From the NCBI GenBank assembly GCA_030374765.1, contig JARGXX010000073.1, positions 186,001 to 250,000 of the forward strand: 64,000 nucleotides of DNA, in the 5' to 3' direction. The DNA is from Agarophyton chilense. Lineage: Eukaryota; Rhodophyta; Florideophyceae; Gracilariales; Gracilariaceae. Positions within the stretch are counted from its first letter, which is position 1; every line of letters begins with the position of its first letter. Shown here piece by piece: positions 1 to 64,000 of this stretch. The notes beneath the pieces were generated by a model that made no database searches, was not told the DNA's origin, and saw only the letters and a program-made list of their open reading frames with translations. A program made the position numbers and the translations under genes.

Positions 1-319
1 CCTACTATCCTCTTACTCATCACACATGTCTACATATATCTCAATCCCAGTGGGTTGGTCATATCCAGCATAATTCTTTCTTTGACGCCTGTTTTCTTTA
101 TTGCTGGAACCATCCAAATCACTTTTTTTCTGCGTCCTTCGAACAATGTCAATCCGTGTTTGGTGAAAAACTTACAAATTTCGCCACAGGATTCAACCGC
201 TCGCGTTGAACTGTAAGCTTCTTCAAGGAAGAATAATAGTCACCATTGATTTTCAAAAGATCGTCTATCTTTGATAAGTTTGACACTAAAACATGATTCT
301 AAAGTTGGTTCAGATGCTT

Positions 320-976
320 TCATCTTCTCTCCGATGGAACATCTAGCACGTTTGTGGCATGAAGCAGGTTCAAGGACCCTCTCGGAGAATAAATCTGTAA
401 AATTACAGACGCTTTCCGTACACTAACCGAACTCGGATCATAGAAGTCGTATTCCTGCGTTTTGCGACCCAGTTTCCTCTTCGTAGTCTGATGATACATA
501 TCATATTTCATTTCTTTCAAATGAATTGTTTGCTTAATGAAACGAACAGGAATATCCGAAGTGGGAACTTCGTCCTCAACCAGTTAACTTCCCGATATGA
601 GGACGTCCTCTGCGAATTGTTCCTCTGCAAGTTGAGTCTCCCACGTCAGCAATAATGCCTGAAATGCCTGGCGTTCATCCCCTGGAGGATCAGTGCGTCG
701 GGCTTGATTCTTTGAAAGAGGTGCAGCATCCCTTATGATTCTGGTTTCCCATACATAAAGAAGGCGCAACATTTCTTGGCGCTGGGAAGCCCACATAAAA
801 GTCTTTCGGAGAGCTCTGTGTTGCGATCCATGTTCTTCGATATGCTTGGTGAGTTTCTTGAGGTCGTTGCGAAGGCGCCTCCGCGAGATCAAACTCGACT
901 TTTTGCGAAGTGTTTCTTCCGTACAACTAGAAAGGTTAAGGCTGTATTCATACCATTTGCTAGCACTACGAGTCAT
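320..976 (-). pseudogene. Hypothetical basic coiled-coil-like protein, broken frame
   Basis: Read from 976 down to 320 the frame stays open for about 218 codons except for one TAA at 584-586. The first part (130 codons) is rich in Arg, Lys, Glu and Leu and looks helical. The second part contains a run of Tyr/Asp residues. Further downstream, about 290 to 176 in another minus frame, there is more coding-like sequence ending at a good splice donor (GTAAGT, 175-170). The locus could therefore be a multi-exon gene rather than a pseudogene. I do not recognise the family. Shadows on the plus strand (776-1055) are not coding-like. Confidence 0.3.
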
Positions 977-1816
977 ACTAACTGTCGTTCATAGACTGCC
1001 AATTGCGTGCACCGTTTCGTCGTCCTGGCCAGGTTTCTCTTGTGGTGGGCTATAAATGACAGTACTGGACACAGATACACTACCTTTGGATTCAATTAAT
1101 TGAGAGTAGCCATTGATGCGTGAAGCGCTGACGCTGTTGTGGTTATCATATCTCTCAATATCGCTTTCTCATCATCACTGGATGAATGTTGCGAAGAATA
1201 CACCAGTACCAGGCTTTTTGCTCGCCAGGCTGTCAGTATGAGGTGCAGGACTGCGCTGTGTAAGATGGGAGGCTAGAAAATCTGCACTGCACAGCAAAAG
1301 GCCGGTGTTGGAGGAGTGTACGCACAAAGCGACAGAGACGTCTGATACGCTAGAGTCGTGGTATGAAATGGATGTGGAAGCCTCAATGAGATAGCGTTAA
1401 TAAAAGAGTTCTTCCATGATTAGTTGTGCAGTTGGGCAGCATCGCCGAGATGATGATCACAAGGTCGAAACTTCGTCAAAACGTTCCTGTTTTGGAAAGT
1501 GTGGTAACCCGAAATTATGAAATAGCTGATTTTCTTTGGAGCCAGAGGTTTGAAAAAGTGTTGCGCGATTTTTCAGTAAGGTTTTGAGTTAAAGGAAATA
1601 TGTGACCAACCACAACCATTCACTTCGTAATTACTATCAAGTGGTTTGCGATGCCGTGCTAATCGTTTTGGGAAATTTCAATGCGTGTAGAAGAAGCTTA
1701 CTACGCAGCGGCATGATTTACTGCTCAGCAGATCTAGTACTTCCTTGGCACCAAAAATTTGGAATGAGACGGTGCTTTCCCAACAATTTTTATGTTGCAG
1801 CCACTCATTTGGTAAT
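977..1816. other. Intergenic stretch without recognisable gene
   Basis: Only short open frames occur here, none with convincing composition. The right edge is the target site of the solo copia LTR. Confidence 0.4.
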
Positions 1817-2489
1817 TCACAACGTGAGCGCAGGTTAGGTAAAGGAAAAGGAAGAAGAGGGGGAAAAGACGAGAAGAAGAGAAAAATAAAAGAAGAGAAA
1901 CAAAGGAAGGTAGTCAGCCTTGACAATTTACTTCGATCGTTGGCGACCGTCATTGAAAACTATATCTACCTCGCACGCACTTCCACCGCCAGTGCTGACC
2001 GTCGGCGGGTCACCCACGTCTCACACCTTGCCACTGTGCGACGAGGAGTTGCGCGCCAAAACAATTTCAAACATGAAGCATATCAAATAAAAACTCAAAA
2101 AATCATCCAAAGTGGTGCGCCAGTGCCAACCACCCCGCGCAGCCCAGACTCGGCTGTTACGGCCAAACCTCGTATCCAGCCCACATTCGAACATTCTCTC
2201 CAACTGCATAGCCCGTGCTCCTTCAGTGCTCTCGTCCAATCAAATCGCTCCACTTGGGCCGAAGCCCCAACACGCCCCATTAGAACCAAACCACTTATCC
2301 ATACCACGTTGCATGAGGGCATTTGCAGTAGCCAATCAGATGGTCGTTTCACGTTGAGATTGAGATGAGGCGCATATGCGTTTTTCAGCGGAGGGTGCCC
2401 AAAGATGCCCATGCTTAAATCCACTTTTTGTTTTCCACTATTTCCAACACTCCAAAGGGCTTGGGGGCAGAGTCGACCAAACCTCAACA
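1817..2489 (-). mobile_element. Solo LTR of a Ty1/copia-type element
   Basis: This 673-bp block is the reverse complement of the LTR at 5656-6328, with the same length and only scattered substitutions by eye. It is flanked by a perfect 5-bp target duplication, GTAAT, at 1812-1816 and 2490-2494. No internal region or second LTR is attached, so it is a solo LTR left by LTR-LTR recombination. On its own strand it begins TGTTGAGG and ends near CACGTTGTGA, which is not the usual CA end. Long apparent frames across it on both strands are artefacts of LTR sequence. Confidence 0.85.
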
Positions 2490-2741
2490 GTAATCTGGAT
2501 ATCAATTTTTGTTTTCAAAATTGGGCATCTTTTGAAGCTTATGTTCTGTTAATCTTGTTACTCTGCATCAAGAGACTTCTCTGAAAACTGTTGTGCGAGT
2601 TTCATGAGACTGTGTCAGTTTTCGAGAGTGCAGTTACAAGTTCGAATCATGGTTACGTATTCTGCTTAGATCAATGGGAAGACATGTCGAGTTGGGGATG
2701 GGGTCATTAGATATCAGGCCACACACAGTTATATCAAGTAC

Positions 2742-3266
2742 ATGAAAGGAATTCACGCCATTTGTCGGAGTCCACCTTCTGTTGAATTGATGACGAAATA
2801 TGTCCCAGGAAAAGATCCTGAGGGAAGGAGACTCTGCACTACCTGTCCATCACATGAAAGAAAACTGGAAACCAATAGAAGCGCTCATGCTAGCGTGCAA
2901 GAAAAATTACTTTCCAATGCTGGAGTCCTCGAATCAGGATTTTTAAATGCTAACAAGAGACATGATGCTCAAACGTCGCGAGGCTGGAATTCTGATAGCT
3001 GTGGGGGTTCTGTTGGGCCTAAGTTGCAGAGCTCATCGACAATTATCATATCTCCACTTGTGCCAGAAACCATTACCTCACTTCGTTACGAAAAATTCCC
3101 GCCTCTGAAACACAAAATTTCAGTAAGAACTAGAGATTTGCAGAGCTCGGTTACTTCATCTACTACTCTTGGTAAGAAAGCACTGGAACTATATCAGCCT
3201 TTCTGTAATGATTCCTCTTTCGCATTGAGGAACTCCTCAACTTGTTCTGTGTTACAGATAGAATAG
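2742..3266 (+). CDS. Hypothetical ORF, 174 codons, unsupported function
   Basis: An open frame with mixed, Ser/Thr-rich composition begins at an ATG at 2742 and ends at TAG. It has no motif I can recognise. It may be chance, or it may be an upstream exon of the coding-like remnant at 3460-4160 on the same strand. The flanks 2495-2741 and 3267-3459 show nothing else. Confidence 0.15.
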   Translation: MKGIHAICRSPPSVELMTKYVPGKDPEGRRLCTTCPSHERKLETNRSAHASVQEKLLSNAGVLESGFLNANKRHDAQTSRGWNSDSCGGSVGPKLQSSSTIIISPLVPETITSLRYEKFPPLKHKISVRTRDLQSSVTSSTTLGKKALELYQPFCNDSSFALRNSSTCSVLQIE

Positions 3267-3459
3267 GGAAAAGGTACGCAGGGGCACAGCCAGAAAAAGA
3301 GATAAATATTATCGAAATGCCAGGAAACGTTATAGGCTGCGTAGATATCAGTAACCAAGGGTTGAACAGCCTGCTAGCATACATAACCCGGAAATTTTGA
3401 GGCACAGCGCTCTTGATAAGAATGAATGTTCGTAGAAGAGTGAAGGCTTATAAAAAGTA

Positions 3460-4160
3460 CAAATGGTGAAACTTGTCACTGAAATTACGCAGTACTACCA
3501 TTTGTTTACATGTAAGACCACTGATGGTGAGAAAAAGACTATTATATCATTTAAAAACACTAGAAATGGAGAGCGAAGAATTGGTGGTTCTCTTCCATTT
3601 AATGTTGGCACATTGGCTAAACGATGATTTACCCATACGAGCAGAATCGTTTGTAGTGGATAAGAAGGGTGGCTTCTTTGCCTATTTGTCATTCATTTCT
3701 GGGCATCAGTGGTCTTATCGGACTTCATGCTGACCAAGATGCGCTAGAACTTGTCTCTTTGGCAATCGATGGTCTCATATCACTACATGAGCATCTTGAG
3801 AACCAGGCGTCGAAATTTTCTATCAGAGGACTGATACAAGCGTATAGAGTGGTCATGGATGCTTGAAGAGATCTTCAAGGCGCTTCAGGGCATTCTCGAG
3901 ATCTGTTGATGGAAGCAAAGACACTGACTGGGTTAGAAGCAGACGGATTAGATATTCCAGGGGTTTGCGTGCAATTATATATTGCCGTTCTAGCTTTGCT
4001 GGATGACGGCAAATTTCCAATAGACTTTTAAAAGTTCTTACTCGTGTAACCATCGAGTCCAAATATGCGACAGAGGGGTCTCATGACGAATCTATTTCCA
4101 AAAAGTGCGTTTCTGAAGGCTGGCAAAGTTTCGTAAGAGATCGAGATCTGATTTGGTATT
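3460..4160 (+). pseudogene. Coding-like remnant of unknown protein
   Basis: Three linked stretches look like protein rather than noise. About 3463-3632 reads as a polar sequence with Lys/Thr and Gly. From 3669 to 4031 one frame runs through a single TGA at 3864-3866 and contains helix-like, Leu-rich sequence (residues such as DQDALELVSLAIDGLISLHE). A third stretch follows to about 4160 in a shifted frame and ends at TAA. The frame changes could be short introns or indels. I do not recognise the family. The remnant ends just before the copia fragment at 4303. Confidence 0.3.
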
Positions 4161-4302
4161 AATTGCGGTTTAGCACGACTGAAAAGATGTTATGAGACAT
4201 GTACACTGACAGATGTCTACCATAATTAGTGACTTAGGTGCGCGCAGAGGAAAAGGGCGAGATAGTGGCGATGAGGGCGAGTAAGCAGCGGGGTATGAAA
4301 TT

Positions 4303-5661
4303 GAAGTTAACCAAACATATGGTCAGGACTACGTGGAGACTTATGCACCAGTTGTTTCGTTCTCTTTGGTTCGCATATTCTTGTATCTGACGTTATGCTT
4401 GCGCATGTATGTGGTACAGGTGGATGTGAAGACTGCGTTTTTCAATGGCGAACTTCAGGAAGATGTGTGGATCATGTCACCTTGAGGTATACCTGGCGTG
4501 ACTTCACGATGCTTCAAATTGCTCAAGGCTGTCTATGGACTGAAGCAAGCGCACTTGGCATGGCACAATAAACTATGCAAGGATATGAAAAGCATATGTT
4601 TTGAAGAGTTACCGAGTGCACCTTGCGTGTTTCGCCGCCAAAACGAGAGCAATGAGGATGCGTTCGTGCTAGTTTATGTGGATGACTTGCTAATACTCAC
4701 AACTTCTGCCAAGGAACGTGATGCGATTTTGGAGGAGCTTAAGTCGTTTTACGAGCTGCGTGTGGTGGACGAAGTGAACTTGTACCTTGGCTTTGAATTC
4801 AAATGGACTTTAGATTCAGATGGTCGACCTGTGTCGCTGTATCTTGGTCAGTCACTGTACACGGAAAGCGTGTTGTGCCGTTTCGGGTTTCAGCGATCCA
4901 AGCCGGCATGCACCCCTATGGTAGAATCTTTTTTTACCGGGTTGACATCTGAGAAAGACAAATCCATCCAGGATACTCAGCTCTACCAGCAGATCATTTG
5001 ATCGCTTTTGTACTTGGCACTGAGAACTCGGTTGGATGTATTAGCACCCGTCCTAATCTTGGCTCGTTTTCAGAAATCGCCCACGGCCTACTGTCACAAG
5101 GCGGCAAAGCGGGTTCTTCGTTACCTTCGCGGTACAACTGGACATGGTGTGCACTATCATTCTGGCATGGTGAAACTGGAGGCGTACGTTGACTCTGACT
5201 ACGCTGCGGACACGCGTGATCGCAAGTCAATGTCTGGTTTCTTAGTGAAGCTTAGCAAAGCGACATGAATGTGGGGCGCAAGAAAACAGGCTTCGGTGGC
5301 GTTGTCTACCGGCGAAGCCGAGTATTATGCTTTCGCGCTTGCGTGTCAGGAGGTTATTTGGTTGAAGCGTGTGCTTAAGGAGATTGGATGGAAAGTGCAA
5401 GGTGCTGTGCCCATTCGTTCGGACAACCAGTGCGCCATTGAATGGGCAACTGGTGAACGCTGTCCGTCGGGTCGCGCTAAGCACATTGACGTTAAGTTGC
5501 ACTTCGTTTGGGAACTTATCAATGATAGTCACATCAATGTGACGTACGTTCCAAGTGAAGACAATGATGCAGACTTCTTAACTAAACCACTTGGCCCAGG
5601 TCTTCACAACAATAACGTGGACCGTGTTGGACTTGGCCGAGCAGTCGAGGAGGAGTGTTGA
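4303..5661 (+). pseudogene. Ty1/copia pol remnant: reverse transcriptase and RNase H
   Basis: One frame carries the copia reverse transcriptase from the ETYAPVV segment through DVKTAFFNGEL, VYGLKQ and the catalytic YVDD (about 4675-4686), then the RNase H with STGEAEYYA, SDNQCA and the terminal DADFLTK motif. gag, protease and integrase are missing: the element is truncated at its 5' side at about 4300. Three in-frame TGA codons interrupt it (4483, 4999, 5266) without any frameshift. The frame runs into the 3' LTR, preceded by a purine tract (GAGGAGGAG, 5647-5655) that would serve as the polypurine tract. Confidence 0.9.
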
Positions 5662-6328
5662 GGTTTGGTCGACTGTGCCCCCAAGCCCTTTGGAGTGTTG
5701 GAAATAGTGGAAAACAAAAAGTGGATTTAAGCATGGGCACTTTTGGGCACCCTCCGCGGAAAAACGCATATGCGCCTCATCTCAATCTCAACGTGAAACG
5801 GCCATCTAATTGGCTACTGCAAATGCCCTCATGCAACGTGGTATGGACAAGTGGTCTGGTTCTAATGGGGCGTGTTGGGGCTTCGGCCCAAGTGGAGCGA
5901 TTTGATTGGACGAGAGCGCTGAATGAGCACGGGCTCTGCAGTTGGAGAGAATGTGCGAATGTGGGCTGGAAACGGGGTTTGGCCGTAACAGCCGAATCTA
6001 GGCTGCGCGGGGTGGTTGGCACTGGCGCACCACTTTGGATGATTTTTTGAGTTTTTATTTGATATGCTTCATGTTTGAAATTGTTTTGGCGCGCAACTCC
6101 TCGTCGCACAGTGGCAAGGTGTGAGACGTGGTTGACCCGCCGACGGTCAGCACCGGCGGCGGAAGTGCGTGCGAGGTAGATATAGTTTTCAATGACGGTC
6201 GCCAACGATCGAAGTAAAGTGTCAAGGCTGACTACCTTCCTTTGTTTCTCTTCTTTTATTTTTCTCTTCTTCTCGTCTTTTCCCCCTCTTCTTACTTTTC
6301 CTTTACCTAACCTGCGCACACGTTGCGA
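5656..6328 (+). mobile_element. 3' LTR of the truncated copia element
   Basis: This 673-bp LTR starts TGTTGAGG directly after a purine-rich tract and aligns end to end with the inverted solo LTR at 1817-2489. The two sequences part after the common end near CGTTGCGA. The next five bases are GGTAT (6329-6333). The same pentamer occurs at 4292-4296, about 7 bp before the first recognisable pol codon, so it may be the target duplication of a 5'-truncated insertion, although five bases are weak evidence. Confidence 0.85.
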
Positions 6329-6431
6329 GGTATTTTCTGGTTTTCTCGCAAAAAATAAGGGGCGTGATATTTTTATGGTCCGCCAGAGTCGGCTCTAGAA
6401 TTGCTCTCACGGCTACCGTCGGGGATATAGA

Positions 6432-7742
6432 ATGGTGTCGAAGAGGAAGCGAGGGTCACCGGATGTGCGCGGAAAAAGCAAGTTCCAGCGCCCTAACGCC
6501 AATAGGGGGAGTGTAGGCGGCGACGGTGGTAGAGAAGGACCTTCGAGAAGCGGGCTAAGGATTTTGAGAGATGCAAGGGTGCGCGACTATGGAGTTTGTT
6601 TGGAGGAAACGGTAACCGAGGAGATTTCTCCGAATCCGAACATCAACAATAGCAGGAAAGAGACACGAAGACGAAACGTGGGCGTTGAGAAGTTACACGC
6701 AATGCAGGGCAAAAATCTTAAAGTTATGAGCGTGGGTACTATGCCAGGAAGACGTAGAGGTGGTCGGAAGGGTAGAGTTTCGCATACAAATGGTAAGGAA
6801 AGCTTCAAACCCAGTTGAGAAAGAGAGAACGCTCTTTGGGCCATGTGCATATGCAATAAATTAGAACATTTAGAAGGAAACAATAGGAAAAGGTGGTGAA
6901 GAACCATAAGGACAGTTGAGAAGCGGCGCGAACAAATCGGCACGGCGACAGGTGACACAGGTATGACGAAGAGGAGATTTGAGGCGAATGATAGCAATAT
7001 TTCAGCCTACAAAACCGAAGGAAACACGGGTAATGAGATCGAGAGGAGTTCTGGAGCTGGGACCAGACGCGCAGGGGTTTCACGTACTATCAAAGACGAA
7101 CAAAATGGGGCACCCGTTAGATTAGGAGAGAGGGTTGGGTACAAAACCTTGGTCTTCCTTCAGAACGGAAACATTCTCCCACTTCTTTCAACCTATGGGC
7201 TCCAAAACTGCACCAAAGCCGTTCTCTTCCTCGCCGTCCCCTCCCTTAACGCACCCCCCGAGGACGGTGTCACCCTCCTCAGTCCCCATTGTCTCACAAC
7301 TGCCACCGGCAAATGGGCTCCCGTACTCGCCAATCGCCTCAGTACTGCAGGCCTCACTTGTCATGTCGTCGACCAGCCCTCCTTCTCTAAAGCTTACTAC
7401 GAAAAACTCGTATGGATATCAGCTTTTAATCTCGTCGGCTCCTCTTATGGCTTTATCACAATGCACGAAGTTGCAGTACAACACCGCACAGTCGTTTCAA
7501 CCATAATGAAAGAGCTCCTCGCCATCGTTACATCCGAAACAGGAATCACCTACAATACAACAGAAACACTCCAAAAACTTCTGGCCCACGGAAAAACACT
7601 TACACAGTTCCCCACCTCGTTCTCAGACTTTGAGTTCCGGAACGTCTACTTCTACAACGTTTCTAACGCCCAAAAATCCATTGGAAACCGTGACCCCGCC
7701 CCTTTCCATACGAACTTCTTGAACGTCCTCCTCAATGGGTAG
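6432..7742 (+). pseudogene. Chimeric frame ending in oxidoreductase (ketopantoate-reductase-like) C-terminal domain
   Basis: A single frame of 437 codons carries TGA at 6816 and 6897. Its first part (to about 7130) is basic and Gly/Arg-rich and resembles in composition the start of the ORF at 17794; both contain ETVTEE. From about 7140 the sequence changes to a C-terminal domain like that of the plant/algal NAD(P)-binding oxidoreductases related to ketopantoate reductase: a LVFLQNG start, TATGKWAP, the helical core EKLVWISAFNLVG and the terminal QFPTSFSDFEFRNVYFY. The N-terminal Rossmann fold with its GxGxxG nucleotide site is absent, so reductase activity is not expected. Base composition also shifts at the junction, from purine-rich to C-rich. 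The family call comes from remembered patterns. Confidence 0.45.
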
Positions 7743-7875
7743 TACTTCATTCATATACCCCTTCCAATGAAAACAAGTCCTCCTTTCTAAAGCATATGTC
7801 CATCTCCTTCGCTGCCTCGATAAAGACTGCTATCCGCACGACACCAAGTCAGAATATATGAAACGATATTAAGAA

Positions 7876-9348
7876 TTGCTTCGTACATCACAAATCATCA
7901 CTACAACCATTCTTCATAAATCTTCCAACTTTGCAATTAACTCTGTACCCAATAACCGCTCCTACAGCCTATCAAAGGTTTTCATTCATAACAATTATTC
8001 ATACTCCGCAACAGAGATACGGCAACAACCTAACAACTACTTTGATCACTACATATATATATCCACCGATGACCACCCTACTTCATTGCGCTCAACATAC
8101 TGTATCCAGTCCCTCACAAATACCTTTCTACACAACACTCTCCTCTCCTTCTCAAGCATGCAGCGCTACGAAGCACGTCTTTCCCTACCCCCTGGTTCTT
8201 CTGTCCAATGCTCAGAAGCTGTGGATATTCTTCCACAACGAACGGTTATCACCATCGACGAAGTCCTTCAAATCAAACTTCCAACCACCCAGAATGTGGT
8301 CGAAGTCAGAGGGTTCCAGAATCATATCACCAACGAGCTCATGGACGAGATTGGTGACATTTGTACGACCACCAGGAGGCTCCCCACTCGCAACTCCCTA
8401 CAGCAGCAAGATACTCTGAAACAACTGTTCAAAGAGCGGTATCATATCGTTACCTATGTGCAGCGTACAAGGAAGACTAGCAAACCGGAACGCCTTTACT
8501 AAGATTTTCAGTTAGCAAACACTCTTCACATCGACCTTAACGTTCACAATCACACTAACTACACTCTTCGGAGTTATGGACCCAGCTCTGCAATATACGC
8601 TTCCATTCAGATTCAACTCTCTTCTTCGGTTCATTCTCATAACGCTATTGAGATGTTCTATCCAAAGCCTGCTACACGTTTTCATAATCGAAGGAGGCGT
8701 ACAATGTATAAACGCGTTATACGGGTCTCTACAAACTACGCCGTTCAATCCAAACCAGCGATATACCTGGAAGAAACGAGCCTTTCTGGAATTCGGGGCT
8801 CTACTCCTTACTCTACTCATCCCCCTCAACGCCATACTTTTCCTCGTTCCGTTCACCGCTTCATTCCAGTCAGCGGTACCCTTTCATCAGACGTGAAGAC
8901 AAATTGTATCGCCTTCTCCACAGGAGGGGCCGCAGTTAGCGCTTTGGCATATCTTCTCCAGCTTGTTTCTATATCCTTCTTTCCAGAGTCCTATCTTAAC
9001 ACAAAGTTCACAATGACCCCGGAACCACGGAGAACCTCTTTTATGAACCTCGTGCTTGGCGCCCTCTCCCACTCTTTTCAACAGGCTTTATTCATATCCA
9101 GTCCGGATGTAACCTTCCGACTACTCGGTATGAGGCTGTCGGCATGCACTTTCGCTGCACTCTCTTCAACCGCCTTCTCCACCTCTCGCATTGAGGGACC
9201 TGGTGTTCCTTTACTGCTTGGTAACACAGTGGATGTCGTAATCTTGATATATTCGACAGTTGTCAATCACTATGAAAAAGTGAAAGCAAGTGTTACTCTC
9301 ACGCGTTTCAATCCCGTTGTTCAGGAGTTTCTACTGAAAGACGACTGA
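7876..9348 (+). pseudogene. Unknown protein, long frame with one internal stop
   Basis: The frame is open from 7876 to 9348 except for TAA at 8500-8502 (about 490 codons). The N-terminal part is Ser/Thr/Tyr-rich. The C-terminal part has hydrophobic stretches (around 8925-8990 and 9200-9250) that could be membrane helices. A second hydrophobic frame overlaps at 8576-8896, so a frameshift near 8890 is also possible. It is convergent with the ParB/oxygenase gene, whose end lies 82 bp beyond. I cannot name the family. It could be a third gene of the neighbouring modification module or unrelated host DNA. Confidence 0.3.
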
Positions 9349-9429
9349 TCACTATTACAGGAAAAGGGGACTACTCCACATATTACCTCAAATTGTACTC
9401 TTTATTGTTCAATAGGTAACAGATACTAT

Positions 9430-12400
9430 CTAGTCGTCGTCGTCATCCATTATCATACCGCTGTCTTCATAGTCTCCATCTGTGTTAGCCGAGTTAAGAC
9501 CCATCCCAGGTTCATCATCCTCTTCTTCATATTACTCTTCCCCACTTTCAACAACTTCCATTTTATAATCTTCATCCAACTCCTCATCCTCATCTACCTG
9601 GACGTCTTCATTATCACCCTTGTTGGAATCATCCTCTTCGGACTTAGGCCGAAATGCTGGTTGCCTATGCACTGCGTCCGATAGCTTGTACCCATCCGGT
9701 ACCAAGTACATGTGATACCTCATGCAAACTTCCTTAACCAATGCATCCTCGTATCCAGCTCCAGCATGAAACACATCTCCTCTTCCAATAAAAATGGAGT
9801 ACGGCGGAATCCTGAACTTCCTCACTACCATCGTCCGAGACAGCCGCTTCAAGCTCCTGTTGTCGGGCACGTACATGTTATGTGACCTCTCTCAAACCCA
9901 AAGCATAAACGAACTCGCTCCTGACGCCATCATGAAGAACCCTGGAACCTCTCCGACGTTCTTCTCGGCATCGGTCAGTCCTCGAAAGTCCGTATGTAAC
10001 ACCTGCCTTGGACAGCCCTCCGCCGTACACAGCACTCGCCCCCCTGTTTCAGGGGCATAAATCCTCTTCTTCCCCGACCTGTTGTTACACAACCGAAGAG
10101 CGGCCGCAATCTGTCCAAACCTCGCATCCAACGATGCCCTTTTCCTCACCATTAAAACGTTGTTCTCGTCCCCCTCCACAAAATCCACAATCCCCACCTT
10201 CGTCGTAATGTACCGCCCAACTCCCTTTATTCTATCTCCAGCGTCTCTCTTCTCACCAGCGTTGATTATAGGGTCCCATTTCTTTCTATTCCCTTCAATC
10301 GTCAAGTCCGGCTGGTTCAAGAAATCCGTCTGAAAGAACTCTAGCAAAGTCCCAGTCACATCCCCATCGAAGTTTACCCCCCTCTTCTTCGCCTCATCCG
10401 CCGTCCCCTCGTCCGTGGCAAACTCTTCCAGCACACGAAATCCTTTCTCCATCAGCTCACTTCTCTTAGTCGCGAAGTACTCGCGGGCCAAGTCATCCCT
10501 CTCCATTGCTGCCATCCATATCGCTTGCTCTTCATTCACAGGGTGGTTCTTCGTCGGTAGAATCACCCCAAGAACCGGTTCTTTCTTGGAACCCAGTTCC
10601 TTGTGCCTGTTATGAGCAGCACGCCAATAAACCGCATGGTGCACACTTTTCAAGTCTTTTACCCTCAAGCACTCCGCCCTGTGCTTGTTCCGTAGGTAAA
10701 TCATCTGCATCCAGAGGTGCTGCTGCTTCACTCCATTTTCACCCGCCGGCCACTCGCTCGGAAGTGCATTCACCAAGTACACCCACGACATACCCGACAC
10801 CCCCGCATACGGTCCAGCCCTCTTCAGCCCCTTCGGAACACCCTCCGGATTATTGTCTTCGAAGCCACGCATTTGCACACCTTCCTCCTCTTCGTCCCCT
10901 ACAAATGCACCCTGCCCCCCGTCATCATCCAGTTCATCCTCACTCGATGAGAAAACATTGAGTACATGTTCCTTCAAGAAGCGCTTCAGCTCTTTCCTGC
11001 TCATCTTCTTGAACACATCCACCACGTCAGCCGGTATTTGAGCCGCAGATGTGCCCATCGTCTTTCTCCTCTTCCTCTTCCGCTTTAAAGGCTGTTCATA
11101 CTCGCGTTCATCATCACCAATGGCCACAGCCTTTCTCTTCCCCTTTCTCTGTCTAGGTTCCATCACCCTCTCACCCGCAGCATCCAGCCCGCGCTCAGTA
11201 CCTTTACTAGTTCGTGTGATGCGTCTGGGAACCACGGTTTCCTGGTGGGGTACAGACTCCCCAGCACTAGGCAAAGGAACATTCACAGAAGGTGGCACCT
11301 CCACCACATCCTTCTCCGCACTTGGGGACGCCAGACTCACTTTCAGACCGCCTTCAATCCGCCTTTGTGCGATTTTCATCCTCTTCGACACCAACCCCGG
11401 CCACAACCGCTCCGGACCACGGAGCTCCATCTTCGCCGTTTGCATGCAAAGGTACTCCCTTAAAGACACCTCGTTCTTTCCCATCACAATTGTGCCGTCT
11501 AGAACCTTCCCCGCCGTCAGACCCTTCTCCTTTCCCGCCCTTTCGCATAGTTGGAACATTCCTATGGCGCATTGGAAGAACTGCTTTCGCGTCTCCTGGA
11601 AACGTCCCATATTCCCCGTAGAACCCATCCTCACCATCACATGAAGCTTCAAACAACGGATTGCGAAACGGCATATTTCGTCTTCGAGTCCTAACAACAA
11701 GTCACTCGACACATGCGCAAGCGTTAGCACTGGACCCTCCTTGCATACGTTCTCAAAGAACTCCAGGAGACCTTCGCTCCTGACGAATTTCAACCCAAGA
11801 GTCGCATAGCGATACAAGTGGCGCAAGCTGTAGATTCCTATAGCTTCGCTCGTCTTCAGCGCCCCAGCTATCCGTGTCGGAGTAAGGTCAGCCAACTTGG
11901 TTCTCTTATCGTCAATCAAGTTGCAAATGAAGGACACTGTCGAATGAACCTTGTCGGCGAAACTCATCTTCAACACATTTGAACTCATTTCATTGAGTAC
12001 ATTACCAAGACCGAGCACTTCGTTCAGCGATAAAGGCTTCCGGTTCTTTCGTCTCCAAAGAACGACATCAAGAGACCGCACAATTTCCAACCACTTTCTC
12101 CCTTCAGAGGGATCATTCTTCAGATCTCGCAGTACCAAGACGCGGTGATGACCGTCAATGAGTATGACAGGCACCACTACCCTCCCATTGTGAACAATTT
12201 CACTGAAATCTAATTCCATTCCCCCGACGATGGCAACATCAAACGACCCTGCCGACGCAAGCCAGCCAAACGTTTTGCACTTTGCCATCGTCGCCGCCTT
12301 GTGTTCCGCATTCACACTTCTGACAGTCTTCTCGGGGATTTGTATGTCATCTATGTCCACAATCAAGCGGCACTGGTCATGGTCTGAAGCAGAGATCTTC

Positions 12401-13116
12401 TTTTCCACGAGAGTCCTATCCACTTCCTGCGAAGGAACGGCATCGCCATTATCGAACAACTCCGACTCGGGACCGGTGTGCGAATCCCCGCGTACATTCA
12501 CCGCTGACCCCACCTCCACAACATCTTCATCAGAATCATCCACTATCGTCACCCTCTTTTTCGGCTTGACGGGTTGCTTCATGGCCGGCGGCACTGTTGT
12601 TGGCTGTGCCCTCTTCCCCCTCAAAGGCGTAGCAGACTCCTTCGAGGGGGTCGCGCTTTTGGGAGTCTCCGGCCGAGGAGGCCCTGGAGTCAGCACAGAG
12701 GAGACGCGTGTCATCATCGAGGTATCCCATGCGTATATACCTGCCGACACCATATCCTTCAGCAACTCCGGCGGCTACTCTGCTCCCTTGAAGGAGTACG
12801 GATACTTGGAGTTGATCCCCTCCTTAATTTCAGTCCTCCAGATAGCCACCAAGTCCTCTCCCGGCTTCGCAGACTCGCGCAACGAATGGCCATGCATCGC
12901 TCTGCAAAGTGCCTTCCCGGCCGCTCCACTGCCCCCAACACCTCTCAACTCCGCAGTGCCAACCATAGTACCCTTCTTCTTCCCTGTCCCATCCGCCAGG
13001 AACAACGCCACCCTATCCCCACCAGCCAGATTGTGTCCCGATGTAGCTTTTCGCGGAGTGGCGCGTGGAGTACCCCGCGGAGTACCCCTCGCTTTCGCTT
13101 TGCCTCGAGTCGTCAT
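9430..13116 (-). pseudogene. ParB-like domain fused to 2OG-Fe(II)-oxygenase-like domain, three internal stops
   Basis: Reading from the ATG at 13116 one frame of 1,228 codons reaches TAG at 9430-9432, broken only by TAG (12775), TGA (9892) and TAA (9532). The N-terminus is basic with TPRGTPR repeats. Around residues 285-330 a ParB/Srx-like pattern appears: VDIDDIQIPE, later VPVILIDGHHR (the DGHHR at 12142-12156) like the ParB GxxR/HR box. The middle is helical, followed by KRKRKRRK-type nuclear signals and an acidic patch. The C-terminal region has HTDF (9985-9996) and, about 75 residues on, FIGRGDVFHAGAGY with an Arg shortly after: the HxD...H...R pattern of 2-oxoglutarate oxygenases. The tail is acidic. 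It is divergent from the methyltransferase gene across the hairpin array. Domain names are inferred from motifs; the internal stops suggest a recently dead copy. Confidence 0.5.
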
Positions 13117-13261
13117 TTGAATCGGATCGTAGTCGGTCGAGGTTGCAAATGGTCGCAGAGCGCTTTGAGCCTTTTATGGTATACAGACTAAGACGTATTA
13201 GATCAAGCTCCTTTGGTGGCGACTATCCGGAACACTCCCGAGAGCAGTTCGTTGCAATCAG

Positions 13262-13313
13262 CCTGAACTACGTCCGCTTAGTTTCAACCTGAGCTACGTC
13301 CGCTTAGTTTCAA
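13262..13313. repeat. Two tandem 26-bp repeats
   Basis: Two adjacent copies of a 26-bp unit starting CCTGARCTACGTCCGC and ending TTAGTTTCAA differ at one position. They lie upstream of the ParB/oxygenase start codon and could be paired protein-binding sites in its promoter; no direct evidence for that. Confidence 0.7.
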
Positions 13314-13405
13314 AACCAAGAAACTCCTTGTCTCTATCCATCACAAACACGCCTTTTGGCTTGGTAGGCGATACAAGAAAAAAAATTAAAAAATTAAAAA
13401 TATCC

Positions 13406-14164
13406 TGACGGCCGACAGAGGTGCGCTCCGACTTCATCGGGGCTCCCGATGAAGTCCCCGCGCACCTCTGTCGGCCGACATAATACATATAATTTTGTAA
13501 CTTTTGGAACGCTCAGGTGTACACGGTGCACTCTGTCGGCCGACAGAGGTGCGCTCCGACTTCATCGGGGGTCCCGATGAAGTCCCCGTGCACCTCTGTC
13601 GGCCGACATAATACATATAATTTTGTAATTTTTGGAACGCTCAGGTGTACACGGTGCACTCTGTCGGCCGACAGTCGACCAACATCTCAGAAACGCATCA
13701 TGCGTGATGTTATGGCGTATTTGTCGGCCGACAGGGGTGCCCTGCGACTTCATCGGTGGACCGATGAAGTCGCAGCACACCCCTGTCGGCCGACAATTCA
13801 CCAACATCTTGTAGGGACACCATTCGGGCCATTTGTGGGCCGCCAGGAGTGTGCTGCGACTTCATCGGTGGACCGATGAAGTCGCAGGGCACCCCTGTCG
13901 GCCGACAGAGTGCACCGTGTACACCTGAGCGTTCCAAAAATTACAAAATTATATGTATTATGTCGGCCGACAGAGGTGCGCGGGGACTTCATCGGGACCC
14001 CCGATGAAGTCGGAGCGCACCTCTGTCGGCCGACAGAGTGCACCGTGTACACCTGAGCGTTCCAAAAATTACAAAATTATATGTATTATGTCGGCCGACA
14101 GAGGTGCGTGGGGACTTCATCGGGACCCCCGATGAAGTCGGAGCGCACCTCTGACGGGCGACAG
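13406..14164. repeat. Palindromic array of six 76-bp hairpins
   Basis: Six inverted repeats lie at 13406-13480, 13533-13608, 13721-13796, 13833-13908, 13961-14036 and 14089-14164. Each arm starts with TGTCGGCCGACAG (itself palindromic), continues through GGTGCG-type sequence and ends with GACTTCATCGG, the two arms meeting at a 1-4 base loop. Hairpins 1-2 and 5-6 are separated by the same 52-bp A/T-rich to GTACAC-containing spacer, in opposite orientation, so the whole block is itself an inverted repeat with its axis near 13785. Apparent ORFs here on both strands are by-products of the symmetry. The array fills most of the 1.27-kb gap between two divergent genes, so it could act as promoter element, replication or partition site, or source of hairpin RNA. 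Confidence 0.95.
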
Positions 14165-14390
14165 AATGCAACCAGGATAGCTGCGAAGTCGTTCCGCAAC
14201 AACCGTTCTTCCGTGCGCGCTCCTCAACCGTACTCACAATCTTTCCGTACCCACCCGCACCCACCCGCACCCGCTGCTCTCTTTCACTCAGGCTCTCGTG
14301 ACGACCGCCCGTGAGGTTGTTTGAACATGTACATAAATGGCTCCAGAACCCACGAGAACTTCTTCATCGCCTGCAGCAGACACCTTCTAA

Positions 14391-17300
14391 ATGGGTAAAC
14401 TGTTTGGTACGGGGGATGAAGTTATCAGGGCGTGTCTGGATTTGCGTGATGGTTACGCATTAACGAGGCGGGAGGAAGATGAGCCGCGAAAAGTGGGGCA
14501 CACTGCATTCATCGATTTCACAATTGCCAATCGCCACATCCTACCGGAGACCGCGAAGTTTTTTTATACTCTCCTAGGTCCCGACCACACCAATTACACA
14601 GAAGATGAGCTCCGAGTTGTAGGAATGAGGGGCTCGAACTGTCAGAATTATTTCTCGGCGAGGTTGCTGGATATAAGGGATGGGGACCCAGATAGGCGCG
14701 TGAGGGACTTTTGGAACGCGTACGAGGCGGTGGAGTTCAAGGGCATCCCGAAGAATGTCACTTTGACAGAGTTCTTCAAAGGTCTGGATACAACCCGAAA
14801 GAAGGAGAGCAAAAGCCGGGCTCCATTCGCGACCGACTTCCCGACAATGTTCCAGAGGTTGCTGTTCCTCATTTGTATTCAGTCGGTCTCTATGGAGAAG
14901 AGAAGAGTCTCCCGTAAGCGAAGAAAGCGGGACAGATCCTACGATACGCCATTTTCGAAGGTGGCGATTTATGACAAACCAGTTAGCTCAGCGTGTGGGC
15001 TTTGGTGTGCAGCTCGTCAATAACGCATGGGACAGCTTCGCCCAGTATTTGGGATTCCCTGGCGTGGAATTCATGTTTTTGCCCTTTATCCATCTACGAT
15101 ATTCTGATATGCAGTTCCAGGCAATCCGAAACAGAAGGGATGGGTTTTCTCACAAGGACATGGCCCAACGACTCCTTCCTGGTAGAAACCATACTTTATT
15201 GGAGGAGGATGTCGTCCCATGGGCGTGGAACCTGCCGGAGTACGTTGACATTCCACTTCGTATGTTGGCCAAAGAGTTTCTCGATGACCTGCACAAAGTG
15301 GTGGTGAATGAGCAGATTTACTCTATATCAGCTCCGGAAAGATGGGACGTTCTAAAACCGTTTACATACATTTTGCCTAGAGTGTTTGCGGAGAGATTCG
15401 ACTGCTTCTCGAACTCTCTTATCTCTACCATCTCGGAATACATATCGCCACTAAAGCTGCGAGGGAGTGTGGAGGTGGAAGTGGTGGCTGCGACAAAGGC
15501 GGAACCTACTATGGTTATGGAAGAAGACGAGATAGAAGTTGTACCCCCTGGGAAAGATTCGGAGGCTCCGGCGGTGGAGGGTGGAGAGGGAGTGGAGGGT
15601 AGGACCGGGAATGAGGAAGAGAACATGGGTGTTGGTCAGCATTCTTCCACAGCTGGACCAAGGTCGGTCGAATCTGAGTCGGTGGATATTCTGCCGCCTC
15701 ACGACCTTACCTCTCTGGATGATATAATGTCTCTCCAAAAGTGCGAGTCGGAGATGGATAAGCACTGTCGAATGTACAATTGTACTTCCGAGAACCTGGT
15801 GGAGATTGACGAGACATTGCGCAGCAATGGGGTCTCTCCGATAGGGAAAGTGCAGTTGGTTCTCACGGACCCGCCGTATAATATACGTGCGAAGAAGAAC
15901 AGGAAAAACAGCTGGTACGACGTTCTTAACCGGCAAGACATGGTGAAGACGGCGAAGCTCATCTCTAAACTTCTGCGTCCGGGAGGGCATTTCGTTATAT
16001 TCTGCGCGATTGAGCAGGTGAACGAATGGAAAGAAGTGTTGGGTCGAATCGGTGCAAAGGATGAGAATGGACAGAAGAGCAGGTCGTTTGTCGTGGACAA
16101 GGTCCAGCTGCACTTCATTCGCTCTCAAGGCAATCCGATGCGTAATCCCGGACGTAGTTCGTGCTCCCTGTTTCCCGGAACAGAGTACGCCATTCATGGA
16201 GTTCGCAGCGGGTTGTCCTACGCCGAACAACATGGCATGGTGAACTATGAGAACTTCAGCTATGTACCATCGCGATATCCGGGTTACCATAGCGTGATTG
16301 ACCAAGTGCCTCCCATGTCGAATGGTGAAACACTTCTATGGAGAAGGAAGAATGCCAAAGGAGCAGTTACGTATCAGAAAGTGCGGGCGGAACAGAAGTC
16401 ACGCGCTTTGCTGAAGGAGCTCATCAGCAGGTTTTCTCAGCCGGGAGACATAGTGGTGGACCTCTTCGCCGGAACATTTTCAACGGCCATGGCATGCATG
16501 GAACTGGAAAAGCACCGTCAGTTTCTAGGGTGTGAGCCAGATCCGCAGTGCTTTGCTCATGCGAAGCACGCCGCTACAGTGAAATTTGCGTCATGCATGC
16601 GGAACAACGAGACGGACATTCATATAACGCAAGATGTTCGGAACGCTGTGACTCGAGTGACATGCTTGTTTCCGGACGTCGTCATAAAGCGTTCGAAGTC
16701 CTGGAAAACACCTACCGGATTTCCCGAGCATCAGATGTTTCCACCCCATATCGTGGGTTTTCTCCCCTCCATGTGGCAGGATAAGAATATTCTGGAGATT
16801 GGGCGACGGCAGGCGCTGTATGAGTGGCCAAGAAGTTTTCAAGGAAAGATGTCACTGTTGGATTGGAATGCTATTCTGGCAGTGGAGGCGACAGTATGTG
16901 GTTGTCGGATTGCAAAGTCGACGATAAGGCACCCGAATGCTAGAGTTGGTGTGTACGCAACACGCCGGGTGATACAAGGTGAGACTGTTTGTTACTTTTA
17001 CGGGACTTTGGTGTACCATAATCTTTCAAAGCGGAAGGAAGTTCATAAGGCACACGGAGGGGGGCTATTGAAAGCGACTGCTGATCGTTTTCGGCAGTAC
17101 GCGATGGAGATAAGCGTCCGAGGGGAAGTGTTTCACAAGCTACCAGGAAAAATTAGTGGGGTGTCTCTTATTCCGTTGTGGATTGTCCCTGCTCCATTTT
17201 GCTTGGGGGGAACAATTGACGACCCCAAGTATGTGGAAGGGGATAGGGACAGGGATGCGGTTGAAGACGGGTTAATGAGACGCCAAACTGCAAATGTTCG

Positions 17301-17433
17301 GGTCATCAGAACTCCGGGGACGGGGCGAACCCCATTTCAGTTGAGAGACTATAGATTGCTTTCTGTGCAAGCAATTCGAGATATAGAAATAGGAGAGGAG
17401 CTGTTCGCGGATTATGGGACAGAGTATATCTAG
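14391..17433 (+). CDS. Beta-class adenine-type DNA methyltransferase fused to SET-like domain
   Basis: Two overlapping frames make up the gene: 14391-15023 (N-terminal, unknown fold) and 14971-17433 (820 codons, no internal stop). The switch between them, somewhere in about 14770-15020, could be an intron (a GTAAGC lies at 14914) or a frameshift. In the long frame the amino-methyltransferase motif DPPY is at residues 300-303 (15868-15879) and the AdoMet-binding motif VVDLFAG is near residues 495-501. DPPY before FxGxG is the beta-class order; the second Gly of FxGxG is not conserved. Residues about 650-820 resemble a SET domain: GVYATRRVIQGE, a YFYG strand and the closing IEIGEELFADYG, although the usual NHS box is not evident. 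The protein would methylate DNA and perhaps histones. It is divergent from the ParB/oxygenase gene and 360 bp upstream of the ORF at 17794. Confidence 0.6.
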
Positions 17434-17507
17434 AGTATCAATAACACGCCAGTCATAGTAATCAATTAAAAGTGCATCGCTTTTGTTACTTTACTTCATT
17501 GTAGTGT

Positions 17508-17626
17508 ACCAGATATTGTGGGCTTTTACTATGTTTGTCGCTACATATAACTTCAAAGCGTGACGTAGTACATATGCTAAAGGAAAGTCATGTACACCGA
17601 AGGAGAAGACTTTCCCAATATCTGGT
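17508..17626. repeat. Short inverted repeat downstream of methyltransferase
   Basis: ACCAGATATTGTGGG (17508-17522) and CCCAATATCTGGT (17614-17626) are near-perfect inverted copies about 90 bp apart. The pair sits just after the methyltransferase gene and before the next ORF. It may be a transcript-end hairpin or a small transposon relic. Confidence 0.5.
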
Positions 17627-17793
17627 GCGTTCGAGCGCATATTTAAAATATCTGAAAAGTTGGGGGGTTTTCTGAGAACACGAAAAGGGTGGAGGTATAA
17701 TTTTGGAAGCAGAATGTTTCGAAGCTTCTCTCCCATCCATCGCATTGCAACGCGTGGAAGACCATACCACGATCGCTCTCTCTCTCTTCAACC

Positions 17794-20448
17794 ATGGCTC
17801 CGAAGCGCAAATCGAGAAGCGAGAACACTAGCGGGCGCGGTACAAAATAACGGCGGCATGGAGGGGATGCGGAGGGCGGAAGGGACAAGGGGCGTAGGCT
17901 CCAGGGCGCGAGTGGAGAGAAGGGAGGCGTGCGCCTGAGAGGTAGATCAAGGCAAGATGGTGGGGAAGGAGAGGCGAGTGGGGGCAAAGGAATGGCTGTT
18001 CGCGCAAAGGAGACGGTGACGGAGGAGAGTGCGGAGCAAATCACGTCGCGTACGGAGCAAATCACGTCGCCTACGGGAGAGATGGTGCAGAGCGGCGATG
18101 GAAAACGGGATGGCGTGCGAAGCAACCGCACGCGTGTACCTAGAAGTGGATTGCGGGGGAGGGCGAGCAGAGCTCCAGGGAGGAGAAGGAGAGGGGATGC
18201 ATCCGAGCGGACTCTAAGTGCTGTACTCACGTCTTCAGCTGATGTGGAGCCGGTAAATCCATGGTCTGCACCTGAAGGAGGTGAAGAGATTCTGAATGAG
18301 AAAACAAATGGGCGTAAGGAGGGAGAGAGAATGATCGGAGAACGTGGATCCCGCCTCAGAGGCGTTGAAGAAGCAGGGGCATCGTTTACGGGTATGAGGG
18401 AAGAGGACGGTGATGATGAGATACAGAAAGGGAGAATAGAGAGTAGCCGTGGTGGGGAGGGTAGAATAGGTGGACCCAGTAGTGGTCTAATCGCGGGCGC
18501 AAGAGTCGTTCAAGAGAGAACAGAAGGAGAGAGTGTTGGAGTTACCGCGGGGGAACAGGCGGAAATATGGGAGGGGGCGAACTTGGATTACGTGGAAGAA
18601 AGGAGAGAGCGTGCAAGGGAAACAATGGGGAGTGTTCGAGTTACAGGAAGAAGAGCGATAGACGAAAGGGAAAGCAGAGGAGTGCATGTGAGTGAAGGGG
18701 GGAGAAGGGGGTTTGCTGGAGGGAGGACACGTGGTTCAGGGGAGGAAGGCGATGGAAGAGCAGCAGTTCTTTCTCATCAGGAAGAAGATGTCGTGCGTTT
18801 GCCACCGAGAAGAGGGGTGGGTTTGGGAGTTGAAGGGTTTGAGGTGAACGCAAGGCGAAGGACGCCGGAAGGTATGCGAGTAAGGAGAAACATTGTATTC
18901 ACAAGGAATAATGATAACGGGGAGAATGCGAATTTAAATGTCGTGGAGAACGCCGTCCGTATAGTGGAAGATGAAGCAAATGATGATGACATAGGTTTGT
19001 TGCCGCGGTCGATGCTAATTGAGAAGATGAATGTGTTGAAGGGACAAATGGGACGTATGAAGGAAGACAGCTACAGTGTGATGGTGAGTTTGAAAATGAC
19101 CCAAACGGAGCTGGATCGGGCGAGGGAGGAAATGAAGCAGCAGAATGTGCTGATTGAGAGTTTGAGGGAGGCGTTGAAAAGTAGAATCGCTGGGGAAGGG
19201 AGGGGGGAGGGAGGCGTGACGCGGCGACGAAAGTATGACATTGGAGTGCAGGAATGCTTTTATGGATTTGCACGTCGTGTGTATGATAGGATTCTTCATT
19301 GTGCAAAACCGGAGGCATCGGAACTTTGCTTCGACACGGAGAATGTGGGTCGAAGCTGGAAGAATAGAAGTGAGGCGGTTGGGGAGAGTAGGGAGGAAAG
19401 TATGTTTGTGGTGGGAGAGAAGGAAATGGTTCCGAGATGTCCAATTGAGGTTGCATATGAGATGAGACTGTATACCCCGTCGACAGAGGGCAGGAGCCAT
19501 TTGTTGTTGAAGCACGTGGTAGAGACTGAGTTAATGGGAGAGAAATGGGAGTCGATAAGGGAAGCGGGGAGGAGAGAGGAGTGCGTGGAAAATGTAAGTG
19601 CGGATAGGTGATTGAGACAGAGGATGAAGCAGACATTGAGCGATGCGGTTGGGGTGCGGAAGCGAGCAGCGCGTGATAAGCTGTTTTCCATGCTTGGATA
19701 TGATTTGATCGCGAAACGAGCTAAGGTGACTGAAGGGACGGAGCTTTGGGCGGAGTTGAAGAAGAAGATTGAGGAGGCGCAGGAGAAGTTGATGGGGTCG
19801 GGGGAGGATGGTAGAGGTAAGCTGTGTGCGTGGAGAACGAGTGCGATTGAAGATATTACTTATTCTGGATCGAAGGTGTCTGAGAACTTGGAGGACTTTG
19901 GTGAGGCAGATATGTATTTTCGAAATCAGGTGCCGTTGAAAGTGTTGGAGGAGTTTATGGGCTACGCGGTAGAGAGTCACAGAAATGGAGAAAGGCAATA
20001 TGTGGATGGGACGGTGATGCATCTTGCGCGACTTGATGCATGGATTGGATGTGTGGTGACCACGATGGATAGAGACGTTGGGCGGGGAGGCCAAAGGCAA
20101 CTTTTGTTCTCGACGCTGTTGGGGAGGTTTCTGCCACTGGCTGTTGAGGACATATTGAGGGTTGCCTGGAACATGGTGAAGGATGAGTATGCTGAGGAGT
20201 TTGAGAATGATGGATTCTGTGGAGGGAATCGCAGAGATGTGAGTGGGAATAAGCAGAGAATCGCGACGGTTGGGCTATGGATACCGTCGAGAGAGAAAAT
20301 CTATCTGGCGATAAGGGAGGAGTTTTTCATGGAGAATCTCACGAGAAGAATTGGAGCGGTGTTAGATTGCTATATAGCGTCATGTGGACCAGAAGAACCA
20401 CGGTTCAAGCGCTTAGCGTTGGGGGGTAGGCAAGGAGTGGAAGAGTGA
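17794..20448 (+). pseudogene. Arg/Gly-rich protein with coiled coil, unknown function, two internal stops
   Basis: From the ATG at 17794 (start MAPKRKSRSE, a likely nuclear signal) one frame of 885 codons ends at TGA, interrupted by TAA at about 17848 and TGA at 19609-19611. The first 400 residues are low complexity, rich in Arg, Gly and Glu. About 19010-19190 encodes a coiled coil with regularly spaced Leu/Met. The C-terminal 270 codons look globular. The gene converges on the transposase at 20558-23798, with about 110 bp between the stop codons, so both may be genes of one DNA transposon. The strongly G-rich strand bias matches the C-rich coding strand of the transposase in opposite orientation. 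I do not recognise a family. Confidence 0.4.
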
Positions 20449-20557
20449 TAAGGTACGGGGGGATAAGGGGGTAAGGAGGTGGAGCAAGATGGGGGTCGGC
20501 TATGGAAGAAAAGCAGCGGTGACTAATTTATTGGATCATGTGCCTTGGGAGGTATTA

Positions 20558-23500
20558 TTATGGGTGCCACCCAGTGGTGGTGTTGTGCCACCAGTGGTGG
20601 TGCTGGAGAAGTAGGGCTTGGCAGTTGGGTCTCGGTAGAATCTGTTGAGGTAAAATCGATGGAAGCGCCAGTGCAATCGAGGGGTGAAAGGGGGTGCGGG
20701 GTAGTTTTGGCGAAGTACATGAACGGGGCCGAGAATGGAAGAGGATGGTACGCGGCCGAACCAGGGGGAGACGTTGTCGGAGTTGGAAGTGTTTGAGATA
20801 GGAAGGGGGGTGGGCGGTGTGATTTTGTTCGTCGTTTGTTGCCCATCGGAGGCAGATGCAATTGAGAGAGACATCGACTTGATCTTGGGGTGGAACGAGT
20901 TCGAGGAACTGAACGAAGGCGAACTCGTTATGAGTGGAAGGGGAAGAAGGGGTGGTGAAGCGAAGAAGAGAGTTGAGCTTGCAGACCCAGGCGGTGGGAG
21001 TGGGGTTGGAGAAGCTGGAACCGGCAACGAGGATGTGGGAGAACTTTAGGGTTTTAGAGGGACCGAAGGAGGGAGCAGCGAAGATACGTGGAATGAGTGG
21101 GAGAGGGGGATCTTTGACGGCGAGCTCGTTTCGATCGGCGATGTAGTCGTCTAGGGTTGGGGTGAAGCCGCCGACGACGTATGCAGAATTGACGAATGTG
21201 AGACGGGTTTGGCGGAGAGTGGGGGAGTCCTGGTTGAGAGCTAGTTTTTCGAGTGTGATTGTGACGAAGGAGGGGAGTGCGAGGGTTCCAATCTGTGAGA
21301 TGATGGCGATAATGTCTGGGGAGAAGAGGTCCTGAAGGGAAGAGATTGTTGAGTGGGGGTTCGCTCGAAGGAATTTCTGAGCGGTGATGAGATCGGAAAA
21401 GGAGGTGTGCTTGCCATCACGGACGAAACCTGGTTTGCGGGCTTGGAAGGGAGGAGGAGGGGCATGGGAGGGTGAGGTGACGGAAGGATCAGCGGAGAGA
21501 GAAATCCAATTGTTGACGGCATCGGAGCGTTCGATGGCACGGATGGTTTCGTTGTGCGCGGTGGGTCTGCGCTTGGAGGTTCGGGAGTAATGTGCTTTGA
21601 AGAGGGTATGGGCTTGTTCGAAGATGCCTGCATCGTTGAAGTGGAGACCCCCAAAGCGTCGAATGTCGTCTACGATGTGATCGAGGAGGTGGAATTTGAG
21701 GGTGCCAAGGTTGGAGGTATGGTATGGACCGAGAACATCGACATCTCTGTGCTTGAAGGAATGGATTTGGGAGGCGAGTTTGGCAAGACGAGAAGTGGTC
21801 CATTCGGGGACGGAGTTGTAGCACATGGAGGTGAGGAGGAGGTCTGTGTACTTGGAGAAGACAGTTGTGATGGGAGCGGAATTGGCTTAATCACAGCAGC
21901 GGTCGAAGAAGGCGCCGATGAAGGGGAAGACCATGTCAAGGGCGCGGTAGTCTTTTGCTTCTAGCATGCCGCGGACGCCGTCAGTTGTGAAGAAGCCGTT
22001 GAGGGACTGCCCGCTTTCGGAAGTAGAGAAGTCGATGTGGAGGCCGGTAGCTGGGGAATGATTTTCGATGGCAGTGAGGATGAAGTTGGAGTGCTTGAGG
22101 ATGGAGGTGCGGACGGAGTGGAAGGAACGGCGGGAGTTTGTGGAGCTGATGGTGGTGAAGAGGTGTTCTGATCTGAGACGTTCGATGGCGGCGAGCTTGA
22201 TGAGTTTGGAAACGCCGAGGTGGAAGTTGTGGAGCGGTTCGAAGGGGAAGATGTTGTATGGGGTGAGGAGGGGGGTGATGTTGAAAAGGGGGTAAGACTC
22301 GAAGAGGGAGGGGTATTTTGCGAGGGAGAGGGAGTGGAGTGCTTGGAGAGCTTGTTCCTTGAAGTTGCGCGAGACTCTTGGCTTGCGGGCGAGGAGAGCT
22401 GCTTCGGAGTCCTTGAGGAGGGAGAAGTGTGTGTTGCGGGCTGCAAGGGTGAGGGGAAGAGATCGAGGGGGATGGGCGTGAGAGTGTTGGTGGAGTTGTG
22501 AGCGAGGGACAGAGCATCTGTGGCAGGGGTGCTGGGGGCGGGTGCCGTGGGAGATGGCGAGAATATCCTTTGCCTCGGGAATGTCTGCACAGTAGCTGGC
22601 GAAGATGGGGTGGCATTCACGAAGAACGCCGTCTGCGTCGCGGAAGGGGAAACCGGGGAGGGCGGAAGAGAAGAGAGGTTGAAGGAGGGAGGAGATGGTC
22701 TGCTGTATGAGTTCCATTTTTGTTTGGCGGGGAATGGAGGAGGAATGAGTGATGATATCTGCATCTGGAGAAGGAGTGATTGGGGTGAAGGAGGTGGGAA
22801 GATAGCCGAGGAGTGTGAGATTGTCGGAGAAGCATTTGTGGCAAAAGAAGTCCGAGAAGTTGAGAAGGGTGATGTGGAGGGGGTAGAAGGTGATGGAAGA
22901 TGATTTGAGAGAGGTAGAGGACTTGTCGGAGTAGATTTGGACGAGGCCGATGAAGGAGTCGATACCGGTGGAGTGAGGGAGATGCCAGACGATTTTATCT
23001 TTTGTGGACTGCATGATGGCGATCTTGAGTGCGGGGACGACTTTTGAGCCGAGGGTGGCTGCCATGGGGTGTGCGAAGGCGGGGGAACCGGAGGCGGATG
23101 TTTGGGAGATGGGGTGGAAAAAGGTGTTCTTGAAGTGTGCGAGGGCGAGCTGTTGTTTGAGGATATGGGTTGCGTCTTTCTGGAAGAGGGTTGCGGAGAA
23201 GCGTTTGTGGGGATCGAAGATGGTGGAGGGGGCGAAACCAATGGACCTGATTCTCTGGTGGAAGAGGTCTGCCTGGAGCTCGAGGCATTGCTTTGAGGAG
23301 GAGACTGAGTTCCGGAATGTTGATTCGGAGAAGTGGGGATCATTAAGGAGAGTGATGAGTTCGTCAGCCTTTCGTTGTCAAAGCTTGGAGGCGATGGAGG
23401 AGATGTAGAGGACCATTTTCTCCAGGTGGGGGTTGTCGAGGGGGGGAGTGGAAGGAGGGAGGGGGGAAAGAGCGAGAGAGGAGGGGGAACCGAGAGGGGC

Positions 23501-23798
23501 AGTGGCGACGTGGATGGCGTCCTGGGTGTGGAGGGAGAGAGAGCTGGTCTTGGAGGTAGGAGTCATGGTGTGCGAGAGGGACGTTGTCGGAAGGGCGATG
23601 TGAGCGAGGAGGATGAGGGGGGAGTTGTGAGGTGGACTTGTGGCGTTTTGAGCGGGGGGAGAAGCTGGGTTCATTTCCGCCAAGGGAGAGGAAGCGCTTG
23701 TTGGCGGAGAGGCGATGAGGGCACCTTCTCTGGTGCTGCTGGAGGGCGGGGTTTTCTCGGGCGAAAAAGGAGCAACCGTTGAAGCAGCAGGAAGGCAT
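20558..23798 (-). pseudogene. CACTA/Plavaka/KDZ-like transposase with N-terminal C2H2 finger
   Basis: The gene starts at ATG 23798 with a zinc finger (CCFNGCSFF...LQQHQRRC). One frame shift near 23640 leads into a frame that runs to 20558, broken only by TGA at 23378 and TAA at 21887. Typical segments of the large fungal Plavaka/KDZ and CACTA transposases follow in order: a helical region, GFPFRDADGVLREC..ASYCADIPEAKDIL (compare the family's DG..R..FP...SADYPEK), CHRCSVP, FPFEPLHNFHLGVSKL, and near 21700 TLKFHLLDHIVDDIRRFGG, the conserved FHLLDH motif. The last 250 residues are less conserved. It is C-rich on the coding strand. The assignment to Plavaka rather than KDZ is uncertain; the superfamily is likelier than the family. 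Confidence 0.65.
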
Positions 23799-24236
23799 GG
23801 TGGGTGGAGGAGAGGTGGTGGGAAAGAAGTTGGTAGGGGGCGTAGACGGAGAGAGAGTATGGCGCACACAGGGCACGTGACAGGGGAGGGCGGTGGAGAA
23901 TAATATAGAATGCAAGGCACATGAGGTCTGCCAGGTCGGGCTGCGATTCTATTGCGATTGATATGGATGGTACTAAATGTTCAATTTCTATTTTGAGGTC
24001 CATTTTTGGACCGGTTGTTTGTACTAATCTGTCAATCTAGAGCGCACAAAGATTGAATCTGCTCCTGCACCACTTCTCTACTTTTACCTTTAAACTGCGG
24101 CGACAGAAAGATTCACGCTAGTTTTACCTCCATCACAACTAGAAAAACTGCAGATATGTGCTAGTTTTCCTTCCCATACAAACTAGCACTAATGAACGAA
24201 TGAAAATATTTTCGGAAATTAACACCTCCAAATTTG

Positions 24237-24318
24237 GATAAATTCACGGGTTTTTCGGTCATTTCAATTCGTCCTTTTTTGACAACTGAACTAGCATTCC
24301 GAGAACACTGACGTAGAG
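24237..24318. repeat. Direct repeat, left copy, flanking second transposase copy
   Basis: A segment from AAATTCACGGGTTTTTCGG through AACTAGCATTCCGAGA and GACGT is repeated in the same orientation at 26361-26438, with roughly three quarters identity by eye. The two copies bracket the decayed transposase remnant and may be element ends or the host repeat it entered. Confidence 0.55.
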
Positions 24319-24660
24319 TGGTTTGAATGCAAAGACGCAGTAGGGGTGAGCTCTCGGGAGATGTTGTGGAGGGAGTCGGATTCGATAGTGGAGCTGTGCT
24401 GTATTTCGCGAGGGATACTTCTTATAGGTCTGTGAGTGCTTCCTCTTTCTTGGTGCGGACGACTCTTCGTTCCCGGTAGAGGAGTGCCTGTTCGTAGTCA
24501 TGGAAAAGAGAGACGTGCAGCTTTCGAGTGTTGGAGGTGTGATGGGGGGTGCGGGTGGGAGTGTTTTGAGAGGGTTCCACGAGGAGTGAGCGAGTGCAGA
24601 GACATCGGTGTCAGGATCTCCTTTGGTCTTTTTGTGGGAGACGGTTAAGATGTACTTGGA

Positions 24661-25905
24661 CTAGGGGATGTCTGCGCAGTAGCTTGCGAGGACCGGGTGA
24701 AATTGGCGGAGGACTTTGTGAGCGTCGCGGAAGGGAAAGCCGAGGAAATCGAAAGAGAGAAGGGGCTGGAGGATAGTTTTTATCGGGGCTTGTGTGAGTT
24801 CCATTCTTGTTTGGAGATGGATATCTGCGGAAGAGAGGTGAATAGCGTCTCCTTCGAAGCCAGATGCGGTAGGTTGCAAGGAGTTTGGGAAGTAACTGAC
24901 GAGAGTAAGGTTTTGAGAGATGCATTGTCGTCTGAAATAGTACAAAAAGTTGGGGAGGGTCGTGTGGAGGGGGTATAAGGTGTAGAGGAGGCTTTAAGGG
25001 AGGTGGAAGACTGGTCCGAGTAGAGCTAGATGAAGCCAATGAAGGAGTCAATTCCGGTTGTGTGGGGGCAGTGCCATATTATTTTGTCGTGTTTGGACAG
25101 CATGATGGCGGATTTGAGTGTGGGGAAGGCATTGTGTCCGAGGGAGGCGGCCATGGGGTGAGCAAAGGCGAAGGAACTGGATTGTGACTTTTAGGCGATT
25201 AGATAGAAGAAGGTGTGGTGGTGGTCGGCAAGCGAGTGCTGGTGGTCGGCAAGCGAGTGCTGGTGGTTGAGGACTTCGATCGGGTTTTTGAGGTAGACAG
25301 TTGCGTAGAAGCGGTTGAGAATGTCGGTGATGGTGTGTGGGAAGAAGTCGAAGGAACCGATGCGGGGCTTGAAAAGGGTTTACTGGAGGTCGATGTATTT
25401 GCGGGCGGAGAAGATAGTTTGCTGGAAGGTCTACTTGCAGAAGCTGGGGTCGTTGAGGATGGCGGTGAGCTCTTCCACTTTTCGGTGGCCGAAGTTGGAG
25501 GCGATGGAGAAGATGTAGAGGAAGAGCCGCTCTACTTGTGGGTTTTGGCACACGGGGGTGAAGAGGGGTGGGGGATTGGGGCGGAGGATGAGTCGGAGCA
25601 GAGAGGACTGTTAGCGACGTGGTGTGTGTCTGCGGTGTGGAGGAAGAGGACATGTTACTGGTGGTGGTAGCAGTCTTAGTCTGCGAGTGGGAAGTTATTA
25701 GAGGGGCGATTTGAGAGTGAGAGAGAGGGTAGTAGAGTGGAAGAGTGGAATGGTGGCGCTTTGTGCATGGGGGAAAGTTGCTGATGGCTGGTGGGGGCGT
25801 GCTTCTTGTGTGTGAGAGCCGGTGAGGGCACCTGCGTTAATGGTGCTGTAGAGCAGAGATTATGCGGGCGAAAAAGGAGCAACAGGAGAAGCAGCAGCGA
25901 GGCAT
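24661..25905 (-). pseudogene. Second, decayed CACTA/Plavaka-like transposase copy (5' half)
   Basis: Starting at ATG 25905 the sequence parallels the first copy: zinc finger CCFSCCSFFAR...ALQHH then TAA then RRC, a region like HTADTHHVANSPL, FSIASNFGHRKVEEL, FAFAHPMAASLG, HTTGIDSFIGF, SLLP-type helices and finally GFPFRDAHKVLRQFHPVLASYCADIP followed by TAG at 24661. At least five nonsense codons and one or two frame changes interrupt it. Similarity to the first copy is partial at protein level, so this is a diverged family member, not a recent duplicate. The 3' half beyond CADIP is not clearly present, although weak coding-like sequence continues to about 24260. A short tandem repeat (two copies of CGGCAAGCGAGTGCTGGTGG, 25228-25265) lies inside. 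Confidence 0.65.
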
Positions 25906-26360
25906 GGTGCCGAATGCGGAGGCACATTGAGGCGGGAAAAGGGAAAAGATGCAGGGGGGTTTTGAGGTTATGGTGCATGGGCTGCTGTGATAATTCTATG
26001 GGGAGCGTTTTGGGGCATGCAGTTCAGTTGATGCAGGGCTGTGAGGAGGAGTCCAGATTGACTGCGGGCAATCCTACCTGTGGTGTGGTAATATGAGAGT
26101 TTGGCTGTGTGCCGCCAATGTGCCAGAATTCTATTTCTATTTCGATATCTAATGCTATTGACAGGCTTCAATTACTATCAAGCGAACATGAGTGAGGGTA
26201 ACGAAATCTTGAAATACAAGCAAAAGGTTTAAGTATGCACACCTGAGTGGGGCTCGTACAAACGTCGGATTATGTAGTTTTTTATAGTTCAGTTTCCCCC
26301 AAAACTAGTCACTTTGAAGGAGTGGAGTTATTTTGAGAAAATATGGAACTGCAAAAATGA

Positions 26361-26438
26361 AAAAATTCATGGGTTTTCTTTCCATTCCAGTTCGTCCGTT
26401 TTTAATGCCTAAACTAGCATTACGAGAGTCCAGACGTT
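26361..26438. repeat. Direct repeat, right copy
   Basis: Partner of 24237-24318: AAATTCATGGGTTTTC through AACTAGCATTACGAGAG and AGACG, in the same orientation. Confidence 0.55.
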
Positions 26439-28074
26439 TAATGAACTTGCCACACATCCACAGGGTGCCCCTCTGTACTTACAAGAGTCGTGTACACTTC
26501 AACCAACCGACGGGATGGATGTGCAGGGCAAAGCCATTGAAGGCAAATCTAAATTCTCCTCCCATAGCAATCAAAATCTTAAAGCTACGCTAAACGCATC
26601 CTCTCTCTGTCATAAACCTTTTATAGCTTTCCCTTATCCTGATTCCAGTTCCGGAGACGCAAGATCTTCCGAAGAAGCGTGAGAAGGTGCAGATGAAGCA
26701 CTCCAGAAAGACTCAAGGCTTCTGCCGATTGGTTCAAAAGCTGGCTTTGATCTTATAGAAAGAACAACTGAATCACAACTGACTCAGCCTCAAGATTAGA
26801 TACATGCACTAACTAGTTTAATCGAATAGCAGGTCAGTCTCGCAGATTCTCTTCGAGAGCAACTAACGAATTCTGGCAATAAAAAGGCACAGTTTTACAC
26901 GGAGATACGGGATATGGGCTCGCTTAGACCATTCTTTTGTGAGCAAAGCTTTAAAAGTTCGGTGGAAAAGGCTCTTTTATCATGTGCTGTTGATACGGAC
27001 GGAGAGGGCACTGTTTAGTAAGAACTGTTTGATTTATGGAAGTAATTGTGATGTTCTTGGTCCCTATCGATTTAGTCCCTGCGACAGAATGCGACAAACC
27101 GAAGGTGAGCAAGTATTGCTAAGAAGCATGTAACCATATGAGATGCTCAAGCAACAAAGCAGTTCGTATCGAACCCACAAACAAACGGTTATTGTACCCT
27201 CCTCATCAAAGGAACTCTTTGATAATATCACCCTCTGCCGTCGCCGTCGTCGCCACCGTTGCCGAGCATAGAAGGCTCCACCCGCTCCTAACTTCCGCGT
27301 TCAATTGATCCGGAAAACGTTACAGCCCCCACTAGCCAATTGCCCGCCGCCTGGCAAAGCTCGCTCGCTCTACCGCTCTACTGTACACCACGAGAGTATG
27401 TATATTTTGTCAAGGGTATCAATTCGTGTTAAAAAGGTACAAAAGGTACTTCCGCTACACTACAGCACTGGTTGTGCATCCGTGATGGATCTGCATTTCT
27501 AGTAGCAAGTCTTGTAAGAAAAATTTATGGAACGAAAGGGGCCACTAAAAACTCAACAAGGAGGAGGAAGTGGAATCGGTTTCAATATTCCTCCCCTAAT
27601 TCTGGTTGACGAACCTAAAAAGTTGGTCGGCACACTCAATCAACTTAAGAAGCTCTCAAGCATTGGAGCCAAACAGATCGCGGGAAACACAGCCGGAAGT
27701 CCAAGTAGAACTCACAAAAAGACACAAAACGAAATCCCTGAACCGTTCACTTGTATATGTGACAGTGAAGCTGAAAACTGCAACTGTTTCAAATGTTTTT
27801 CGGAACCACCACCGACCCAAATGAACACAACAACTGACCAGCATGCTGTCGTATACTGGCAAAATGGCTGACCTTTGAGGTTGTCGATATACTACAGTGA
27901 CCTTGTAGGTGATGGATGCGAGGGATCATCGGCCATGCAGCTCCGGGCGAGCTACCATCTAGGTGTTGTCAGCCACGTGTAGTGTTGACATGTACCTTCT
28001 GATTGAGTAATTGTTAGTACTTGTAATTGTGATTAGTTTTATTTTACTACAGTAGTGGAGTGGCCACCTGCAAC
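26439..28074. other. Intergenic region without recognised gene
   Basis: No family is recognisable. The only frame of note is 27527-27871 (+), 114 codons, with a Cys cluster (CICDSEAENCNCFKC) near its end. It has no matching start context or homologue known to me, so I do not call it a gene. The rest is A/T-rich, non-coding-like sequence. Confidence 0.4.
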
Positions 28075-28460
28075 TGTAGCCAGGGCTGGCCAGGTCTCTT
28101 ACACTAGGTCAGAGACCGTGCCTTGCTGGTGCCTCCCGGGTGATCTGGAGAGTGCAGTCCACTGCATATAGGGAACTGCACAAAGACAGGCACCACTTGG
28201 GTCACGACTATACCTTTTGGTTCATCGTTTCTCAACTACCACACAGGCTTTCCCGCGCGTCGACGCCGACCATCGTTCACCTACACGGCCTAGGCTAGTT
28301 GCCCCGCCGTTTGCACTTGCGGGTTTTCACGGTGCCCTGTTACCATCGAAGTTTATTACGTCTACCTTCTAAGGTTGACAGTCAACACGCTCCCTACGGT
28401 TGAGCGTCACAAACATCCCGAGAAAAGACAGTAGCATACCCCAGAGGTGATTGTAAGACA
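28075..28460. repeat. Dispersed repeat unit, copy A
   Basis: A unit beginning TGTAGCCAG, running through GCCCTGTTACCATCGA and ending near GATTGTAAGACA is repeated immediately downstream at 28470-28758, where an insertion splits it, with the remainder at 36408-36502. Copy B has about 20 extra bases internally; copy A has a short duplication around 28378-28400. It is probably the older LTR-type or tandem repeat into which later elements inserted. Confidence 0.75.
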
Positions 28461-28469
28461 ACCTGGCAC

Positions 28470-28758
28470 TGTAGCCAGTACTGGCCAGGTCTCTGACACT
28501 AGGTCGGAGACCGTGCCTTTCTGGCGCCTCCCGGGTGATCTGGAGAGTGAAGTCCACTGAATATAGGGAACTGCACCTCCCCCATCGTTATCTGATAAAG
28601 AAAGGCATCACTTGGGTCACGACTATACCTTTTGATTCATCGTTTTTCAACAACCACACAGGCTTTCCCGCGCGTCGACGCCTAACATCGTTCACCTACA
28701 CGGTTTAGGCTAGTTGCCCCGCCGTTTGCCCCTGCGGGTTTTCACGGTGCCCTGTTAC
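28470..28758. repeat. Dispersed repeat unit, copy B, left part
   Basis: Aligns with copy A from TGTAGCCAG to GTTAC. The last five bases GTTAC (28754-28758) are the left target duplication of the solo LTR that follows; the unit resumes at 36408. Confidence 0.75.
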
Positions 28759-29545
28759 TGTAGGACAACGCTTGGAGCGGAGATATCACGAAGATGTTCG
28801 GGATCTTCCTCTCTTGAGAGACACGCCTCAGGCGGAGGAGACGCGTCCCAGCGGAGCACAGAAACAGAGCCACTCTGGAAAGGCACGACGAAGTCGGGTG
28901 TAAGACCAAGGCCAATCCGGCGGGATATACCTAGAGTGTTTAGGTGAGCACGGCACAGTCCGGGGTGTGACCAGTCTTAAGCGGAGCGGTACCACGGCGA
29001 TTGTCGGAAAAGGAGCGAGGAAATACTCGTATGAGGTGGACGAGCGGGGTGAGTGGTGCGGCCACTCACGAGAGGCGAAAAGGGGAACAAGAGGAAAACG
29101 GGAGCGAAACCCTATACAGGGGCAAGACTACGACAAGTGTCGGCGATTGAATATGAACCCACGGTGGTGGTAGCACTCTGGTCGATAGAGGGGTGGATGA
29201 ACTAACGTGCGACGGACGCTCACGCAGTATACGGTGAAGACGCGCCGAAGGCGAAATTTTCAGAGTCAAGACTCCCTCCTTGGGATCTCCCAAGACGGTG
29301 TTTACTGGGGAGCAGTGCTCAACCTCTTAATTAGTGTGGCGCGCGGCCCCTGACAGTGGGCGCGCGCCCGAAAAATAGACACTAAATAGCGATAGCGTAG
29401 CTAAATAAATACAAAAAATTACTAAATAATACTAACCATTTGGTATAGTCCGGGCCACGTGTGGCACGCCTCGCACCCGAGCGTTGGCATCCGTGCAGTC
29501 CACGTGTTCCTCCAGTGTGCCCTTCCGGTCCTAACCGGCCGTCAG

Positions 29546-30460
29546 TGTAGAGCAACGCCCAGTCAGGGGATACTTGAAGATGCAACTCATAGAACGAGGA
29601 TTGAACCCTCCGAGGGTTATGATTATGATCCCGTCTAAGGTGTGCTGAGGTGGCACTGTTTTCTGGTTATATTTCGCCTATAAGGGAAAATTCGGATGGC
29701 CCATGGTTGGATTGGCCCCGTGATACACGTGGCTTAATTTTGGCACCGATTTTCGGATATTTTGTAGAACGTTGGACTTTTGGGCCCTGACAGTGGGATC
29801 TCCACGTGTATGGCCCTGAGCAGGTGTGCACTACTGTAGAGTTTAGTTAGTGGGCCCTACTTAGGGAGATGAGATCTGACAGTCCGAAGCTCAGAGTAAA
29901 TTGTAACCAAGGTTGGTCTTCGATACCTTTAGAGGTTCTTCGTCGCCATCGTTTCGGCCTTACAACCCGGAACAGGCTCTGGTTAGCAACGCCTGCGTAG
30001 GGACACGACTCCACTTGGAGAGTGCCCACGTTTGGGTTCCGTGCAACCACCCCCTTGGGACCGCTCAGACGACCTGCGTGCACGATACCCCGTGGGGGTT
30101 CTGCTTACTTGTTGCGTGCTTTTTGTGTTTCCTTTCGAGGACAGGTTTTCGCCCCTGTATTGGGTTTCTTTTGTTGTTTCGCCCCTTTTCTGGTTCTCGG
30201 GTCCGGTGCCTGTTAGTGCCCGACCCTCGCCCCGTTTTTCCTCGTCGCCGGATTTTCCCCCATTCTTTGGGATACCCATACCCATTCCCGATCCAACGGT
30301 TTCTACCCCTCACCTCCGTCGGTACTGCCGGAATCCCCCGTGGGAGTTACACCCCACACTACGGGTGGAACGGAGGGCTCTGTCTCTGAGTCTGCCTCCC
30401 CCAGGGAGCAAGGCTTCGAACACCTTGAGAGCACTTCATGTCGCCGGGTTTTGCTCCACA
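29546..30460 (+). repeat. Gypsy-1 5' LTR
   Basis: 915 bp, starting TGTAGAGCAACG and ending TTTTGCTCCACA, followed after two bases by the primer binding site. The partner is 35388-36301. Several open frames across it on both strands occur identically in both LTRs and are not genes. Confidence 0.95.
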
Positions 30461-30462
30461 AG

Positions 30463-30480
30463 TGGTCTCCCGACTTAGAA
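30463..30480 (+). promoter_or_regulatory. Gypsy-1 primer binding site
   Basis: TGGTCTCCCGACTTAGAA lies 2 bp after the 5' LTR. The same 18-mer with one change follows the Gypsy-2 5' LTR (51693-51710). TGG at its start would pair with a tRNA CCA end; I could not identify the tRNA. Confidence 0.7.
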
Positions 30481-30687
30481 TCCGTTCTCGGACTTTTGGG
30501 TTGGTCATCCACGTGTTGGAATATCTCTTGGGAGAGGAAGCACCGTTGTGAAGATTTGTTGTAGTGGTCCCCTTTGGAAAGGGTGGAATTGGTTTTTATT
30601 TTTGTTTTGTGTTACGTCATCCGTTCTCCGGGAATCTCGTGATCGAATTTCATCGTTACCCCGAATCGTCGGTGTCGTGTCTGCAGC

Positions 30688-33228
30688 ATGTCGCCGCCTA
30701 CCCGTGGTTCCAGGACTGGATCGAACCGTCAAGCGGATTCAGTGCCCCCGGCCCCGCCTAGGTCGAGGAGCTCAATTCCCGAAGGTCGGAACGATTCCGG
30801 TATCGATCCGGACACTCGGAGAGCACCCTAAGTGGTTTCAGGTCCTCGAGAGGTCGTGGCTGTGGGCCCAGCTCCAGTGGTGGAGACCCCCTCAGCAGCA
30901 CCCCGAAGTCGGGCCGACCCTGAATTACGGCGCCTGGAGACTCGAATTGATATCGCCAACGCGGCTCACATCGAGCTCCTTCAGGAGGTTACTACCCTCC
31001 GCCTCAGGGTGGAGGACGCCCAGGTGCGGGGAGTCGCCGATGACCTTCGTACCCTGAGGAGGGATGTGAACTCCCTGTTGGAAAGCTTTGGTACCCCTGG
31101 GGTCTTTATCCAGGAGTACCGGAGCCTCGTGGAGGAACATTGCGTACAAGCGGAACGCTTCCGAGCTCGGCTGGACACCCTCGAGGCCATTATCCGTATG
31201 GACGGAGACACAGAAGCCTCGAAGGATAAACCCAACATTTCGGAAGACGAAAAACACCGCTCCGCTAAACGGGACCGCCGCCAGACCAAGAAGAGGGTTC
31301 ACCTCCAAGAGGATTTATCGGATTCCGATCCCAATCGCTCGTCATCGAGTTCGTCCTCCGAATTTTCGGATAGTGAAGATGAACGCCGGTCATCCCGGGC
31401 GACTCGATCGAAGGCTACTTACACCTCTCAAGGGGCAATCCGTACCCGGAAGAAGGGTAGGAAACACCTTGGATTAAGGGAGCTGAAGCCGACGAATCCT
31501 CTCTATCGGAAGCTGCTACCGTACCGCTATTACCGGTTGGATAACCCTTCGGGAGATCGAACATCCCGCGGAACGGGTAAGGTCAAGGACTACATCAAAA
31601 GGCTGAGCATCACCCAACAGAAGAGGGAGTTCACAGGAACAGACCCAATTCTGGTGCTCGATTTCCTTGCGAGGTTCGTCCAGGAGGCTGACATCCTCGG
31701 TATGAGTGAAGCGCAAGCGTATCTTTCATTACCCTATTTCTTAAAGGGGATGGCTGAAGACCAGTTCAACTCCGTCCGTGGATCATCCTGAGCCTCGGAA
31801 GGGGGAGTCACATGCTGGCCCGAAGCGGTGCAGTACCTCTTGAGGTCATACGCTACTGGAAATGCGATTCAGGAAGCAATCCTTGCATTAAGGGATACGC
31901 GGCAGAAGCCGATGGAAACCGAAACGGTGTATTCAACTCGCTGGAATAAAGCGTTTCACCGATGCGGGAATGTATTCCCCGCCTACGAGAGATGCTCCAT
32001 GTTTGTGGATGGTTTGGACCCCTCGATAAGGGCATTGGTTGCCCGACATCGGGAAGAGAAGCGCAAGCTGACCTACTTGGAACTGGTTCAGTACGCCCAG
32101 GCTGAGGGGGATACTCTCCGTGCCCGGCAGAACCGAAAGAGTCGGCCGACAAGTGCACTCCTCGCCGATGGAGGTAACTCGTCTTTGTTACTCGCAGGAG
32201 GCCCTGCCCCTGTGGGGGTCAATGATAACATTCACTTCATGGGAAGTAACCCCGAATCTATGGGTACGTCTGAGTTGCCGTCGACATCCGCTCCGACTAC
32301 GGATGAAGACCCTGCGCTCTATACCCAAGGACGGAGGGTGCCAGCTGCATCGCTACCTTTAGCGAATACCGCTGCTCGGTTCTCTCGCCCCGGATGGAGG
32401 GATACAGCACCACGTCGCGTGGATTCACGTCCACAACCGAACCCGGCAGAGCTGATTTGCTATTTGTGTTACCTCCGTGGTCACAAAGCACCAGGCTGCA
32501 CATTTCCCCTGCGGGAGGGTTCACGAATTATCGCTCAGTACGAGGCTCTGACCCCTGAGGAGAAAGCTCGAGTCCCGAGTAGGTCCTATGAGGAACAAAG
32601 GATACTCCGAGCTCACCTTGCTGACAGGGATACAGAACTTGTACCCGCGAACGGGGAACAACCGGTCCCCTTCGAGGCAGCTGCACCGAATTCGGTGGGG
32701 TCCGCTTCGAAAAACTAAACTTCGGATACTCCCGAACCTGGGCCCGCTCCCTCAAGGGCCCAGTCAACGAACTCTTACAGAGTTACTCCCCCACCGGAGG
32801 TAATCAAGCCTCCTGGCTCTCCGCCTAAGGAGGGGGAGGAGGACTTAGTTCCTTCGCAGGACGATGTTTCGGCGTCAGCCAGTCGCCCTAACAGGGAATC
32901 TAGTTCTCACAGTGAGACGGCGAGCCCGACCGAGCCGGCGACAGAGAAGTCACAACCCCAGCGTATGGGTAGCGACATCACCGCCGACCCAGCCGAGCAC
33001 GACGTCAGAAAAGATGACGAAAACCCGCCTAGGGAGAGTCGTGTCGAGAACTCCGCACCCGGAACGCCTACAGAGCCGACGATCACCCGCCGCCGCGGAA
33101 GAGACACTGAGGTGTCGCACACTCAAACCCCGCTTTCTCGGGAACGAGCTGTGTCAGCGGACCCGCACGGGGAAGATCTCGACGACGAGGTTGACCAAAT
33201 TTGGCTCTCCGTTATGGAATGGGAATAG
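30688..33228 (+). pseudogene. Gypsy-1 gag with zinc knuckle, three internal stops
   Basis: From ATG 30688 one frame of 846 codons ends at TAG 33226, with TAA at 30829, TGA at 31789 and TAA at 32716 inside. Features in order: a Pro/Arg-rich start; a coiled coil (about 30930-31190); a Ser/Asp-rich basic linker; the capsid-like helical domain (about 31500-32130, with WNKAFHRCG and MFVDGLDPSIRALV); and a CCHC zinc knuckle CYLCYLRGHKAPGC near 32459. A long acidic, Pro-rich tail follows where pol would begin in a complete element. A GTG at 30832 after the first stop is an alternative start. Confidence 0.75.
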
Positions 33229-33727
33229 GAACTCCTATGGAGACACTGGAACCCTCAGGAATGGGAAAGAAATGAGTGAGACCCGTCGGGGACAGCTCAG
33301 GAGAGTGCTAGCGCGTGCCGAAAGCGCCACCTCACATCCGCTTGCGGAGTGGCAACCGGCGCCCGCGCATTTATGCGGCCCACGTCGAATGGCACTGAGC
33401 CAATCAAAAGGCTCTGACGACCAACCGTCGCGCAAACCGCCTCCGTCGCACGGCGCGTTGCACAAGAGCAACCTTCGTCCCCGTAGCTCGGGTTGACGTT
33501 GAAGTCTTACCCCCCTGAGATTGGAGACGCTACGGCGTCGCGGTTTCTCAACCGTCACGGAATCTAAGAAAACCGTTGTTATCGGGAAGATCTTAGCTTT
33601 AAGAAGAACCCAAAACTGGGCCGTTTTGACTCCGTAGACGGAAGTTACAACGTAGCCCACAGGCCACTCGGCGCCGTTTGGACGAAGTGCTGAGACCCGC
33701 TCGCAACACGGAAAAGAACCCACCGGG

Positions 33728-34018
33728 GTGTGTCTAGACCCTACGTTGACACCCTCAAGGGAACTAGAGCGTTCCAAGATGGAAGAGAAGCCCGAACAGG
33801 GAAAAGTGTGCCCGCAGGAATTCGTTATCGATCGCATCGTGCGTCACATCTACACCCCCGAGGGAGAAGTTCGCTACCAAGTCCGATGGTACGGATTCTC
33901 GCCTGATGAGGATACAGTGGAACCCATTGAGCACCTTCCGAGGTCTAAGGTTTTATCCTATCACCGACGCGCTCGGGTAACCTTGCCTCCAAATCTGGAT
34001 CGTGCCCAAGTCGGGTAA
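33728..34018 (+). CDS. Gypsy-1 chromodomain (remnant of integrase C-terminus)
   Basis: The frame encodes EFVIDRIVRHIYTPEGEVRY followed by a QVRWYGFSPDEDTVEP segment, which is the chromodomain core (hydrophobic strand, VRWxG, then the EP helix). In chromoviruses this domain ends the integrase and guides insertion to chromatin marks. Here no integrase precedes it: 33229-33727 is non-coding-like, so pol has been deleted between gag and this domain. A comparable domain ends the Gypsy-2 integrase at about 58075-58210. Confidence 0.8.
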   Translation: MCLDPTLTPSRELERSKMEEKPEQGKVCPQEFVIDRIVRHIYTPEGEVRYQVRWYGFSPDEDTVEPIEHLPRSKVLSYHRRARVTLPPNLDRAQVG

Positions 34019-34187
34019 GCCACCACGGGAACTAGTGTGGATGCGACCTCGAAGTGAGGAAGATGTTGGACCTCTGAAGAGGAATTGAGGAGAGTATCCC
34101 GAAGAACACGTATTGAGAGGGAAGGTCTACTGGCCCTCGGCCTAGCGCCATTAACCGGGGAACACAACACCGGTTATCGGGGCAGTT

Positions 34188-34345
34188 TATGATGAAAAAA
34201 GGAAAAGAAGACCCACGAAGTGGAGAAGAAGATTAAGAAGAAGATTGGATCCTAGGAAGGGAAGAGGATGAAGAAGATCCTAAGAAGGAATTAAGAAGAT
34301 GAAGTAGAAGTTAAGATCCTAGGAGGGAAGAAGAAAAGAAGTTAT
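34188..34345 (+). repeat. Purine-rich tract with GAAGAAG and GATCCTA repeats
   Basis: The plus strand is almost all A and G for about 160 bp, with repeated AAGAAGATT and AGATCCTAAGA/GGAAG blocks. It lies between the chromodomain and the antisense ORF. Confidence 0.7.
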
Positions 34346-34408
34346 GCAAATATCAGAAGTTTACTATTGTCGCCAAGCTATGGACTCCACAATTGCCCGA
34401 AGGCGGAA

Positions 34409-35345
34409 CTACGGAAAGCCCGAGGAGGGACCCGCCCCACCGTTGGGATTCTGACCCTGATGGTACGCCGAGGCGAAAGCCAACATCTGGCTCACATCCG
34501 TCATACCCGGGGGAATCGGAATGCCTGCGTTCACGAGGCCTTGTCGCACACTATCCGCTTGCGGAGTGGCAACCGGCGCCTGCGCAAGGGTGTTCACACC
34601 CCACCCGGGGGGAGCAGATGGACCGCCACCGGATGCATTCGCCGCCGCAGCTGAGGTCGTTCCCACTGATTGGAAGGGTGCAGATAGCTCCACAGGGAGT
34701 ACTCCACTAGGAGCTGGCACGTCGTTATCCAACGCTGGATCGTCCAGGTCTACTGGAGGCTCGTACTCGTAATCGTCGGTATAAATGAACCCCGTCGGGT
34801 GTCCCACCGGCATCGGTCGAGGCGAGTCAATCAGCGCCCGTGCTTGCGCCGCGCTGAGGCGAACCCCTTCGAAGGGATTGTAATAGACCCAGTTACCGGA
34901 ACCCGGATCGTACCGGCCAGGAGACTTGTCTCGCGCGGATCCTTCCCCTGCGGGCTGATTTGCCACTGGAACTCGATCCCATTGGGTGTTGTCGATCACG
35001 TCCAAGATTGGATACAGGTCCTGCACGTTGCTGGCCGAACCCAACGCTGGGACAAGGTCGATCTGACGCATGATGGTCCGTAGCATCGGAGAAATCTCCA
35101 CCCTGCTGGGGAGCTTCGTTTTCCGCCGGCGCGGAGGCCGATGGCCCCGAAAGTGGGTTGATGACGTATGGGTTCATTCCCTTGAGAGGGCTGGTTGAGA
35201 CCGCTGTTGCGAGAAGTTGCTTATCGCCGAAAGTCGGAGAAGTAGAAGAAAGTTGTACCGATGTGCCGGTTTTGTGGCGATTCTCAGAAGTGGTGAAGGA
35301 CCCCATGGGGAAAGAAGTATGTATAGTGATCGGAAAGTTAGACAC
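34409..35345 (-). pseudogene. Antisense accessory ORF in Gypsy-1
   Basis: Two overlapping minus-strand frames, 35345 to 34893 and 35101 to 34409, join into a plausible single protein of about 310 residues with one frame change near 35090. The N-terminal part is Ser/Thr-rich; then comes LRTIMRQIDLVPALG, WDRVPVANQP, WVYYNPFEGVRLSAAQARAL, and an Ala/Gly/Pro-rich end. It is transcribed towards gag from near the 3' LTR. Antisense ORFs in this position are known from plant Tat-lineage gypsy elements; homology to those is not established. The family is unknown. Confidence 0.45.
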
Positions 35346-35374
35346 CCGCGGCTCGGAATGATCTTCCTCGTCTT

Positions 35375-35387
35375 AAGGAGGGGGAGA
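35375..35387 (+). promoter_or_regulatory. Gypsy-1 polypurine tract
   Basis: AAGGAGGGGGAGA directly abuts the 3' LTR start TGTAGAGC, the standard site for plus-strand priming. Confidence 0.8.
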
Positions 35388-36301
35388 TGTAGAGCAACGC
35401 CCAGTCAGGGGATACTTGAAGATGCAACTCATAGAATGAGGATTGAACCCTCCGAGGGTTATGATTATGATCCCCTCTAAGGTGTGCTGAGGTGGCACTG
35501 TTTTCTGGTTATATTTCGCCTATAAGGGAAAATTCGGATGGCCCATGGTTGTATTGGCCCCGTGATACACGTGGCTTAATTTTGGCACCGATTTTCGGAT
35601 ATTTGTAGAACGTTGGACTTTTGGGCCCTGACAGTGGGATCTCCACGTGTATGGCCCTGAGCAGGTGTGCACTACTGTAGAGTTTAGTTAGTGGGCCCTA
35701 CTTAGGGAGATGAGATCTGACAGTCCGAAGCTCAGAGTAAATTGTAACCAAGGTTGGTCTTCGATACCTTTAGAGGTTCTTCGTCGCCATCGTTTCGGCC
35801 TTACAACCCGGAACAGGCTCTGGTTAGCAACGCCTGCGTAGGGACACGACTCCACTTGGAGAGTGCCCACGTTTGGGTTCCGTGCAACCACCCCCTTGGG
35901 ACCGCTCAGACGACCTGCGTGCACGATACCCCGTGGGGGTTCTGCTTACTTGTTGCGTGCTTTTTGTGTTTCCTTTCGAGGACAGGTTTTCGCCCCTGTA
36001 TTGGGTTTCTTTTGTTGTTTCGCCCCTTTTCTGGTTCTCGGGTCCGGTGCCTGTTAGTGCCCGACCCTCGCCCCGTTTTTCCTCTTCGCCGGATTTTCCC
36101 CCATTCTTTGGGATACCCATACCCATTCCCGATCCAACGGTTTCTACCCCTTACCTCCGTCGGTACTGCCGGAATCCCCCGTGGGAGTTACACCCCACAC
36201 TACGGGTGGAACGGAGGGCTCTGTCTCTGAGTCTGCCTCCCCCAGGGAGCAAGGCTTCGAACAACTTGAGAGCACTTCCCGTCGCCGGGTTTTGCTCCAC
36301 A
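35388..36301 (+). repeat. Gypsy-1 3' LTR
   Basis: 914 bp, near-identical to 29546-30460, ending TTTTGCTCCACA before the target duplication GTCAG. Confidence 0.95.
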
Positions 36302-36407
36302 GTCAGCACGCAATAGCGGTATAGCTTGTCATAGCCCAAGCTATTCCTCAAGCGGGGGAAACTTTTAAGTCCTGCGAAGAAACCCCCTTGAAGGGCATTG
36401 TCCTTCA

Positions 36408-36502
36408 GTTACCATCGAGGTTTATTACGTCTACCTTCTAAGGTTGAGCGTCACCACGCTCCCGAGACAAGACAGTAGCAGACCCCAAAGGGGATTGTAC
36501 GA
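36408..36502. repeat. Dispersed repeat unit, copy B, right part
   Basis: GTTACCATCGAGGTTTATTA and the following sequence to GATTGTACGACA match copy A (28339-28460) and complete the unit interrupted at 28758. Confidence 0.75.
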
Positions 36503-38600
36503 CAAGAAGTAGTCCTAGCCACTTACGAACTTCCTCCAGCAGAAGCTTGGAGACCGCTTTTCTAAGCTGAAGATGGTGAAGACTTAAAATTGACTGAGCC
36601 AAAGCGTTGCGTTTTTTCTGTTTTTTTCTGTTTTAAGGGTTGCTGTGTGAGAAGCCTGCATTTCTTTGCTAGCCTTTGACTGACTCTCGAATGCTTCAAC
36701 CAATCTTGTTTTCAAGTCGTCCAAGCCTTCTTTTGCATTTCCCCCCAAAATCTTAAGTTCCACCACCTACCATCTCGAGGGCAGGTTGACGCTATACTTA
36801 TTTTTTGATTTTTGTTCTCAAAAATCATTGGCGTTTGTATAGGACGCAAAAACACCAAGGGCTGTTCCCGAAGTTATAGTTTTTAAAACTCTTGGACATG
36901 TCAATGTTTTATCAAACAAAATTAAAATCGGGGCCTTCAATTGTGTTCTCTGTAGATCACAAACCGAGTTCTTGGCGCAACAGCAGCTAGTAACCATTTT
37001 CTTATTAACACAACCAAGTGAAATATCTATTCAGATCGGATTCCTTCTTTTCGAATTCTTCGTTCTAATCGTTACCTTATCTTTTTAAACCGATGACTTT
37101 ATTCGCTCAAAAACATGTTTTATGAACGAGAAGGGTCCTTTTTGATTTCATATTCAAGTGAAATGATCATTTTTCGCCATTTATTGGTTCACGGCACAAA
37201 ATGCATTTTATTGAAGCTATGTATCGTTCATGAGCACAAATCTTACCAGTTTTGAACTCGAAGATGGTAAGTTTCGGAGTTGTGGATAAACTGTTTGACG
37301 AAAACAAATGAGAAACATAGTCGTTTTGAAAAACTTGTTCACATGTTATTTGAACTAAGTTTTTCCCAATGAAAGATAAACAGATACGAGAGTTTTAGTG
37401 GTACCTGCAATGCATGAAAAGATGTACAAAAACCCAGATACCAGAAAACAGACTTGAAAAGAAACGGTAATTATGATCAATCGAAATCTATGTCTTTAGC
37501 GAATTTGGACTTAAACTCGGTACTAATGGGGCATAGGCAAACCCGACTTGTACAACCTGGTCTGTGAGGCATTATTAACAAGCGTGAATGACCATTTGTA
37601 TGATTGCTTTACGCCTTCCAATCGGCTCAATCTCGAAATAACTTCAAATCTGGTACCACTGAACTGGTAAGCCTTGGTAATCTACCACGTAACCCGGATA
37701 TCCTTGCAGGTAATGGATATCCATGCAGGTAATTGGTTGTAAGATTTCTAAGGGACAAAAGAGTCACGCTCTTCGTTACTTGTAAGCTGTAAGGAAGAGG
37801 GTACAGGATTTCCTGAACCCTGCCCTACGGTGCCTGTGGAGGGGGGTGGCAAAACATCTGAACAGCACCACCAGCGGGGTACAGATTTCGGGGAGTGGAA
37901 ACCGCCGGCCGCCGCTTTATTGTGCACCCGATAGTGGAACGCATATACATTGTACACTGTTCCACTGTTCCACTGTACGGCTTCTATTCGGTCATTCCCT
38001 GTTTGGGATTCGCTTTCGTGATTGAGATGCTTTTAACTGTTTTTGGGAAATAATCCACTTTTACTTGTGAGCAACGCCATTGGGCTTTTTGAGAACCCAC
38101 CAATTTCTCGTTAGTGCAATTAAATGCCAGCCCAAAAACTTGAGCTTGACGCTTAATGCATGGATTCTACCACAGTCGTTGCAGGACTTGGCGTCACTCC
38201 TGAGCTTGAGAACCAGTAGGGCGAAACACTTTTGTTTCTTCTAGCAACCACTGAAGATATCATTGTGCACCACCTTTTATTTGAACCCTGAACCGATTTT
38301 AGCCGCAACTTTGACATCTGCCTTGCTTTTACCACGCTCAAATCGTTACGGGTTTCGACTAATGACCTATTCCGTTCGAAACACATCAACTCGACATCAA
38401 ATGTTCGCTGGTTTGGTCTGGGCACTCTCCTAGGTCTGAAACTTCTCAGTTACTAGCGCACTGTAATCCTTGCCTCCGAACTTGCTTTCATTTCTTCTCA
38501 AGCTATACACTTTACCATTCACAGCTATACTTTGCGGAAACAAGGCTGAGCTCTGGTTGAGACTGAAACTAGGTGTATGCTGTATGGAAATTGACCTAAC
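36503..38600. other. A/T-rich intergenic region before the gene island
   Basis: No gene or transposon domain is recognisable. Only short frames occur. The last part presumably contains the PAT1 promoter and 5' UTR. Confidence 0.5.
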
Positions 38601-40928
38601 ATGGAAGGCGAAGACTATTTTGGAATTATTGCCGTACCGGATAACGAGAACGAAGAAGACGCAGCCAATGACCTAACCTTTGGAGATATCGGGGAGCTTA
38701 AAGCTGGCGATGATGCCTCAGATGCTTTCTGGAAACCAGATCATCAAAGTCTTTCCAGGAGGATTGAGGAGGAGAAAGAAGTTGTACAAAGATCACGACT
38801 TGCGCCAACATCATCGCGACCCGTTCGCCGCGATCTGTATGAAAACCCCGTTCCCGTTCCCCCCAAAGAGCAGGATGCAGAGCCTTCAACTATGGCCTGG
38901 AATCGTCTCTTGCAAGCTGTTCAAGGGCAACACGCTTCACATTTAGAAAAGCAACCGGTTCATTCGTCACAAGGTCAGTCATTTTCGTTTAGGAACCCCT
39001 CCATCAGCGATCATACCTCTCAATTAGCATCAAATGCTCAGTCACAGAACCCCCCGCCAATATCTCCGTTGATAAATCCACAGGAATATGAGCGAACGAT
39101 GATTGCGTATTATGAACAGCAAATGCGACAGTTTCTAATCCGTCATGACGAAACGGCAGAACTTCAACTTCGAGAAGCTATTGTTGCACAGAACGCTGGT
39201 GTTGTCTTTGACAAGGCTAAATTTGATGAGCATCAAGAAGCTGCCCGTCAGCGTATAGTAACCGATTTCTATAATCGTGTCAATCAGATTCGCTACTTGG
39301 TCTGGCTTCAGACGCGTCAACTAGTTCAACGTAACCTACCAACATGGGAGCAGAGCCAAACGGCTACGCGAGATGATTATGATCTTGAAGGCCAAAGCCA
39401 AAAAAACATCTTGGAAACTCTTAGACCGGATATTAGACCACGTCTGTTTGAAAATGGTCGAGAACAAACATCCATAAATCTCTCCCCTACATTTTCAGAT
39501 TATGAGACGAATGGCAGTGCTAGAGCATCTGGTGCTCTACAAAATAAGACGAAGCCAAATGTTTCGCGTGATCCCATCAAGAAAGCAGTTGGGATGCAGG
39601 AGTTAGAACGTCAATTAATGGAATCAGGAATAGACATCTCGCCTACAACAAAAAATGACAGGAAAATGAGTAACGCTCCCCTCGATGGAAGGGAAACCAG
39701 AAGATACGGGAAGAAAGAATGCCGTCTCGAATCTATGACTGATAAGGATCAAGAATTAGTTTTCAGAGTGCATCTGAGACAAGTGGAAGCGGCAGTCACA
39801 TACAAGGATGATTATTACCATGGCATGTATCGCAGAAACGAACGGTTGGGTTTAGGAGAACTGTATTCAGATCTGGCTAAGAACGTCAACCAGATGAGAC
39901 AAAGAAATCAATTACGCGGGACGAACAGCCGCCCTCATAGGAGTCGTCGAACGAAACACCACACGCAGCAAAATGAAAACCAGGCATCTTCACCAGTGCA
40001 GTCTAGTGACTCCTCAAAAAATGGGTTGGCGACAGCACTCGGATCAGTTCAAACATGGAATCCTAAAGCCCCAAGAAGGGTTATGGACTTTAGCTCGATC
40101 GAACGAAAAGCCGTTAAAGGATCTGAATCAAAGCTTCTCCGAGACGATGAGCGAGTGAAAGTACGACATGAAATTGAGAGAGGATACGATGTCATGGCTG
40201 TTATTCACGACATAGTTAGAGGCGAAAGCTCGGAAGTCTTAGAAGATCAAATTCGAAACCTCCTCGAGACGTTACACATTGAAAACACTCATGAAGAAAG
40301 GGCAGATTCAGACATCGCAACAAACCCAGGACTTCGATTCTTTGGCACCCTTTGCGTTTTAGAGAAAGGTAGACGTTATTTGGCGAGAGTATTTGACATA
40401 CTTGACATATCGGAAAGAATTCGGGTTATACCATCGGTATTTGAAAGCCTAGGGGTAATGATATATTCCCTTCAACGCTCACGACGGTCTTATATGTGTG
40501 GGGAAGGTGATATTGTATCCAAATGTCTTGAGGCAATAAGTGACTTCCATATATCTGCGGCCGATTGCATTGCTATGCTTAGCTCATTCAGTTCCACCCA
40601 CTCAGCTCGTCCTGATGCCTTCCTCACCACTTTTCGAAGTGCATCTGGCGCAAAGCTCATGTACTGTTGTATGCAAAGGGTGTCGAGGGGTTTATTTAAA
40701 AAAGAAATAGGTGAGGAGGATGTGAGTCGATCTGGAGTCTGTAAGCTCGCGAAGGTATATACTGAAATGTTACAACGCATATTTGAGGGAGCAGAACTTG
40801 TAAACAGGGTGTGGGAAGTGACGGCAAGTCTCGACAGTATTCTTACCGGCGAGACAAGATCAGAGCTTCGTGCAGAGCTTAAGCGACTGTTGCGAAGTGG
40901 AACCGCACCCCCACCCCCACAAAGATAG
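38601..40928 (+). CDS. PAT1: PAT1-like mRNA decapping activator
   Basis: An uninterrupted 775-residue protein. The start MEGEDYFGIIAVPDNENEED with the following DLTFGDIG is typical of PAT1 N-termini, which bind the DDX6/Dhh1 helicase. The middle is low complexity with an IREA-type helical segment (about 39090-39330) and Gln-rich stretches. The C-terminal 250 residues form the helical repeat domain that binds LSM1-7 and DCP2, with KGRRYLARVFDIL near 40365. PAT1 links deadenylated mRNA to decapping in cytoplasmic P-bodies. No intron is needed. Its stop lies 81 bp from the stop of the convergent DFRP1-like gene, so the transcripts probably overlap. Confidence 0.75.
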   Translation: MEGEDYFGIIAVPDNENEEDAANDLTFGDIGELKAGDDASDAFWKPDHQSLSRRIEEEKEVVQRSRLAPTSSRPVRRDLYENPVPVPPKEQDAEPSTMAWNRLLQAVQGQHASHLEKQPVHSSQGQSFSFRNPSISDHTSQLASNAQSQNPPPISPLINPQEYERTMIAYYEQQMRQFLIRHDETAELQLREAIVAQNAGVVFDKAKFDEHQEAARQRIVTDFYNRVNQIRYLVWLQTRQLVQRNLPTWEQSQTATRDDYDLEGQSQKNILETLRPDIRPRLFENGREQTSINLSPTFSDYETNGSARASGALQNKTKPNVSRDPIKKAVGMQELERQLMESGIDISPTTKNDRKMSNAPLDGRETRRYGKKECRLESMTDKDQELVFRVHLRQVEAAVTYKDDYYHGMYRRNERLGLGELYSDLAKNVNQMRQRNQLRGTNSRPHRSRRTKHHTQQNENQASSPVQSSDSSKNGLATALGSVQTWNPKAPRRVMDFSSIERKAVKGSESKLLRDDERVKVRHEIERGYDVMAVIHDIVRGESSEVLEDQIRNLLETLHIENTHEERADSDIATNPGLRFFGTLCVLEKGRRYLARVFDILDISERIRVIPSVFESLGVMIYSLQRSRRSYMCGEGDIVSKCLEAISDFHISAADCIAMLSSFSSTHSARPDAFLTTFRSASGAKLMYCCMQRVSRGLFKKEIGEEDVSRSGVCKLAKVYTEMLQRIFEGAELVNRVWEVTASLDSILTGETRSELRAELKRLLRSGTAPPPPQR

Positions 40929-41009
40929 CTAATGCTGTAAATGAATACGAACATGAAACACGGATCAGGTGCAGTCACTTCCATTCTAATCTGTACAGGC
41001 CAAGAGTGT

Positions 41010-41765
41010 TTACGTGAACAAAGATTCATCACCGATTGTGACATCATGCGTCTCGTGTAGAACATCAACTGCCTCTTCTTCGAACAAAGATGCATCTGGA
41101 CGCACGCCGGAAAATGTAGCACCGTTTTCGTCACTGGACTCGATAAACTCATCACCTGTTTTAAGCACAGTGTCATCCGCCTCTTCGTCATCGACGAAGA
41201 TTTCAGCGTTTGATTGAAATAGTTCCCTCCCACTTAGACCCTGTCCCCTGGACCTCTCTGCTTTTGACATCTTCTTGAAGGCGGCAGCCTTTTTCACTTC
41301 TTCTTCGGCTTTTTTCTCTCTTGTCTTCTCTTCTTTCCATTTTAAAAAAAGGTCTTTGGTCACCGGGGTACGAGATGTGAGTTTAGCTCTTTCTTCCTCA
41401 ATCTGGTCTTCCACCGGAAGGTTAGCGATTCGGATTCGCTCTTTCTCAGCTTCTTCCTCGAGTCGCTTTCGCTCTTCCTCTTCCGCGGAAAGCTTCTTTT
41501 GCTTTTCCTTCACAGGCTGGTTCATAAGCTCAAGCTCTGCTAGCCGAGCTTGCATCTGGGCGAGGCGAGCACTGCCCGCAGCCGATGATGACCCTGCACC
41601 CTCTGATCGCTTTCGTGGTCCATCAACCTTCTGATTAGCCTGCTTCTTAACAGTTTCGACATATTGCTGCACTTTGCGACTCTTTTTTTTGTTCTTTAGT
41701 CCAAAAGTCTTGTCCTCGACAATCTTCTTCTTTTGCTCTTCGGCCTTTTTCTTCTTCGGCGGCAT
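41010..41765 (-). CDS. ZC3H15/Tma46 (DFRP1)-like protein without zinc fingers
   Basis: A 251-residue protein. I start it at ATG 41765 (MPPKKKKAEEQKKK) because the family begins MPPKK; an upstream in-frame ATG at 41825 adds 20 atypical residues. Residues 15-28 match the conserved IVEDKTFGLKNKKK block. Residues about 118-200 match the DFRP domain that stabilises the GTPase DRG1 (VEDQIEEERAKL, FLKWKEEK, GLSGRELFQSNAEIF). The tail is acidic. Between these blocks the family has two CCCH zinc fingers; here there is a charged helical linker, and the whole protein contains no cysteine. Role by homology: DRG1 partner in translation. It is divergent from WDR70 across 746 bp. Confidence 0.75.
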   Translation of the reverse strand: MPPKKKKAEEQKKKIVEDKTFGLKNKKKSRKVQQYVETVKKQANQKVDGPRKRSEGAGSSSAAGSARLAQMQARLAELELMNQPVKEKQKKLSAEEEERKRLEEEAEKERIRIANLPVEDQIEEERAKLTSRTPVTKDLFLKWKEEKTREKKAEEEVKKAAAFKKMSKAERSRGQGLSGRELFQSNAEIFVDDEEADDTVLKTGDEFIESSDENGATFSGVRPDASLFEEEAVDVLHETHDVTIGDESLFT

Positions 41766-42511
41766 ATTTTTGTTTCGCCAATGCGTTACCGAGACGTCGC
41801 GCTCCTGGCTCAAAGCGATTCCCAAGTCTCGCTTCGGGTGTTTCTCGACGCAAAAAGAGAGATGAGTGCGGGATAGGATGACGAAAGACGTTTGTCGCGA
41901 CTACGCCGCTGAGAACGCGGAATCAAGGTGTGTTCAGATGTGAAATCTGTAACAGACATTGGGCGATGGTATGTTTGGCAGTCGTGTGAAGCTCAGTGTC
42001 CACGCTGCACACTTTGTTCATGGACGGAAGGAGACGAGAGAAATCATTTTCCACTAAAAGTCTACTTTTTCGAAAAATAATATTTTAAAACATCGAAAAC
42101 CCCAAGTCAAAGCCTTTGACATGTGGATCCCATGATCAGATAGAGAAATGAGGATCTTGGTGTGTGACGGGAAGTGCTCTAATTCGGTCATATCGTCGGA
42201 GTAGGACGAAGGGCCATTGGAAATTTTTTTCATAGGGCACACGGAACGTATTTTATCTCTTCCTCTCTCGTACGTGCAGGAAGTGCATGAGAAGCGGCAA
42301 TAACGAGAAACTCCTTCAGTCACTAGCCGAACAGCAATGTGGTATTTCTCTGTATTTGAGACCAACCAGAATTAGCGAAATAGCATTAAGGTCAGTCAAA
42401 CATTTCGTTACCGTTCTGAGCAGCCTTTGATAGGTCCAGTTTTGCACTTTTTTTACCCCCCCAGTTGAACGCTTTCTACTTGTCAAAGATAACTGAACCA
42501 GTATTCTCAGC

Positions 42512-44620
42512 ATGTCTTTCTTTCATTCCGAAGATGGGTCAGAGGATGAGGTATTTGTTCAGCAGAAACGCTTTCGTCTGGGTCAAATCAAGCGGAATCT
42601 TGGCAATAATTCGAAAACCAAATGTGGAGATGAGCAAGAAGAAACAGAAAAAGAACCAAAACTGCTATCAGAAGAACAGGAATTAGAGCAACTAAGAAAG
42701 CATAACCGCTATCAAGCATATTCTGCTTCAAGAAAAGTAAAGCAACAGCCCTCCCTATCGCATGAAAAGCTGCTTCAAGTTGAAGCCGTGGGAGCGGAAA
42801 AGGGTGTAAACATTTCTCTTGACCACATGTCCCGTGAATTAGTCTATGGGGCGGAGGAAGCCCACGTGCATCACGATGCTGCTAAAGCACATCGGGCTGA
42901 AACGAGGATTAAGCAGGTGATTGAAAGTCGTCGAAAACGAAGAAAGACCAATCATGGAATCGACCCCAAGATTATAGACGATTCGCCTTCAGATTATAGT
43001 AGCGAGAGTGATGAAGGAGAACTCCTTGGTCCAACACTACCGCAATCTCGTTCTAAGGAGAAGCTGGACATTCTGTCTCAAGAGGGCATTCCGATTGAAC
43101 GCAGTGTTCAATTAGGCTCTTCTCACACTTCTTATGTTACTGGAATATCCATAGATAATGCTGGAAATCGATTAGTATCTGTTTCCCTAGATTCTACTGC
43201 AAAGATGTGGGACTTCAATTCAATGAATTCCAATATGACTCCTTTCCGAACCTTCAAACCACTTGGGGAGAGTCCCCTGCGGACCATTGAATGTTCGATA
43301 TCTGGAGGCCTACTTTTGTGTTCGGGAAGGGCAAGCTCTGCCGTTGTTACCGATAGAGAGGGCAATAGTCTTGCCCAGACAACGCAAGGAGATATGTACA
43401 TAGTTGATCCATCGAGAACTAAAGGCCACACAGCTTCTATTGCTGCTGCAAAGTGGTCTCAATGTCAAGATTCCACTACGTCGCAGATTATCACGACGTC
43501 ATTAGACGGGACAATTCGAGTATGGGACGTAAATCGGACCTCCAGGAACCCCATGACTAGAATCCCGGTCATGACCCAGTTGTCTGTTAAGAGGCTAAGA
43601 AATCGTTATGGAAGTCGAATAATTGCAACTGCTTTCGACTGGATGCAACACAGTCACAGCTGGACGTTTGGTTGTAGTGACGGGACAGTAAAAGTTCTAG
43701 ATGTGCGGTCAAACACGGATCAACCTGGAGCTCAATCAGCACCGGATGTACGGCAGGGTCAGGATATTACTGGAATTTGCTGTTCACCACCTTCTATGCA
43801 GCCTTTCACGCTCGTCCGTAGCTCCGACGATTGTCTTCGCGTCTACGACTTTCGACGCCTTCAAAAACCTATAGCTACTTTTGAAAACCTTCCCAACTCT
43901 ATCTCGGAGACCAACGTTTGCTTTCTTGGACCGTCTGGAGATATTTTTGCGACGGGGACGAGTACGATAAGGAAAACCGGTGGTCCAGCAGGCTCCATAA
44001 GATTTTTTTCACTGAGGGATATGAAAGAGGTGAAGCATATTGAGTTTGATAGGAGTCTCGGCAGTGTGATACACATCATGTGGAAAGAATCACTGAATCA
44101 ATTAATCGTCGGAACAGGAAGTGGAGGTGTACTAGTTTACTATGACACAATCTACAGCCATCGAGGTGTTCTAAACTGTCTGACCAAAACAATAAGTCGA
44201 AAGATTCAAGGAGTTGCGTCAGTAAAGGTCGGTATTGCCGTTCCAGGATCATCGCTTGTTCACAGCAAAGGAAAAATTTCGAAACGTATCTCGAACATTG
44301 AATGTGCGTCGAAATATCCTTTCACAGTGACGAAGCCAGCTCCCTCTTCAGTTCCGCCGCGTAGTGTTGAAGGACCTTCTACCCTTGCTCAATATCTCTC
44401 GAAACAGAACGTATCCAGTGAGTGGTCAAGGGATCCAAGGGAAGCGCTTCTTCAATATGCTGATATCGCCAGCAAAAACCCTCGCTTCACGAAGGTCTAC
44501 GAGAAGACTCAACCCCTCCCTTTATTAGCCGAGAAAACAGCGGAGGAAGAAGAGGAGGAATCAAGGCAAGCAGTTTACGACAGGGACAGGCTCCGAAAGC
44601 ACAGGGAGCATGCTGGTTAG
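42512..44620 (+). CDS. WDR70: WDR70 / gastrulation-defective-like WD40 protein
   Basis: An uninterrupted 702-residue protein. The N-terminal 200 residues are charged (SFFHSEDGSEDE, KRRKTNH). WD40 repeats start at about residue 200 with LGSSHTSYVTGISIDNAGNR, followed by SLDSTAKMWDF, a repeat with TSLDGTIRVWDVN and one with GCSDGTVKVLDV, up to about residue 590. The C-terminus has the family's conserved PREALLQYADIASKNPRF and ends in a charged helix. Order, length and the C-terminal motif match WDR70. The human protein works with CUL4-DDB1 in chromatin responses to DNA breaks and is also linked to splicing. Its stop is 210 bp from that of the convergent HIT4-like gene. Confidence 0.85.
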   Translation: MSFFHSEDGSEDEVFVQQKRFRLGQIKRNLGNNSKTKCGDEQEETEKEPKLLSEEQELEQLRKHNRYQAYSASRKVKQQPSLSHEKLLQVEAVGAEKGVNISLDHMSRELVYGAEEAHVHHDAAKAHRAETRIKQVIESRRKRRKTNHGIDPKIIDDSPSDYSSESDEGELLGPTLPQSRSKEKLDILSQEGIPIERSVQLGSSHTSYVTGISIDNAGNRLVSVSLDSTAKMWDFNSMNSNMTPFRTFKPLGESPLRTIECSISGGLLLCSGRASSAVVTDREGNSLAQTTQGDMYIVDPSRTKGHTASIAAAKWSQCQDSTTSQIITTSLDGTIRVWDVNRTSRNPMTRIPVMTQLSVKRLRNRYGSRIIATAFDWMQHSHSWTFGCSDGTVKVLDVRSNTDQPGAQSAPDVRQGQDITGICCSPPSMQPFTLVRSSDDCLRVYDFRRLQKPIATFENLPNSISETNVCFLGPSGDIFATGTSTIRKTGGPAGSIRFFSLRDMKEVKHIEFDRSLGSVIHIMWKESLNQLIVGTGSGGVLVYYDTIYSHRGVLNCLTKTISRKIQGVASVKVGIAVPGSSLVHSKGKISKRISNIECASKYPFTVTKPAPSSVPPRSVEGPSTLAQYLSKQNVSSEWSRDPREALLQYADIASKNPRFTKVYEKTQPLPLLAEKTAEEEEEESRQAVYDRDRLRKHREHAG

Positions 44621-44830
44621 AAATCTCATTAGCGCCAATTGTTGAATGCTCGTTGAGGCCCAGATCATTTTGTGTTCTTTGTTCGCTCAGAATCATGATC
44701 CGTCAAAGAAATAAAGAGAGAACTGCTTTCGACTGAATCATAACAGGCGTAACTGAAGGGCCACTTCTTCGGCAAAAGTTCTCGTACATGCAGAGGCAGG
44801 TGCGTCACTGCTGAACTTCATGTGAAAAAA

Positions 44831-46144
44831 TTAACGAACTTCATGGGCATGACCATAATACCTGTTCACGAGGCGCGACTTGACTTTCGATACATCTGGC
44901 CAGTCATTCTGTGGATAGAATTTAATGAGCTTCATGTTTCTGATTCCTTCCAGTTCTTCTTTTGACATCGATTCAATACGCTTCTTTTTGTCGTCTTTTG
45001 CAGCTTTATGCTTCAGTTTTGCGTTTTTAACAGATTCTTGAATGGCCTTTTTCAATGGTTTCGTGTGTTTGTCGTTATCAAGTTCTTCATCAACCAAGGT
45101 TTCCTGAACAAATTCATCCAGTTCATCCATCTCGTAGTCGAACTCACACATGAGAGGTGCTTGTCTACCTTCAAGATCAACTAACACTTGCACATTTGTA
45201 TCGACAATCTCGTCACTTTCTTTGTCCGGGTGGAAGAAGTAGGGCAATACATAGTCGTACTTGTGCACAGCCTCCTCACCCCTTGGTTTGAGGGAAACAA
45301 ACCTTTGGTTGCACTTAAGAACGTGAACGTTAGGTTTAAAGCGAGATCGGAAAGCGACATTGGGCGGTGCATATGCTTGCCATGAAATTCTCAAGTCCGA
45401 CATTGGAACGATATCCTCCTTTGTTCTTTGCACACTCTTCAGACCCACAGTAGCTGGAGGGGATACGTCCGAAACGATTGCGATAATGACAGGAACTGGA
45501 ATCACATGGCCCTTCGTATCATCTTCATCTACCATGATCAATTGAGGCTCAGTACCACCAAACAAGTAGACAGTCTTCCCCTGGAGATCTCCTTCTGTCA
45601 GAGCCTCATCGAGATGATCGAAATCCCAATCTTCTTTGTATACATCGTTTATCTGATCCCACTCCGTCCCAGCGAGATAGATATCTTTCCAAACTTCTTC
45701 GTAAATGGCGCGCGCAGGTCTTCGTGCAGTCGTCGTTTTTGATATTTTCTTTTGCTTCTTCGGCGGATGAACACTCTCAACTTGGGTTGGAGAAGATCTT
45801 TTACCGGTTCTTCTAGAACCCGCTCGAGGGTTTTCCTTCGCCTGCGAGGATGATGCGGCCTTCTTGGAACTCGTCGCCTCAGCAGTATCGTTCTTGTCAA
45901 TTGGTTTCGCTTTTCCTACTACTTTTCGAGTTGAACCCGGCTTATTTGATTTCGATGTGGCAGAATCAGACTTTTTAGAACCAGCACCCTCAGACGGTGT
46001 TGAGTTCGTTTTGTTCGTCGTCGTCAGATTTGATCGTGTGGTCCTTGTCCTGCCAGTGCGCACCGTTGTCGAGACTTCCGCCGTGCTAGTTCTAGCACTT
46101 ACTTTTGTAGCATCGTGACGTTCTCTCCTCGGGCGTAGAGGCAT
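44831..46144 (-). CDS. HIT4-like (HEAT-INTOLERANT 4) chromatin protein
   Basis: A 437-residue protein without introns. The first 140 residues are basic, Ser/Thr-rich and disordered, with nuclear-signal-like KKQKK. From about residue 145 to the end it follows Arabidopsis HIT4 closely: a WKD.YLAGTEWDQ start, WDFDHLDEAL, GKTVYLFGGTEPQL, IPVPVIIAIVSD.PP, YDYVLPYFF, CEFDYEMDELDEFV, and the terminal IKFYPQNDWPDVSKVKS..NRYYGHAHEV. HIT4 is a plant nuclear protein needed for heat-induced chromocentre decondensation and release of silencing; the algal role is inferred. It is divergent from SLD5 with a 660-bp gap. Confidence 0.8.
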   Translation of the reverse strand: MPLRPRRERHDATKVSARTSTAEVSTTVRTGRTRTTRSNLTTTNKTNSTPSEGAGSKKSDSATSKSNKPGSTRKVVGKAKPIDKNDTAEATSSKKAASSSQAKENPRAGSRRTGKRSSPTQVESVHPPKKQKKISKTTTARRPARAIYEEVWKDIYLAGTEWDQINDVYKEDWDFDHLDEALTEGDLQGKTVYLFGGTEPQLIMVDEDDTKGHVIPVPVIIAIVSDVSPPATVGLKSVQRTKEDIVPMSDLRISWQAYAPPNVAFRSRFKPNVHVLKCNQRFVSLKPRGEEAVHKYDYVLPYFFHPDKESDEIVDTNVQVLVDLEGRQAPLMCEFDYEMDELDEFVQETLVDEELDNDKHTKPLKKAIQESVKNAKLKHKAAKDDKKKRIESMSKEELEGIRNMKLIKFYPQNDWPDVSKVKSRLVNRYYGHAHEVR

Positions 46145-46803
46145 CTTGATTCTTGAGGTTCTACACTTTCAAAGCACTCCCTGATGAGCGTTAGGACGCT
46201 ATAACTACAGGGAATATCAAACCCGCAATCTTGGGTGCTTTGTAACTTTTTGATCCACGAGCTTTGTTTTTGAAATGGGAGGCGAAATTTTACACCAGAG
46301 CACAAGTAATCAAACGCATTGTTTGAAACGATGGGGTCCACGTTTGAAAGAGAACGCTTTAGGCGAAATATTGCCATAATATATTTCCGTTTGAAGAAAA
46401 TTTTCTTCTCAAAATGAGGGGGAAACTGAAATGGCGCCCATCTCGAACCGATCTACAGCAATGTTTTCAGACGAACGGAAAAGAAAAAACCTTCATGATG
46501 CATCAGCTTGGTTTTGGCGGGAAAATATACGCATGAGTGTGAAGGAGTACAGCGGATCCCCTCTACAACGAATTGCACTTAGCGTTGACGAGCGAAGACT
46601 GACGGGTGTGTAGATACCTTTAAGATTCCCACCTACAATCGAAGGACTTCTGTACAAAGAACCATTATAAGCCTCTACAGCTTTCTCTTGTAGTTCGCTT
46701 TTTGGGGCTCTTCAGGACCTTCCCATTCTTGAATGTCAATTGCAACTTTCCAAAAAAAAACCACAGGTTAGGAAGTAGACCGTGTATTGGCTTGGTCGCA
46801 TCG

Positions 46804-47544
46804 ATGTCTTCATATTCAGATCATGGTGATGAGATCCCCCGATTTTCCTTCGGATCGATGGCGCTCTCTCAGGAGCAAGCTGGTCATACACAAACGCGAC
46901 TTCCAAACGCTTTAGAAGGCGAGAATCCATCACAGCCTGGTCTCAATGAGGCTATTGACAGGATGGTTATGCTAGCACGAAACGAGCAATTTAGTCCGGG
47001 GATCCTTCCTCATGAATTTCAAACGATACAGGTTATACAGGCACTTATAAAGCAGCAATCGGATCTTGTTGATGATGAAGATGACACCAACGCCAATGTT
47101 TCACTCGAATCCCAGCTTAAAAGACTCGAAATAGATCGAATTAACTACACTCTGCGCCACTACTTCCGGGTGCGCATAAAGAAGATTGAGGAGAACATAC
47201 TTTTTATATTCAAGAATTCGAGCATGCTTAACGACTTGTCTGAAGCCGAAAACAGGTACGCATCGGGTTACAGGAATTTGTTGGAAGATCATTTCAAGAA
47301 GTCATTCTTATCCATGCTACCTCTAAAAATTCAAGTCATTGAAAAAGATGGTTCCGTTGACCACGACAGTGGCCCCAATTTGGATCGGTTTGTGTTCTGC
47401 CGTGTCCGAAGCAATGTGGGTCGCATCGCTGTTGGGGAGGATTCCACAAGCGATGCGATGAATCTAAACCAAAACGATATTCTTTGCGTGCGATACAACA
47501 GCATTTCGGAACTCCTGCAGAGCGAGGACGTAGAGTTGCTCTAG
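46804..47544 (+). CDS. SLD5: GINS complex subunit SLD5
   Basis: A 246-residue protein from ATG 46804 (MSSYSDHGDEIP). An in-frame ATG at 46702 would add 34 unconserved residues. SLD5 hallmarks in order: the ALEGENPSQPGLNEAIDRMV helix region, LPHEFQTIQVI, an IDRINYTLRHYFRVRIKKIEE segment (the A-domain helix with its conserved R.YLR.R.kKIE pattern), LSEAENRYASGYRNLLEDHF, and the C-terminal B domain with FCRVRSNVG and LNQNDILCVRYNSISELLQ. GINS with MCM2-7 and CDC45 forms the replicative helicase. Length agrees with the human subunit (223 aa). Its stop is 74 bp from the stop of the convergent PPCS gene. Confidence 0.9.
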   Translation: MSSYSDHGDEIPRFSFGSMALSQEQAGHTQTRLPNALEGENPSQPGLNEAIDRMVMLARNEQFSPGILPHEFQTIQVIQALIKQQSDLVDDEDDTNANVSLESQLKRLEIDRINYTLRHYFRVRIKKIEENILFIFKNSSMLNDLSEAENRYASGYRNLLEDHFKKSFLSMLPLKIQVIEKDGSVDHDSGPNLDRFVFCRVRSNVGRIAVGEDSTSDAMNLNQNDILCVRYNSISELLQSEDVELL

Positions 47545-47618
47545 CGGCATGTCTGAATTCCATTGTATCTTACTGCGATCACAAGGACTCTTCGGCCCTA
47601 TATTAGCAGTGTATACGT

Positions 47619-48679
47619 CTATTCACCAAAGAACCTTTCGTGACTCATAGCAACTTCCTTCACCAGTGACACTTCTATGCATTCCTCTGCACTTTTGCGC
47701 TTGAGTACCCGTTTTCCAACCGTATCAAAGATTACGACTTCTTGATACCTGCTTTGCAGTAGATTCCCGATCACGCAATGCACCCCGTACTGTTCAAGCG
47801 CGACTTTGGACTTTTCCTCCAAGATCTCTGGATCTGTTTCAAGCTTTGAATCATGTCGATGACGCGCTTGTTAGCCATACATGCGTCTACGATATTTCCT
47901 GTAATATTGGATGTGTGCAGTGCATGGAGAGCAAGACATACCTTGAATGATGCGATAAAAGCTTCTGGAGCCCATTGTTGCCGGAGCAACCCGAGACATT
48001 TTGGTACAGGCTTCAGGGTAAGTTCTAGATCTTCCCCTTGAGATTGGATTTTGTGTTCAGAGAGCTGATCAGAAGGGATGTAAAAGTCCGATACAGCGGC
48101 CGCAAGGAAGAAAAGGACTGATTTCCGTAATGGTCTCAAAGTCTCAGCAATCGTAAATAAGTTTAGCAGATACTCCTGCACTGTTTGGTAAGAAATTAAG
48201 AAAAGACGATTCTTTGTGTCCTTCCAGGATTTCAGCGCTGTCACCATGGCTTCATCGCGAAACTTTACTTCGCTCTCTGATATCTGGCTCGCGTTGGCGA
48301 TCTGTTCAGGAGACAATTTTCGCAAGAAAGGAAGCTTTGAACCTTCTCTATACAAAAAAATTACTGCGTATACACTTCCTTCCATACCCAAACGTTTCTG
48401 GTTGCCGTTCCGATGGTTTTGTAAGAAGTTTTCCGCAGATTTTGCACCTCTGGTGCCAGAACTGAAATTGTCTAGGTATCTCACTGCTCGCTTTTCTAGA
48501 GGAACTGATGTGCCTCCAGAGCTGACAACTGCGATTAGAAATCCGGCGGCTTTTGCACGGCGAACAAATGCCTCCAGCTGCGGTCTTTCAAAAGCTACCC
48601 TGACATCGATAGTTCCGTCGGCTTCAATAATCGCGTGAAGAACGGAATCACCCCTGAAGAACTTTGTCATTTCACGCAA
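47619..48679 (-). CDS. PPCS: Phosphopantothenate-cysteine ligase, two exons
   Basis: Exon 1 is 48679-47942 (246 codons) and exon 2 is 47843-47619 (74 codons plus stop), giving a 320-residue protein, close to human PPCS (311). Exon 1 has the nucleotide-binding block VVSSGGTSVPLEKRAVRYLD followed by NFSSGTRGAKSAENFL, then GSVYAVIFLYREGS, FLAAAVSDFYIP and the LTLKPVPKCLGLLR segment. Exon 2 continues with LETDPEILEEKSK, then VIGNLLQSRYQEVVIF. Splicing restores the continuous SFKLETDPE sequence expected of the family. The enzyme joins cysteine to 4'-phosphopantothenate in coenzyme A synthesis in the cytosol. Confidence 0.9.
47844..47941 (-). other. Spliceosomal intron in PPCS
   Basis: 98 bp on the minus strand, starting GTATGT and ending TTCAAAG. 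Its length is not a multiple of three and it carries a stop in frame, so splicing is needed to join the conserved protein halves. It is the only clear intron among the six island genes. Confidence 0.85.
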
Positions 48680-49226
48680 CTGTGTATCCTACCTTCCCCC
48701 ACACCGGGATTACAACGCTCAACTCTTCTGCAGCACAACGAAGACCATTGAGGATTGTCTAATTTCAAGCCATTTCAATCAGAAAGCACGTTTGACTCGA
48801 CGATAAATAAGCCGGCCCTGGGCAATTTGGGGCACTCAGAAGTCCAAATTAACCACGATGATCACTGCGTGTATCTTGTGTATCCGCGCGCTCTATATTT
48901 CTAATGCCTGTATTGATCGATATAGTGATCATAACCTATTTTTGGAATTCTACCGTTACAGGCTCTATGATCACTGTAGTGATCAATAGCTCTGATAAAT
49001 GGGGTGTTTTCAATCGCGCTTAAAGACGAAAACAAAGTCGCATGGTCACTGGCTTGATCATAATTGACTACTCGCTCCTCTTAAGAGTGCTACAACCTTT
49101 CAAAATCCAATATTGGCCAACTCGTTGCTGCGCTGCACTTGCTCGCTCGATCGAAGTCTCGAACAGCCTCCTCCCACCGTTTCACATCCCCGCCCACCCC
49201 ATCAACGGGCGCCACCTTCCCTTTCC

Positions 49227-51247
49227 ATGGCGACTGTTCCCCCGAACGGAGATGAAACCCCTCACACACCGCCGCCATATCCGCCTGGCGCGGCCACAGC
49301 TTCCCAGGCGGCTATCCTTCCTTCAGCAAGTCCGCACGTACTGCCGCCGCCCTCTGGCCTTTCAAGACGCGGGCCGGGTCTGCAACAACCTAGGCCACGA
49401 GGTAGGCCTCGGTGTTCATCTTCTCGTGGTCAAAGTCGAGGCAGGAGGCGCGGGAGAGGGCGCGGGAGAGGGCGCGGGAAAGGGCGTGGTAGTGGTCGAG
49501 ATACCCGCGCACACGACTTTTCGAATGGATTGACAATCAGTGGGTCCTTTTCTGCTTCTATTTCGCTAGAGAAGACGTTTGCGCACGAAGTGCTGCACAA
49601 ATGAGGACGTCTATTGGGCAAGACGACGGTAGACAAGATGAAGCTGGAGTGTTCCGTCAGGGGTGTTCCTACGACAAGGGGTGGGTCTGTATCACTCTTT
49701 ATGAACAGATTATTGCAACAACTGCTCGAGTGGTTACACGAACGCATCAGGCTGGAAGCGCCAAAACACCACATTCTACAACTTCCAGACATGTATCATT
49801 ACGTCGCGGTATTGCTTTTATCGCGTACTAGTGGCTTTAGTTTCGCAAAGACGCTAAATGTATTAAGACTGTCCGGAAGTGCTATGTTGTCGCTGGAAGT
49901 AACTCGGTTTATTTGCTGAAAACATTTTGGCATACTCGACTACTGGCCGTGGAGGAGACGGCCTCATGGAGTGGAACGCGCCGCGCGATCAGACGCGTCA
50001 ATTAGGGGAGTTCGAGCAGCTTGCATTTCGCGAAACGAAGAAGGTGTTCTATGTCCCGCTGAACATTCTTGTTACGCTCGACGAAGATCTCTTTGGGACA
50101 AGGGCGGCAGACAATCAGGACAAGATGCTGAGCGCGAAGAAGGCGGACTGGGAGGGAAATTCTGCAGCCGCAGTGGCAGATGCCCTTTTTCGCGTCGTTC
50201 TTGCTCTGCTCTTTCGCCGTCGCGGGAAGACGCAGTTTGACTAAGTAAGGAGAATGCTCGAGGTTAAAACCGACAGTAGGGGAGAAGATGTTTCTAATGC
50301 ATGCTTCGTCACTGCCGATTGGGGATACGGCAAATCACCGTTTATGGAGTTGCTTTCCGAGTTTGGTTTTGGCTCAGTCTTCGTGATGCCGGACCATTTA
50401 TTGTGCGTACACCCGTTCGTCGCTGCATCCTACCTGAACCCAGGCAGAGGTGACATAGTGGTTGTGGATGGTCAAGACGGGGACGACAATGAAACGTTGA
50501 GAACCCCAGTGGCACTTCTGCATGCGGGGGTTGAGCACGCGAGCGCGTCGGCCGTGGATGCTGTTGGAAGTACAGCCACAGAATTAGAACCTGGAATGGA
50601 GGTGGGTGTGCAAGCTGACCGAAGGCGGGGATTCATTATTGAAGACGACTCGAAGCTCGGGCCTGACGTTTTTATGGCCACGAAGAATGCTGGATCATCT
50701 ACCTCATCGCGCGTGGGGCAGAAGCTTGTAACCGCTGTCGTTGTGCGGGAGCAAGGAACAGAAAAGTTTGCAAAGGTGCTGCGATTCATGTACACCGTTC
50801 CTGCATCAATACAGGAAAGTTTGAAAACTTGGATCGCAGTGCCCAAGCCGAACGGTGTGCTCCAGAATGAGCTGTATACGCGAAAGAAATCTGACCCGCC
50901 AGAGGTTGTAGCACTGAAGGAGGTCGTGTAGAACGCTCTCGCTGCCAGTTGCAGTGTGCTCACAACTGGACAGCGTTGCGCAGATTGGTTCGTGCTCCGG
51001 CAATTTAGGGTGACGGGCTCGAATGCGAGTTTTGTTCTTCTCAGCAACGCAGACGTTCGGTCTGCGTTTGGACTACAGCCCGCTTCTGGCCGGGAGAGAA
51101 ACGCCAGTCAATGGTTCGATCTTTTCTACGACGGCTGGTTTTCTTCAAAGCGATCGAAGGAAGCTATGATGCAGAGTAGCGCCAACGAAAACGCAGTCCT
51201 CAACTCATTGCGTGCGATGCCTTTTGTAAGGAAGATCTTCGAGACAA
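49227..51247 (+). pseudogene. piggyBac-like transposase, N-terminal part with start of YqaJ domain
   Basis: The N-terminus (ATG 49227) is Pro-rich, then Arg/Gly-rich with a 13-bp repeat (about 49446-49490). A TGA at 49602 and frame changes near 49860-49930 break the transposase core. From about 49885 one frame continues to the gypsy insertion with TAA at 50242 and TAG at 50929. The segment TADWGYGKSPFMELLSEFGF followed by GSVFVMPDHLLC..HPF and VREQGTEKFAKVLRFMY look like part of a DDE transposase catalytic region. After the TAG, QRCADWFVLRQFRVTGSNAS and NENAVLNSLRAMPFVRKIFE match the start of a YqaJ-type (lambda-exonuclease-like) nuclease domain. The frame is cut at FET by Gypsy-2. Confidence 0.5.
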
Positions 51248-51689
51248 TGTGAAGGAGCGGTGATAGCGGTTGAGCCCTCTAAGCCGCCGGGCCCCGAAGG
51301 ATATTGCAGGTGACACGTGTACGGGTCGACCTCAGGTGGACTCATGTAGATTATTGTTTTATTTTAATTAGTGTAATAGTTTAACACTACGGTGCCAGGG
51401 AGATCTCAGCGCCTCGCCAGTACTATTTACTTGGCTCGAGTGATGCTTCTCCCTTAGAGTACGGTAGGCACCGTTAGGATACTAACCCCTTTGGTATATT
51501 AGATCCACCCTTTGGTCTTCAAGCCATCGTTTCCGTAGCTCCAACCTATAGGACTACGCAGTAAACGCCAGCCCATTGCTCCAAGTACTCTGGGAGTGCC
51601 GCCGTCAAGGATTCGAACCTTAGGACCCGCTCTACCACGCTACCACCGGTCGAGAAACGTGCGCTGACTTAACCCGTCATTGAGTTACA
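51248..51689 (+). repeat. Gypsy-2 5' LTR
   Basis: 442 bp from TGTGAAGGAGCGG to GAGTTACA. The partner is 59772-60218, with more differences than between the Gypsy-1 LTRs, so this is an older insertion. It contains a tRNA-like segment on the minus strand. Confidence 0.9.
51590..51653 (-). other. tRNA-like segment inside Gypsy-2 LTR
   Basis: On the minus strand TGGTAGCGTGGTAGAGCGGG resembles a D-arm/A box and GGTTCGAATCC (51619-51609) is a perfect T-arm/B box. The anticodon arm is missing: only a few bases separate the two. The 3' LTR has the same segment (about 60118-60178) with GGTTTGAATCC. It is a tRNA-derived relic or pol III promoter, not a functional tRNA gene. Confidence 0.55.
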
Positions 51690-51692
51690 TTT

Positions 51693-51710
51693 TGGTCTCC
51701 TGACTTAGAA
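51693..51710 (+). promoter_or_regulatory. Gypsy-2 primer binding site
   Basis: TGGTCTCCTGACTTAGAA, 3 bp after the 5' LTR, matches the Gypsy-1 site at 17 of 18 positions. Confidence 0.7.
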
Positions 51711-51813
51711 ACCTTTGGAATAATTCAACGGACCACTGGAACGAAGAATTATCCTGATTCTAACCTTTGGTTTAATTCCCCAACGGACCAGAAGTACAGA
51801 AGCAACCGCCATT

Positions 51814-54027
51814 ATGGATGCAGGAAACACACCCAACCGACCCTACCATAGGACTTCTACGGCAGGACGAATTGCAACTACAACGCCGGCGATGTCGCCT
51901 GACCCCCAGGTTCATACCGCTAGCGACTGCAGGAGCACGAGGAGCCAGCCGCAAGAAGTACTGACCCCCCTGGATAACCCTGTAAGGATTCGACGAGAAC
52001 CCACGGTGGCAGCGCGTTTACGAGAACGCCTCACCAGGGCCACCTCTAGGGCAGGGACACCTCAAGGAGAAACTCACCAGACCGAAGGAATGAGAGAAAA
52101 CATGCCCGCAGGGCTTGCCGACCTTCTGTAGCCCCGTCTCCGTGAGCACTCCTCAGCCCACGTGGATTCCATTATAGACGTGCGACTCGCTACGGCGATC
52201 GCTGACCATACGGATTACCTCATCACGCGAATCTTCCCTAAGGTCATGGAGTCTGAGCTATTATTAGACTCCCTCATTCAGGCCGTTCAAGGAGCAGTCA
52301 CCCGCCAGGCAGGCAATTTGGTCTCTAAGACCACCCCACCACAAATCAACCATCCGGTCTCCATATGGCAACCCCCTACCACACCCCCAGGAGTGGCGGC
52401 GTTATCCGCCCCTCGCCGGGAAATCCATCAGGAAACCCCCATGGTGGGCCAATCTAGGAGCAGAAGAGAAGCTCCGCGTCTAGATGAGAGACAGGTTGCT
52501 CATCAGGAGAATCCAAGAGAGGTACAAGCGAGGAGCAGAAGAGAAGCTCCGCGTCTAGAAGAGAGACCGCTTGCCCCACCCGACGGATTATATGAGGTAC
52601 AGCGACCTCAGGGCTCCATCGGATCAGATAGGGAGATCGATCGTTTAGGTCCCTACTCCGGTGGAAAGAAAAGAAGCAACCGTAGGAGAAAGAAGAACAG
52701 AAGAAGCAAGAGAAGAGACTATTCGGACACGAGTGATTACGAATCGACGTCGACCGAAACGACCGACTCGGAAGTGAACGAGGCTACTGTTCGAGGCCTC
52801 AGACCACTGACAATCACTAACGAACTCTTACTTAAGGTTCTAGACTACCGGAATTACCGGCTGGCCGACAGGTCCGCGAAATATTCTGGTTCGGTGGCCC
52901 GCAGAGTCGCCAAATGGGCCAAACGGATGCAACTAACCATAACGGACAAGTTCTCCGGTTCCGATCCCATTGCTGTTCTTAGGTTTCTCAGTTTGTTCCG
53001 TACAGCCTGCGACCAGAAACCTGTCCACGAGAGCGCCGCTCTGTACCTTTTCCAATTTTGCCTTACGGGACAGGCGCGTGACCGAGTGGTTTCGAAGATA
53101 TCTAGCACAACTGACCTCGTGGACGCTCAAGACCGTGAGCTCCTCAGGTCATACCCTCAGATTGTTCATTACCTCTTGGAAACTTACGCCACGGATGAAG
53201 TTATTATGGATGCCCACCAGGAAGTAATATCCTTTAGGCAGAGCTCCAACATGACCGAATCGGCTTTCGCAGACAACCTATGGAAGAGGACTTACCGATA
53301 GGGAAACGTGTTCTCCGAAGGACGGTTTAAACGCCACTTCATCACGGGATTTCTCCCTTCCATTCGGACACATGTATGCAATTACCACACGGAAAACCCG
53401 CAATACTCCTTCCGAAGGCTCGGTACCTACGCCGAGGTTTATGGCAAAACCTACAGGACCTACAGGCGCAACACTGATATAACCAGAGGACACGCAACTC
53501 CATTGCGTAAACCCAACCAAGCCCATTTGGTTAGCTCCACGGAGTCAGACATGGATGCTTCACTCATTAACGCCGATTCAGGAGATGTCCTCGCGGTCAA
53601 TTTCAGTGCTCCCCAGTCCGGGCCCCCATCATATATCTCCCATGGAAGTACAGCGATCATTGGACCACCCACACCCAAGTATTCTCCCTTTCCGGCCCGC
53701 AAGGACGTTTTTGTTCGCTCGCCAAGGGCCTGCTTCCTCTGCCTGTCACTGACCCAACCTTGAGACTGTACGAGGTATCTGCCTGAGGACGCACGAAAAA
53801 CCCTCCTAGCCCTAAGTGAAGAGAATTACCGGGTGCGGAGATCCGAAGGAATGTATAACAGGGCACAGCAACGAACCACAGGGAACTCTGGAAGCTCACG
53901 CTATGCCACGCCTTCGGACACTCCTAACAAAGCCCCACAGGTCCACGCCATTTTTGATCCTACGGACGACCCCGTGGAAGAACCCTATCCTCAGGAAGAA
54001 ACGGAAACCCCATCGGACAACTCCTAG
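51814..54027 (+). pseudogene. Gypsy-2 gag, three internal stops
   Basis: One frame of 737 codons from ATG 51814 is broken by TAG (52129), TAG (53299) and TGA (53761). Two copies of a segment with RSRREAPRL (about 52455 and 52530) form an internal duplication. A Lys/Arg-rich and Ser/Thr-rich linker precedes the capsid-like domain (about 52800-53480), which parallels Gypsy-1 gag (LLKVLDYRNYRL against LLPYRYYRLDN). The zinc knuckle is degenerate: CFLCLSLTQP is followed by the TGA and then DC, so the histidine is gone. Confidence 0.75.
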
Positions 54028-54077
54028 AGGGACGAGTCTACGAAAATCCTCCCTCTTTAAGCCCCTGCCTCAACAAA

Positions 54078-56894
54078 TTGGACGGTCATGAGCCAAAGAG
54101 CTCCTCACCTCCCAATACAAACCGCCCACAATGGACCACTCAGGATGAACCACAATTGGAACACAGTAACGACCCGGTCTGTATCCTCAGGAAAGAGAAC
54201 TATAAAGTTCGAGTAACCGTAGGACTTCGTTCCAACAACTCTCGAGTGACCACAGCTATATTGGGCACAGGTGCTGGTCCCAACTTGGTCCATCCTAAAC
54301 TCCTCCCAATGGGTTGGCAAGATTTCCTTGAGGCAAGGAAGACCCCAAGGATTACCGATGCGTCTCGTAGACCAGTGGAAATTAAAGGGATAGTACCACT
54401 TTACCTCCAGGCAGGACAATTCAAATTCCGCACGTGTTTTCTTGTATGTCCTAACTTGGGCGCCGAGGCAATCCTAGGGACCTCCTTTATCGACCAATAC
54501 ATTAAGGCCATTTATCCAGGCCCTAGGAAAGTCGCGTTTTACCGTGCACCTTCCATCTCCATAACTGGTTCAACCCCAGGGCCAGAAGCTAACTGCAAAC
54601 GAGCGGTTGTCTGCGAAAACGCGAAGTCCAATAAGGTTCGCCTGTCAAAGGCCATAACGATACCCCCGACGACCAAAATCTCTGTATCGGTCCATTCCCA
54701 CTCCTCAGGCCTCTTAACGATTCAGAACCACTCGAACACGGTTCTGAAGCACCTTACCTTGATGGCCAATCGAGTAATGGACATCCATCCCAATAGGTCC
54801 TTTTTGGTCACAATCAGCAACTTCCGAGATAAACCCGTACGGTTGCCTAAAGTTACAGGGATTGGTATTACTCTAACCGCGCCCGTAGCCATTATGGAGG
54901 CCCAAATGGATAATCTTGCGACGCCAACTCCCGACGAGGACGTCGACTCTTGGGAGGGGACGGTCGCCATCGGCGAAGAATTCGAATCCTATAGGTCCCA
55001 GGTACTTGATCTCCTCAGGGAATATCAGGCCATGTGGTCAGGTAGATTGGACACAATCAGAGCCACTACACACCGCATTGACCTTCAGGATGACGCTAGA
55101 CCACAATTCCAGCACCCATACCGTCCAGGCCTTAAAAGTAGGGAAATTGTCGCCGACCAGATGGAAAAGATGCGCAAAGCTCAAGTCATAGAAGAGCCGG
55201 CGCCTCCAAACCAATCCAAATGGGCAAGTCCCCTTGTCCTTGTGGCGAAGAAAGATGGCTCCGTCAGGTTATGTGTCGACTACAGGAAGCTGAACGCAGT
55301 AACCAAGAGGGACTCATACCCGATACCCCGCATGGACGACTGTCTGGATTCCTTAAGCGAAACTGTCGTATTTACCACACTGGACACTAACTCTGGATAC
55401 TGGAAAATCCCTTTGGCCGACGAAGCGAAAGCGCTGACAAACCTTACCACCCATGACGGTATGTTCAAATTTACTCGCAAGCACTTTGGTTTGATGAATG
55501 CACCAGCCACTTTGCAACGGGTAATGGGCATTATACTGTCCAGAGTCTGATGGAAGTTCGCCTTGGTCTATGTGTATGACGTTATAATCTTCTCACGGAC
55601 CGTAAAGGAACACTTTCGCCACCTGAAGAAGGTGCTAACAATCCTTCAGGACGCTGGAGTATCACTGAAACTCCGCAAATGCGCTTTCTTCCAGGCCTCA
55701 GTGGATTATCACGGTCACGTCGTCCTCGCAGGAAAGCTAAAGGTGGTGACACGGACCACAAATGCGATTCGCCAGACTAAGCCTCCTAGGATCCACACGG
55801 AACTACGATCCTTCGTGGGCTTGTGCAACATTTACCGACGGTTCGTCCAAGGGTTTGCCAAGACATCGGCCCCTCTAAACGCGATTCTAAAGAAGGGAAC
55901 ACCTTCGGAGTTCGAAGCCCTTACGGACGACCAGTACGAAGCATTTCAGACCCTAAACGACAAATTGCTGAACCCACCCATATTGGCCTTACCAGAGCCC
56001 AATAAGCCTTTCATCCTGGACACAGATGCCTCTGATGTCCAAGTGAGTTGTGCACTGCTACAGGAACAGGAGTCACCGAAGGACCATCGACCTATTGGCT
56101 ACCGGAGCAGAACGCTCACCAGCGAGGAGCGAAACTACAGTACGACCCAAAAGGAATGTCTAGCCATCGTATGGTCCGTACTGACACTCCGTCTGTACCT
56201 CGAGGGAACCAGGTTTACCATTAGGACAGACCATGACTCACTCCGCTGGCTACTCAATATGACCGATGCATCGAGTCGCCTCGCGAAGTGGCGCCTCAGG
56301 CTGTCAGAATATGACTACGAGATAACCTATAGGCCAAGCATCAAGCACCAGGCAGCAGATGCCCTGTCGCGAATCATTACCGACAGAACTGATGACACCC
56401 CATTGGACGACCTAATTCCCACCCCCTTTAAAGATAATGGACCTCAGGACTACACGGAAACAGATGACCTTATGGGTAAGGTGCAATCGGAGGATCCTGA
56501 GGTAAAGAAGAACGAAGTATACCTGTTTGACTGGGAGACAGTACCGCCCAATTCGGCACGCCCTCAGGTTAATGCGATAACCCCGGAGGAAAAAGAGCTC
56601 CTCCCTATAACTATTGACGAACTCCTACAGGCGCAGGTCGAAGGCGAATACTCCAATGAAACAGCCCAATTGGTAGGGAACCCAGGATGCCTGTTCGACT
56701 ATGACCGATTTGGGCTACTATGTCTCCACTCACCGCTGGATGGCGCACTCCAACGGATAATACCAACTTCGCTAAGGGCGCGATTCCTATACCTCGCCCA
56801 TTTACCCCGCTTGGCTGGCCATCATGGAGGCCGAGGAATGTACCATACCCTAAGGAAGTTCTTCTACTGGCCACTACTGGCGCAGGACCTATAG
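54078..56894 (+). pseudogene. Gypsy-2 pol: protease, reverse transcriptase, RNase H, integrase finger
   Basis: The frame has one internal TGA (55548). The protease shows ILGTGAGPN where DTGA/DSGA is required: the catalytic Asp is Gly (codon 54264-54266). The reverse transcriptase has WASPLVLVAKKDGSVRLCVD, YPIPRMDD and HFGLMNAPA, but the catalytic box reads YVYD (55569-55580), its first Asp being Tyr. RNase H (LDTDASD, QKECLAIVW, RTDHDSLRWLL, ADALSR) appears intact. The integrase HHCC finger begins with HHGGRGMYHTLRKFFYWP before TAG at 56892. Confidence 0.9.
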
Positions 56895-57607
56895 CAAACC
56901 GCACGGAACTGTGCATCGTGCGCACAGATCCGAGGGTCTCGCGCCAACCATCAGGCCAAACTAAAGCTCTTCCCCGCCGCAGGTCCAATGGAATTTGTCG
57001 CAATGGATATACTTGGGCCTTTGCCTAAGTCGTCCCATGGGAAACGGTTTGTTTGGTTACAACCGATAGCTTTACCAAACTTACCCGAGCCCTACCCCTA
57101 GGGAAGACAACGGCCACGGATGTCGCCACGGCCTTCTTGTCCCACTGGATACATCCATATGGCATGCCACTCTACCTCCTTACGGAAAACGGCAGCCAGA
57201 TTGTACCAAAATTCTTCTCGCATGTCTGTGCTACCTCAGGTATCAAACATGTGACCACCACGGCGTACCACCCGCAAACCAATGGCCAAGCCAAACGCTT
57301 CAACCGCATCCTTCTGGACCGATTGGCGCACTACATTTCGGAGCACCAATTGGATTGGGACGTATACGCTGACCCACTGGTTTATGCGTACAACACGCAG
57401 GTGCACGCTTCCACAGGGACAATGCTTTTCGACTTAACGCTAACGAGAGTGCCGCTGCCGATATCTGTTGACCTTCAGGAGTCTATCATACCCCAGGACA
57501 TAACCGAAGGGATGACTCCTACCCAGGCGAAGCGCTACTCGCCCCGACGCATTGACCGTGTTCTCCAATCGGCCAAAACGGTACTAACCAAAGCCCAACA
57601 GCGCTAG
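56895..57607 (+). pseudogene. Gypsy-2 integrase core
   Basis: After the TAG, CASCA completes the zinc finger and VAMDILGPLP provides the first catalytic Asp. A one-base frame change near 57052 leads to the rest of the core. The second acidic position reads TENGSQ instead of TDNGSQ (Glu codon 57185-57187). The third reads NGQAKRFNR instead of the usual ERFNR (Lys codon 57293-57295). The D-D-E triad is thus D-E-K, which should be inactive. Confidence 0.85.
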
Positions 57608-58210
57608 AAGTCCAACTTCGACAAAGCCATTTGGAACACACCGACCTTTTGGAAAGGAGATCTGGTTTACCTGGACCGGCCACCGAAGGACAGTGAGGTA
57701 CACGGGGACACTACGCGGAAGCTCTTACCCCGCTCTACGGGACCATACAAAGTCCTTAAGGCCAATGAACACACCATCACGTTGCTCATCGACGGCCTAC
57801 AGGACACTGTGTCTATTGACCGCGTGACACGAGCTCCAAGTTCCTCCGGACCACGAACGTCCCAGCCCCCTGGCCCAACGGAAGCACCACGACCTCAGGT
57901 CGACACTCAAGTCTCTGCACCCCTTAAGGCAGTTCGCGAGGACTCAACTAGCCCCACGGACGCGATGGTCAATGCCAACTACTAGGACCCATCGCTCCCA
58001 ACCGACTCCGATTAATTCGCCCCTCTGGACCACACTCTCCTTCCGGAGGATGAACACCATCCGGAATACGTAATTGAGGGCAACATCTTCGCCGGTCGGG
58101 GAGAAGATGGAACTATGCGCTATCACGTTCGTTGGTTCGGCTACACACCTGAGGAAGATACTTGGCAAGAGCCTCAAACCATTACAGCTAATTTTATCGC
58201 CCGCTATTGA
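57608..58210 (+). pseudogene. Gypsy-2 integrase tail with chromodomain
   Basis: Same frame as the integrase core after a TAG at 57605. GDLVYLDRPPKDS and LLPRSTGPYKVLKAN are the GPY/F module. Stops at 57983 and 58013 precede a chromodomain with EYVIEGNIFAGRGEDGTMRY, HVRWFGYTPEEDTWQEP (about 58063-58190) and TGA at 58208. A chromodomain at this place defines the chromovirus branch of gypsy elements. Confidence 0.8.
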
Positions 58211-58212
58211 CG

Positions 58213-58340
58213 AAAAATCAGCCACTCGGAGCGCGGCCTTCAGGAGGGGGCAACCAATTGGCGCAGAATCAGCCACTCGGAGCGCGGCCTTCATGAGGGG
58301 GCAACCATTGGTCCGAATAATCCAACCATTGGCCCGAATA
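58213..58340 (+). repeat. Short tandem repeats after Gypsy-2 pol
   Basis: Two copies of a unit with AATCAGCCACTCGGAGCGCG and GGCCTTCA(G/T)GAGGGGGCAACCA, followed by two copies of a CCATTGG(T/C)CCGAATAATCC unit. Confidence 0.8.
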
Positions 58341-58632
58341 ATCCCAAAACGCCTCCCAAACCACCTCCCGACACGACGGTTCGCCGGAGCACGGCGGTTC
58401 GTCGTAGCTCCTGCATCAGGGAACAAAGTCAGTCCTTCGGAGACACCTGAGTAAGACCCGGGACGCTCTCAAGATTGGACGCCGTCCCGGGGCACGCACA
58501 TTTGAGATACAAGAAAGACCTTGGGAAAGCACAAGAATTACTTTATTTAACTTACTCGAATAACTAACAGAGGTCTAACAGCCCTCAGTATGACCTCAAG
58601 GTTCGCGGAAGCGCTTCGAACACCAACAGGAC

Positions 58633-59094
58633 TCACTGGGGCGGCGCAGGAGTAACTCCGTCGTCCTCATTGGAACCTGCAGGAGCGAAACAGGGATTAG
58701 GGTCACCCGAAGAGCCAACTGGACCACCTGAACCGGCCCCAGCGAGCCGAACACGCTTCTTCGGCGGGGATTCTCCTGAGGAACTATTGTCACCATCCGA
58801 AACCTCCCGGTCACTCAAATTGAAAATATACTGGGCATCCAAGTCGGCAATAACCCTCTGGGATATCAACTGCGAATTCTGCCGTAGGATATTGACCATA
58901 GCGGTCTCCAGATCCTGACCTTGTTGGACAACCGCGGCGTAGCGCACCGAGAGACGCGCCCAGGAGCAATCATTCCCCAGAACTGTCGCAATGTCCATCA
59001 AGGCAGTAATACCAACGGTACGGCAGAATGAAATGACGCACTGCCCGCGGATTCCGTCCGATGGTATGGTCATAGTGGTCTCCGGGGCGTTCAT
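58633..59094 (-). CDS. Antisense accessory ORF in Gypsy-2
   Basis: A 153-residue open frame (MNAPETTMTIPSDGIRGQCV...) runs against the element between pol and the 3' LTR. It has a helical middle (LSVRYAAVVQQGQDLETAMV) and a basic PPKKRVRLAG nuclear-signal-like motif. A plausible upstream segment (about 59143-59100, MASNNQAESSSGYQ) is separated by a stop or frame change. Position and orientation match the antisense ORF of Gypsy-1, but I see no sequence similarity between the two. Function unknown. Confidence 0.45.
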   Translation of the reverse strand: MNAPETTMTIPSDGIRGQCVISFCRTVGITALMDIATVLGNDCSWARLSVRYAAVVQQGQDLETAMVNILRQNSQLISQRVIADLDAQYIFNLSDREVSDGDNSSSGESPPKKRVRLAGAGSGGPVGSSGDPNPCFAPAGSNEDDGVTPAPPQ

Positions 59095-59771
59095 AGGCTA
59101 CTTGGTACCCAGAGGAGCTCTCCGCTTGGTTGTTCGAAGCCATGGAGCCGCTGCCCACAGGTTGGTCCGCCGGAAAATGGATAGTAAAACTGACGGAAGC
59201 GACGCAGTCCGGAGAGAGAATGGCATATCCGACGGGCTTATAAGGCGATCGTGGCATCGCGCGCGACCAATGGAGGAATACTGCGAAGGGAAGAAGGAAA
59301 GATGAAACCAAATAGGGCAGGATGACTGACGTGCTCTTGAATGGACGAAGCGCGCACCGTGGTTCACGGCGGACAACGCGCGTAGGGTCGCCAAAGGAAT
59401 ACCGAAGGATAGGAAAAGCGGCAAGGAACCCCCCCCCCAGTGCGCGTACAGTACCTCAGGTGAACTAATTGCCAACCTGGTGCCAATGGTCAGCTCTTAC
59501 GCACTGGTACCCCCGAGGATGGTGGCGATGCGACACCCCGTCGGGCCCACTGGTACCGAAAACAACTAACCCCCAGACTGATCATAAGACGCCGACATTT
59601 CGGGCACGGCATCGCTCGTGTCCAGTACATTAGGACGCTGAGGATCACGACGTTCCGACCCCGAAGGCAAGCTCGGAGGTTCACCCATAGGTCCAACTAG
59701 AAACAGAACCCCAGGAAGGTGTGAGGCAATTTGGACTTCGCCGTGACGGTCGAATCCTAAGGGGAGAGCTA

Positions 59772-60218
59772 TGTGAAGGATTAGTGATAGCGGTTGAGCC
59801 CTGTAAGCCGCCGGGCCCCTAAGGACCTTGCAGGTGACACGTGGACGAGTCGACCTCAGGTGGACTCATGTAGATTATTATTTTCTTTTAATTAGTGTAA
59901 TAGATTAACACTACAGTGCCAGGGAGATCTCAGCGCCTCGCCAGTACTATTTACTTGGCTCGAGTGATGCTTCTCCCTTAGAGTACTGGAGGCACCGTTA
60001 GGATACTAAATAACCCCCTTTGGTATATTAGTTCCACCATTTGGTCTTCAAGCCATCGTTTCCGTAGCTCCAACCTGTAGTACTACTCATTAAACTCCAT
60101 CCCATTGCACGAAGTGTTCTGGGAGTGCCGCCGTCAAGGATTCAAACCTTAGCACCCGCTCTACCACCCTACCACCGGTCGAGACCCGTACGCTGACTTA
60201 ACCCGTCATTGCGATACA
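59772..60218 (+). repeat. Gypsy-2 3' LTR
   Basis: 447 bp, TGTGAAGGATTAG to GCGATACA, preceded by the purine-rich AAGGGGAGAGCTA (59759-59771). It includes the second copy of the tRNA-like segment on the minus strand (60178-60118). Confidence 0.9.
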
Positions 60219-61650
60219 GACAGGACTTTTGGCCATGAAAGATACAGCGTACCTTGGATGCTCACTGGATGGAATTGCAGTTCTGGACAAGGGCCGGTTT
60301 CCCGCCCGACAAAATGGCAGCGAAAGCCTACCATAAGGGCAACCTGATCATGAATCTCATACTCTCGCTGCGGTGGAGATTAAGACTAAGGTGGCGCCGA
60401 GCAGTTTAGGGAGTGCTGTTGCTCTCTCTCGGGCGGAGCCTATGCACTGTGTGGTCGATGATGAGTGCTTTGTGCGCTACGTTCCTAAAGCGCACATGGC
60501 ACAGGTTGTCCACCAGCTCCTCGTCCTTGGACTGAACTATGCCGTTTACATTGCTGCAGCGGAGACGGGAATTTTGTTCACCGTCGTGATAACTTGCTCG
60601 GACATTGTTTTAGATGTTTGTTATGCAGCGCTTATGTCGACAGTTGGTCCTGTCGTGCAATGAGCGCATCAAGATGTTGTCTTTCCTAACTTCGTTGCAG
60701 CATGGCAACAAATTTCTGTGAAATCCGGACTTAACTTCTGGAAGATGGTCAACGACCATGTCGCTGAAAACGGCCCCTTTACCTTCCTTAAGCTCTTCAA
60801 GCACGCTACGCAGAGCTTCTACTCCAAATCGGAAGCTGGTGTAGATGGTGCAACACAACAACGCGCTGTTCTGCGGAGCTCCACATCACACTTTAAGTGG
60901 GCACAAAAGATGGTTCTTCGAACTCTGAAAACTGTTGCTATCAATGCGTTCTTCGCCTGGCGGATGTTCGAGAGGCAAGACCTGCTAGAAACGGCAGACA
61001 GATTCAAGTCTTTAGAACACTACAGACACGCCATGAACAAAGTCCAAGCAACCGCTGCCTTTATGCACGATGTATCCCAAGAGCCATTATCTTATGCAGA
61101 AACGCTGTTCATTGCGACGGAAGATGTCGTAGAGGATGAAGGTGGCCCATTACACAAACAGGATCAAACGCGTTTGAAAGGGATGGCGAGGGCCAGGAAG
61201 TGGAAACGATTGGCCTTCTTCAATAGTACTGATCGACGCGCAGTGCGTTTGTCACTTATCGGGCACACACCCGAGCAAGGGCAGGTTCTTTATTGTGTTC
61301 TTTGCGGTCAACACAAAGGACCCTGGAGGGGCCATCGCGCCTCGTTTTCTTGCCCTGTGTGCAGCGTCCAACTCTGTGTCCGTACCTCCGAAGGTCTGCG
61401 AAAGAGCTGTTGGAATGTTTGGCACACCTCAGTGTGCGTGAAATTGCGCGATACACCCCGCACTGGTTCGAGCGCGATAAAAGATGTTCCACCGGCTGGA
61501 GAGAAGCAAGCAGTTGAAACTGTTTTGGAGATGGATACGGAAGACGCAGAGCTGGACGTGATTACACCTCGCTCAGATACAATCCCCCGGCGGCCATCCT
61601 TGCGTGTGGCGGTGCGAATGAGAACAGAAGCATCTGCAGAAGTAGAGTAG
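60219..61650 (+). pseudogene. piggyBac-like transposase, C-terminal part with rest of YqaJ domain and Cys-rich end
   Basis: The frame resumes right after the right target duplication, in phase with the left part. YLGCSLDGIAVL and AAVEIKTK supply the catalytic D...ExK of a YqaJ nuclease; YVPKAHMAQVVHQLLVLGLN follows. Stops occur at 60334 (TAA) and 60661 (TGA). Beyond, HFKWAQKMVLRTLKTVAINAFF resembles the last helices of piggyBac transposases (KW....D.a..NA). The C-terminal CVLCG...H..SFSCPVCSVQLC...CWNVWH is the cysteine-rich DNA-binding finger typical of that family. The YqaJ domain therefore lies inside the transposase, before its final helices and finger. Confidence 0.6.
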
Positions 61651-62206
61651 TGGTCGCCTGAAACGTTAATCGGAAGCTTTGACAGTAAATATAGATGAAC
61701 TGGAGCTGTTGTTGTTCCTCCATGCCACTTTTCTGGCACGAATGTTTGGGTTCTTTGATCCCTATACTGATCAAAAGCCTATTTCCGACCCTCTAGAAAC
61801 ATGCCTGGTGAGTTGGCTTTACGGAGTGGTCCTGATGCAATTTATCGTTCGAATGTGATGAAACTTGGTTGGATGGCCCAAACACTCGTGATGAGTAGCT
61901 CTGTGCCCTTTAAACCCAGTGTATATTAAAAGAGGGGAACTATGAACCTGTTTTCTACTCTGATCACTATAGCGATCAATAAACCATGGCATTAGGGATA
62001 TGTAGTGTATTGTGAACGTCATATCCGTAAAAGCAGGAACGGCACACAACGCTAGTGGTTACAACCAACCTAAGGGAACACAACTCGGGCGGTTACAACC
62101 CAAGAGGACACAGGTAGTAGCTATGCTCTCGAGAGGAACAGCCCGGAAGAGGGCAAAGAAAAGAAGTCAAAGGAAGGCATCAAAAAGGAGTGTAAGAGAT
62201 AAAGTC

Positions 62207-63500
62207 TGTTTCAAAATCATATCCCTCGGGCAAATTTTCCAAAAATCGACGTTTTGGCTACAGTAAAACTAACAAAATCAGTGTGAAAAAATTTTCAAGT
62301 AAAAAAACTGTTTCAAAAGCATAACCTTTATTGCATCCTTTTTATTCTAACGCGAGTTCAGTAGTTTTTTTTGCTCCTTTAGCCTGTATAACACTTATAC
62401 AACGCTTTTGCATTGATTATATAAAAGGATTGATAGCATTACAGTCAATCCTTTCCCAGCAATCTTTGATACAATTTTTTAAATCAAAAACTGTATCAAA
62501 TTGCCTTCTTTGCCCATAAACCATTCAGGCCAACATTTCCCAAATGTTTTCGATAGGGTTGAGGTTAGGAGAGCGCGCAGGCCATTACATAACCGACATA
62601 TTTAGACTATTGAACCTTTGTTTCATAGAATTAGACTTATGCACAGGTGCATTATCTTGCTGAAAAAAGAATTCTTCTTTGTGCATACAGTATGCAAATG
62701 GTAGAAGATAGTTTTTCAGAACCTCAGCATACTTCTCAGAGTTCATTGTAGTTTCAACATAAGCCATATCAGTTGCTCATTTCGTAGAGATTCCAGCCCA
62801 AACCATTACTGATGCGCCTCCTAAATTTCTGGTCACGATTTCTTTCTTTTCTTTTCGTAGATCATGCCAATAAAATTTATAGCAATCTGGACCATCAAAG
62901 TTCAGCTTTTTTTCGTCGGAAAAGAAAACATTATTCCATTGCGTTTTCCAATGAGCCATTTGAGCACACAATTCAACACGATTCTTCTTGTGATTATCAT
63001 TTAAAAAAAAAGTTTTCCTCATTTTTGTGTACTTGAACAAATTTTGACGTTTGACTTCACGCCATATAGTAGATCTTGATAGAGGCAAATTTAGATTTTT
63101 GACAATTTTTCCGCAAGATGAAGTGTTACGGCATAGTTCTCGCTTAATTCCACGTCTATCGGCCGGGGATAGTGACGTAGGACGGCCGGTTGAGCGCCTT
63201 GTTCCGTATGTAGCCGGGTTTTTGATGAAGTTGCTGATTGTTTTTGGGCTGCGCTTGAGTTTTCGGGCTATATCTGCTGGAATCATACCCTTACCTACTA
63301 ATTCCATGATTTGCAGCTGTTCAGAACGTGTCAGAGACGCGCCACGAGCCATAATTGAGCTAATGATTGTGTAAAGGATATCCTTTTGAAACAGTGTTAT
63401 TGACTTCGTGGTTGTTATTTGTTGTGAAATATGCTCTACAGTACATGAAATCCCTTTTTGTCGCAGTTTTTGTAAAGGGATATGTTTTTGAAACGCACTG
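62207..63500 (-). mobile_element. Tc1/mariner element with IR/DR-type ends
   Basis: Each end has two related repeats: left outer TGTTTCAAAATCATATCCCT (62207-62226) and left inner ACTGTTTCAAAAGCATAACC (62307-62326); right inner at 63372-63395 and right outer at 63476-63500 are their inverted copies (outer arm GTTTCAAAAACATATCCCT). Paired repeats at each end resemble the IR/DR layout of some Tc1 elements. One transposase gene fills the interior. The exact TA target was not resolved. Confidence 0.85.
62342..63352 (-). pseudogene. Tc1/mariner transposase, three internal stops
   Basis: From ATG 63352 one frame of 336 codons reaches TAA at 62342, the usual family length, broken by TGA (62777), TAA (62585) and TGA (about 62525). 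The N-terminal part has two helix-turn-helix regions (LTRSEQLQIMELVGKGMIPA, then SRSTIWREVKR). The catalytic residues are still present: VFFSDEKKLNFDG, FFFQQDNAPVHKS and SPNLNPIENIWE, a DD34E-type arrangement. There is no frameshift. The protein would cut and paste the element at TA sites if the stops were absent. Confidence 0.85.
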
Positions 63501-64000
63501 TGGGGACTGCAAATGATGAACTGATCATATGAGAGGAAGACTCTGGCTGATTTTCACATCGTTCATCTCGTCGTCATGTTTATGTGTCTGCTATTTCTAC
63601 TGTAATGTTTGATATTTTGAAAGCCCAGAGCAGCAATTTCTCGATGATAATATTTGACAGTCCCCGGTTGCTGCTTTGTATGCACTTTATGGTTGTGGGA
63701 GTACTTGCAGACGAGTTTGTAGTGTTAGTTATTTGTCGCAGTGCAAAGTTTTTGTAAATATGTCCGCCACAATTTTGCCTGTGAAAATGTGATGGAAAGA
63801 TATGTGTTGATCTCATACATGGAGTTGAAGTTAATGATGAGGGATATCTATGTATTTTCTTCGTTTTGTAGGTGATTTTTTTCACGATGAGCACTGCTGA
63901 TCGATTTTCGATATGGTATGGGATCGGTTTTGATGAGTGAATTGGTGTAGATTGTAGAAGCTTTGAAAGCAAACTAGTGTGTTGTGTTGAGTCTGTGGCT
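63501..64000. other. Window end without recognised gene
   Basis: A 130-codon minus-strand frame (63972-63580) is His/Ser/Thr-rich with no recognisable motif and is not supported as a gene. Confidence 0.35.

Follow-up and report, generated by a model that had tools for sequence, protein, structure and literature searches.

A divergent gene pair encoding a predicted DNA methyltransferase-SET fusion and a putatively ParB-like, oxygenase-like partner lies inside a Plavaka-type transposon of the red alga Agarophyton chilense

Fungal DNA transposons, Plavaka elements among them, carry TET/JBP genes whose proposed role is the evasion of silencing, and the sections of this source available to us report Plavaka target duplications of 2 or 3 bp and Plavaka transposases with C(2)C and H(3-4)H between the second D and the last E (PMC12730594). 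En/Spm (CACTA) elements contain a short repeated motif that acts in cis and is bound by TNPA, an element-encoded non-transposase protein, and their deletion derivatives are mobile if cis sites are retained (PMC2613891, available sections). In bdelloid rotifers, the host gene N4CMT, whose product places 4mC at transposons, joins a bacterial-type amino-methyltransferase to a chromodomain (PMC8885841, available sections). The locus described here resembles the fungal TET+ Plavaka elements in holding a transposase and a DNA-modification gene within one element bounded by terminal inverted repeats (TIRs); it differs from them, as they are presented in the accessible text (PMC12730594), in carrying a methyltransferase-SET fusion and a ParB-like/oxygenase-like protein with no TET/JBP match. 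It also recalls the Amoebidium 'giant repeats', in which a Plavaka transposase flanks extended arrays of repeated genes, some of them matched in red algae; those clusters reach up to 50 kb and include tyrosine recombinases, and the available part of their description does not feature the methyltransferase-SET/ParB-like pair (PMC11244446).

The window, a 64,000-nucleotide stretch of one A. chilense contig, contains two divergent genes, B and C, and this locus is the interior of a Plavaka-type cut-and-paste transposon with dozens of copies in the host genome. Its features are as follows (window positions).

7150..24315, no strand: Plavaka-type DNA transposon, window copy, with matches at other genomic places
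7150..7742, plus strand: gene A2, 5'-truncated, weakly ketopantoate-reductase-like, matched in the window copy
9430..13116 (about), minus strand: gene B, broken into ORFs 12775-13116, 9892-12765 and 9532-9876
13402..14170, no strand: array of repeats, both direct and inverted, between B and C, in which the palindrome TGTCGGCCGACA recurs at 13406-14100
14337..17466 (about), plus strand: gene C, methyltransferase-SET protein, frame broken here (ORFs 14391-15023 and 14971-17433)
15850..16563, plus strand: N6/N4 DNA methyltransferase domain (C73:201850-202563; 68.2 bits, cut-off 26.7)
16945..17418, plus strand: SET domain (PF00856, 24.7 bits, cut-off 22.4)
17929..20448, plus strand: gene D, which the C2 copy has as an open frame of 923 aa
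20561..23920, minus strand: Plavaka transposase, fragmented in the window copy, with PF18759 on ORF 21890-23065
24294..24315, minus strand: right 22-bp TIR, TACGTCAGTGTTCTCGGAATGC on the minus strand

The transposon is about 18.8 kb in size, with B and C in its middle. The window element is matched lengthwise at 7 other places, 3 of them unbroken and the rest with gaps or an excised stretch; full-length copies span 17,969-18,938 bp at a copy-to-copy identity of 97.5-99.5%, and by comparison with them the window copy lacks the left ~1531 bp, including the left TIR. In other copies the left terminus is TACGTCTGTGTTCTCGGAATGC, and in six full copies the two ends of the 22-bp TIR differ at one internal position. 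A 2-bp target duplication fits two unoccupied relatives of insertion sites, which leave room for exactly 2 bp; the duplicated dinucleotide is probably TA, judging from the TA at both element ends, with other letters at that place in the unoccupied relatives. The termini read CGTC..GACG inside TA and thus differ from the TGT..ACA or CATCA..TGATG given for PlavakaA and PlavakaB in the available text of PMC12730594.

The transposase carries PF18759 in the window copy (4.1e-21, 76 bits; C73:208205-208945) and in the C10 copy, where it is intact (1.2e-22, 81.0 bits against a cut-off of 26.3). Its CHRC supplies C(2)C, the H pair inspected is HNFH, that is H(2)H, and D, D and E were placed by eye. 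As for the remaining genes, A2 in the C117 copy gave PF08546 at E 0.038, under the cut-off, and D gave no significant family match, with a pN/pS of 0.55 among copies in its C-terminal part; ORFs A1, A3 and D1 are probably not genes as listed, given pN/pS values above 1. A retrotransposon or viral origin was set aside: searches with five proteins of the element (B, C, D, the transposase and A2) turned up no match to a reverse transcriptase, a capsid protein or a polymerase, and the element is bounded by TIRs.

Gene C encodes 1043 aa in unbroken sister copies. The initial annotation had read its DPPY, FAG and SET-like motifs as an amino-methyltransferase and a SET domain in one protein, and Pfam matches above cut-off in two lineages bear this out. 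The window copy itself passes (N6_N4_Mtase 2e-18, SET 3.3e-5), as do the intact C10 copy (N6_N4_Mtase 66.9 bits, cut-off 26.7; SET 23.4 bits, cut-off 22.4) and a second-lineage C (SET 26.1 bits, same cut-off of 22.4); the two lineages are 39% identical, both domains exceed the cut-offs in each, and the motifs are retained in both. These second-lineage matches speak against chance motifs in C. In the C10 copy, DPPY lies at residue 511, FAG at 710 and the SET motifs after 869, and DPPY before FAG is the beta-class order. Domain matches therefore support a predicted beta-class amino-DNA-methyltransferase fused to SET. C resembles DpnA/CcrM-type beta-class enzymes (PDB 5hek, 9.1e-10; 6pbd, 1.9e-5) with the same motif order, but it has about 500 extra N-terminal residues and the SET domain. 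Like bdelloid N4CMT, it is a eukaryotic protein that combines a bacterial-type amino-methyltransferase with a chromatin-related domain, but it has SET and not a chromodomain and is transposon-encoded (PMC8885841, available sections). Among phage genomes 54 records matched C, and the 20 matches listed cover only the methyltransferase part; pattern scans of IMG/VR, which reach close relatives only, found no relatives. An AlphaFold model of C was too low in confidence for use (pLDDT 37.4).

Gene B has an unbroken frame of 1228 aa (L010 copy), with DGHHR at about 12150 in the window copy. In the C10 copy, DGHHR is at residue 321 and HTD...H...R falls at 1041, 1043, 1117 and 1133. The DGHHR box had been called ParB-like, and hhalign is consistent with that: the DGxHR region scores 33.4 against a phage ParB profile, where the maximum of 60 column shuffles is 23.5, and the surrounding region aligns with phage ParB proteins at a probability of 47% over 87 columns. 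Pfam ParB_N, on the other side, gives no match at E up to 10. The DGxHR box is common to phage ParB-like proteins and E. coli YbdM; unlike them, B is 1228 aa long, is fused to other regions and lacks that Pfam match. The DGxHR region of B is thus moderately supported as ParB-like at the level of sequence.

The H-x-D...H...R motif is that of 2OG-Fe(II) oxygenases, and the spacings in B, 74 residues from D to H and 16 from H to R, are plausible for this superfamily. In a sample of three lineages, 52-60% identical, HxD and the distal H do not vary, and two of the three keep the R. The oxygenase reading made from this pattern found no support in profile and structure tests: Pfam, PDB profile searches and two hhalign comparisons gave no oxygenase profile or fold. 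In those comparisons the region scored 9.2 against cyanophage 2OG proteins, below the shuffle median of 12.8, a weak comparison because those proteins have HxH where B has HxD; against E. coli AlkB the probability was 0.2%. PF20515 yielded no match, and it had none in any control genome either. Because B shows no Pfam match to a TET/JBP domain at E up to 10, we do not class the element as TET+. Relatives of B were absent from IMG/VR and, for the oxygenase-like region, from GTDB genomes in pattern scans that detect close relatives, and from phages by tblastn at E up to 1. The C-terminal part is hence oxygenase-like by motif, not confirmed as an oxygenase. B as a whole has no significant match in Pfam, PHROG or PDB, and the AlphaFold model of residues 220-1165 (pLDDT 28.5) is too poor to judge the fold, as would be expected if B consisted of unknown folds carrying chance motifs, neither oxygenase nor ParB. 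We regard that reading as doubtful though a real possibility, as the invariance of H-x-D and the distal H across lineages, the plausible spacings and a ParB profile score above 60 of 60 shuffles argue against it.

B and C share one intergenic region, as originally described, although its size is about 1.22 kb (13117-14336) when the starts of intact copies are used, not 1.27 kb. The array within it has 10 exact copies and 1 one-mismatch copy of the 12-bp palindrome TGTCGGCCGACA, which occurs 487 times genome-wide versus 5 for the control. Two short Plavaka elements with TIRs at their ends, neither of which matches B or C, still have the array, and no TGTCGGCCGACA palindrome occurs in the 2.5 kb upstream of one second-lineage C gene (L038). 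A short repeated motif is reminiscent of En/Spm and TNPA; the Spm repeats are subterminal, however, whereas the motif here is a perfect palindrome in an internal, shared promoter region (PMC2613891, available sections).

That two long divergent genes exist here is borne out by at least 56 genomic match rows for C and 49 for B, by intact frames in sister copies and by divergent relatives of both; the counts are lower bounds by scored candidates (C 55 of 213, B 48 of 248, second-lineage C 42 of 242). Had the genes never been neighbours elsewhere, their pairing would have fallen, yet among the C matches listed B is divergent in 37 of 56, Plavaka is convergent in 50 of 56, and both hold in 34 of 56 (74 of 123 Plavaka matches are without linkage to C). 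The pairing recurs in a second lineage, in which C is 39% and the oxygenase-like region of B 60% identical, and the divergent arrangement is also kept in six scattered weaker B-C pairs. Because the second lineage is almost without Plavaka nearby and the six weaker pairs stay divergent, the B-C pair is probably older than the Plavaka element carrying it. The proposed self-contained cassette accordingly needs qualifying: in the window lineage the pair is Plavaka cargo, while the second lineage lies mostly away from Plavaka.

The second lineage also bears on where the pair acts. Among the matches listed, 24 of its 33 C genes are 99-100% identical to the query copy, 25 of 33 are free of in-frame stops (Plavaka lineage: 20 of 56), a contig end is no more than 25 kb away for at least 18 of 33, and 1 of 33 has a Plavaka match within 15 kb. 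The pair could, on these grounds, be a selfish or chromosome-end module in its own right, later acquired by Plavaka, with its main job at contig-end, possibly subtelomeric, repeats. We hold this to be distinctly improbable; some contigs are short, so nearness to an end is partly trivial, and such a job would be compatible with an additional role in the transposon.

In the window copy neither gene is intact, and among the matches listed in-frame stops interrupt 36 of 56 for C and 31 of 49 for B. Among copies, pN/pS is only slightly under 1 (0.55 for B, 0.73 for the transposase and 0.90 for C); five overlapping frames taken as non-genes give 0.91-2.55, and therefore pN/pS carries no sign of current selection on C. 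Since some short Plavaka elements lack both B and C, the module is dispensable in cis for mobility. Such decay, the C value and the short elements would all suit captured genes that hitch-hike in the element as passive cargo, at no benefit to it. This account is quite unlikely in our judgement: the divergent pair recurs in the second lineage and in the six weaker pairs, and the retention of the C motifs in two lineages and of the H-x-D and distal H of B in three is unexpected under random capture.

We favour, as somewhat probable, a transposon-borne self-modification module in which B and C act on the chromatin state of their own Plavaka element. C would write 6mA (or 4mC) on DNA close to the element and, through SET, may methylate chromatin or another protein nearby. 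B would bind DNA via its ParB-like part, plausibly at the palindromes of the shared promoter region, and, should its C-terminal region prove to be a 2OG oxygenase, would oxidise a DNA or histone methyl mark. Together they could set or reset element chromatin, allowing escape from host silencing or the timing of the element's own expression, in line with the role proposed for TET/JBP genes in fungal Plavaka and other transposons. A pairing of a DNA methyltransferase with a region related to phage 'ParB-like nuclease' proteins also brings to mind a restriction-modification-like or addiction module, in which the nuclease attacks unmarked DNA, methylation by C protects and copies are retained. Here 'nuclease' is annotation only in the phage protein names, and SET and the oxygenase-like part would have no role, leaving this very improbable. 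The self-modification module may be extended, in a form that we think unlikely, to a portable epigenetic module that serves every copy in trans, the array-only short Plavaka elements included, by marking and unmarking its own parS-like palindrome array, and that has passed between a transposon and the ends of chromosomes. It would then be a selfish element of a eukaryote that brings along a writer, an eraser and an address site of its own.

Transposons carrying oxygenases, probably against silencing, are already known from fungi, and the enzymes here differ from those in the available account (PMC12730594). If the self-modification reading is true, a DNA writer-SET fusion, a DNA-binding oxygenase-like partner and a palindromic address site would together make a self-contained model of selfish DNA setting its own chromatin state, and the near-identical dispersed copies, the array-only short elements and the second lineage would make the idea of self-marking directly testable.

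The two divergent coding regions recognized in the initial annotation are present in the window, within a longer set of genes:

Window 9430-13116, minus strand: gene B, with a ParB-like DGHHR motif and an oxygenase-like HxD...H...R region
Window 14337-17466, plus strand: gene C, methyltransferase-SET
Window 17929-20448, plus strand: gene D, without a significant family match
Window 20561-23920, minus strand: transposase gene

Both B and C are interrupted in the window copy; sister copies have open frames of 1228 aa for gene B and 1043 aa for gene C. The reading of gene C from its DPPY, FAG and SET-like motifs held, as Pfam N6_N4_Mtase (2e-18) and SET (3.3e-5) both match above their curated cut-offs, also in an intact copy. 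PDB sequence relatives of the methyltransferase part are DNA methyltransferases, including DpnA (9.1e-10) and CcrM (1.9e-5).

Alignment of the window with seven other places in its genome reveals a repeated unit, window 7150-24315, that far exceeds the annotated pair. Six of the seven aligned copies extend ~1531 bp further leftward, a feature judged only in the six copies whose left flank is in the data. Such full copies are 17,969-18,938 bp long in all six cases; their left terminus, TACGTCTGTGTTCTCGGAATGC, mirrors the right end, and the exact terminal inverted repeat (TIR) pattern occurs 42 times genome-wide. The copies on contigs C2 and C12 have common flanks and are one insertion duplicated together with its surroundings, so the six full copies represent five independent insertions. 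Near 29440 and 51630 the window also contains two related sites without the element, where room remains for a target of exactly two bases. A TA duplication fits, since each end of the element carries TA, although the two empty relatives have other letters in that place. The right-end gene is a Plavaka transposase (1.2e-22 for the intact copy on contig C10 and 4.1e-21 for the window copy). The locus is a transposon, and its copies share 97.5-99.5% identity over the positions aligned, which suggests recent spread.

Full copies share one gene order: a left region, B leftward, a repeat array, C rightward, D rightward and the transposase leftward. One left-region ORF weakly resembles ketopantoate reductase (PF08546, 0.038, below cut-off). 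Among pairs from six of the seven copies (C12 excluded), pN/pS is 0.55 for B, 0.90 for C, 0.55 for the C-terminal part of D, 0.73 for the transposase, and 0.57 and 0.81 for the left-region ORFs A2 and A4; the values for five overlapping frames treated as non-genes are 0.91, 0.95, 1.01, 1.14 and 2.55. On these ratios the signal across the element is mild, and for gene C (0.90, against 0.91-2.55 in non-gene frames) pN/pS gives no evidence of present selection. A strong GC skew (~+0.43 to +0.56) covers window 18000-26000, spanning gene D with the transposase and continuing past the element end; the skew over gene B has the opposite sign.

The window holds other repeats. Direct repeats of ~515 bp, 99-100% identical and 5.84 kb apart, bound what looks like a young LTR element (window 29546-35901). 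LTR-like repeats (90-94% identical) at window 51247-60218 surround reverse transcriptase/RNase H/integrase ORFs at 54078-56894, and 673-bp inverted repeats, 97% complementary, flank 3.2 kb at window 1817-6328, another TIR-type element or an inverted duplication.

We then counted how often B, C and Plavaka occur together, using the match tables of all three. In the window's genome the gene C protein has at least 56 match rows and the gene B protein at least 49, a few genes being split over two rows; 36/56 and 31/49, respectively, carry in-frame stops. Gene B lies divergent within 6 kb in 37 of the 56 gene C rows, a Plavaka match lies convergent within 12 kb downstream in 50, and both hold for 34; conversely, a C partner accompanies 37 of the 49 gene B rows. 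Of 123 Plavaka matches, only 49 have a linked gene C, and therefore many Plavaka elements are without the pair, either lacking B and C or having lost them.

The intergenic region common to the two genes is 1.22 kb long rather than the 1.27 kb first given, and contains direct and inverted repeats. This array contains ten exact copies and one single-mismatch copy of the perfect palindrome TGTCGGCCGACA. The window as a whole has 12 matches with at most one mismatch, where 0.09 would be expected. Each of the six full copies has 7-12 exact palindromes, every one between B and C, and the genome holds 487, compared with 5 for the reversed control. Two short TIR-bounded elements with the same termini as the full element have no B or C match among the matches listed:

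C3:24938-29751: 4,814 bp, Plavaka match, 5 palindromes
C3:97008-101524: 4,517 bp, Plavaka match, 9 palindromes

Among the palindrome clusters listed, ten, on contigs C1-C3, were sorted by eye against the B, C and Plavaka matches: two lie between B and C, six near Plavaka without B or C, and two without a listed Plavaka match within 20 kb. Retention of the site after loss of the genes is the behavior of a cis-acting address. Counting against a universal role, no exact copy occurs in the 2.5 kb examined upstream of a single C gene from a second lineage (more distant B/C relatives elsewhere in the genome), which has its own tandem repeat there.

This second lineage emerged from a Pfam N6_N4_Mtase search of the genome, whose 116 matches include a distinct group with open frames of ~1130-1141 aa. 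One member, L037 (C98:1488500-1493500), has the architecture of gene C (methyltransferase 61.1 bits, SET 26.1 bits), aligns with it over nearly its full length (39% identity in the genome search, 37% in the alignment) and keeps the DPPY, FAG and SET motifs. Among the 47 search rows listed we counted 33 genes, excluding eight of the first (Plavaka) lineage, five second pieces and one short fragment (C19). Twenty-four of the 33 share 99-100% identity with the query copy; 25 lack an in-frame stop, versus 20/56 in the Plavaka lineage; a Plavaka match lies within 15 kb of only one. At least 18 are no more than 25 kb from a contig end, some contigs being short:

Near the contig start, plus strand: 12 second-lineage C genes
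Near the contig start, minus strand: three (C32, C87, C89)
Near the end of a contig of known length: three (C98, C117, C13)

These genes may form a subtelomeric family whose copies gene conversion keeps similar.

With a short query from the oxygenase region of B, 14 places match at 60% identity, the longest open frame there being 1335 aa; in such second-lineage B genes the ParB-like region matches at 40% identity. Divergent pairing occurs here as well as in the 37 rows of the Plavaka lineage: near the 33 C genes a ParB-like region is divergent within 20 kb in 17, only convergent in two and absent in 14, with no tandem arrangement seen among them. Among 23 further methyltransferase places picked by eye from the N6_N4_Mtase matches (one, on C4, is a second-lineage gene), a B-like match lies within 30 kb of six, in divergent orientation each time. 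Together, these pairings argue that the divergent pair is likely older than the present transposon family. Head-to-head oxygenase-like and methyltransferase fragments of a far more divergent relative lie 788 bp apart at C73:256424-258284, 6-8 kb right of the window. At C21:639420-666932, six consecutive ParB-region matches on one strand, mostly ~5.5 kb apart and each with one TAG inside, are tandem copies of a decayed second-lineage-like B gene.

Gene B has no significant Pfam or PDB match. In the C10 copy its motifs fall at residue 321 (DGHHR), 1041-1043 (H-T-D), H1117 and R1133. Comparison with second-lineage B pieces and older relatives (L039-L042, read elsewhere in the genome) shows that DGxHR, H-x-D and the distal H do not vary across three lineages; the R is shared by two of three. 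Compared as a profile, by hhalign, with E. coli YbdM and seven phage ParB-like proteins, the ParB-like region reached 47% probability and a score of 33.4, against 23.5 for the best of 60 column-shuffled templates and 10.2 for an unrelated control profile. The oxygenase region found no support from phage 2OG proteins, AlkB, PDB or Pfam. Of the annotated ParB-oxygenase reading, the ParB-like part is therefore probable, its score exceeding the shuffles, and the oxygenase part, with negative comparisons, possible.

A transposon carrying an epigenetic enzyme is a known kind. The closest precedent we found in print is a set of fungal transposons, Plavaka among them, that carry TET/JBP genes; CcTET, a related enzyme, has activity on both 5mC and 6mA (PMC12730594). 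A Plavaka element with the B/C pair was not found in the literature searched, and we claim no priority. In the mechanism judged most likely, the transposase, by its family, would mobilize the element by cut-and-paste transposition. The gene C product would modify amino groups of adenine or cytosine, its SET domain would modify a protein, plausibly a histone, and the gene B product would bind DNA and may oxidize a mark. As was proposed, without experimental validation, for the TET/JBP genes of the fungal elements (PMC12730594), the pair, acting on its shared promoter and array, would maintain expression of the element or set its timing.
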